29,445 bases of DNA, from positions 1 to 29,445 of the IMG/VR virus record IMGVR_UViG_3300032289_001077; one strand, given 5' to 3'. Positions within the stretch are counted from its first letter, which is position 1, and each line of letters starts with the position of its first letter. Shown one piece after another: positions 1 to 29,445 of this stretch. The notes under the pieces were generated by a model. The model saw only the letters and a list, made by a program, of their open reading frames with translations. It had not been told where the DNA came from and made no database searches. The position numbers and the translations under genes were made by a program. Origin of the DNA: a virus.

Positions 1-422
1 AAACGAACTGTGACTGGCTTGATCGCAGGGTCTGGAGTGACTGTTAAGGCCACGGTATTTCCAGTGCGAGAGACATTAATGGTGCCAATATTCCCATCAT
101 TGTCGATTGTTCCGTATTCGCTGACATTTACATTTGTACCGTCAACAAGAATTGTGAGTTCGGTTGCATAGAACTTGTTGTCCCCTGCAGAGGTCTTTGA
201 TATTGAAACAATATACTTGACCATGCGCCAAACTGTAGCGTCAAAGTTATCAACAACAGTTAAGTTCTCAATACCAGTGATTGTATTTTCATTATTACCT
301 GCAGAACCCAAGTCTGTTGACTGAGCAGTTGCGGTGTCGATTAAATCTACATAATTTTCTTGAGTAGGTCTATCTCCAGTCTGGAATAGACTCTTAACTG
401 ATGGAATTGATACTTTAGCCAT
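1..422 (-). CDS. Virion/tail-associated protein, 3' end outside window
   Basis: The reading frame opens with ATG at 420-422 and stays open for 140 codons to the window edge, so the C-terminus is missing. The N-terminus (MAKVSIPSVKSLFQTGDRPT) and a later segment rich in alternating Val, Thr and Asn look like a beta-rich phage structural protein; I do not recognise a family. The -10 hexamer TATAAT (complement of 429-434) ends 6 nt before the ATG and there is no SD, so the mRNA is probably leaderless. It lies downstream of other small virion-type genes on the same strand. Confidence 0.75.
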   Translation of the reverse strand, partial: MAKVSIPSVKSLFQTGDRPTQENYVDLIDTATAQSTDLGSAGNNENTITGIENLTVVDNFDATVWRMVKYIVSISKTSAGDNKFYATELTILVDGTNVNVSEYGTIDNDGNIGTINVSRTGNTVALTVTPDPAIKPVTVR

Positions 423-454
423 GTGGTAATTATAACCCCCTTTTAATAATATTT

Positions 455-661
455 TTAAAGAATATAGTTGCTGTAGCCAATAACCTGAAGTGGAATTGGA
501 GGTGGATTTGTTTTTGAATATCCAAACACACTTACATTTGTAAACTTAACCCTAAATGGCAAAACCTCTTGAACTCTTGCTTTTGGCTGTAAGTGATCTA
601 TACGAATTTTTCTTAAATCAAGGTCATGAATCTGTGCATGTGCTAATTGATGTGTTGGCAT
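455..661 (-). CDS. Small hypothetical virion-module protein (68 aa)
   Basis: A 68-residue protein with no recognised domain. Its ATG overlaps the TAA of the upstream gene in a TAATG junction at 659-663, typical of termination-reinitiation coupling, which supports both the frame and the start. The C-terminal half (PPPIPLQVIGYSNYIL) is hydrophobic and proline-rich. Its position between tail-type proteins suggests a structural or assembly role, but the sequence itself does not show one. Confidence 0.6.
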   Translation of the reverse strand: MPTHQLAHAQIHDLDLRKIRIDHLQPKARVQEVLPFRVKFTNVSVFGYSKTNPPPIPLQVIGYSNYIL

Positions 662-1050
662 TACTGTGTTATATCTTCAATGATAACCATTGATCCTTTG
701 GCTACCGTCCAAACTCTGCCTTCTGAAAGAAGTTCTGTAAGTTGTATATCGAAGATATCTCCTGTCTGAAGAAGTCTTGATTGAGATGATGTTAGTGTAA
801 CTGTAAAACTTCCTTCTTCATCTTGAAACTCAATAGGCTGAGGGGTTAAATCTAAAATTTTTGTATTTGTTGTTGGACGATAGATATCCATAGCAACTTG
901 CCAATCTTCAAGAAGCAATGGCTGTCTTGCATCATTAGTTACATAAACACGAAATGCTGCTGAATCTCCACGCACAACCGTCCATCTAATTTCTGGTGGT
1001 GCTGCACCTAATGCATAAGAGTCTGTGGGTTGATTTCTAAAAGTTGCCAT
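661..1050 (-). CDS. Virion protein with W-VVRGD N-terminal domain (129 aa)
   Basis: This protein shares its N-terminal pattern (IRWTVVRGDSAAFRVYV) with the protein at 8425-8820 (IQWRVVRGDTGSLRVEF), so the two are probably paralogues. The layout, a short N-terminal strand, a central 'I/F-DIQ-TELL' region and an ending of VWTVAKGSMVIIEDIT, resembles small baseplate or tail-fibre N-terminal domains of the BppU type; that assignment is by general resemblance only. An extended -10 (TGATATAAT) ends 6 nt before the ATG, so it is predicted to be leaderless. The next gene is coupled by TAATG. Confidence 0.75.
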   Translation of the reverse strand: MATFRNQPTDSYALGAAPPEIRWTVVRGDSAAFRVYVTNDARQPLLLEDWQVAMDIYRPTTNTKILDLTPQPIEFQDEEGSFTVTLTSSQSRLLQTGDIFDIQLTELLSEGRVWTVAKGSMVIIEDITQ

Positions 1051-1062
1051 TTGTTTATTATA

Positions 1063-1587
1063 TCACGACAAACCGTCCTTGAGTGCTCCCCAAGTACCGT
1101 TTCCTTTTGCCTCTACTATAACTATTCCATTAACATTGTCTGCAACTGCACAAATTCCCACTGCTGCAGATCCTCCTACTGGCCTAACATTTGTTAAACC
1201 CCCAGATGCTCCTACATAAAGTGTTTGTCCTGCAGCAAATCCAGAAGTATTCAAACCTTCCATAACTCCAGCAACAACCACAATTCCATCAGATCCATTT
1301 GCTGTATTGTTTTTTAATAAACCAAGTATTGGAGCAGTTGTTGATGGAAGTGCTTTTGCTATAGTTACTTTCCCATTTACTTTTCCATTTGTTGCATAAA
1401 CTGGAACACCTGCGCCTATTAAACTACCGCTATTATTATTAATTTCAATCTGAAAATATGACACCCCATACGCTGGAAGGATTGCGTCAAGAGATTCTGC
1501 TAATTTTTTAAAATCTCCGTGTACATTTACTGGTGAGTTTTCAAGGGGATACTTAACCCCAGTATTAGAATTAGCATAAGTAGTCAT
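1063..1587 (-). CDS. Tail-fibre/virion surface protein (174 aa)
   Basis: The frame could extend 6 codons upstream, but the start at 1587 (MTTYANSNTGVKYP) lies 9 nt after a TATAAT and fits the promoter-start pattern seen elsewhere. From about residue 50 the sequence carries a beta-type module with GVPVYATNGKVNGKVTIAKA, then GLNTSGFAAGQTLYVGASGG, then GICAVADNVNGIVIVEA. I know this arrangement from phage tail-fibre and head-decoration proteins, where it forms a compact beta domain exposed on the particle. No enzymatic residues are visible. Confidence 0.75.
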   Translation of the reverse strand: MTTYANSNTGVKYPLENSPVNVHGDFKKLAESLDAILPAYGVSYFQIEINNNSGSLIGAGVPVYATNGKVNGKVTIAKALPSTTAPILGLLKNNTANGSDGIVVVAGVMEGLNTSGFAAGQTLYVGASGGLTNVRPVGGSAAVGICAVADNVNGIVIVEAKGNGTWGALKDGLS

Positions 1588-1649
1588 AATAAAATTATTA
1601 TACACCCAGATTTGACTTTTGACTCAAAATTATGTTATACTTGTCAGTA

Positions 1650-1667
1650 GACACCTACCAGGGTGTC
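1650..1667 (+). promoter_or_regulatory. 5'-leader hairpin upstream of the lysozyme gene
   Basis: GACACC (1650-1655) and GGTGTC (1662-1667) form a perfect 6-bp stem with a TACCAG loop. A TATACT hexamer at about 1636-1641 lies just upstream, so the hairpin would be near the 5' end of the mRNA, followed by an AAGGAGG SD. It may be an RNA stabiliser or an operator that times lysis; this is inference. Confidence 0.45.
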
Positions 1668-1689
1668 ATTGTTTTCTAAGGAGGAAACT

Positions 1690-2250
1690 ATGATTAAATT
1701 TATCGAAAGAAACAAAGAGATCATTAGCACACTCAGTATCGTGGTATTAGTATCAGTTATGTCTAATGCTAATGCTACATCAGAACTAGATACTAAGAAC
1801 AATCTTAGCCTGAAACAGGCTCAGACATTGGAAACTGCCTCGAAAGAGGTTTTTTTGGTTTCTAAAGCAAAAAAACTAGAGAGTTTTGAGAATAAGGTTT
1901 CTCTTACTGATTTAGAATTAAAGGAACTGCTTTCTTTGGTAGGCTTCAAGGGTCAAGACCTTGTCGTTGCTTGGGCAGTGGCAAAGAAAGAATCTAATGG
2001 TCGTCCATTGGCTTTTAACGGCAATCACAAGACTGGTGACTCGTCTTATGGTATGTTTCAAATCAATATGATTGATACGCTTGGTCCTGATCGCAGAACC
2101 AAGTTTGATCTTGACTCTAACGCTGAACTATTCAATCCCGTCAAGAATGCAGAGATTGCATACTATATGACAAATGGTGGAGAAGATTGGTCTTCTTGGA
2201 AAGGCATTACGCCTAAGACCAGAATGTGGATGAGCAAGTTTCCTAAATAA
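1690..2250 (+). CDS. Signal-peptide lysozyme / transglycosylase-like endolysin (186 aa)
   Basis: The start at 1690 is set by the SD AAGGAGG five nt upstream; an upstream ATG at 1663 lacks one. Residues 1-29 form a basic N-end, a hydrophobic core (IISTLSIVVLVSVM) and a small-residue end (SNANA), so export by signal peptide or signal-anchor release is likely. The C-terminal half has the lysozyme/SLT fold signature: AVAKKESNG with the probable catalytic Glu101, then SSYGMFQINM (119-127). It should cleave the glycan backbone of host peptidoglycan. It is the only plus-strand gene in an otherwise minus-strand virion module and overlaps the convergent oxygenase gene by 8 nt. A terminator-like hairpin lies within its own coding sequence. 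Confidence 0.85.
   Translation: MIKFIERNKEIISTLSIVVLVSVMSNANATSELDTKNNLSLKQAQTLETASKEVFLVSKAKKLESFENKVSLTDLELKELLSLVGFKGQDLVVAWAVAKKESNGRPLAFNGNHKTGDSSYGMFQINMIDTLGPDRRTKFDLDSNAELFNPVKNAEIAYYMTNGGEDWSSWKGITPKTRMWMSKFPK
1837..1856 (+). terminator. Terminator-like hairpin inside the lysozyme ORF
   Basis: CCTC-GAAA-GAGG followed by seven T (1838-1856) has the shape of a short intrinsic terminator with a GNRA tetraloop. It lies in codons 50-56 of the lysozyme gene. The stem is only 4-5 bp, so it may be chance or a weak attenuator that lowers lysozyme expression. Confidence 0.3.
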
Positions 2251-2776
2251 TTGGACTGATAAACACCTGTAAGGTTATTCTACTGTTGGATGACTTTACA
2301 GGTGTTATTCCATGTAAATATCCAGAATCGTTCACAACTGCCCTATTAAATTTTGGCTCTATGTTTTTCCATTCCTGAGAGTCTGTATCAAACCAGTTAA
2401 ACATTCCTCCATCGTTATACTCCCAACCTTCATTCAGGTATACGGTTACGGCTCTGGTGTAAATGCCATCCGAATGTACTGGAATATAAGAGTCTTTTGA
2501 CCAAACATAAACCATAGCAGACCTTGAGGTAGTTAAAGGAATATCCCTATTTTTATCAAATACCATCGCATCTTCAAGGATTGACTGTAACTCTGGCAAA
2601 AATTCATCTGGAAGTTTAATACATACAACCACGGAACTATCTCCTACTATCCCTTTGTCCCAGGCTTGGTTTGTCCAAACATGGTTTGGCCCAGACTTAC
2701 CAGAAACAACATCTAGCCCAAACTTATAATATTTATGCGCTATCTCAATTGGCAAAAAATCTTTAAGTTCTTTCAT
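2243..2776 (-). CDS. 2OG-Fe(II) oxygenase (177 aa)
   Basis: The C-terminal half has the double-stranded beta-helix metal site in order: HSD (H101, D103), a distal His in SGYLHGI (H155) and the 2-oxoglutarate-binding Arg in NSRITLQ (R166). The proteins use Fe(II), O2 and 2-oxoglutarate; relatives hydroxylate protein side chains or small molecules. The start at 2776 is chosen because its ATG overlaps the TAA of the upstream oxygenase gene (TAATG); a TTG start four codons further up is possible. It is the last gene of a coupled string that follows the Val-Thr-Pro repeat protein. Substrate is not visible; fibre proline is the suggested one. Confidence 0.85.
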   Translation of the reverse strand: MKELKDFLPIEIAHKYYKFGLDVVSGKSGPNHVWTNQAWDKGIVGDSSVVVCIKLPDEFLPELQSILEDAMVFDKNRDIPLTTSRSAMVYVWSKDSYIPVHSDGIYTRAVTVYLNEGWEYNDGGMFNWFDTDSQEWKNIEPKFNRAVVNDSGYLHGITPVKSSNSRITLQVFISPII

Positions 2777-3372
2777 TATCTCATCCAAGAAACTACTGCG
2801 TATCTTGTTCCCTCTATTACTGGAGAAACCGAATGATTGTATACATATGTTGATGGAAAAAGCAGAAGTTCGTTTGCATTTGGCTTATAAGTTATATTAA
2901 ATCTTGGAAAAACAATCTCCCCGCCTTTATAGTCGTCATTAATATAGTAGACAAGAGAGAGCCTTCTGTGAACTTCTTTGTGATCATCGATATGATTAAG
3001 AAATTTTTGACCTTCTCCGTATTTTAAAATACTGTAAGAATCATGCCAGGTAGTCTCAAGTCGGTATTCTGACTTATATTCTGATTCGGCTGGACCAAAG
3101 GCAACTAAAAACATGTTTGATAGAGTTGCATTAAAAGCCTCATTCAAATTTGTAAAATCTTCAATAATTGAATTTGTGTATGGGACAGCAAATGTAAGTG
3201 TATCTCTATACTCAGTATCTACTTTTACTACGTCATTACTTCTGATATATGACGGAGCCCATTCTTTTTTTGCACTAAACATACCCTCTTCAATATCTGA
3301 AACAAGGCTTGTGTGATTTTCAATTACATCTGAATACACAACTATTCCTGGTGCTAGTTCTTTTTTATTCAT
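2776..3372 (-). CDS. 2OG-Fe(II) oxygenase, prolyl-4-hydroxylase type (198 aa)
   Basis: The pattern is close to P4Hc-domain proteins: HIDDH (H127, D129), then RRLSLVYYINDDYKGGEIVF, then LLLFPSTYVYNHSV with the distal His (H180) and a terminal Arg (R190, TRYAVVSWM). This family hydroxylates prolyl or related residues with Fe(II) and 2-oxoglutarate. The start at 3372 (MNKKELAPG) overlaps the upstream TAA as TAATG; two in-frame ATGs lie just upstream. It is translationally coupled to both neighbours, a Zn-ribbon protein and a second oxygenase, and lies downstream of the proline-rich fibre gene. Confidence 0.88.
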   Translation of the reverse strand: MNKKELAPGIVVYSDVIENHTSLVSDIEEGMFSAKKEWAPSYIRSNDVVKVDTEYRDTLTFAVPYTNSIIEDFTNLNEAFNATLSNMFLVAFGPAESEYKSEYRLETTWHDSYSILKYGEGQKFLNHIDDHKEVHRRLSLVYYINDDYKGGEIVFPRFNITYKPNANELLLFPSTYVYNHSVSPVIEGTRYAVVSWMR

Positions 3373-3611
3373 TACCATTTTCCAATTGGACATACTGCTT
3401 TTTCAAGTTTTGTTTTTACTTTCATAAAGCATCCACATTTTTTACATTGCGTAGTTAATTTTATAAGTTCTGGACATCCCTTACAAATAGAAAATCTTTC
3501 TTTTGCTTTATATTCGTCTGCCCACTCTGTTGTAGGATTTACTATATCCCAAGGTCTTGTTTCACCTAAATTTTGTCTATACTTTTCCCAAGGAGAAAGG
3601 TTTTCTTCCAT
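3372..3611 (-). CDS. Small Cys-rich Zn-ribbon protein (79 aa)
   Basis: Cysteines occur as CKGCPELIKLTTQCKKCGC followed by a later Cys in AVCPIGKW, a pattern typical of small phage zinc-binding proteins (DUF6171-like by memory). The start at 3611 follows the upstream TAA by one base; the longer frame has no better start. In other phages such proteins are found next to 2OG oxygenases near tail genes. Function is unknown; metal binding is inferred from the cysteine spacing. Confidence 0.75.
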   Translation of the reverse strand: MEENLSPWEKYRQNLGETRPWDIVNPTTEWADEYKAKERFSICKGCPELIKLTTQCKKCGCFMKVKTKLEKAVCPIGKW

Positions 3612-3612
3612 T

Positions 3613-3810
3613 TTATTCTGGTGCCTTAAACTCTGTACCGTCCCAAACTGAAAAGTCAGGAACAACTTGATCTTTATCAACAATTATAATTTTAGGGCTA
3701 GACGCTAATCCAGCACGAACTTGAGGACCTTTATTATATTTTTCATCATCAATATCTAGCACCCAAAATACTTCATTGTTTGCTAAGAATACAAATCTTT
3801 CATTTGCCAT
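3613..3810 (-). CDS. Small hypothetical protein (65 aa), first gene of oxygenase operon
   Basis: A 65-residue acidic protein with the ending DFSVWDGTEFKAPE. It has a clear SD (AAAGGAG) and an extended -10 (TGATATACT) about 24 nt upstream, so unlike its neighbours it has a normal leader. It opens the operon that continues with the Zn-ribbon protein and two oxygenases. I recognise the general type, a small protein near tail-fibre genes of marine and freshwater phages, but know no function. Confidence 0.7.
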   Translation of the reverse strand: MANERFVFLANNEVFWVLDIDDEKYNKGPQVRAGLASSPKIIIVDKDQVVPDFSVWDGTEFKAPE

Positions 3811-3852
3811 TTTTTATCTCCTTTCCTTTAAGTATATCATAATCATAAAATA

Positions 3853-6174
3853 TTAGCAATTGTTTATAAATGTGCTACAGTCTGAATCGGTGCATATTTG
3901 GTAATCTGAAGCACATGGAGTACACTCAATAGTGCATCCAGGCGTTACAACAGGAGTTACCACTACTGGTGTTACTACTACTGGGGTTACTACTGCTGGA
4001 GTAAAGTCTGGTGGGAAGAATGGTCCACCACAATTACAGTTGTTTGATAAAACTAGATCTGGACAACTTCCTGGAGTTCTACCCATTGTAACACTTCCAG
4101 TACAACCTTCATCGCACTCGGTAGTATATTGGAATAAAATTGTTTGGCAGTTGTCTACTGGAGTTACAACTGGGGTTACAACTGGGGTAACTACTGGGGT
4201 TACAACTGGGGTAACTACTGGGGTTACAACTGGGGTAACTACTGGGGTAACTCCACCAGGCACACAAGGACCATCTTGATCTATATTTGGACAAGAACCT
4301 GGAGTTATACAAGTTCTGTAATATCTCTCACCTGAAGGACATGATCCATCATCTCTTATTTGTCCATAAGACCCATCTGCTGGATAATATCTATCACATG
4401 TATTGCAATTTACTACAGGAGTAACAACTGGCGTTACTACAGGTGTTACAACTGGAGTAACAACTGGCGTTACTACAGGTGTTACAACAGGTGTTACTGC
4501 GCCAACAGGTCTTCCATCACTATCACAACACTGAGTTGGATCAAAACCACAAGGATCATATGGTGCAGAACATCCTGTTGGTGGTGTGACAACAGGTGTT
4601 ACAACAGGAGTCACAACAGGTGTGACAACAGGTGTGACAACAGGTGTTACCACAGGTGTTACTACAGGTGCAACGTATCCACACTGTGTTGAATTTTGTT
4701 CATAGAACCAATCACTAGCACAATCTATAGTTGAAGATCCGTTAGAGTATGTGCAAACTGCTCTTTCTCTAAAAGTTGTTCCTTCGCAATAACCTTCGTC
4801 ACTGCAACCAATCAGTGTATAGTTTCCTCTATTTATTAGGTTGCTTCCGACACAACTTGGTTGTGCAGGAGTGACAACAGGAGTAACTACAGGTGTTACA
4901 ACAGGAGTAACTACAGGTGTTACAACAGGAGTAACTACAGGTGTTACAGCAGGACAACATTCATGGGTGTCAGGATTATATGTATTTCCTGGTGGGCACT
5001 GCTCTTCATTTGAAGCATAGGCACATCCAGAACCTAATGTATAAGAACAGCACACATATTGTTGACTATTAGTTCCATTTGAATAGTAAACAGTATCCAG
5101 TCTTTCTCCACCTTGTGGACAATATGGATCTGCTATACATGTTCCGATTGTTCTACTTATTTCTGTTACAGGAGTTACTACTACAGGTGGAACCCAAGGT
5201 CTTCCATCACTATCACAACAAGTGTCTCCACATGGTGAATCATAACTTGAAGTCATGCCAGGGAATGGGCATGTTGCTGGTGTTACAACTACAGGTGTAA
5301 CTACTACAGGTGTAACTACTACAGGAGTTACAACTTCAGGTGTTACAACAGGAGTCACAACAGGAGTTACAACAGGAGTTACAACTTCAGGTGTTACAAC
5401 AGGAGTCACAACAGGAGTTACAACAGGAGTTACAACAGGAGTTACAACAGGAGTTACAACTTCAGGTGTTACAACAGGAGTCACAACAGGAGTCACAACA
5501 GGAGTCACAACAGGCGTTACGACAGGTGGGACTGCTACTCCTTCATAAACATCTCCAAATAAAACCCAAGAATCAGTATCAACTTTTACAATAGTTCCTT
5601 TGCTATACTGACCATCTAAAAATAATTGAGAATTTTTACTACCAATCAACACACCTGAAGAAGGAGAAAATGTTGTTTTTCCTGTTCCAACTTCAATAAA
5701 GTTGTATTGATATCCAACGGGTATTTGAACAGAAGAATTAGATGGAACAGTTAATGTCATTCCAGATGAAGTATTGAGCAAAATTGTTTTCCCAGCATCT
5801 GCAACTGATAATTGAAAGTTAGTTGTTTTTGTAACAACTGTTGTTTGAAGTGCAATAGATGAAGATAAACTGTTAATTTGATTCTGCAGATTAGTATTTG
5901 CAGTAGTTCTATTTGTTACTTCTGTTGCTAAATTTGTTGCTGCCGTGGTAGCATTTGTGGCATCTGTATTTGCTAACGCTTTTAAATATCCTGCAATTGA
6001 TTTTGTATTTATACCGTTTGGTGTTCCAAGTTCATTAGCGGTAGGAATTGTGCTTGATCCATAATGGTAGAGTCTTAAAGCCTCTTGGATGTCTGCTGCA
6101 TCTGCATAGCCAGGAATTCTGGTTGGGTATATCCCAGAGCCATCTAGCGTATCATCAACATATTCATTAGCCAT
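3853..6174 (-). CDS. Modular virion fibre protein with Val-Val-Thr-Pro repeat tracts and Cys-rich modules (773 aa)
   Basis: The N-terminal part (residues 1-70) is a phage structural segment. Residues 72-108 form a low-complexity Thr/Asn/Ala coiled-coil-like stretch (TEVTNRTTANTNLQNQI). Residues 118-207 form a beta module (NFQLSVADAGKTILLNT, LTVPSNSSVQIPVG, TFSPSSGVLIGSK, IVKVDTDSWVLFGD) that is common in tail fibres. From residue 217 on, tracts of (VVTP)n alternate with about seven cysteine-rich modules of 20-60 residues. The protein ends in one such module. The tracts should form extended polyproline-like spacers and the modules disulfide knots on the particle exterior. TGGTATAAT lies 17 nt before the ATG. 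The downstream operon encodes two prolyl-hydroxylase-type oxygenases. Confidence 0.85.
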   Translation of the reverse strand: MANEYVDDTLDGSGIYPTRIPGYADAADIQEALRLYHYGSSTIPTANELGTPNGINTKSIAGYLKALANTDATNATTAATNLATEVTNRTTANTNLQNQINSLSSSIALQTTVVTKTTNFQLSVADAGKTILLNTSSGMTLTVPSNSSVQIPVGYQYNFIEVGTGKTTFSPSSGVLIGSKNSQLFLDGQYSKGTIVKVDTDSWVLFGDVYEGVAVPPVVTPVVTPVVTPVVTPVVTPEVVTPVVTPVVTPVVTPVVTPVVTPEVVTPVVTPVVTPVVTPEVVTPVVVTPVVVTPVVVTPATCPFPGMTSSYDSPCGDTCCDSDGRPWVPPVVVTPVTEISRTIGTCIADPYCPQGGERLDTVYYSNGTNSQQYVCCSYTLGSGCAYASNEEQCPPGNTYNPDTHECCPAVTPVVTPVVTPVVTPVVTPVVTPVVTPAQPSCVGSNLINRGNYTLIGCSDEGYCEGTTFRERAVCTYSNGSSTIDCASDWFYEQNSTQCGYVAPVVTPVVTPVVTPVVTPVVTPVVTPVVTPPTGCSAPYDPCGFDPTQCCDSDGRPVGAVTPVVTPVVTPVVTPVVTPVVTPVVTPVVNCNTCDRYYPADGSYGQIRDDGSCPSGERYYRTCITPGSCPNIDQDGPCVPGGVTPVVTPVVTPVVTPVVTPVVTPVVTPVVTPVDNCQTILFQYTTECDEGCTGSVTMGRTPGSCPDLVLSNNCNCGGPFFPPDFTPAVVTPVVVTPVVVTPVVTPGCTIECTPCASDYQICTDSDCSTFINNC
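3943..5530 (-). repeat. Tandem 12-nt repeat tracts coding (Val-Val-Thr-Pro)n
   Basis: Blocks of a 12-bp unit lie at about 3943-4004, 4155-4255, 4413-4500, 4583-4675, 4865-4950 and 5275-5530, separated by unique sequence. Each block uses its own preferred synonymous codons (for example CAACTGGGGTAA near 4180 against CAACAGGAGTTA near 5400), which indicates that blocks expanded independently after they were seeded. Such tracts are prone to unit gain and loss. Confidence 0.85.
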
Positions 6175-6193
6175 TACATATCACCACTTTAGA

Positions 6194-6781
6194 TTATACC
6201 ACCGTAATTAGGAAATGAATGTATACAGTCCTGTTTAGTCCAATCCAATCACCATCTGAAAATTCAACGGCATTTATATCAACAGGTAGAACCTGATCTC
6301 CAGTACCTGATCTAAAAACTAATGGTTTAACAGTTATGGAGTGAGCAATAGGGTTTCCTGGGTCAGAGAATGTGCACTGAATATTAAAGTTTTCTTCAGT
6401 AAGTCCACCTATAAGGCTTAATGGTGCTATGTTTGATACTTTAAAGTCTACCTCGCTTGTTGTCTTTCCATTTGTAAAAGAAACCTCTCGTATAACGCTA
6501 AATTTGTCTGTCATAAGGGTTGCTGTGCTAACCCATGTATTTACTCCAGACACATTTTGATATTGATACATAACAAGGTAGTCCTCGTCTGTTGCCTGAA
6601 CATTAATATATAAATCAAGTAACTGTAAATCAGAAACATGGGATATAGTATTTGGATTTCCGTATCCTACAAGAAAAAGGTTTCCTCTTTCTCCTTGTGG
6701 TCCAAAATCAACTTCAACATTAACGTTGGCTGTACCACCAATTACTTTAACATCGTCGGATGATACAAAAATGTTTGTCAT
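6194..6781 (-). CDS. Virion/tail-associated protein (195 aa)
   Basis: The start at 6781 is chosen because its ATG overlaps the upstream TGA in an ATGA junction. The sequence is beta-rich, with a short collagen-like piece (FGPQGERG) near residue 27 and repeated polar strands; no catalytic motif is seen. It lies in a coupled string with the B-repeat protein upstream and the Val-Thr-Pro fibre downstream, so a role in the adhesion apparatus is likely. Confidence 0.75.
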   Translation of the reverse strand: MTNIFVSSDDVKVIGGTANVNVEVDFGPQGERGNLFLVGYGNPNTISHVSDLQLLDLYINVQATDEDYLVMYQYQNVSGVNTWVSTATLMTDKFSVIREVSFTNGKTTSEVDFKVSNIAPLSLIGGLTEENFNIQCTFSDPGNPIAHSITVKPLVFRSGTGDQVLPVDINAVEFSDGDWIGLNRTVYIHFLITVV

Positions 6782-7410
6782 GCAACTGTCCACTTAGGGT
6801 AGAGTTTTACATCTTCATTAACAAGAGCAATAGTTGATCCTGCTGTATAAAGAGTTCCACTACCGTCGGAGAACTTTGTCCATCCAGCAAAAGTAAATCC
6901 AATTCTTGCGAGTGTTCCATTGTTTGCAACGATAATGTTTTGTCGTGGAAGATACAAATTTGTGTCTGTTGGAACAGTACCACTAGTTGCGTTTGTATTA
7001 TGATATATAACTCTATAAGTTGGTATTGCTCTATTAGGAGTTCCAATATCTTGAGTTACATCATCTGTTACAGAAATAGATCCAGTTAAAAGTGTAAAAA
7101 TTTTATCGTATGTTCCTGCCCCTTGTGAATATACCTGAATATCATACACATAGGTAATAGAAGAATTCATTGCTGCTCCATTTTCTGGAGTTATTGCACA
7201 AGTAATATGTGTTCCATCTGTTGAGATTATTGCACTTCCAGTAATTTGTTCTGCAACTCCTGCTGCACCTCTAACTTTTGCAATTTTAAATGTAGCATTA
7301 CTGTAGTCATCTAATTGAAAAATAGATCCATCAGTCTTTTGAGGGTATACCTTAAACTCATGGGTGTCACCCTTATAGTAGTTTATATTAAGTTCTCCTG
7401 GAAATGCCAT
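6778..7410 (-). CDS. Virion adhesin with YKGD-type N-terminal domain and C-terminal InlB B-repeat (210 aa)
   Basis: The start at 7410 (MAFPGELNINYYKGDTHEF) is set by TGGTATAAT ending 6 nt upstream; the longer open frame upstream overlaps the previous gene. Residues 1-120 resemble the domain in the 661-1050 and 8425-8820 proteins (KGD..F.V, ATFKIAKVRG, YDIQVYSQG, TGSISVTDDVT). Residues about 135-210 match the Listeria-Bacteroides repeat (InlB B-repeat, Flg_new): RIGFTFAGWTKFSDGSGTLY followed by AGSTIA and a terminal LYPKW. That repeat is a beta-grasp-like surface domain in bacterial adhesins. On a phage tail it would be a receptor-binding or spacer domain. Confidence 0.82.
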   Translation of the reverse strand: MAFPGELNINYYKGDTHEFKVYPQKTDGSIFQLDDYSNATFKIAKVRGAAGVAEQITGSAIISTDGTHITCAITPENGAAMNSSITYVYDIQVYSQGAGTYDKIFTLLTGSISVTDDVTQDIGTPNRAIPTYRVIYHNTNATSGTVPTDTNLYLPRQNIIVANNGTLARIGFTFAGWTKFSDGSGTLYTAGSTIALVNEDVKLYPKWTVA

Positions 7411-7417
7411 GGTTTTA

Positions 7418-8140
7418 TTATACCACGCTGACGTATACAGAATTAAGTATTGCAGATGAGTCAAAGTCTGTTCTAATTTGAGGAATAGCACCATTACCCC
7501 ACATTGCTTGGTTTTCAATAAATATATTTTGTGTTACTGATAGGTTATAGGTATTTTGATACTTAAGAGATCCTACAAACTGCACAAACTCTTGATCATT
7601 TGCTGCAAAATAAGTTCTTAGCCAAACCTCTGTGTTTGATGTGTATGTTGTTAGTTCAAAGTTGTATGTTATGAATACTTGGGATCCTTCTTTTATACCG
7701 TGGAAGTTTAAGGCTCTTTGATGACTATTCCAAAGACTAGTGCAACCTTCTGGAAGGTATTTTTCATTTTGGTTTTTATCTTTTGTGTCTAATAGAAGAG
7801 TTACCCAGCCATCTTCTCCTTGAGAGATTCCAAGTTTTGTTGGTTTGTCAATAGTGTTTGTATATGAGGCCCATCCTGCTTGCTGCCCCGAAGAAGACAA
7901 AGCACTTTGTCCTGCTGGACCACGATCTCCTCTAGGACCAGGATCTCCCTTTGGACCTGGCAAACCTTGCTCTCCATCTCTGCCATCTCTACCTGCAGGT
8001 CCTTGTGGTCCAACTGGGCCAGGGACTGGAAGAAATGAAAGAGCATTATCTGCAGTAGGAGATGCCTGACTTTGTTCTACTTGTGCAGCATACGAAGTTT
8101 TTTTTGCACTTGGAAAATCCATAGATTTAGAAACGGCCAT
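7418..8140 (-). CDS. Collagen-like virion fibre protein (240 aa)
   Basis: Residues 41-77 are twelve uninterrupted GXY triplets ([20 protein letters not shown] and on), expected to form a trimeric collagen-like helix. The N-terminal 40 residues would anchor it and the C-terminal 160 residues form a beta-rich head ([40 protein letters not shown]). A GATAAT hexamer with upstream TGA ends 6 nt before the ATG. Proline in the X and Y positions makes it a candidate substrate of the nearby oxygenases. Confidence 0.85.
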
Positions 8141-8167
8141 GAGATCATTATCTCACTTTATTATAAT

Positions 8168-8425
8168 TTACCATGCTCCTGGTGTCCAAGCAATTCTTTT
8201 CCAAATTTGGGTAGAGCCGTTTGTATAGTTTGCAATACAAAAGTAGAAGTAGTCAGATGAAGTTGCAAACATTCCAGCAACGTCTCCACTTCTTCCAAGC
8301 ATTGAGTTGGGAACTTGTCCAGGGATCACATAAGTATCTCCTGCTGGTCCTCTTGCTCCAGGTTCTCCTGGATCTCCCTTATCTCCAACTGCGCCTGGCA
8401 TTGGAACAATCTTAATAACTGCCAT
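8168..8425 (-). CDS. Short collagen-like virion protein (85 aa)
   Basis: The start at 8425 (MAVIKIVPMP) overlaps the upstream TAA in a TAATG junction. Residues 11-28 are six GXY triplets (GAVGDKGDPGEPGARGPA). The C-terminal 55 residues contain GRSGDVAGMFATSSDYFYFC and a closing IWKRIAWTPGAW, a small module also seen at the ends of phage collagen-like fibres. It is likely a fibre subunit like its downstream neighbour. Confidence 0.8.
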   Translation of the reverse strand: MAVIKIVPMPGAVGDKGDPGEPGARGPAGDTYVIPGQVPNSMLGRSGDVAGMFATSSDYFYFCIANYTNGSTQIWKRIAWTPGAW

Positions 8426-8820
8426 TATAGTGTACCTCCTGGTGTAACATCTCCTAGAACATATATAGTTCCAATAACTGGTGTCCAAACTGTGTCTTCT
8501 ATTAACTCTGGGATTGTTACCTGGACATCAAATGGTAACTCCGCTACTGTTCTATTATATTTTAATCCCCAATTTTTAGTAACTGAAGGATAAGCCTTTA
8601 TATCAACAAAGCCTTCTCCAGGCTCACAATCAAGGGCATCAAGAACATTACCAGACTGGTCATAAGCGGTTGCTCTAAAAATCCAACCAGTAGTATCATA
8701 AAAATCTATCTCGTTGTCTTCTAGAAACTCAACACGTAGAGAACCAGTATCTCCTCTGACAACACGCCATTGGATGTTTGCTGGATCAGCACCGAATATT
8801 TCTGTAGAATGGGTAGACAT
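8425..8820 (-). CDS. Virion protein with W-VVRGD N-terminal domain (131 aa)
   Basis: Paralogue of the protein at 661-1050: both begin with an IxW-VVRGD strand, keep a central FDVQVTIPEL / FDIQLTELL element and end with a VW(T)xxxGxxxVxxD strand. It is the first gene of the leftward virion string here. TGGTATAAT (complement of 8827-8835) ends 6 nt before the ATG and there is no SD, so it is predicted leaderless. Structural role inferred from context. Confidence 0.78.
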   Translation of the reverse strand: MSTHSTEIFGADPANIQWRVVRGDTGSLRVEFLEDNEIDFYDTTGWIFRATAYDQSGNVLDALDCEPGEGFVDIKAYPSVTKNWGLKYNRTVAELPFDVQVTIPELIEDTVWTPVIGTIYVLGDVTPGGTL

Positions 8821-8837
8821 ATTGAGATTATACCACG

Positions 8838-8893
8838 AAAAAAAGACTAGTACTCAGGCTGGTGGGTATGAGAGACAAACCAGAGTACTAGTC
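8838..8893 (-). terminator. Strong leftward intrinsic terminator
   Basis: GACTAGTACT (8845-8854) pairs perfectly with AGTACTAGTC (8884-8893); after a CAGG bulge CTGGT (8859-8863) pairs with ACCAG (8879-8883). On the minus strand the stem is followed by seven T (8838-8844). It should end leftward transcription from the holin-like gene just before the promoter of the 8820 gene. Confidence 0.85.
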
Positions 8894-9111
8894 AAATTAA
8901 ATTATATCATATCAGTACAATCTGGACAGTGATATTTAAAGTTATCAAATTGTTATAATTGTAATAATTGAAAATGTCCGTTTTATACTACTTTGTAATA
9001 AAGCATCAGGATGTCGGATGGTGTATACTTAAAATATATAAGAAAAAAGAACTATCTTTAAGGTTTGTATTTAAAAGATATCTTATATATTATATATAGT
9101 ATATAGCAGAA
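8894..9111. other. AT-rich intergenic region with AATGTCCGTTTTATAC box
   Basis: There is no ORF of credible length. It holds two TATAAT/TATACT-like hexamers, a perfect AAGATATCTT palindrome near 9077 and the 16-mer AATGTCCGTTTTATAC at 8973-8988. The same 16-mer occurs at 13098-13113 in the central regulatory hub. The region separates the holin-like gene from the virion module. Confidence 0.6.
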
Positions 9112-9378
9112 TTATTTATTATTTTTGGCAATGTGCTCAATTAAAATTTTATACATTTCGTCAAGTTTCTTTTCTTGTCTGTCTCGTGCCAATAAAGAGT
9201 CTACTCTTTGATCCTCAAGTGCATCTTCTAATCTATTAATTTGATCTTTTACCGATGAGCCACCATTTGTTTTAAGTTCGCTGAGATAATGTTTTACAAG
9301 CCACTTGATTGATAAACCGATTGATGATACAATTGTAAGGATGGCTACTAATAATGAGGCCCAATCCTGTATTGTCAT
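9112..9378 (-). CDS. Holin-like small membrane protein (88 aa)
   Basis: Residues 8-30 form a single membrane helix (LLVAILTIVSSIGLSIKWLV), followed by a basic, coiled-coil-prone cytoplasmic tail with SELKTNGGSSVKDQINRLE. A short membrane helix followed by an 'ELKxNGGSS' segment is a pattern I associate with small membrane proteins near the lysis genes of actinobacteriophages, annotated as holin-like. It lies about 7 kb from the lysozyme, so the assignment rests on the protein itself. TATAAT lies 9 nt before the ATG. Confidence 0.7.
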   Translation of the reverse strand: MTIQDWASLLVAILTIVSSIGLSIKWLVKHYLSELKTNGGSSVKDQINRLEDALEDQRVDSLLARDRQEKKLDEMYKILIEHIAKNNK

Positions 9379-9410
9379 AATAATGTTATTATAAGGGGTA
9401 TTTTACAAAA

Positions 9411-10181
9411 ATGAAAACAGCCATACTTAAAACACTTGAGTATTCTAAGAATTTAATTATATCTCCTGACATGGATGGTTTTATGACCGCAAAATTATTA
9501 GAGCGTTTTAACGGTTCGAAAATAGTTGGTTCGTATGACAAAAATATTTTATGTCTCGCCGACGGTATCAATGCAGAAGATTGTTTGTTCGTCGATTGCG
9601 ATATGAATCGAGAAGAGTTTGTATCTCTCGGAAATCATATGCGATTGATAGAGGACGGTATGTCTTCTAAGTCGTTTAATCCGAATGTTCACTTCGGCGT
9701 TACGACATATAGCGACAAGTTTCCATATGCAACCGCTTTTTTAATTTCGTTCGCAACAGAGGTTCAAACCTCCTCTTTAGACCTTATACGCATGGCTTTC
9801 GCTGATTCAACTCTAAAGAACATGGAGAAGTACAGCGATAACATGCGAAACTGGTCTACACGGATGGATCATTCTGCAGTTAAGTACATTACAGACAATT
9901 CGGACATTGCACGGGATAACGATAAGCAAGCAAGATTTGATTATGTAGACCAATCATTTACATCTAAACGTTATGGCAAGCAAAGATACCTGGATACCCT
10001 TAATAACGCCCTACAAGGCCAGGAGATGGCTTTTGAGCCACTAGTCCAGGGTATGAAGTATGTGTGCGATAAAGTTGGCAAAGAAACCCTTATAAGGTAT
10101 AATAGAGATATCATATCTTATGCAGAAATATTTACAGGGGAGTACTCTGTAACTTACGATCAAGAAAAGGAATGGACATGA
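9411..10181 (+). CDS. Possible DHH-type phosphoesterase-like protein (256 aa)
   Basis: The N-terminus has SPDMDGFMTAKLLERF (about 18-33) and then LFVDCDMNREEF, spaced like motifs I and II of DHH/RecJ-type phosphoesterases; a His-containing segment NHMRLIEDG follows. The classic DHH triad is not seen, so this is tentative. The C-terminal half (about 130-256) is polar and helical. The first 350 bases use many CG-containing codons (TCG, CGA, GAC-GGT), unlike the rest of the gene and its neighbours. TATTTT ends 6 nt before the ATG. It is the first gene of a three-gene operon. Confidence 0.6.
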   Translation: MKTAILKTLEYSKNLIISPDMDGFMTAKLLERFNGSKIVGSYDKNILCLADGINAEDCLFVDCDMNREEFVSLGNHMRLIEDGMSSKSFNPNVHFGVTTYSDKFPYATAFLISFATEVQTSSLDLIRMAFADSTLKNMEKYSDNMRNWSTRMDHSAVKYITDNSDIARDNDKQARFDYVDQSFTSKRYGKQRYLDTLNNALQGQEMAFEPLVQGMKYVCDKVGKETLIRYNRDIISYAEIFTGEYSVTYDQEKEWT

Positions 10182-10363
10182 CAAAAGAAGAAGCAATATC
10201 AATTATGCTAAATAGCATTAATTCAGACAATTTAGCACTAGGCATTCAGGCTGGATTAAAAGAAGAAGATTTAAAGTTACAGATTGAGCAGAGCCAGCAA
10301 AGTCTTAACTTCATGATGGCAAACATCTATGACAAGTTGAAGGATGGTGGAGTAATTGCCTAA
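10178..10363 (+). CDS. Small hypothetical protein (61 aa)
   Basis: The start at 10178 overlaps the upstream TGA in ATGA, with AAAGGA as SD; an ATG two codons upstream is less well placed. The protein is predicted helical and Gln/Leu rich (EEDLKLQIEQSQQSLNFMMA). No family recognised. Confidence 0.7.
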   Translation: MTKEEAISIMLNSINSDNLALGIQAGLKEEDLKLQIEQSQQSLNFMMANIYDKLKDGGVIA

Positions 10364-10556
10364 GTTCTATTACAAGCCAATACTTGAAAAGGTTCAAGAA
10401 GTTTATCTTGAGAATGCTAAGAAAGAATATTTTGCAGGGTTTGATATTGAGTCAAATGTGAGACTTGTTATTGAAGCAGATACTGAAGAGTCGGCAGATA
10501 TTTCTAGATATGGGTTTGTTGATATACGTATGTGGGAATTAACGAGTGAGAGTTAA
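10356..10556 (+). CDS. Small hypothetical protein, TTG start (66 aa)
   Basis: The frame opens with TTG at 10356, preceded by GGTGGAG, and overlaps the upstream gene by 8 nt. There is no internal ATG near the N-terminus. The sequence (KFYYKPILEKVQEVYLENA, VRLVIEADTEESADISRYGF) is well behaved but unrecognised. It ends the small operon begun at 9411. Confidence 0.65.
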   Translation: MPKFYYKPILEKVQEVYLENAKKEYFAGFDIESNVRLVIEADTEESADISRYGFVDIRMWELTSES

Positions 10557-10615
10557 TCTCAATCCCTCAAAATTTTAATAAAGTCAAAAACAAATAACAG
10601 ATATTAAAAAATTAA

Positions 10616-10702
10616 TTATTCTGGCTTTGGTTCTGATCTATGAGGACTCTTGCATGTGCACTCTGCACAGCAATTCTCCCCTGTGTATGTATCTTCAGTC
10701 AT
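10616..10702 (-). CDS. Micro-protein with CCxxCxC cluster (28 aa)
   Basis: This 28-codon ORF (MTEDTYTGENCCAECTCKSP...) is too short for usual gene finding. Its support is the extended -10 TGATATAAT ending exactly 6 nt before the ATG, the same geometry as other genes here. Its CCAECTC motif matches CCDDCAC at the C-terminus of the protein encoded just upstream. It is probably a metal-binding peptide; function unknown. Confidence 0.55.
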   Translation of the reverse strand: MTEDTYTGENCCAECTCKSPHRSEPKPE

Positions 10703-10727
10703 AGAACCATTATATCACAGTTTGGAA

Positions 10728-10922
10728 CTATTTTGAGCAAGCGCAATCATCACAGCAGGCCTCTTTAAACATCTTGAGTGCCAAACCATCATTTTCTGGT
10801 CTTCCTAGGTCTTGCCAGAAAACCTCTCTACCCATGTTATCTGTTATAGGCATAGGTTTTGATTCGAACTCAGGCTTATCTCCTATGTCCCAGGAATTTT
10901 CTAGGTTATCCAATATTCCCAT
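10728..10922 (-). CDS. Small protein with C-terminal CCxxCxC motif (64 aa)
   Basis: The start at 10922 (MGILDNLENSWD) has AAGAGG upstream and overlaps the sulfotransferase-like gene by 17 nt. The middle contains PITDNMGREVFWQDLGRPEN and the protein ends in ACCDDCACSK, a likely metal site. Downstream lies the 28-aa ORF with the same cysteine motif. No named family. Confidence 0.65.
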   Translation of the reverse strand: MGILDNLENSWDIGDKPEFESKPMPITDNMGREVFWQDLGRPENDGLALKMFKEACCDDCACSK

Positions 10923-11556
10923 ATTCTGCCTCTTCTCTGTAGTATCTTTTATATAGTTCGTCAATGTTTGATTGAATATTGCTTATTTCTTTGCTATATT
11001 CAGATTTAAACATTTCCTCTATATCCTTTTTCTCTTTTGCTTCTTGTCTTGGAAAGTTATTTAAGTATGGACTGTTTTCTTTATTTAGTGTATAGGAATG
11101 GATATCGCTGTAGTATGCATTACAGATGTTTATCATCTGCTGTTTTGTAAACCTTTGTACCGCAGAATATTCTGAAAAATTTTTTATCATCACATCTATA
11201 ACCTTGTTGTGATCTTCTGTAAATTCCTTAAATGGTGCAATAAAGAATTCGTCGTTATCAATAAGGTATTCTGTGTATTCTGTATATCTTTGGATAAGTT
11301 CTTCTGGGTCACCCGTTCTTTTATCGTGCTCTCTTATATTGTTTTGTTTTTTGTAATCTCTAAACAACTTTGCAGAAACAATTGATGGAAGGGCATCTCT
11401 AACTGGAACTACGAATAGCGATCCTTTTTCTTTTTCTTTAAGACATAAAACATCATGAGCAAATAGTGGTGAGATTTCTATCCCAAGAGTACTTATTACA
11501 CAGGCAGTTAGGTATGTATTTCCAGATCTTTCAAAACCATCTATGTATATGGTCAT
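10906..11556 (-). CDS. Sulfotransferase-like P-loop protein (216 aa)
   Basis: The N-terminus MTIYIDGFERSGNTYLTACV has the 5'-phosphosulfate-binding P-loop of PAPS-dependent sulfotransferases (xxRSGNTxL), and VVPVRDALPSIVSAKL about 55 residues later fits the 3'-phosphate-binding helix. The family transfers sulfate from PAPS to sugars, peptides or small molecules. The rest is helical and lysine-rich. The ATG at 11556 has GGGGAG as SD; a GTG at 11589, nine nt after another TATAAT, would add 11 residues. A second sulfotransferase-like gene lies at 28435. The substrate is not visible. Confidence 0.72.
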   Translation of the reverse strand: MTIYIDGFERSGNTYLTACVISTLGIEISPLFAHDVLCLKEKEKGSLFVVPVRDALPSIVSAKLFRDYKKQNNIREHDKRTGDPEELIQRYTEYTEYLIDNDEFFIAPFKEFTEDHNKVIDVMIKNFSEYSAVQRFTKQQMINICNAYYSDIHSYTLNKENSPYLNNFPRQEAKEKKDIEEMFKSEYSKEISNIQSNIDELYKRYYREEAEYGNIG

Positions 11557-11736
11557 CTCTAACTCCCCAAAATTATAGGATTTCTCCACTAATGTTTAAT
11601 TATAGCATAAATCTGAAAAATTTTGTAAATCCAAATATGCTAAAATCTGAATATTTTGTTCAGATGTATGATGCCGAATTTTAAAAACAACACATCAAAA
11701 ATATAGTGAGCACATAATGAGAGACTAATTAATTTA

Positions 11737-11770
11737 GTAGGAGGCACCAGTAATAACTACTGGCACCTAC
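11737..11770 (-). terminator. Hairpin downstream of leftward small-gene operon
   Basis: CCAGTA (11747-11752) pairs with TACTGG (11758-11763) and GTAGG (11737-11741) with CCTAC (11766-11770), with an internal loop between. It lies just past the stop codon at 11794 of the leftward operon. No long T-run follows, so it may be a terminator with poor U-tract or an mRNA 3' stabiliser. Confidence 0.5.
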
Positions 11771-11793
11771 CTAATAAACTACACTACACCCTG

Positions 11794-12084
11794 CTAACTA
11801 ACTTTTGTGAGTATGGGTGTTATCTTGCGATCTAGATAGGCTTTCATTTTCTCATTGTCTTTCTGTTGCTTGATGTCAATGTTAGTAATGCCTATGTCTT
11901 TTAGCACCTTGCTAGTTTCAATGACAATAGTTTTAGCGAATGCAACACCTAATAGTTTTAGACCTAAAGGAATTGCTACTACTGCACCAATAACTAACAC
12001 CATAGTGACTACTGCACCAAAGATAAGAAAGTATCCTATCCAATCAAATAAAACACTAAAGGGATTTGTGAACCAATCAAACAA
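11794..12084 (-). CDS. Membrane protein, TTG start (96 aa)
   Basis: Residues about 10-50 hold two hydrophobic stretches (YFLIFGAVVTMVLVIGAVVA and LGLKLLGVAFA), then an amphipathic polar tail (KVLKDIGITNIDIKQQKDNE). The frame starts at TTG 12084 with GAGG upstream and overlaps the previous gene by 8 nt. It is the last gene of a leftward string of tiny genes. It might be a membrane-acting or lysis-helper protein; nothing specific is seen. Confidence 0.65.
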   Translation of the reverse strand: MFDWFTNPFSVLFDWIGYFLIFGAVVTMVLVIGAVVAIPLGLKLLGVAFAKTIVIETSKVLKDIGITNIDIKQQKDNEKMKAYLDRKITPILTKVS

Positions 12085-12247
12085 TTACAACCTCAGCCTT
12101 CCAAGCGTCAACGATTCTTGAGACCTGTGCATAAGTGTTAGCACAATCGTAACAGATTTGTTCTGTTGGTATGCCTAGCATAAAGGCATCTGTTCCACTG
12201 TAGACTAACTCTACTGATTCGCATCTAGGTGTTTTGCATGTTGTCAT
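12077..12247 (-). CDS. Small Zn-ribbon-like protein (56 aa)
   Basis: The ORF begins MTTCKTPRCESVELVYSG and has a second pair in QICYDCANTY, giving a C-x4-C ... C-x2-C metal-site pattern. It starts 5 nt after the preceding stop and overlaps the next gene. It is below common length cut-offs but sits in a gapless coupled string. Confidence 0.65.
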   Translation of the reverse strand: MTTCKTPRCESVELVYSGTDAFMLGIPTEQICYDCANTYAQVSRIVDAWKAEVVIV

Positions 12248-12251
12248 TTAT

Positions 12252-12356
12252 TTATCTCTTTTCTTTTGTGCAATTGCAAGGGTTAATGTTGATGTGTTTA
12301 CCTGATTGGGTAACTATTGCTAGTGTATGGCATTGTGAACATAAGTATATGTGCAT
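12252..12356 (-). CDS. Micro-protein with CxxC (34 aa)
   Basis: MHIYLCSQCHTLAIVTQSG followed by a CNC near the end suggests a small zinc knuckle. Its ATG overlaps the stop of the upstream micro-gene in TAATG, which is the main support. Confidence 0.55.
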   Translation of the reverse strand: MHIYLCSQCHTLAIVTQSGKHININPCNCTKEKR

Positions 12357-12448
12357 TAGAATTCACTGTCCTTATCTAAGATAGTAGGGATAAGTATAAG
12401 TATAGTACCTAGCACTGACAAGGCTAGAATGATAATAGGGATAGTCAT
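12356..12448 (-). CDS. Single-span membrane micro-protein (30 aa)
   Basis: Nearly the whole peptide is one membrane helix (MTIPIIILALSVLGTILILI), ending in a short acidic tail. The start overlaps the TAA of the 12448-12663 gene as TAATG and its own stop overlaps the next start, so it is coupled on both sides. Confidence 0.6.
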   Translation of the reverse strand: MTIPIIILALSVLGTILILIPTILDKDSEF

Positions 12449-12663
12449 TATTTACACTCCTCACAAGGACACTGTGGGAACTCACGCTCTAACTTAATCT
12501 TGTTAGCGAGAGCCATAACCTTATTGTAGGTATCAGCACTAGCACCTCTAAAGGATACTAGTTCTCCATTGGCTACCATAGTAGCACCCAATAGGATACG
12601 CTGTTCTAGGTCTAGGTGACCAAACTTAGAATGTTTAATTGTGTTTTTATCTAGTGTATTCAT
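12448..12663 (-). CDS. Small protein with C-terminal CPCEECK motif (71 aa)
   Basis: It begins MNTLDKNTIKHSKFGHLDLE and contains ILLGATMVANGELVSFRGAS, ending in QCPCEECK. The regular helix content and C-terminal cysteines suggest a small metal-stabilised protein; no family is recognised. It is the first gene of the leftward string and follows an about 300-nt leader with repeats. Confidence 0.7.
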   Translation of the reverse strand: MNTLDKNTIKHSKFGHLDLEQRILLGATMVANGELVSFRGASADTYNKVMALANKIKLEREFPQCPCEECK

Positions 12664-12734
12664 TTAATAAATACCTTTCTTTTAATACTGTTAGCACTTT
12701 GCTAACTGTTTTCCTTGACCTAGGTTATTTGCTG

Positions 12735-12781
12735 TTTATTTGCTACGCTCACCTTATTTCTAAGTTTATTTGGTAGGCTCA
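12735..12781 (-). repeat. Direct repeat copy 1 (TTATTTGCTACGCTCAC ... TTATTTGGTAGGCTCA)
   Basis: This unit holds two halves, TTATTTGCTACGCTCAC and TTATTTGGTAGGCTCA, about 13 nt apart. It recurs at 12887-12934. Each half is a variant of TTATTTGnTAnGCTCA. Inverted variants lie at 14136-14152 and 14171-14187. Confidence 0.75.
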
Positions 12782-12886
12782 ACAGGCTCACTAGGATTTC
12801 TTATTTAATTGTTATAGTAGTAATACTACCATAGGGCACTGACATTTTGACCCTTTTTAGGGGGTGTGTCTATGTGATTTAGGTCA

Positions 12887-12934
12887 CTTATTTGCTACGC
12901 TCACCCTATACTCTAGGTTTATTTGGTAGGCTCA
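12887..12934 (-). repeat. Direct repeat copy 2
   Basis: Same two-half unit as at 12735-12781, with a different spacer. Both copies lie in the predicted untranslated leader of the leftward operon, so they could act either as DNA operators or as RNA elements. Confidence 0.75.
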
Positions 12935-12974
12935 TTGACCTTAATTAACTCTATTTAATTTTTCTTATACTAGT

Positions 12975-13003
12975 ATAATAACACATCTACCCTCAAAAGT
13001 CAA
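12975..13003 (-). promoter_or_regulatory. Leftward promoter TTGACT-17-TATTAT
   Basis: On the minus strand TTGACT (complement of 12998-13003) is spaced 17 bp from TATTAT (complement of 12975-12980). It overlaps a TATACT palindrome that could also be read rightward. It would drive the leftward small-gene operon after an about 300-nt leader. Confidence 0.55.
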
Positions 13004-13024
13004 GTCCTAATACGGCGTGTCGCG

Positions 13025-13089
13025 TGTGATCTTCATCACATAGGGGCCCCGAGGCCCTGTGGTGTACATCACATGTGTTCTACATCACA
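13025..13089. promoter_or_regulatory. Three CRP-like palindromes upstream of the 13196 operon
   Basis: TGTGATCTTCATCACA (13025-13040) is a perfect TGTGA-N6-TCACA site; TGTGGTGTACATCACA (13058-13073) and TGTGTTCTACATCACA (13074-13089) each have one mismatch and abut. This is the consensus of CRP/FNR-family regulators, including the GlxR/Crp proteins of actinobacteria. Centres lie about 118, 85 and 69 bp before the predicted start of transcription. Confidence 0.7.
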
Positions 13090-13138
13090 ATGTCCACAAT
13101 GTCCGTTTTATACCCCCCTAAATGTCAGACCCCCCTGC

Positions 13139-13183
13139 TATACTTACTAGTATAAAGAAAGTCAGAAAAGGTTTCTGAACTAG
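13139..13183 (+). promoter_or_regulatory. Extended -10 promoter and leader hairpin, copy 1
   Basis: TGCTATACT gives an extended -10 (hexamer 13139-13144). Just downstream CTAGT (13147-13151) and ACTAG (13179-13183) flank TCAGAAA-AGG-TTTCTGA (13162... to 13178), a perfect 7-bp stem. The same layout recurs at 13873-13909 with a different but still paired stem. Confidence 0.7.
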
Positions 13184-13195
13184 AAAGGAATTCAA

Positions 13196-13372
13196 ATGAA
13201 TTCAACAATTATAAAGTGCGTGGAGCACAATCCTATGAAATCTGCTATCTCTAATGTAGGAGATGAGCAATTCACTTTCTGCCAAGATTGTGAACAAAAC
13301 ATTGAGCGTTGGTATAACGATACTGACCCTGAGCGTCTACCAATGTGGACAGATTGGAAGGTGTCAAAATAA
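13196..13372 (+). CDS. Small Zn-binding-like protein (58 aa)
   Basis: The ORF begins MNSTIIKCVEHNPMKSAIS and has FTFCQDCEQNIERWY, giving a C-x2-H ... C-x2-C arrangement. AAAGGA is the SD, seven nt upstream. It heads a coupled rightward operon; its stop overlaps the next start as TAATG. Confidence 0.7.
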   Translation: MNSTIIKCVEHNPMKSAISNVGDEQFTFCQDCEQNIERWYNDTDPERLPMWTDWKVSK

Positions 13373-13509
13373 TGACTAAACTAATTTGTTGCTTTTGTGA
13401 AAAAGTCTATTCTAGCGAAACTAAGTTTTGCTTTTCTTGTAATGAATACAAAGGTCTAATGACCATAACTGAATTTGAACAATACTATGGAGAAAGAATT
13501 TACTCATAA
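13372..13509 (+). CDS. Small Zn-ribbon protein (45 aa)
   Basis: MTKLICCFCEKVYSSETKFC with a following FSC makes a CxxC ... CxxC ribbon. TAATG junctions join it to both neighbours. Function unknown. Confidence 0.65.
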   Translation: MTKLICCFCEKVYSSETKFCFSCNEYKGLMTITEFEQYYGERIYS

Positions 13510-13670
13510 TGAAAACTAATTTTGAAATTACACAAGAAATAAATACTCTTGCTAAAAAATACTATGGCGAACACGATTTCGCATTTACTTGGGGTTGCGC
13601 TCAAGCACTTTTAACTACTCAGCAATTAGAGTTAATTCTTGGAATAATAAAAGGAAGAGAGGAAAATTAA
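13509..13670 (+). CDS. Small hypothetical protein (53 aa)
   Basis: A helical protein (MKTNFEITQEINTLAKKYYG, ALLTTQQLELILGIIKG) without a recognised domain. It is coupled to the upstream gene by TAATG and followed directly by a membrane micro-protein. Confidence 0.65.
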   Translation: MKTNFEITQEINTLAKKYYGEHDFAFTWGCAQALLTTQQLELILGIIKGREEN

Positions 13671-13772
13671 ATGAGTTTTTATCAAACTTTTTTTGAAAGT
13701 GGTAATGCGTTATTTTGGTTTTCTATGATCTGTTTAATTAGCGGTTTTTATTTATCTGTAAAGGCTAAATAA
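13671..13772 (+). CDS. Membrane micro-protein (33 aa)
   Basis: One membrane helix (ALFWFSMICLISGFYLSV) ends in a basic tail. GAGAGG upstream is a reasonable SD. It starts immediately after the preceding stop codon and ends the operon. Confidence 0.55.
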   Translation: MSFYQTFFESGNALFWFSMICLISGFYLSVKAK

Positions 13773-13776
13773 AAAA

Positions 13777-13791
13777 CCCGAGGCTCTCGGG
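13777..13791 (-). terminator. CCCGAG-CTCGGG hairpin with A-tract on its 5' side
   Basis: CCCGAG-GCT-CTCGGG is preceded by six A. Read on the minus strand it is a hairpin followed by T6, a good leftward terminator; on the plus strand it lacks a U-tract. It is the best-formed copy of the GGCCCCGAGG-type block that follows several operons. Confidence 0.55.
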
Positions 13792-13795
13792 GCGA

Positions 13796-13811
13796 TGTGG
13801 TGTAAATCACA
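13796..13811. promoter_or_regulatory. CRP-like palindrome
   Basis: TGTGGTGTAAATCACA matches TGTGA-N6-TCACA with one mismatch. It is centred about 74 bp before the predicted start of transcription of the 13921 gene and is followed by an AATGTCCGTTTT box. Confidence 0.65.
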
Positions 13812-13842
13812 TAAAAAATGTCCGTTTTGTGCGTGTCTAAAC

Positions 13843-13909
13843 TTGACTTTTGGGGTTTGTTCTGCTATACTTCTAGTATAAAGAAAGTTGAGAAAGGTTC
13901 TCAAACTAG
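13843..13909 (+). promoter_or_regulatory. Promoter TTGACT-17-TATACT and leader hairpin, copy 2
   Basis: TTGACT (13843-13848) and TATACT (13866-13871) are 17 bp apart, with TGC before the -10. The leader carries CTAGT/ACTAG flanks and a TTGAGAA-AGG-TTCTCAA stem (13888-13904). Compared with copy 1 the stem bases differ on both arms and pairing is kept. Confidence 0.75.
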
Positions 13910-13920
13910 AAAGGGTCAAA

Positions 13921-14040
13921 ATGACTAACAGAATATTCGAACAAGGTAACTCTCCAGAAATGGCTCAATGGTTAGGGTATGTAAAATGCTCTAAGTGTGA
14001 AAGAGTCACAGCGTGGGAAACCTGCGTAATGTGTCGCTAA
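13921..14040 (+). CDS. Micro Zn-ribbon protein (39 aa)
   Basis: The ORF (MTNRIFEQGNSPEMAQWLGY...) has VKCSKCERV and TCVMCR, two CxxC pairs 13 residues apart. AGAAAGGG is the SD. A strong promoter with a structured leader precedes it, which argues that this very small protein is made in quantity. Confidence 0.68.
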   Translation: MTNRIFEQGNSPEMAQWLGYVKCSKCERVTAWETCVMCR

Positions 14041-14253
14041 TCACACAAACTAGACAGCGTGTCGTCTTGACTTTTCGCCTCTAGTGTGATAGTCTTACTA
14101 CATAAGAAAAACTAAATAAAGGACAAATTGGCTAATGAGCCTAAGCAAATAAATGTGATGTAAATCACAGTGAGCCTTAGCAAATAAGTAGCCAAAATGT
14201 CAGACCCAAATGATAAGATAGTCTTATCAACTTAACAAGAAAGGTGATTCATA
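14041..14253 (+). promoter_or_regulatory. Intergenic regulatory region before the 14254 operon
   Basis: It contains TTGACT-17-TAGTCT at 14067-14096 with no ORF behind it, two copies of TGAGCCTnAGCAAATAA (14136-14152, 14171-14187) on either side of a perfect CRP-like site TGTGATGTAAATCACA (14154-14169), a TGTCAGACCC box and a perfect palindrome GATAAGA-TAG-TCTTATC (14213-14229) at the -10 of the downstream promoter. Confidence 0.65.
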
Positions 14254-14451
14254 ATGAATTACATTGTAACACTAGAAACCTTTACAGGTTCAACAAAAAA
14301 AATCAGCCTACCCTCAAAAGGTGCTGTTGCTCAATTCATCTCAAACTATCCAACACAATTACCTGTTGGCGTAGCCGTAAAAGTATCTTGTGACGCTCTA
14401 GGCGTTTCAGGCACACTTCGTGGCACTTCAACTCTTACTTACTCAAACTAA
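14254..14451 (+). CDS. Small hypothetical protein (65 aa)
   Basis: A beta-type small protein (MNYIVTLETFTGSTKKISLP, QLPVGVAVKVSCDALGVSGT) with SD AAAGGTG. No family recognised. It is the first gene of a three-gene operon. Confidence 0.75.
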   Translation: MNYIVTLETFTGSTKKISLPSKGAVAQFISNYPTQLPVGVAVKVSCDALGVSGTLRGTSTLTYSN

Positions 14452-14472
14452 AAGAATAGGAAATAAATAAAA

Positions 14473-14679
14473 ATGGTAGAAATCAAACACTCACTTCACT
14501 TCGTAACTCAGGTAGATGAAACTCATCCAATTGGTAAGCAATTGCTTGCTCTTGAAAATGAAATTCAAATCGTAATGCTTGAAGGTATGCTAAAAGACCT
14601 TCTAGTGCCTGCACTTAAGCCAGCCCTTGAGGAAATAAATAAAAATGGCTCATACGCAATTCTTAAGGTGGCAGAATAA
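14473..14679 (+). CDS. Small hypothetical protein (68 aa)
   Basis: Helical protein (HPIGKQLLALENEIQIVMLE, LLVPALKPALEEINKNG) with AGGAAA upstream. It joins the next gene by a TAATG overlap. Confidence 0.75.
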   Translation: MVEIKHSLHFVTQVDETHPIGKQLLALENEIQIVMLEGMLKDLLVPALKPALEEINKNGSYAILKVAE

Positions 14680-14870
14680 TGATGACACGAAAAGACTATG
14701 TGGCAACTGCTGAAATTCTTAGCACTTATTCAGATTCAATTGACCCAATTGCTTTTGAAGAATTAGTCTATGATTTTTCTGATATGTTTTTATCAGATAA
14801 TCCAAGATTTAATCCTATGACTTTTAAAAGTGCTTGCTATGTAAATGATTTAGCACATAACGCTTCATAA
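14679..14870 (+). CDS. Conserved actinophage-type small protein (63 aa)
   Basis: MTRKDYVATAEILSTYSD, a central acidic FEELVYDFSDMFLSDNPRFN and FKSACYVNDL fit a small protein family that I recall from many actinobacteriophage genomes; no function is known. The start overlaps the upstream stop (TAATG), with a second ATG as the next codon. Confidence 0.78.
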   Translation: MMTRKDYVATAEILSTYSDSIDPIAFEELVYDFSDMFLSDNPRFNPMTFKSACYVNDLAHNAS

Positions 14871-14878
14871 AATAAAAT

Positions 14879-14910
14879 CCTGAGCAAGATCTAAAACTGC
14901 TCAAATTTTG
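14879..14910 (+). terminator. 3' hairpin element, copy 1 (CCTGAGCA ... TGCTCA)
   Basis: TGAGCA (14881-14886) pairs with TGCTCA (14898-14903), followed by AATTTT. It begins 8 nt after a stop codon. Related CCTGAG...AAACTGCT(C) elements follow other genes at 18583, 19308 and 20553, and one lies at 18770. Confidence 0.55.
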
Positions 14911-15140
14911 GCCCGAGGCGATGTGATGTAAAACACATTTAGAATACGGCGTGTCGCCTTGACTTTTTGACATTTATCTGATAGGCTTGCCTAGTAAAAT
15001 TAAATAAAACTACAAAATAGTGTGATTAAACTCACATTTAAAATGTCCTAAATGTCCAATTTTGGATTTGATTTTGTCAGTCAAAAATGATACGCTTACA
15101 TAGTAATAAGTTAATTAACAAAAAGAAAGAGGTGCGCCTA
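14911..15140 (+). promoter_or_regulatory. Intergenic cassette before the 15141 operon
   Basis: In order it has GGCCCGAGG, a CRP-like site with one mismatch (14922-14937), TTGACT-17-TAGGCT (about 14953-14981) with no ORF directly behind it, a perfect CRP-like site TGTGATTAAACTCACA (15021-15036), two AATGTCC boxes (15042, 15051), TTGTCAG and a weak TGATACGCT -10. Confidence 0.6.
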
Positions 15141-15347
15141 ATGGCTACCAAACTATACACAATCGAAAGCCTACTTGTAGGGAAAAACTATCGCTCACGC
15201 AATCGCCACTTTGAGGGTGAAATTGTATCTGCTGAAAAGCGTGAAGGTATTTGGTATGGAGAAAATACTGAAGCCTACTTAATTGAAGTCAATGCTAAAG
15301 GCTTGAAAAATAAATTCGCAACTATCGCAGTTAAGGTAGGTGAATAA
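15141..15347 (+). CDS. Small hypothetical protein (68 aa)
   Basis: The ATG at 15141 (MATKLYTIESLLVGKNYRSR) has AGAGGTG as SD; the open frame runs 18 codons further up without one. It looks like a small SH3-like beta protein (GEIVSAEKREGIWYGENTEA, YLIEVNAKG). Function unknown. Confidence 0.75.
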   Translation: MATKLYTIESLLVGKNYRSRNRHFEGEIVSAEKREGIWYGENTEAYLIEVNAKGLKNKFATIAVKVGE

Positions 15348-15349
15348 TA

Positions 15350-15493
15350 ATGGGATACATAGAAATTTTTAGAATTGACAATGAGGGTGCAGGTTGGATA
15401 GACTTGGCTCAAGCAAACTCAGATGAGTTATTTAATTTGGAAGTGGGCTTACTTAATGAAGGCGCACTATTTACAACGAAAGAGGCTGACTAA
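15350..15493 (+). CDS. Small hypothetical protein (47 aa)
   Basis: An acidic ORF (MGYIEIFRIDNEGAGWIDLA) three nt past the previous stop codon, ending in a TAATG overlap with the next gene. No family recognised. Confidence 0.68.
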   Translation: MGYIEIFRIDNEGAGWIDLAQANSDELFNLEVGLLNEGALFTTKEAD

Positions 15494-15711
15494 TGAATGA
15501 CTACCTATACTCCGTAACTTGCACTTATGACTCTGCACCCACTCCTAATTGGGTTGGTCGTTATAGTGATGCTCTAACTGCCGTTGAAACTTTCCAACAA
15601 TTTGTTGATAGTGGAGATGCTAAACAATACTCAACAGTTAATCTTTCTGAGCCTTCAGGCAAGATGCACACAAAAACTTTCTACACTACAGGAATGGTGG
15701 TAACACGATAA
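15493..15711 (+). CDS. Small hypothetical protein (72 aa)
   Basis: A beta-alpha-beta type protein (YLYSVTCTYDSAPTPNWVGR, ALTAVETFQQFVDSGDA, KTFYTTGMV). TAATG overlaps on both sides place it firmly in the operon. No family named. Confidence 0.75.
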   Translation: MNDYLYSVTCTYDSAPTPNWVGRYSDALTAVETFQQFVDSGDAKQYSTVNLSEPSGKMHTKTFYTTGMVVTR

Positions 15712-15986
15712 TGGGAAGCGTAACAGCAATTGGATTAGCAGATAGCGTCCTAGACTTAGAAACACAATTAGCCTATCACTTACAGGGCAATCACTATCCA
15801 CCAGTGCCACTTTCTATGGTGCAACCTTGCATAGAGGCTATTGACGCATACTATGATGAGGACTATGAAAGATTTATTGCTATGCCTGAAGGCGTATTCT
15901 ATAAAGGAATGAGCCACGCTCCAGCAAGAGCAATTGTAGACCAGCACCACTTATCTTGGTTTATTGACCCAGTAGATGAGGAATAA
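15711..15986 (+). CDS. Conserved actinophage-type protein (91 aa)
   Basis: QLAYHLQGNHYPPVPLSMVQ, PCIEAIDAYYDEDYERFIAM, PEGVFYKGMSHAPARAIVDQ and HHLSWFI form a pattern I associate with a small conserved protein of actinobacteriophages. Conserved His pairs (NHYP, DQHH) could bind metal. Function unknown. It is coupled to the upstream gene by TAATG. Confidence 0.8.
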   Translation: MGSVTAIGLADSVLDLETQLAYHLQGNHYPPVPLSMVQPCIEAIDAYYDEDYERFIAMPEGVFYKGMSHAPARAIVDQHHLSWFIDPVDEE

Positions 15987-15987
15987 A

Positions 15988-16230
15988 ATGTCTGCTACAA
16001 TGGTAAACGTGCAATTAATACACGCAGATAATTTACAGCCAGATCAATTAATGGCTGATGATTTAATAAAAATTAACGATGACATCGTTGAAGTTATTTC
16101 TGTTGATAGTGATTCAACTGGAGATATTTACAGCGTAGAGATACAAAATGAATTTGGTGAAAGAGAAGTAGTAGAGTATTCTTACACTGATTTAATTCCT
16201 CTTTATGTTTTTATTGATGAACAAGAATAA
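15988..16230 (+). CDS. Small acidic beta protein (80 aa)
   Basis: The start at 15988 (MSATMVNVQLIHADNLQPDQ) follows the upstream stop by one base. The middle (LIKINDDIVEVISVDSDSTG, IYSVEIQNEFGEREVVEYSY) suggests a small beta barrel. It ends the operon. Confidence 0.72.
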   Translation: MSATMVNVQLIHADNLQPDQLMADDLIKINDDIVEVISVDSDSTGDIYSVEIQNEFGEREVVEYSYTDLIPLYVFIDEQE

Positions 16231-16435
16231 TTAATTTTTGGGGCCCGAGGATTTTACTCGGCGCTGATGGGCGTGTCTGTGTATAACCCTGTGGATACTC
16301 ACTAGTAACCTATATAAAATATCTTTAAGAAGGCTATTTTTCTTTTCCCCAATTCTGGGCTGGCAAAAATTTTTGTGATTTTAATCACACGATTTATATT
16401 TGACATTTTTAGTAGATTTATGTTAGTATTGCTAT
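16231..16435 (+). promoter_or_regulatory. Intergenic cassette with perfect CRP-like site and promoter
   Basis: It holds GGGGCCCGAGG, a near-DnaA box TGTGGATAC (16290-16298), a perfect CRP-like TGTGATTTTAATCACA (16374-16389) and TTGACA (16400-16405) 18 bp from TAGTAT (16424-16429). The -10 ends 6 nt before the ATG at 16436. Confidence 0.65.
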
Positions 16436-16582
16436 ATGAAGAAATCAAAAGAGGAATTACGTAGGCTTATGGAATTACGCCGTAGCAACGCTGCCTCTGC
16501 CGTGCCTTCAAAGAAAGCCTACAACCGTAGGAAATGTCAGTCCCAACTGATAGAATTAAAGAAAACAAAGGAGACCCCCTAA
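16436..16582 (+). CDS. Small basic protein (48 aa)
   Basis: A Lys/Arg-rich helical ORF (MKKSKEELRRLMELRRSNAA ...) that could bind nucleic acid. TAGTAT ends 6 nt upstream of the ATG and there is no SD, so it is predicted leaderless. Its stop overlaps the next ATG (TAATG), and the next gene's SD AAAGGAG lies inside its 3' end. Confidence 0.65.
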   Translation: MKKSKEELRRLMELRRSNAASAVPSKKAYNRRKCQSQLIELKKTKETP

Positions 16583-16761
16583 TGGCTAATATGTATGAAG
16601 ATGAAATGTTTGATGAGTATTACTCAACAACCTGTCCAGAATGTCAAGAAAACTCTGTTGACATTTATGAAGAAAAGTGCACTCATTGCTTGCTAGAAGA
16701 AATGTCCGCTCACTATAATGAAGACATTGCTCTAGAAATGAGTCTTGGCCTTGATTACTAA
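16582..16761 (+). CDS. Small Zn-ribbon protein (59 aa)
   Basis: MANMYEDEMFDEYYSTTCPE, then ENSVDIYEEKCTHCLLEEM, give CxxC ... CxxC. AAAGGAG is the SD and its start overlaps the upstream stop. The acidic, metal-binding protein precedes and overlaps the GP88-family gene. Confidence 0.72.
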   Translation: MANMYEDEMFDEYYSTTCPECQENSVDIYEEKCTHCLLEEMSAHYNEDIALEMSLGLDY

Positions 16762-17485
16762 TGAACTTAAACTCAAAAGATCTAACGACAGAAAGGTTGC
16801 TAACCTTGTCACAAAAAATGGAAAGCAAGCCGCAATCGCAAATACCTTTGGCCTACCTGCTGGAAAGGCTTTCTCGTGCCCTGGTGCCACTAGTGTTTGT
16901 GAAAGCGTTTGCTACGCAGGAAAACTTGAAAAACTATTCAAAGGTGTAAAGGCTAACCTATTACACAATTGGTCCCTACTCAAAGACGCTAATCAATTAA
17001 CTATGGAGACACTGTTAACTGATATGATTAATGATTTCCGTGCAGACTGCTTAAAGAAAGACGCCCCTATGCTATTTCGCATTCACTGGGACGGCGACTT
17101 CTTTAACGATGACTATACCAACGCCTGGAAGAATGTAATCAATAACAACCCTGATATTCAATTCTGGGTTTACACACGTGTAAAGTCTGCAGCGCTTATT
17201 CTTAAGGATGTATCTAATCTTTCATTGTATTTCTCTGCAGACAGTGAGAATGTAAAAACTGCCGTTGATCTAAAAATTAATAGCGGTGTGCGTATGGCAT
17301 ACCTTGCTAAGAATTTTGCTATTGGCCAGGCAGATGTAAAAGAAATGATAGGTCGCCCTGCTGCTAAGTGTCCTGAGAATAATAAACAAATTCCACTTAT
17401 CTCAACAAATGGATCCGCTTGTGTTTCTTGCTCACTTTGTGTATACTCTAAGAGTGATATTATTTTCTCTGCGAGTAAAAAGTAA
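16745..17485 (+). CDS. GP88-family phage protein (246 aa)
   Basis: ELKLKRSNDRKVANLVTKNG, then GLPAGKAFSCPGATSVCESV with CYAGK, then HWDGDFFNDDYTNAW and YTRVKSAALI are the hallmark blocks of the GP88 family (named after a mycobacteriophage protein). Two cysteine clusters, CPGATSVCESVCYAG and CVSCSLCVYS, suggest metal or Fe-S binding. Function is unknown. No ATG lies near the N-terminus; TTG at 16745 or 16751 must serve, overlapping the upstream gene by about 17 nt. Full length for the family. Confidence 0.85.
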   Translation: MALITNELKLKRSNDRKVANLVTKNGKQAAIANTFGLPAGKAFSCPGATSVCESVCYAGKLEKLFKGVKANLLHNWSLLKDANQLTMETLLTDMINDFRADCLKKDAPMLFRIHWDGDFFNDDYTNAWKNVINNNPDIQFWVYTRVKSAALILKDVSNLSLYFSADSENVKTAVDLKINSGVRMAYLAKNFAIGQADVKEMIGRPAAKCPENNKQIPLISTNGSACVSCSLCVYSKSDIIFSASKK

Positions 17486-17554
17486 ATGAGTTTTTGGTTT
17501 TATTTTCTCATGGTACTAATCATAATGGTTAGCATGTTAGGAGGTTCAGGTTAA
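17486..17554 (+). CDS. Membrane micro-protein (22 aa)
   Basis: Twenty-two residues, almost all one membrane helix (MSFWFYFLMVLIIMVSMLGG), beginning at the base after the GP88 stop codon. It resembles the other membrane micro-proteins at 12356, 13671 and 24927 in design. Support is position and composition only. Confidence 0.42.
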   Translation: MSFWFYFLMVLIIMVSMLGGSG

Positions 17555-17833
17555 TCCCTGAATTTTTCCTCGGGGGCAAGACTGGTCATTTGTCAAGTTC
17601 AACACGCAGGTTTACGATGTGATCTTTCTCACCCCCTGAATTTGAGGCAGGATTTGTATTTTTGAGATTTTTCTGCTAAAATTGTATTATAAGCAGAAAG
17701 CCTAGTGACGCAAATCACATAAAAAATGTCTCACATTTTGAGATTATTTGGAAATGGATTTGTTATTTCTTAGATTTTTTGCTATACTTAATAAATAAGG
17801 CAAACCAGCCCAATAAACAGAAAAGAGAAACAA
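17555..17833 (+). promoter_or_regulatory. Intergenic cassette with two promoters
   Basis: It holds a CCTCGGGG block, TTACGATGTGATC, a CRP-like site with one mismatch (17618-17633), TTGTAT-17-TAAAAT (17654-17682) whose -10 sits within the inverted repeat TTCTGCT/AGCAGAA (17671-17698), a second CRP-like site (17704-17719), an AATGTC box and TTGTTA-17-TATACT (17760-17788). Only the second promoter directly precedes a gene. Confidence 0.6.
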
Positions 17834-18001
17834 ATGACAGTAGCAACAGCAACATACAAGGTAGGCGACCTATACACTTCACAGAAGTCAAAGGTAACAG
17901 GAACAATCTTGGAAATCGCACCTAGCAAGACAGGCGACACAGTTCGTGTTAAGTTAGATGTAAATGGTAACACACGCTGGACAACTTGGACAGCAAAGTA
18001 A
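17834..18001 (+). CDS. Conserved actinophage-type small protein (55 aa)
   Basis: MTVATATYKVGDLYTSQKSK, GTILEIAPSKTGDTVRVKLD and TRWTTWTAK describe a small SH3/Tudor-like beta barrel; I recall this family from actinobacteriophages. A tight promoter (TTGTTA-17-TATACT) lies about 45 nt upstream. The gene stands alone and is followed by a strong hairpin, which fits high expression. Function unknown. Confidence 0.78.
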   Translation: MTVATATYKVGDLYTSQKSKVTGTILEIAPSKTGDTVRVKLDVNGNTRWTTWTAK

Positions 18002-18029
18002 AATAGTATAACGAAACAGGGGCAGTTTA

Positions 18030-18081
18030 GGAGAGTGTTCTAGCCCAATGTCGTAAGTAAGAACTCTCCCCCCTTTTGGGG
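18030..18081 (+). terminator. Strong double hairpin after the 17834 gene
   Basis: GGAGAGTGTTCT (18030-18041) pairs with AGAACTCTCC (18060-18069) with one bulged base, and CCCC-TTTT-GGGG (18070-18081) follows at once. It is likely a terminator or a stable 3' end; the next -10 (TATAAT, 18101) lies 20 nt on. Confidence 0.65.
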
Positions 18082-18141
18082 AAATGTCAGACCCACCCCC
18101 TATAATAGAAAATAACCCACAAAAAGAAAAGAGAAAAACAA

Positions 18142-18567
18142 ATGGCAACAAAAAGCAAAGCAATCTCAGTAAAGGTGGCAACACCAAAGGTAATCAAGGC
18201 ACTAGAAGGCGCACTAGCAAAACTAGAACTTGACTACACATCACAGGAAACCAACGAAGCAAAGTTTCAGAAGGAACACGAAAAGTGGAAAAAGGAACTT
18301 ATTGACTATGCGGTAGCAAACATCAAGAAGGCAGAAAACTTCCGCACCAACTTCCGTTCTTGGAACAATCAACTCAACATTGACTTTGACCTAACAGTAT
18401 CAGAGAAGGACTTGCCAAAAGAGCCTGTAAAGGATTTTGAGTCAATCTCTATCTACAACTATCGTGAGCAGAAAGAGGAAATCTCTAATGCTATCCGTAT
18501 CCTAAAGATGACAGATGAGGAAGTAGTTTCCACATCAACTTATCAAGCGGTTGCTCGTTATCTCTAA
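18142..18567 (+). CDS. Conserved helical phage protein (141 aa)
   Basis: The N-terminal part (KVATPKVIKALEGALAKLEL) and the Lys/Glu-rich middle (KFQKEHEKWKKELIDYAVAN) are strongly helical, and the C-terminus holds ISNAIRILKMTDEEVVSTST. It looks like a nucleic-acid-related or host-modulating early protein; no function known. A TGTCAGACCC box and TATAAT at 18101 lie upstream, giving an about 30-nt leader. Confidence 0.78.
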   Translation: MATKSKAISVKVATPKVIKALEGALAKLELDYTSQETNEAKFQKEHEKWKKELIDYAVANIKKAENFRTNFRSWNNQLNIDFDLTVSEKDLPKEPVKDFESISIYNYREQKEEISNAIRILKMTDEEVVSTSTYQAVARYL

Positions 18568-18869
18568 CTAGATAATAAACGACCTGAGTATGTCGCTAAA
18601 CTGCTCACACAATTAAATAATTGGGAGTGGGTTTCAAACTAACCTAGGTGCCTACTCCCTTTATAGTTGAGGCAAGGGGCTCAGAGCCTCTCTCAATTCG
18701 CCAGGCTGATTAGGGCGATCATAGAAATACTATAGAGCAAGGCTCCTGCAGGCCTAAAGAAGCAGACATCCTGAGCAAGATCCAAAAAGGCTCACCCGCA
18801 AGGGTCATTGACAATTGTCAGTGGCCAGTAGTACAATTAAACTAACCAACAAACAGAAAGAGGCCCCCA
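18568..18869 (+). other. Intergenic region dense in inverted repeats
   Basis: No ORF. It carries the CCTGAG element (18583-18607), GGGAGT/ACTCCC (18623-18659) followed by TTTAT, GGCTC-A-GAGCC nested in TTGAGG...CTCAA (about 18668-18697), AGGC...GCCT around CTGCAG (about 18740-18755) and a second CCTGAGCA element (18770-18794), then a possible TTGACA-18-TACAAT. It may be one or more structured RNAs. I checked for a tRNA and could not fold one. Confidence 0.5.
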
Positions 18870-19289
18870 ATGGACCAAACAACAAACATCGTAGTGAATG
18901 CAACAGAAGACTTTCTTCGTGATTCACTAGCCAAAGCAACATTGCGTATTGGAGAACTAGAAGAGCATATCTCTAAGGTAACCCAGCGCTCATATGCAGA
19001 TTCTGCAGAACGTAACCGTATGGTTGAATCAATGCAAGAGTGGACCTTGTCAGCACTTGAAGCAGGCTCAATCAATGAGACAGAAGCAGAAGAAATTGCT
19101 GAAATTATGGGCTTTGAATTAACAAAAGAATTCGAAGTTGAAGTTACAGTTATGTATTCTGTTACCGTTAATGCACGTACAGAAGAAGATGCACAGAATG
19201 CAATTCACGATATTGATTTTGATACAGTGCAATATAACTCAGATAATATTTCTTGGTTATCATCATCAATTGACAGAGTGGATATTTAG
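18870..19289 (+). CDS. Hypothetical protein with N-terminal coiled coil (139 aa)
   Basis: Residues 10-70 form a helical region (FLRDSLAKATLRIGELEEHI, ERNRMVESMQEWTLSALEAG), followed by an acidic beta-rich C-terminal domain (EFEVEVTVMYSVTVNARTEE, DAQNAIHDIDFDTVQ). GAGGCC is the SD. No family is recognised. It stands alone between two regulatory cassettes. Confidence 0.78.
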   Translation: MDQTTNIVVNATEDFLRDSLAKATLRIGELEEHISKVTQRSYADSAERNRMVESMQEWTLSALEAGSINETEAEEIAEIMGFELTKEFEVEVTVMYSVTVNARTEEDAQNAIHDIDFDTVQYNSDNISWLSSSIDRVDI

Positions 19290-19307
19290 TAGGGGGCTAC
19301 TAATAAA

Positions 19308-19516
19308 CCTGAGCACGTTTTAAAACTGCTTCTGCAATTCCCTGAAAAATTTCCCCGAGGCGCCTGTGGATAACTTTTGTCAAATCGACACGCCTTTACG
19401 ATAGTGTGATCTTTACCACAATGTCCAATTTGTCTATGATTAACTGTATGGATTTGCATATGTCAGCCAGTCCTGCTATACTTAGAATTCAACAACAAAA
19501 AGAAAGAAGGAATATC
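19308..19516 (+). promoter_or_regulatory. Intergenic cassette before the DUF932 gene, with DnaA box
   Basis: In order: CCTGAGCA element (19308), CCCCGAGG, a perfect DnaA box TGTGGATAA (19365-19373), TTTACGATAG, a CRP-like site with one mismatch TGTGATCTTTACCACA (19405-19420), an AATGTCC box, TGTCAG and an extended -10 TGCTATACT (hexamer 19477-19482). This is the most complete copy of the recurring cassette. Confidence 0.65.
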
Positions 19517-20533
19517 GTGGCTCACGATTTAGAAACACAAAATGGCAAGACCTCATTCGCATCATTCCGTGAACCTGCTTGGCACGGATTGGGAACTGTA
19601 TTCACAGAAGAAAAAACAACACAGGAAATGTTAGATTTGGCTAACCTTTCTAATTGGAATGTTCGCTTAGAAGATTTGGAAACCCCATCGCATCTAACAA
19701 GCGACAAGAACTACCAATATGTTCTACGCACTAATCCAACAGACAATTCACAGACAGACATTCTTGGTGTCGTAGGTGAGCGTTATCACGTTATGCAGAA
19801 TGAAGATTTATTTTCATTTGGCGATAACATTCTAGATGGTGGTGGACGATGGGAAACCGCTGGAGCAATTAAGGGTGGACGTGTTGTATTTGGTGCATTA
19901 GCACTAGAGCGTGAAACTGTTCTTGACCCTAGCGGTGTTGCAGATAAGGTAAAAACTTATTTGCTCATCAACACATCACACGATGGCTCAATCGCTATTC
20001 AAGCAAGCATCACACCTGTTCGTGTCGTGTGCGCTAACACTCTTAATCTTGCGCTTAACACTACAAAAAAGAAAAATGGTGTAAAGCAATCTTTCAAGAT
20101 TCGCCACACACAGACAGCACAAGGTAAGATTCAAGTTGCTCGTGAAACTCTTGGGCTTGCTCATAAGTATATGGATTCTTTTGACCTTATGGCTAAGGCT
20201 ATGATTGAAAAAGAAGTTTCTGCTAAGATGTTTAACGACATTATTCTTGCTGCATACCCAAAGCCTGAAAAAGATTCTAAGGGTGCTTTCAAGAAGTGGG
20301 AAAATAAAGTTGATGTTATCAACGATATTTACACAGGCGAATTTAACGGAATGATTTCTGGTAATGCGTGGGGTGCTTTTAATGCACTTACTGAACGTCT
20401 TGACTGGCATCGTTCTGCTCGTGGTGGTTCTAACGAATCTATTCTCGCATCTGCTAGTGGATTTGACCCTGCAATTAACGCAGAGAAAAATCGTTTGCTA
20501 AAAGTTGTGCAGAATGTTATGCAAATTGCATAG
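19517..20533 (+). CDS. DUF932 / TIGR03299-type phage-plasmid protein (338 aa)
   Basis: The start is GTG at 19517 (AHDLETQNGKTSFASFREPA follows), set by GAAGGA upstream; the frame is open further 5' but that part is promoter. AWHGLGTVF, then YQYVLRTNPTD, VVGERYHVMQN, GDNILDGGGRWETAGAIKGG, KTYLLINTSHDGS and SITPVRVVCANTLNLAL are the ordered landmarks of this family, which is common in phages and plasmids of diverse bacteria and whose function is unresolved. The C-terminal part contains EFNGMISGNAWGAFNALTER and DWH. The protein is full length. Confidence 0.9.
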   Translation: MAHDLETQNGKTSFASFREPAWHGLGTVFTEEKTTQEMLDLANLSNWNVRLEDLETPSHLTSDKNYQYVLRTNPTDNSQTDILGVVGERYHVMQNEDLFSFGDNILDGGGRWETAGAIKGGRVVFGALALERETVLDPSGVADKVKTYLLINTSHDGSIAIQASITPVRVVCANTLNLALNTTKKKNGVKQSFKIRHTQTAQGKIQVARETLGLAHKYMDSFDLMAKAMIEKEVSAKMFNDIILAAYPKPEKDSKGAFKKWENKVDVINDIYTGEFNGMISGNAWGAFNALTERLDWHRSARGGSNESILASASGFDPAINAEKNRLLKVVQNVMQIA

Positions 20534-20584
20534 CATAATTTAATAAATGCCACCTGAGTAAGTGGATGCAAAAACTGCTCATCT

Positions 20585-20658
20585 GGAGTGTTAGCATAGT
20601 AGGTTAATGCGCTACCCTGTCACGGTAGAGATCACGGGTTCAAGTCCCGTACACTTCG
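20585..20658 (+). tRNA. tRNA-Asp (anticodon GTC)
   Basis: The cloverleaf folds fully: acceptor GGAGTGT (20585-20591) with ACACTTC (20651-20657), including one G-U pair; D stem GCAT/ATGC; anticodon stem CTACC/GGTAG around CTGTCAC; T stem ACGGG/CCCGT with TTCAAGT. The discriminator is G and CCA is not encoded. It starts directly after a CCTGAG...CTGCTC element downstream of the DUF932 gene and is probably cotranscribed. Confidence 0.92.
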
Positions 20659-20821
20659 CTCAGCGTAAATGGGGCCCCGAGGAAATGTGATGTTGGTCAC
20701 ATAATATTTATAATAAAATAACTTTACGATAGAGTAATATTTTTCCCAAAATTTCTTTACGATAGGCAAAAATTTTCCCCCAAACCTTGCATTTGTCAGA
20801 CCCCTAGGCTATAATTAATAT
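20659..20821 (+). promoter_or_regulatory. Regulatory region before the 20822 operon
   Basis: It holds GGGGCCCCGAGG, a perfect-arm CRP-like TGTGATGTTGGTCACA (20686-20701), two TTACGAT repeats (20724, 20757) each followed by TTTTCCC(C), a TTGTCAGACCC box and TATAAT (20810-20815), which ends 6 nt before the ATG. Confidence 0.65.
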
Positions 20822-21040
20822 ATGACCCAATACGTTGACATATATGAAATGAACTATTCCTGCTCTCCTGGTGGCGTTGACTGCTGGGAAGCAACTATCA
20901 ATGGCTATGGAACCAGTAGTACTGCTAGTGATTTTAAAACTGCTGGAGAGGCCCTTAATTGGGTACTTGACAAATATCCTGACGAAATGTTAAAATTAAA
21001 TGTAACTTCATTTCAAGCCTATGAAAAGGAAACAGCGTGA
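20822..21040 (+). CDS. Small hypothetical protein (72 aa)
   Basis: It contains MTQYVDIYEMNYSCSPGGVD and FKTAGEALNWVLDKYPDEML. The TATAAT ends 6 nt before the ATG and there is no SD, so it is predicted leaderless. Its stop overlaps the GTG of the next gene (GTGA). It opens a long coupled operon that runs to 23342. Confidence 0.75.
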   Translation: MTQYVDIYEMNYSCSPGGVDCWEATINGYGTSSTASDFKTAGEALNWVLDKYPDEMLKLNVTSFQAYEKETA

Positions 21041-21189
21041 ACACCATTAATGACCTAATCAATGAAATCTATGATGACAACTTCTCTCACCTAGAGTTTG
21101 AGGAAAATATGGGCGGTATTGATTGTGACTGCCATATCCACATTACACTAAACACTATTGCTAAGTATGCTGGGATTGAGGTAGGCTAA
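21037..21189 (+). CDS. Small hypothetical protein, GTG start (50 aa)
   Basis: The GTG overlaps the upstream TGA. The ORF has an acidic N-terminal helix and a C-D-C-H-I-H cluster (GGIDCDCHIHITLNT), a possible metal site. TAATG joins it to the next gene. Confidence 0.65.
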   Translation: MNTINDLINEIYDDNFSHLEFEENMGGIDCDCHIHITLNTIAKYAGIEVG

Positions 21190-21344
21190 TGCTAGGATAT
21201 ACATTAGACGAGTTAGATGAGATGATTAGATCTGTTGGCTTAGCCAAGAAGTCTATATCTAATGAGGAAACAAGAATCAATACTGGTTTAGATAAGGCTC
21301 ACGACTTTCTCCAGGGCTTATGGGCAGAAGGGTATTTTGACTAA
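21189..21344 (+). CDS. Small hypothetical protein (51 aa)
   Basis: A helical ORF (MLGYTLDELDEMIRSVGLAK ... AHDFLQGLWAEGYFD). TAATG overlaps at both ends support it. Confidence 0.67.
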   Translation: MLGYTLDELDEMIRSVGLAKKSISNEETRINTGLDKAHDFLQGLWAEGYFD

Positions 21345-21550
21345 TGTGGACTAAGTATAGTTATGTTTGTACAGACTGTGATTCTTTAATTGAGGTCATT
21401 AGTCATACCGTGCCAGTTATGGATCCAGGCTGTGTTTGTGGTATTGATACCTTTGTGGTACGCACTGCGGTAGAGCCTGAGCAAATGCCACCTGTGATGA
21501 GTATCACACCCTCAGAAGTTGTAAAAATCAACACCAACCCCTATAATTAA
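21344..21550 (+). CDS. Small Zn-ribbon protein (68 aa)
   Basis: YVCTDCDSLIEV and DPGCVCGIDTF make a CxxC ... CxC ribbon. It is coupled upstream by TAATG. Its 3' end contains a perfect CRP-like site (21493-21508) and TATAAT (21542-21547), so the coding sequence also carries a promoter for the next gene. Confidence 0.73.
   Translation: MWTKYSYVCTDCDSLIEVISHTVPVMDPGCVCGIDTFVVRTAVEPEQMPPVMSITPSEVVKINTNPYN
21493..21547 (+). promoter_or_regulatory. Internal CRP-like site and -10
   Basis: TGTGATGAGTATCACA (21493-21508) matches TGTGA-N6-TCACA on both arms and lies centred about 53 bp before the start point predicted from TATAAT (21542-21547). It is embedded in coding sequence, which makes a chance match less likely but not impossible. 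Confidence 0.55.
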
Positions 21551-21576
21551 TATATAACTACTAACAAAGGAAAGAT

Positions 21577-21819
21577 ATGACCCCAGAAACAGATATGCTA
21601 GAAAACCCTGAAATGTACGCAGACTACTACTCTTGCGACCTTGCTATCTCTATTACAAATATCAAGGCTAAGAATGCACACCACGCAGAAGCAGTTATGC
21701 AAACCTTCATAGATGAGATTGGCAAGATAATGAATGATGAACTTAGTTGGGATGATGCTCAATGGGAGATAGAAGAAAATGTATTCCTACCTGAACTAGG
21801 TGAGTGGCATACAAGGTGA
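21577..21819 (+). CDS. Small acidic protein (80 aa)
   Basis: MTPETDMLENPEMYADYYSC, a central AKNAHHAEAVMQTFIDEIGK and an acidic ending. AAAGGAAAG is the SD. It ends in a GTGA overlap with the next gene. No family named. Confidence 0.73.
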   Translation: MTPETDMLENPEMYADYYSCDLAISITNIKAKNAHHAEAVMQTFIDEIGKIMNDELSWDDAQWEIEENVFLPELGEWHTR

Positions 21820-21977
21820 ACCCAAACACACTAATAGATTATATAAAGATCCATATCATTTCTTTGGAACAAGACCTAGAGAACGAGGACGGTGCTGATA
21901 GTATTGTTCCTTATCTTGAAGGAGCCATTGATGTATCCCGCCATTATTTGTCAGTGCTAGAGGATACAATAGACTAA
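21816..21977 (+). CDS. Small hypothetical protein, GTG start (53 aa)
   Basis: A helical acidic ORF (NPNTLIDYIKIHIISLEQDL) opened by GTG overlapping the upstream TGA and closed by TAATG with the next gene. Support is the gapless coupling. Confidence 0.65.
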   Translation: MNPNTLIDYIKIHIISLEQDLENEDGADSIVPYLEGAIDVSRHYLSVLEDTID

Positions 21978-22243
21978 TGATGAACACAACCCTAGAACCA
22001 AGACTGCAGAAACTAATTGATATGGGAGAGTCAGGAACTGACATCCTACACGGAGAACTAAAGAACTTAATGTATGAGACTGAGAAAGCCTTGGCTGAAT
22101 ACATTGACCCTGACAATGAAGAGTATGACCAAACAGTAAACCGCTTGCACCTAGAGGGTATGCTTGACGCTTATGTAGGAGTATATGCTCTTACCTATCA
22201 ACTAGCCTTTGCTATCAGTGACAGGATAAAGAACAATGGATAA
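21977..22243 (+). CDS. Small helical protein (88 aa)
   Basis: It contains LEPRLQKLIDMGESGTDILH and a C-terminal helical part (GMLDAYVGVYALTYQLAFAI). Two ATGs stand in tandem at the start; the first overlaps the previous stop. It overlaps the next gene by 8 nt. Unrecognised. Confidence 0.75.
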   Translation: MMNTTLEPRLQKLIDMGESGTDILHGELKNLMYETEKALAEYIDPDNEEYDQTVNRLHLEGMLDAYVGVYALTYQLAFAISDRIKNNG

Positions 22244-22670
22244 GTTTATTGAACTAGACTATGATGAATGGGTTGATACTTATAAACCTATCCCTAATAA
22301 TATAGATACAAATGCCTCCTTTGACGGTATGATGTTTGAGACATATGGAGCGGAGGTAGAGTTTGTAAAGAAGGCTGACCCTGCCCATATCTGGATGTAT
22401 GGAGGCGGAGACGACGGTGGGTCTTACATATGGTCTGGCTGGGGCTTTGTTAATAGAATAGGATACTTTATCACTGAGGTCCCCTGCCCACCTGACACAA
22501 CTATTCAAATCAGAGTTAGTTTTAATTGGTTCTACTGCGAAGGCTGTGGGGCTGAGTTTGAGGACCCTGATAACACTATTAGAGATGCCTTTGATGAGGC
22601 AGACTTGCAAAAATGCCCACAATGCGCTACACTTGAAGAAATGACATTACTACGATTGGACACACAATGA
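22236..22670 (+). CDS. Zn-ribbon-containing protein (144 aa)
   Basis: Residues about 20-95 are a beta-rich domain (MMFETYGAEVEFVKKADPAH, GYFITEVPCPPDTTIQIRVS) and residues 98-135 form a zinc ribbon with WFYCEGCGAEF and KCPQCATLEEM. It is the largest protein of this operon. Zinc binding is inferred; a role in modifying host or phage transcription or translation is possible but not shown. Confidence 0.78.
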   Translation: MDKFIELDYDEWVDTYKPIPNNIDTNASFDGMMFETYGAEVEFVKKADPAHIWMYGGGDDGGSYIWSGWGFVNRIGYFITEVPCPPDTTIQIRVSFNWFYCEGCGAEFEDPDNTIRDAFDEADLQKCPQCATLEEMTLLRLDTQ

Positions 22671-22789
22671 CAGACGAATTTAAGTATGACCTAGACGATA
22701 CGAAAGACCCTGCCTTTATTGGTATCTTTTGTGCTATCTGTGATAACGAGATTGGCTATGAGCCTTGCCCTGATTGTGAGAAAGAATAA
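22667..22789 (+). CDS. Micro Zn-ribbon protein (40 aa)
   Basis: IFCAICDNEIGYEPCPDCEK gives two CxxC pairs 9 residues apart, a rubredoxin-like knuckle. ATGA upstream and TAATG downstream place it in the operon. Confidence 0.68.
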   Translation: MTDEFKYDLDDTKDPAFIGIFCAICDNEIGYEPCPDCEKE

Positions 22790-22977
22790 TGCCACGCTAT
22801 ACAATCATCGCTAAAAGAGAAACCCTGTATGAGTTTAACTTTGAAGCGGAATCTGAAGAAGAAGCAATTGCTGAAGTAAACCGCATTGAACTCACTGAAG
22901 ATGTTGAGGAATATGCATATGACTGGTACCCACTAGAAATTGATGAGATTAATGAAGAAGAGGAAGAGGTAGAATAA
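22789..22977 (+). CDS. Small highly acidic protein (62 aa)
   Basis: An N-terminal beta strand (MPRYTIIAKRETLYEFNFEA) is followed by an extremely acidic region ending in EINEEEEEVE. The beginning resembles small proteins with a 'YEFEAESEEEAIAEV' repeat-type domain seen in phages. The charge would suit DNA mimicry or binding a basic partner; this is only an idea. TAATG on both sides. Confidence 0.72.
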   Translation: MPRYTIIAKRETLYEFNFEAESEEEAIAEVNRIELTEDVEEYAYDWYPLEIDEINEEEEEVE

Positions 22978-23342
22978 TGGGAGCACGTATTCACTATGTA
23001 TTCAAGGATGTCGAAGACGAGGCCTCTGTAGTACTCTATAGCCATTGGGGTGAGTGTGAATGGCAGCGGGACCTAGCAATGGCGCTGCAGCATTCAAAGC
23101 CTAGGTGGAGTGACTATGCCTACTTCAATCGTATGATGATCAGTTATCTTATGCAAGATTCACTATTGGATGAGACAGGGTTTGGTATTTATGCTATTAC
23201 TGGCACTGACTATGACCTTGGAGATACGACGGTAGTTATCGATATCGCTAAAGAAACTATCATTGATGACAATGGAAACGTTGTCGCTTGGCTAGATTTT
23301 ATCAATGCTTATGCCCCAAAGGTTTTGGCTGAGCAAATCTAG
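22977..23342 (+). CDS. Conserved actinophage-type protein (121 aa)
   Basis: MGARIHYVFKDVEDEASVVL and YSHWGECEWQRDLAMALQHS, then DETGFGIYAITGTDYDLGDT, match a small protein type I have seen in several actinobacteriophages. No function is known. It ends the operon and is followed by a terminator-like hairpin. Confidence 0.78.
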   Translation: MGARIHYVFKDVEDEASVVLYSHWGECEWQRDLAMALQHSKPRWSDYAYFNRMMISYLMQDSLLDETGFGIYAITGTDYDLGDTTVVIDIAKETIIDDNGNVVAWLDFINAYAPKVLAEQI

Positions 23343-23369
23343 GGAGTGGGTCCCCTAGACTAATAGGGT

Positions 23370-23410
23370 GGAGCGTAGGTTTTCGTAGGCTTGCGCTCCC
23401 CCTTACTTTT
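23370..23410 (+). terminator. Intrinsic terminator after the 20822-23342 operon
   Basis: GGAGCG (23370-23375) pairs with CGCTCC (23394-23399); T5 lies at 23406-23410 after a short C-rich stretch. The next gene's extended -10 (TGATACAAT) begins right behind it. Confidence 0.6.
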
Positions 23411-23437
23411 TGATACAATCTAATAGAGGAGATAACT

Positions 23438-23677
23438 ATGGCTTATTCAGTCAGACGAACGGCAAACCATAATAAAGAAACACGAATGGCAGAGCAACTA
23501 GGAAAACTCCTTACCCAAGATTTTGCGGTAGATTTAGAAAGAGTAGGATTTTATGTAGTAAGAAACCTACCACTAATAAACTATCACAGATTAGAGGTTT
23601 TGAGTTTGACATCTATGGAAGAGTATGATAAACTTATGTTAGAGATGAAAGGACCCGTAAATGGACTTCGCAGATAA
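23438..23677 (+). CDS. Hypothetical protein (79 aa)
   Basis: A basic N-terminus (MAYSVRRTANHNKETRMAEQ) and a hydrophobic middle (VGFYVVRNLPLINYHRLEVL). GAGGAG is a strong SD and TGATACAAT an extended -10 about 20 nt upstream. It overlaps the next gene by 17 nt. Confidence 0.75.
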   Translation: MAYSVRRTANHNKETRMAEQLGKLLTQDFAVDLERVGFYVVRNLPLINYHRLEVLSLTSMEEYDKLMLEMKGPVNGLRR

Positions 23678-23963
23678 GACAGGCATACTAGGACAACTCT
23701 GGATTGATTTCCGTGATGATGAAAAGTTTAGTGCCTTTATGGAATACAATGACATTGGGGTACCTATGGCATACTTTATTGCAGAAGGTTTGGTAAATCC
23801 AACACCACTTGGCGAACAGTATGTTGAAGAAACACTTGATATGATGTTTACTCTTCTTGAAATTACAGAAGAAGAAGTTGATGAGTTAGATGAGATCAAT
23901 CTTGATTCTGTTTTGAATTTTGCATACGATAAGAAGCAATCTTCAGAAGGCGATTCAAACTAA
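23661..23963 (+). CDS. Hypothetical acidic protein (100 aa)
   Basis: DFADKTGILGQLWIDFRDDE, then a region VPMAYFIAEGLVNPTPLGEQ, then an acidic C-terminal helix (EITEEEVDELDEI). AAAGGA is the SD, inside the upstream gene. It may be a small phage regulator; there is no recognisable domain. Confidence 0.76.
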   Translation: MDFADKTGILGQLWIDFRDDEKFSAFMEYNDIGVPMAYFIAEGLVNPTPLGEQYVEETLDMMFTLLEITEEEVDELDEINLDSVLNFAYDKKQSSEGDSN

Positions 23964-24199
23964 TTTAATTAGTCTTGGGCTGCGCCCCGAGGAAACTATA
24001 TCAAATTGGACATATAGTACAAACCTTATATCAAAATAAGATTACGATCAAACCTTTATTTTCCCCAAATATAGATTACGAAGGGCAAATTCTTTTCCCC
24101 AAACCTAGCATATCAAACCTTGTTTGTCAAGTATGCCCAAACCTCATATCATATAAACAAAGGTTTGTCAAACCATTATTTCAGGTGTATAATAGGGAC
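23964..24199 (+). promoter_or_regulatory. Repeat-rich region before the 24200 gene
   Basis: It has GCGCCCCGAGG, TTACGAT at 24042 and TTACGAA at 24076, each followed by a TTTTCCCC block, several AAACCT and GGTTTG words, and TTGTCA-17-TATAAT (24165-24193). The frame is open through the region toward 24200, but the promoter lies inside it, so I treat it as non-coding. Confidence 0.65.
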
Positions 24200-24430
24200 A
24201 TGCCAAGAGATCATTTTGCTCAACTATATAAGAGCCCTGTTAGAAGACATGACTCAGTAAGCCCATCTCAAGAATTTAATGAAGCAGTTGGTGCTCTATG
24301 TGGTATGTTATATAGTGTTATAACTCTTAAGGCTTTCTTTCCTTCTCCTCCCCCGCCACAAATGAATTATCATCCTGTTAAGGATGTCGGGGCCGAAGGC
24401 CACCGATACAAACAACTAACACTTTTCTAA
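24200..24430 (+). CDS. Small protein ending in QLTLF (76 aa)
   Basis: The start is chosen because TATAAT (24188-24193), 17 bp from TTGTCA, ends exactly 6 nt before this ATG, the geometry seen across the window. The protein begins MPRDHFAQLYKSPVRRHDSV, has a short hydrophobic segment (GALCGMLYSVITLKAFF), a PSPPPP linker and ends in QLTLF. QL(S/D)LF at a terminus is the classic binding peptide for the bacterial beta sliding clamp (DnaN), so the protein may dock on the host clamp. It lies beside candidate origin sequences. Confidence 0.7.
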   Translation: MPRDHFAQLYKSPVRRHDSVSPSQEFNEAVGALCGMLYSVITLKAFFPSPPPPQMNYHPVKDVGAEGHRYKQLTLF

Positions 24431-24656
24431 AATAAGATTACGATGGGCGATTTTTTTTCCCCTAACCTAGCCGTTTTTGCCAGGGGATCAAGAGATGACC
24501 CAAATCCCCCTAGTATATATACCATAACAAACCACTATAAATTATTTCCTGATTTCTAAAACTTTTCCAAACCTTTATATATTTTTATGAAGGTTTTCTT
24601 TATTTTTTGAGCAAATTTGAGCAAATTTTATATGAGGTTTTGCACAGCAAATGGGC

Positions 24657-24685
24657 TTGACAAATACAAAGGTTTGGTATATAAT
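24657..24685 (+). promoter_or_regulatory. Consensus promoter P1, TTGACA-17-TATAAT
   Basis: Both hexamers are perfect and the spacing is ideal. It is the best sigma-70-type promoter in the window, yet no convincing ORF follows. GGTTTG words lie within the spacer. Confidence 0.75.
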
Positions 24686-24707
24686 GCCCAAACCTGTATA
24701 CAATGGT

Positions 24708-24736
24708 TTGACAATATGGATGGTTTGTGGTATAAG
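24708..24736 (+). promoter_or_regulatory. Consensus promoter P2, TTGACA-17-TATAAG
   Basis: A second promoter with the same spacing and GGTTTG word lies 51 bp after P1. The -10 ends 6 nt before an ATG that starts only ATG-GGG-AAA-TAA, so no protein is likely. Confidence 0.68.
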
Positions 24737-24741
24737 GGGGC

Positions 24742-24865
24742 TATGGGGAAATAAGGTTTGGAGGTTTGGCCGTCAGAAAGATTACGACGCCCTCTTTAAA
24801 GATGCTCCCTCCTCCACTACTCTCCACTATCCTCCACTTCTACTCTGTCTAATAATATAATCAGT
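24742..24865 (+). ncRNA. Candidate non-coding RNA with CUCC repeats
   Basis: Downstream of the two tandem promoters a transcript would carry a C/U-rich run (about 24807-24845) with four spaced CTCC words (CCTCCTCCACTACTCTCCAC and on). CUCC can pair with Shine-Dalgarno GGAG. I see no coding frame and no clear terminator, so the end is uncertain. Confidence 0.35.
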
Positions 24866-24875
24866 AACATATTTC

Positions 24876-25036
24876 TGTGGATAAACCTGTGGATAACTAT
24901 GATCAAAACCATGATATCATCACTCAATGGACCTAGGATTGATATATATTTACTGGATTTACGCTATGATTGGGCTATCAGGAGTGCTGATCTTGATGGC
25001 TATATACGAGTCATTTAAAGACTAACCTGTGGATAA
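24876..25036 (+). other. Candidate replication origin: DnaA box cluster
   Basis: Perfect DnaA boxes in the orientation TGTGGATAA (complement TTATCCACA) occur at 24876-24884, 24888-24896 and 25028-25036; the first two are 12 nt apart. An AT-rich stretch, TTACGAT-type repeats and tandem strong promoters lie just upstream. Phage origins with host DnaA boxes are known in other systems; here the function is inferred. Confidence 0.5.
24927..25025 (+). CDS. Membrane micro-protein (32 aa)
   Basis: One membrane helix (YIYWIYAMIGLSGVLILMAI) with a short charged end. The extended -10 TGATATCAT ends 6 nt before the ATG. It lies between the DnaA boxes. Confidence 0.5.
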   Translation: MDLGLIYIYWIYAMIGLSGVLILMAIYESFKD

Positions 25037-25088
25037 CTTTTTTGCACGGAACCTATATCTGTTAACCTTAATGTGGTAGTATAGAGTT

Positions 25089-25220
25089 ATGGCATGCACA
25101 CACTACTATGAAATTGACTTAGATGGCAAGGTAACTTGCTCTAATTGTCATGCCATAGTAGATGAGATAGAAACAAATGATAATGATTTCTGGTCATCAC
25201 AAATGAGTTTTGAGGAATAA
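25089..25220 (+). CDS. Small Zn-finger-like protein (43 aa)
   Basis: The ORF has ACTHYYEI and TCSNCHAIVDE, a C-x-H ... C-x2-C-H pattern. TAGTAT with upstream TGG ends 6 nt before the ATG. It is followed after one base by a second Zn-type gene whose SD GAGGA lies in its 3' end. Confidence 0.62.
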   Translation: MACTHYYEIDLDGKVTCSNCHAIVDEIETNDNDFWSSQMSFEE

Positions 25221-25221
25221 T

Positions 25222-25413
25222 ATGCTAACACTCACACTAATACTAATCACCTGGTATGCCACTAAGGTATACTATACAAAAACCTTAAACCTTCAAACAC
25301 CAGTCAAAGAAGAAGGTCCTATGGTTCACGCAAAGTGTTTTAAATGTTCTCAAACCATATACACCCATAGAGACAATCTTCGTGCTCCATACTACTGCCT
25401 AGCCTGTGCATAA
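25222..25413 (+). CDS. Membrane-anchored Zn-ribbon protein (63 aa)
   Basis: The ATG at 25222 follows the upstream stop by one base; the frame extends four codons up without support. Residues 1-14 are hydrophobic (MLTLTLILITWYAT), and KCFKCSQTIYTH and YYCLACA form a four-cysteine ribbon at the C-terminus. A membrane anchor with a zinc ribbon is an unusual phage combination. Confidence 0.68.
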   Translation: MLTLTLILITWYATKVYYTKTLNLQTPVKEEGPMVHAKCFKCSQTIYTHRDNLRAPYYCLACA

Positions 25414-25459
25414 AGTACTATAGGGTTTATATCTTATACTAGGGGTTATTGGGTCCTTC

Positions 25460-25488
25460 TTGACTTCCCCCGCAATTTCTGATATGAT
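25460..25488 (+). promoter_or_regulatory. Promoter TTGACT-17-TATGAT
   Basis: TTGACT (25460-25465) lies 17 bp from TATGAT (25483-25488), which has an upstream TGA and ends 6 nt before the ATG at 25495. Confidence 0.65.
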
Positions 25489-25494
25489 TTAGAT

Positions 25495-25653
25495 ATGAAA
25501 CCTTTATCAGAAAGACAAGTCGATAGTCGATTTTGGAACATCATTGTAAAGAACTGTGATCATGAATTTGAGTGGTCAGATCAGTGTGGAGAAGTAGCCT
25601 GTGAGAAGTGCTATACAACCTATGAGATATATAAGAAAAGACACCAGAAATGA
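25495..25653 (+). CDS. Small Cys/His protein (52 aa)
   Basis: MKPLSERQVDSRFWNIIVKN is followed by CDHEFEWSDQCGEVACEKCY, a dense set of Cys and His ligands. The ORF is predicted leaderless and overlaps the next gene (ATGA). Confidence 0.65.
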   Translation: MKPLSERQVDSRFWNIIVKNCDHEFEWSDQCGEVACEKCYTTYEIYKKRHQK

Positions 25654-25865
25654 AGAAAAACGATATAAACTTTGACAAACCTTTTGCTAAATATATCTCT
25701 GAATCTTGCATTAGTTGTGGCAAATTCATTAGAACAAAGGACAAAGCCAAACTAATCCTTTTTATGTATGATCACTATGGTGAGGATGGCATTAAGCGCT
25801 GTAAGCATACTTGGTATGGAAAATTTGTCTATACCCTGCTAAATTGGAAACACAGAAACTATTAA
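25650..25865 (+). CDS. Small CxxC protein (71 aa)
   Basis: MKKNDINFDKPFAKYISESC, then ISCGKFIRTKDKAKLILFMY and KRCKHTWYGKF. The start overlaps the upstream stop. It fits the run of tiny metal-binding proteins in this arm. Confidence 0.7.
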   Translation: MKKNDINFDKPFAKYISESCISCGKFIRTKDKAKLILFMYDHYGEDGIKRCKHTWYGKFVYTLLNWKHRNY

Positions 25866-25873
25866 GGATAGCC

Positions 25874-26143
25874 ATGATCAAACAAGTTAGAACAAAGAGC
25901 AATGCTTTTAGTACTGTAAAGTATGACAAGGATGGGAATATCTTGACCCCATCTAGACTGAGAGCACTCAAGAAAGCAAAAAAGGAAAAAAGCGACAAAC
26001 TCATCAAAGGTGGCAAATGGGTTAAGATTACAAGCCAGTTCTATGGAAACTGCTCTGTATGTAGTGACAGAATCTTAATTGGCGTACCTATATTGTGGAA
26101 TAATAAAAACAAGCAGACAAAGCATATCAAGTGTCCGTCATGA
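25874..26143 (+). CDS. Zn-finger-like basic protein (89 aa)
   Basis: The ATG at 25874 has AAGGAT upstream; the longer frame overlaps the previous gene. A very basic middle (RLRALKKAKKEKSDKLIKGG) is followed by NCSVCSDRILIGVPILWNN and a terminal HIKCPS, as in small zinc fingers of phage proteins that bind nucleic acid. ATGA joins it to the next gene. Confidence 0.72.
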   Translation: MIKQVRTKSNAFSTVKYDKDGNILTPSRLRALKKAKKEKSDKLIKGGKWVKITSQFYGNCSVCSDRILIGVPILWNNKNKQTKHIKCPS

Positions 26144-26352
26144 AGGTGGTTATTGAGGAGTATACTCCCCCTAAGAAGCCTAGTGGTAAGTTAGTCAAGA
26201 ATAGTAATAAGTTCTTTCTTCCTCCAATACCCTGGCAATGGACGCTATATGATGGATCAAAGATTGTTTCAATGGGGTATACCCATACTGAAGAAGATGC
26301 TAACAAGATGGCGAACCAGGCTATTAACCAATATCGCCCTCGTAGGGCGTAG
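26140..26352 (+). CDS. Small hypothetical protein (70 aa)
   Basis: The start at 26140 overlaps the upstream TGA. Proline-rich N-terminus (EEYTPPKKPSGKL) and PPIPWQWTLYDGSKIVSMGY with a basic ending. No family named. Confidence 0.7.
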   Translation: MKVVIEEYTPPKKPSGKLVKNSNKFFLPPIPWQWTLYDGSKIVSMGYTHTEEDANKMANQAINQYRPRRA

Positions 26353-26365
26353 GAAGGTTTAAAAC

Positions 26366-26421
26366 CTCTACTTGTCGCCGAACTTTAAAAACTTGACATC
26401 TATCCGCCGAACTTGTATACT
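26366..26421 (+). promoter_or_regulatory. Promoter TTGACA-17-TATACT with CGCCGAACTT direct repeats
   Basis: TTGACA (26393-26398) and TATACT (26416-26421) are 17 bp apart. CGCCGAACTT occurs twice (about 26376 and 26405), once before the -35 and once in the spacer, which would suit a repressor. The -10 ends 6 nt before the ATG at 26428. Confidence 0.65.
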
Positions 26422-26427
26422 AAAGAT

Positions 26428-26634
26428 ATGATCAATATGGAAATACCTGACCCATTTCAAACATTTGTGGCCAACAAGTACAGAAACTATAAAGGTATGG
26501 TTTATGATTTCTTTACCAAGGAGTGGTACCTTAAGACTTCCTGTTGTGGCGAAGAACTTTATGCCCCTAACAAGAAAACTATGACAAAGATCAGACTATA
26601 TCACACACGCAATGAATGTCTTGGCGGATATTAA
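26428..26634 (+). CDS. Small hypothetical protein (68 aa)
   Basis: MINMEIPDPFQTFVANKYRN, VYDFFTKEWYLKTSCCGEEL and a C-terminal CLGGY. The start rests on the promoter geometry above; the frame could extend five codons up. It is a single-gene unit with a very strong promoter and is predicted leaderless. Confidence 0.72.
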   Translation: MINMEIPDPFQTFVANKYRNYKGMVYDFFTKEWYLKTSCCGEELYAPNKKTMTKIRLYHTRNECLGGY

Positions 26635-26640
26635 AAAGCC

Positions 26641-27204
26641 TTAAGCAAACCTTAACTCATAGTCCTTATCTTTAGTAAACCACATAGGTATAGCATATCT
26701 TTCTTCATCAATAGTTTTTACTTCGTGCAATTCTGAGGACTCGAACATAACTAAATCTCCAAATTCAGGAACAATATTTAGGGTAAGTCTTGGAAACTCT
26801 AATGGGCTAGACTTATAGTTAGTACTTAAATATAATATAGCACTATACACATAGTGTTTGTTGGCCCCACCCTCTATGTCTTGGTGCATAGGAACATCTG
26901 CTCCAGGCAATTGTTTTGTTAACCATATAGATGAAAGATAAACCTCTTCAGTCTCCTGGAATTGATTCACTACAGATTTTATAGAAAAGTCAATTACATT
27001 CTTTATTTCTTTTTCTATTTCATCTAGGCCAAAAATAACTCCTTCTGAAGATATTTTACGTAAATTGTCTTTGCCAAACATTTTTTGAAATTTAAGTTTT
27101 TTTGGTCCAGTTACAAAAGAGTCTTGATTTTTATTTATATAATCAATTATAGATTGTGCATCTTTAACATTTATGCAGTTTTTTAACAACTTTACTGGCT
27201 TCAT
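26641..27204 (-). CDS. 2OG-Fe(II) oxygenase (187 aa)
   Basis: MHQD (H107, D109), YSAILYLS, LEFPRLTLNIVPEFGDLVMF, ELHEVK (H160) and ERYAIPMWF (R169) give the complete metal and 2-oxoglutarate site in family order. It is the third such enzyme in the window, closer to the 2776-3372 protein than to the 2243-2776 one. TGGTATACT ends 7 nt before the ATG at 27204, so it is probably leaderless; the longer frame contains that promoter. It lies beside a luciferase-like monooxygenase and a sulfotransferase-like gene. Confidence 0.85.
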   Translation of the reverse strand: MKPVKLLKNCINVKDAQSIIDYINKNQDSFVTGPKKLKFQKMFGKDNLRKISSEGVIFGLDEIEKEIKNVIDFSIKSVVNQFQETEEVYLSSIWLTKQLPGADVPMHQDIEGGANKHYVYSAILYLSTNYKSSPLEFPRLTLNIVPEFGDLVMFESSELHEVKTIDEERYAIPMWFTKDKDYELRFA

Positions 27205-27274
27205 AATTATAAGTATACCACAATAGAGCCTATCTAAATACATTCAATATTTTCACATATGATATAATTAAAAT

Positions 27275-27949
27275 ATGAATTTTTATTGGTTTGGAAGACA
27301 TAACAACAGAGATTTTAATTATGTGTCAGACTTACTTGAAGATTGTGGATTTTATGCATGGCTAATCCCATACGCAGCAGGACAACGTGATCCTTTTACT
27401 AGAATTGCAAGATCACTTAAGACAGATCAAAAGTTAAAGTATTTAGTTGCTGTAAGACCTTACAATATTTCTCATCAATACTTGTTAGCAATTTCAAAAT
27501 CTTTAGATAGTATTCAAGAAGATAGGGTCAGAATAAACTTTGTGCCTGGTTTAACATACGATGAAGAAGATTATGGAGGAATATTTTCAAACATAAAAGA
27601 CACTAGCAGTTTTGAAGATAGGAAAAAATATTTCTGTACATATGTTGAGCAATGGGAAAAATGGGATGTAAAGAAACCATATACATATGTTTCTGGAATG
27701 CCAGATGAGATGTGCCCTAATTTGGACAGTTTTGGAGATGCTACAATTGTAAATTATGGCAGGATAGTAGATAAAACCCTTGATACTTCAGATAAAACAA
27801 AAATAATATTTTTGCCATTTAGTGATCAATTCGAAGAAGAACTAAATATTATTAAAGGTCATGGTTATGATAATATAATGCTTCATGTTTATGAGAATAC
27901 AGACTTTGATAGAGCAATGGCTGCAGTTAAAAAAATTAAGTCAAATTAG
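27275..27949 (+). CDS. Luciferase-like (flavin) monooxygenase-type protein (224 aa)
   Basis: DPFTRIARSLKTDQKLKYLV, then AVRPYNISHQYLLAISKSLD and then RVRINFVPG follow the core of the bacterial-luciferase-like TIM-barrel family (alkanesulfonate-monooxygenase SsuD type: 'VAVRPG..P..A...aTLD..S.GR..iNvVtG'). These enzymes use reduced flavin and O2. At 224 residues it lacks about a third of the usual barrel, though a later FGDATIVNYGRI and an ending in FDRAMAAVKKI are kept. The family match is clear; catalysis and substrate are not. TGATATAAT ends 6 nt before the ATG. Confidence 0.72.
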   Translation: MNFYWFGRHNNRDFNYVSDLLEDCGFYAWLIPYAAGQRDPFTRIARSLKTDQKLKYLVAVRPYNISHQYLLAISKSLDSIQEDRVRINFVPGLTYDEEDYGGIFSNIKDTSSFEDRKKYFCTYVEQWEKWDVKKPYTYVSGMPDEMCPNLDSFGDATIVNYGRIVDKTLDTSDKTKIIFLPFSDQFEEELNIIKGHGYDNIMLHVYENTDFDRAMAAVKKIKSN

Positions 27950-28256
27950 ATTTTTTTATAAAACTATTGATCATACGTATTAAACCTGTTCTAGTTATCT
28001 TAGATGCATCAAACGTCTCTGTATAACCACCCTGTGGCATATCTGTCTTGCTTAAGAAGTGTCCATGCTTTTGTCTTAGTCTGTTTAGTATTAATGACTC
28101 TATTGCTTTTGCTTGATCCCGTTCAGAAAATGACCAATACTTTATCAAAATCCAGCCTTTATTTTTATGGCTTGCAAACCTTTTACCTGATATGTCCGAT
28201 ATACCTATTTTTATAGCGTTGTATTTTCGGTTATAAAGTATATATAGCAGTGTCAT
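27936..28256 (-). CDS. GIY-YIG-like (T5orf172-type) protein (106 aa)
   Basis: LYILYNRKYNAIKIGISD followed by a basic R-x7-GW stretch, then ERDQAKAIESLILNRLRQ and GGYTETFD resembles compact GIY-YIG-type domains of the T5orf172 group. If active it would cut DNA; homing or exclusion roles are known for the family. TATAAT ends 6 nt before its ATG. It overlaps the convergent monooxygenase gene by 14 nt. Confidence 0.65.
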   Translation of the reverse strand: MTLLYILYNRKYNAIKIGISDISGKRFASHKNKGWILIKYWSFSERDQAKAIESLILNRLRQKHGHFLSKTDMPQGGYTETFDASKITRTGLIRMINSFIKKSNLT

Positions 28257-28308
28257 AATCTTATTATACTTGATATGGTAAAGCCCTAGTTTATGATATA
28301 ATTCATAT

Positions 28309-28434
28309 ATGGATAAATCTAAGTGCTTTTTTTGTAAAAAGGATGCAACACATTACGACATTGTCGTGAAGCATGCTGAGTATATAGTTGCAGATGTCTG
28401 CTTGGATCATTTATCTATGGGGCTTGATTCTTAA
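28309..28434 (+). CDS. Small Zn-finger-like protein (41 aa)
   Basis: MDKSKCFFCKKDATHYDIVV and a later DVCLDHLSMG give CxxC ... CxxH. TGATATAAT ends 6 nt before the ATG. The sulfotransferase-like gene starts at the next base after its stop. Confidence 0.65.
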   Translation: MDKSKCFFCKKDATHYDIVVKHAEYIVADVCLDHLSMGLDS

Positions 28435-29013
28435 ATGAAGCAGATAGTATTTAATTCTTTTCCAAGATCTGGAAATGTATACCAAGGAGCAGCATGTAGA
28501 CACTTCTTTGGAATTAATCAAGCACTAGTGCATATGCCAGAAATATTTGGAGTTGACGGATTGTACAATGTTACAATTTTTCGCAAACCAGAAGATGCAA
28601 TTGCTTCTTTAGTTATGAAAGAGTCTGAGCATGGATCTGAAATAGGAAAATCTGGGATATATGCAGAATCAATTAAGAAGGTAAAATATTATAAAGAGTA
28701 TATGGAGTCTGCAAAAATAAATCAAGAAAAAATATACATTGGTAAGTTTGACAACCTGATTAGTGATACAGTAAAACATTTTGAAGATATTTCTAAAAAA
28801 TTTAATTTAAAACTTAATAATGATTATCAAAAAAACTTTTTAAATGAAAAACTTTCTGGTAAGATTTGGGACGATAGATACGATGGACATCTTCCAAGAG
28901 AAAAAGACCCTGTAAGGCTTAAAATTGAAGAAACTGTAAAAGAACTTTCATTCATACAAGAACTAAATGAAGAGTATGATGATTTTATTTATAATTATGC
29001 AACTGTGGTTTGA
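28435..29013 (+). CDS. Sulfotransferase-like P-loop protein (192 aa)
   Basis: NSFPRSGNVYQGAACRHFFG has the PAPS 5'-phosphosulfate loop (PRSGN, residues 10-14) and VTIFRKPEDAIASLVMKE (about 46-62) the 3'-phosphate motif with the conserved Arg and Ser. The rest is Lys-rich and helical, 192 residues being short for the family. It is cotranscribed with the 41-aa Zn-finger gene. A second such protein lies at 10906. Confidence 0.72.
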   Translation: MKQIVFNSFPRSGNVYQGAACRHFFGINQALVHMPEIFGVDGLYNVTIFRKPEDAIASLVMKESEHGSEIGKSGIYAESIKKVKYYKEYMESAKINQEKIYIGKFDNLISDTVKHFEDISKKFNLKLNNDYQKNFLNEKLSGKIWDDRYDGHLPREKDPVRLKIEETVKELSFIQELNEEYDDFIYNYATVV

Positions 29014-29044
29014 CATATCCTGAGATACTGGGTATAATTATTGT

Positions 29045-29161
29045 ATGAAGAAAAATAAATGCTATGAGTGTGGTCTTTCTATTAAAGATCCAATTTTTTG
29101 GGACACTCATCAAACCATGAGTGATGGTCATGTCTGGTGCACCAATGCCAAAAGAACCTAA
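29045..29161 (+). CDS. Small Zn-ribbon protein (38 aa)
   Basis: MKKNKCYECGLSIKDPIFWD and GHVWCTNAKRT. TATAAT ends 6 nt before the ATG. It overlaps the next small ORF by 17 nt in another frame. Confidence 0.62.
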   Translation: MKKNKCYECGLSIKDPIFWDTHQTMSDGHVWCTNAKRT

Positions 29162-29270
29162 GATAACTCAGATGGATTGGCGTAGCCTTGGCTATTGGCC
29201 AGAATATAAAAACGGGAAGAAAGTGTGGGTATCTAAAGATGACAAGAACAACAAAGATAGAAAGAACTAG
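29145..29270 (+). CDS. Small basic hypothetical protein (41 aa)
   Basis: MPKEPKITQMDWRSLGYWPE followed by a Lys-rich tail. It overlaps both neighbours, by 17 and 32 nt, so it is supported mainly by open frame and packing. Confidence 0.45.
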   Translation: MPKEPKITQMDWRSLGYWPEYKNGKKVWVSKDDKNNKDRKN

Positions 29271-29445
29271 TATATTGCCACTAAGAGTTATAGGTAACTT
29301 TTGTGGTGGATTTGCTGGTAATCATTTGTTTAAGGCTTTAATGTTAGAAGAAGAGTTAGATGCTGACTTAGGGTTTCGTCATAAATACCACGCAAAAATG
29401 TGGGTAATTCTTAACAAACCCTATAGTTGGTGGGGAACATACTAC
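29239..29445 (+). CDS. Truncated ORF at window end, possible transferase-like protein
   Basis: The frame opens at ATG 29239 and runs to the end of the window for 69 codons. ILPLRVIGNFCGGFAGNHLF resembles a phosphate-binding loop region, and VILNKPYSWWGTYY fits a sulfotransferase-like 'RNPYxW' segment; both are weak. It follows the Zn-type genes. The C-terminus is outside the window. Confidence 0.55.
   Translation, partial: MTRTTKIERTSILPLRVIGNFCGGFAGNHLFKALMLEEELDADLGFRHKYHAKMWVILNKPYSWWGTYY

Follow-up and report, generated by a model that had tools for sequence, protein, structure and literature searches.

A proline-rich fibre gene and its neighbours

The window, by which we mean the whole stretch of 29,445 nucleotides analysed here (positions 1 to 29,445 of the IMG/VR record IMGVR_UViG_3300032289_001077), encodes a large fibre protein, and downstream of it lies a small group of genes that includes two 2OG-Fe(II) oxygenases, OxyB and OxyA (Table 1). 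The fibre has a conserved N-terminal domain, six blocks of (VVTP)n repeats and Cys-rich inserts (40 Cys); VTP occurs 53 times, 50 of them in the form VVTP, and the proline ladder is 217 aa long, whereas in 2,000 composition shuffles it averaged 5.5 and never exceeded 71. The carriers of such loci are uncultured viruses that resemble tailed phages, and a megablast comparison of positions 1-12000 of the window with cultured phages matched nothing.

Table 1. Features of the window, their positions and the basis of their identification
Feature	Position	Strand	Basis
OxyA, second 2OG-Fe(II) oxygenase, 181 aa	2243..2788	-	PF13640 E=9.4e-11; TTG 2788 or ATG 2776 start
OxyB, P4H-like 2OG-Fe(II) oxygenase, 205 aa	2776..3393	-	PF13640 E=2.6e-17; 76 relatives
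DUF6171 zinc-type protein, 79 aa	3372..3611	-	PF19668 E=1.1e-6
65-aa ORF between fibre and DUF6171	3613..3810	-	reading frame
773-aa fibre, proposed substrate	3853..6174	-	PHROG structural/tail matches at residues 60-220
Conserved protein just 5' of fibre, FGPQGERG motif	6194..6793	-	syntenic in relatives
YYKGDT protein, C-terminal List_Bact-like repeat	6778..7518	-	phrog_1084 E=4.3e-11 (PF09479 E=1e-4, under cutoff)
Collagen-like protein, 13 GXY triplets	7418..8140	-	PF01391 E=2.4e-6
Small collagen-like protein, 7 GXY triplets	8168..8425	-	triplet count
Third 2OG-Fe(II) oxygenase, outside fibre cassette	26641..27243	-	PF13640 E=5.5e-9

An earlier sequence-only reading of this DNA had described two oxygenases with a complete HxD...H...R motif, encoded in a coupled operon directly after the fibre gene. 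Both proteins exceed the curated PF13640 cutoff of 27 bits (OxyB 64, OxyA 43), and the catalytic residues show no variation in alignments of 23 OxyB relatives (H134/D136/H187/R197) or of 7 OxyA relatives (H105/D107/H159/R170), which confirms the motif. Since the OxyB start (3393) overlaps the DUF6171 stop (3372) and the TTG start of OxyA (2788) the OxyB stop (2776), a coupled operon is also a fair description. The pair does lie downstream of the fibre gene but not immediately so, as the 65-aa ORF and the DUF6171 gene intervene. In many relatives the slot of this ORF is filled by small ORFs of variable sequence, and the DUF6171 gene, found in nearly every cassette, marks the cassette slot; OxyA relatives adjoin OxyB in related loci. 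The third oxygenase announced further to the right was recovered, as were two collagen-like proteins close to the oxygenase pair. The two proteins described as sulfotransferase-like (10906-11589 and 28435-29013), on the other hand, received no support as such from Pfam or PHROGs; they have only a P-loop-like RSGN motif, spotted by eye.

Oxygenases and proline ladders across phages

Among the 53 distinct OxyB genes of IMG/VR, 51 come after a proline-ladder ORF, the repeats of which vary considerably: (VVTP)n, (TP)n, (APTPV)n and (APTPP)n. One of the two exceptions has its ladder in a short fragment and the other lies behind a second cassette. The co-occurrence of enzyme and fibre, which the sequence-only reading had proposed as a check, was also borne out in samples picked independently of enzyme presence, where OxyB or an oxygenase of the 2OG-like NACTY type accompanied 45 of the 53 proline-ladder fibre clusters and none of the 9 ladder-free ones (p=1.2e-6, with a ladder rule that was widened to PP spacing after the data had been seen). 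Under permutation inside groups of related phages, the association retained a p value of 0.006. For ORFs of at least 180 aa, an OxyB/NACTY-type oxygenase occurs no more than 1.5 kb downstream in 81/101 cases with a ladder versus 27/531 without. OxyB/NACTY was absent from 8 proline-ladder clusters, and no OxyB was found in the stretch examined of 26 viral contigs that carry (VVTP)3 but fall outside the group, many of these contigs being incomplete. The same phages can have a second fibre type, built of (PPFF)n repeats, and OxyB-family oxygenases come after it in all nine of the listed loci that have downstream DNA.

The slot is not reserved for a single enzyme. It also hosts the NACTY family and a cupin-like family, which belong to different 2OG/cupin families, and in S-T4 a single protein fuses a NACTY domain to an OxyB domain. 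The NACTY model matches PHD2/AlkB folds; profile-profile comparison of OxyB with the NACTY, OxyA and cupin families gave no links. Ladder-free Thr-rich fibres are accompanied by radical SAM and/or PF11397 enzymes, and proline-ladder fibres by OxyB, another 2OG-like oxygenase or both, and in many cases by glycosyltransferases too. At two loci with a 98% identical marker, the first (L185) combines a Thr-rich fibre with a radical SAM enzyme, a glycosyltransferase and an epimerase, and the second (L199) a Pro-rich fibre with the same kinds of enzyme plus OxyB.

Within the OxyB family, the sequence of the enzyme varies with that of the repeat. OxyB distances correlate with repeat-flank distances (Mantel r=0.49, p=1e-4), and this correlation persists when a neutral marker (partial r=0.52), DUF6171 (r=0.42) or the fibre's own N-terminus (r=0.43) is controlled. 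DUF6171, although encoded between the fibre and OxyB, gives r=0.16 (p=0.065), a value that drops to about 0 given OxyB, and neither the neutral gene nor the pre-fibre gene tracked repeat type. The VTP-type OxyBs fall in one clade in 17 of 18 cases, with 2 changes versus 15.8 after shuffling. These sequence comparisons indicate that neither linkage nor phage background accounts for the match between OxyB and repeat type.

OxyB and known prolyl hydroxylases

The AF2 model of OxyB (pLDDT 91.6) has a double-stranded beta-helix fold, and its top PDB match is 3gze, an algal P4H with (Ser-Pro)5 (E=1.2e-10, TM 0.66); its other neighbours are a Dictyostelium prolyl hydroxylase, the P. putida P4H and, lower down, the vP4H of PBCV-1. 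The best sequence-profile match is the B. anthracis P4H 5hv0 (E=1.6e-7). Although identities in the fold alignments are low (about 12-21%), the closest proteins both by structure and by sequence are thus prolyl hydroxylases. OxyA matches these enzymes weakly (PHD2, E=0.11).

None of the known systems is an exact parallel. The Chlamydomonas enzyme Cr-P4H-1 (3gze, 2jig) binds a (Ser-Pro)5 repeat peptide and is the best fold match, but it is eukaryotic and 14-15% identical to OxyB; its substrates are the hydroxyproline-rich glycoproteins of the cell wall. The bacterial P4Hs of P. putida (4iw3) and B. anthracis (5hv0) combine the best profile match (5hv0) with a strong fold match, yet they are bacterial enzymes, the former solved in a complex with EF-Tu, and we know of no fibre partner for them. 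The prolyl 4-hydroxylase of PBCV-1 (5c5t; fold match E=1.3e-8) is, like OxyB, small, virus-encoded and P4H-like. It is reported to hydroxylate proline-containing peptides (Eriksson 1999, cited in PMC9301287, PMC7019647), although hydroxyproline was sought and not detected in PBCV-1 virion proteins (PMC7019647). PBCV-1 differs in being a eukaryotic algal virus, and the relevant parts of these sources describe no fibre-linked cassette or repeat covariation (PMC9301287, PMC7019647). The use that viruses make of prolyl 4-hydroxylase "remains cryptic" in the words of a viral-gene survey (PMC9301287). In full-text searches of a largely open-access literature, we found no phage prolyl hydroxylase tied to a Pro-repeat fibre.

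2OG oxygenase genes as such are present in hundreds of cyanophage records. Those of T4-like cyanophages (phrog_61; phrog_3531, "ferrochelatase") belong to the same superfamily as OxyB, but they are labelled oxygenase, ferrochelatase or auxiliary, and only some adjoin tail fibres. In cultured cyanophages, remote relatives of OxyB and OxyA occur in replication or non-fibre regions too, which means that the superfamily as such is not confined to fibre loci. A search of GTDB genomes for relatives of OxyB and of the neutral marker confirmed none.

A putative fibre-modification cassette

The association in many phages, the covariation with the repeat and the recurrence at a second fibre lead us to suggest that the target of OxyB is most likely the proline repeats of the adjoining fibre. 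It is, in our judgement, probable that OxyB serves the fibre encoded just upstream as its dedicated prolyl hydroxylase, and that both belong to a swappable fibre-modification cassette. The gene order, the intact catalytic residues, the predicted P4H-like fold and the association and covariation of enzyme and repeat are established; from these we infer a course of events in which OxyB would be produced along with the fibre and would hydroxylate the prolines of its polyproline-II-like (VVTP)n arms ahead of assembly, thereby stiffening the arms or readying them for further modification. Besides the fibre, the cassette would contain the DUF6171 protein, possibly as an adaptor, together with enzymes that differ from locus to locus. 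OxyA probably hydroxylates this fibre as well, at another residue.

The strongest rival, though an unlikely one, is that the fibre is modified on residues other than proline, Thr, Val, Ala or residues of the Cys domains being beta-hydroxylated while proline merely shapes the chain. Thr is indeed abundant in the repeats alongside Pro, and the same slot is used by the NACTY and cupin-like enzymes. However, neither OxyB nor NACTY accompanies those fibres in which Thr runs are densest and a proline ladder is absent, while the (PPFF)n fibres, with little repeat Thr, still have OxyB-like enzymes; in OxyB-linked repeats Pro is kept while its neighbour may be T, A, P, S or F, and the nearest folds are prolyl hydroxylases. 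Slightly less probable still is that the oxygenases are general auxiliary genes acting elsewhere (on host EF-Tu, nucleotides, DNA or small molecules) and brought near the fibre by chance or by an insertion hot spot. The EF-Tu complex, the remote relatives among cyanophage replication genes and the nucleic-acid labels of several PHROGs of the superfamily could be read in this way, but linkage at a hot spot would not be expected to make OxyB track repeat type while DUF6171 and the pre-fibre gene do not, nor does it explain the empty ladder-free fibres (0/9) or the oxygenases at the second fibre. That the nearby collagen-like proteins are the targets, as in animal collagen, is very improbable: they are encoded a few kb upstream of the oxygenases, and ACG-2014f clusters a collagen-like gene, a glycosyltransferase, an OxyB-like gene and a tail fibre, but every one of the 29 testable proline-ladder loci has collagen-like genes, whatever the enzyme downstream, as does the sole testable ladder-free locus, the GXY tracts of the window are short, with proline at Y, the position used by collagen P4H, in only two triplets each, and OxyB varies with the fibre repeat. 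Of the earlier proposal that the phage hydroxylates its own fibres, the part concerning the Pro-rich fibre is supported and the collagen-like part is not.

The same proposal held that hydroxylation may offer sites for further modification. This is plausible in relatives, where PF11397, GT61 and FucT-like genes are adjacent, but no glycosyltransferase was identified adjoining the OxyA/OxyB pair of the window. The PF11397 domain (Glycosyltransferase GlcNAc, E about 1e-36) that adjoins OxyB in relatives, and that is fused to DUF6171 in three loci (L214, L271, L306), belongs to a family of which the Skp1 GlcNAc-transferase is presumably a member. The arrangement recalls the protist Skp1 pathway, in which a P4H-like enzyme is coupled to hydroxyproline glycosylation (PMC3515798, PMC11570480); the difference is that PF11397 here also stands beside Thr-rich fibres without OxyB and so is not tied to hydroxyproline. 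A role for it as a hydroxyproline-specific partner found no support, since it showed no proline-ladder association (15/53 versus 4/9).

The covariation of enzyme and repeat points to a concrete substrate and predicts an enzyme for each repeat. More tentatively, and with somewhat less than even confidence, we suggest that a large group of uncultured phages, probably tailed ones, may build hydroxyproline-rich, partly glycosylated fibres by means of repeat-matched swappable cassettes with DUF6171 as a shared adaptor, P4H-like oxygenases (subfamilies VTP, TP/APTPV and PPFF) serving the proline ladders, and radical SAM enzymes with glycosyltransferases the Thr-rich repeats. In viruses, such fibres would correspond to plant extensins and mucins. 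If the proposed role of OxyB is correct, these loci would be a source of small prolyl hydroxylases with differing repeat preferences, and bacterial viruses would produce hydroxyproline fibres and swap fibre and modifier as a single unit, with a bearing on how phage fibres are constructed and how hosts are recognized.

The fibre module and the fold of its oxygenases

The window, an IMG/VR virus record of 29,445 bases, probably represents part of a tailed-phage genome. Its fibre module opens with a conserved protein, followed by collagen-like proteins of 7 and 13 triplets, two conserved proteins and the (VVTP)n fibre of 773 aa; behind the fibre gene, in what we call the slot, come a 65-aa ORF, the gene of the zinc-type protein DUF6171 and the oxygenases OxyB and OxyA. 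Both enzymes match PF13640. As the sequence-only reading had it, they retain the HxD...H...R motif and two collagen-like genes lie nearby. Its placement of the oxygenases directly after the fibre is right as to their downstream position and needs qualifying as to adjacency, given the two intervening genes. The third oxygenase that it reported further right is indeed a PF13640 member, far from and outside the module; the protein encoded beside it weakly resembles luciferase-like monooxygenases, at a score under the cutoff (PF00296, E=0.0035). Elsewhere in the window there is a tRNA-Asp (GTC), found by ARAGORN and Rfam, and a segment of ~1.6 kb with tiny ORFs and none of at least 60 aa, in which repeated motifs, e.g. 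'ATTTGCTACGCTCACC' and GTGATGTAAATCACA-like stretches, are seen by eye and Rfam found no match.

The OxyB model (pLDDT 91.6) is structurally closest to an algal P4H with bound (Ser-Pro)5 and then to other prolyl hydroxylases, including the PBCV-1 enzyme; a profile search agrees. A second family sharing the slot, NACTY (named for its motif KHKDDNACTY), gave a model (pLDDT 91.3) nearest to PHD2 and AlkB. Synechococcus phage S-T4 carries a NACTY and an OxyB domain in a single protein, annotated 'ferrochelatase', that looks like two fused 2OG-type oxygenases. This label looks wrong, since phrog_2954 and phrog_3531 also bear it and yet match the NACTY/OxyB families.

Coordinates of the module and of compared viral loci (L numbers)
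Feature	Location	Strand	Remarks
Fibre module	window 8820 to 2243	minus	
Segment without ORFs >=60 aa	window 12663-14254		
tRNA-Asp	window 20585-20659		
Luciferase-like match	window 27275-27949		
S-T4 fusion	L328:7371-8531		YP_009810783.1, 386-aa ORF; NACTY 55-163, OxyB 255-386
(PPFF)n fibres with downstream genes	L294:13749-18244; L200:13730-18768; L188:14861-19330		
DUF6171-PF11397 fusions	L214:6908-8095; L271:7397-8605; L306:6153-7355		Pfam on L214 only
Mucin-like Thr-rich fibre	L136:1532-6086		
Fibres inspected for Hint/intein-type ends	L283:2399-5392; L242:1970-4885; L119; L286		

Association of OxyB with the proline repeat

OxyB has relatives in 76 viral loci (identity 44-84%) and OxyA in 9; cultured phages, mostly cyanophages, hold remote relatives only, and the GTDB species genomes searched yielded no confirmed one. 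The co-occurrence across phages that had been proposed as a check is borne out: gene order is conserved, and a large Pro-rich ORF nearly always precedes OxyB, its repeats varying among (VVTP)n, (VTPA)n, (TP)n, (APTPV)n, (APTPP)n and (APVTP)n. In the window's fibre the proline-repeat stretch, or Pro ladder, spans 217 aa, well above anything in composition shuffles (mean 5.5, maximum 71).

To avoid selecting loci by enzyme, we retrieved them by the fibre N-terminus and by a conserved neighbour tied to neither fibre nor enzyme, and fibres sharing more than half of their 6-mers were merged into 62 clusters. OxyB or NACTY lies behind the fibre in 45/53 Pro-ladder clusters vs 0/9 ladder-free ones (Fisher p=1.2e-6), and OxyB by itself in 29/53 vs 0/9 (p=0.002); the clusters are non-independent, and the values rest on a ladder rule revised once, the initial version having overlooked adjacent prolines. 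With labels permuted solely within phage groups of 95% marker identity, the association persists (p=0.006). Eight Pro-ladder clusters lack both enzymes, one ladder-free cluster (L283) has a different PF13640-type gene, and other viral contigs with VVTP repeats had no OxyB within the stretch examined. A Pro-ladder ORF precedes 51 of the 53 distinct OxyB genes, a set that includes loci found via OxyB.

Distance between OxyB sequences also correlates with that between Pro-flanking residues (r=0.49, p=1e-4, 60 distinct pairs), and the correlation persists after correction for marker distance (r=0.52, 41 pairs). Were this due to linkage, nearer genes should track the repeat equally or better, and they do not: the DUF6171 gene, whose shortness makes its distances noisier, gives r=0.16 (p=0.065) and nil after accounting for OxyB, and for the pre-fibre gene r is only 0.09. 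With the N-terminus of the fibre itself r reaches 0.34, OxyB retaining r=0.43 given it. In the OxyB tree 17/18 VTP-type enzymes fall in one clade, with 2 changes vs a shuffled mean of 15.8.

As a whole, comparison and prediction make it likely that OxyB hydroxylates the fibre. The PBCV-1 P4H is active on peptides, but hydroxyproline was not found in the virion (PMC7019647), which is a warning for such a reading.

Other fibres and other enzymes in the slot

Several loci have an additional fibre of (PPFF)n repeats at a different genome place, Cys-rich at its end in most; in L294, the single case run against Pfam, it contains an fn3 domain. OxyB-family oxygenases of other subfamilies follow it in 9/9 listed loci with downstream DNA; none of three tested families lies downstream of a further (PPFF)n fibre, L251:14564. 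In L294, L200 and L188 two OxyB-like oxygenases flank an uncharacterised ~255-aa protein, and a third, different PF13640 gene comes next in L294, with a homologue in L200.

Behind Thr-rich fibres (TTTTTAA type) the slot holds radical SAM/SPASM and/or PF11397 enzymes; in L136, L185 and L283, where these fibres are mucin-like, both stand where Pro-rich fibres have oxygenases. By eye, some of the fibres inspected seem to end in a Hint/intein-type domain after the repeats. At other loci the slot is occupied by GT61-cupin fusions, FucT-like proteins or epimerases, and in one case the match is a weak one to sulfotransferases. Three loci carry a fusion of DUF6171, an uncharacterised zinc-type domain, with a PF11397 GlcNAc-type glycosyltransferase. 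The fusion ties the domain to fibre modification and points to it as a possible adaptor.
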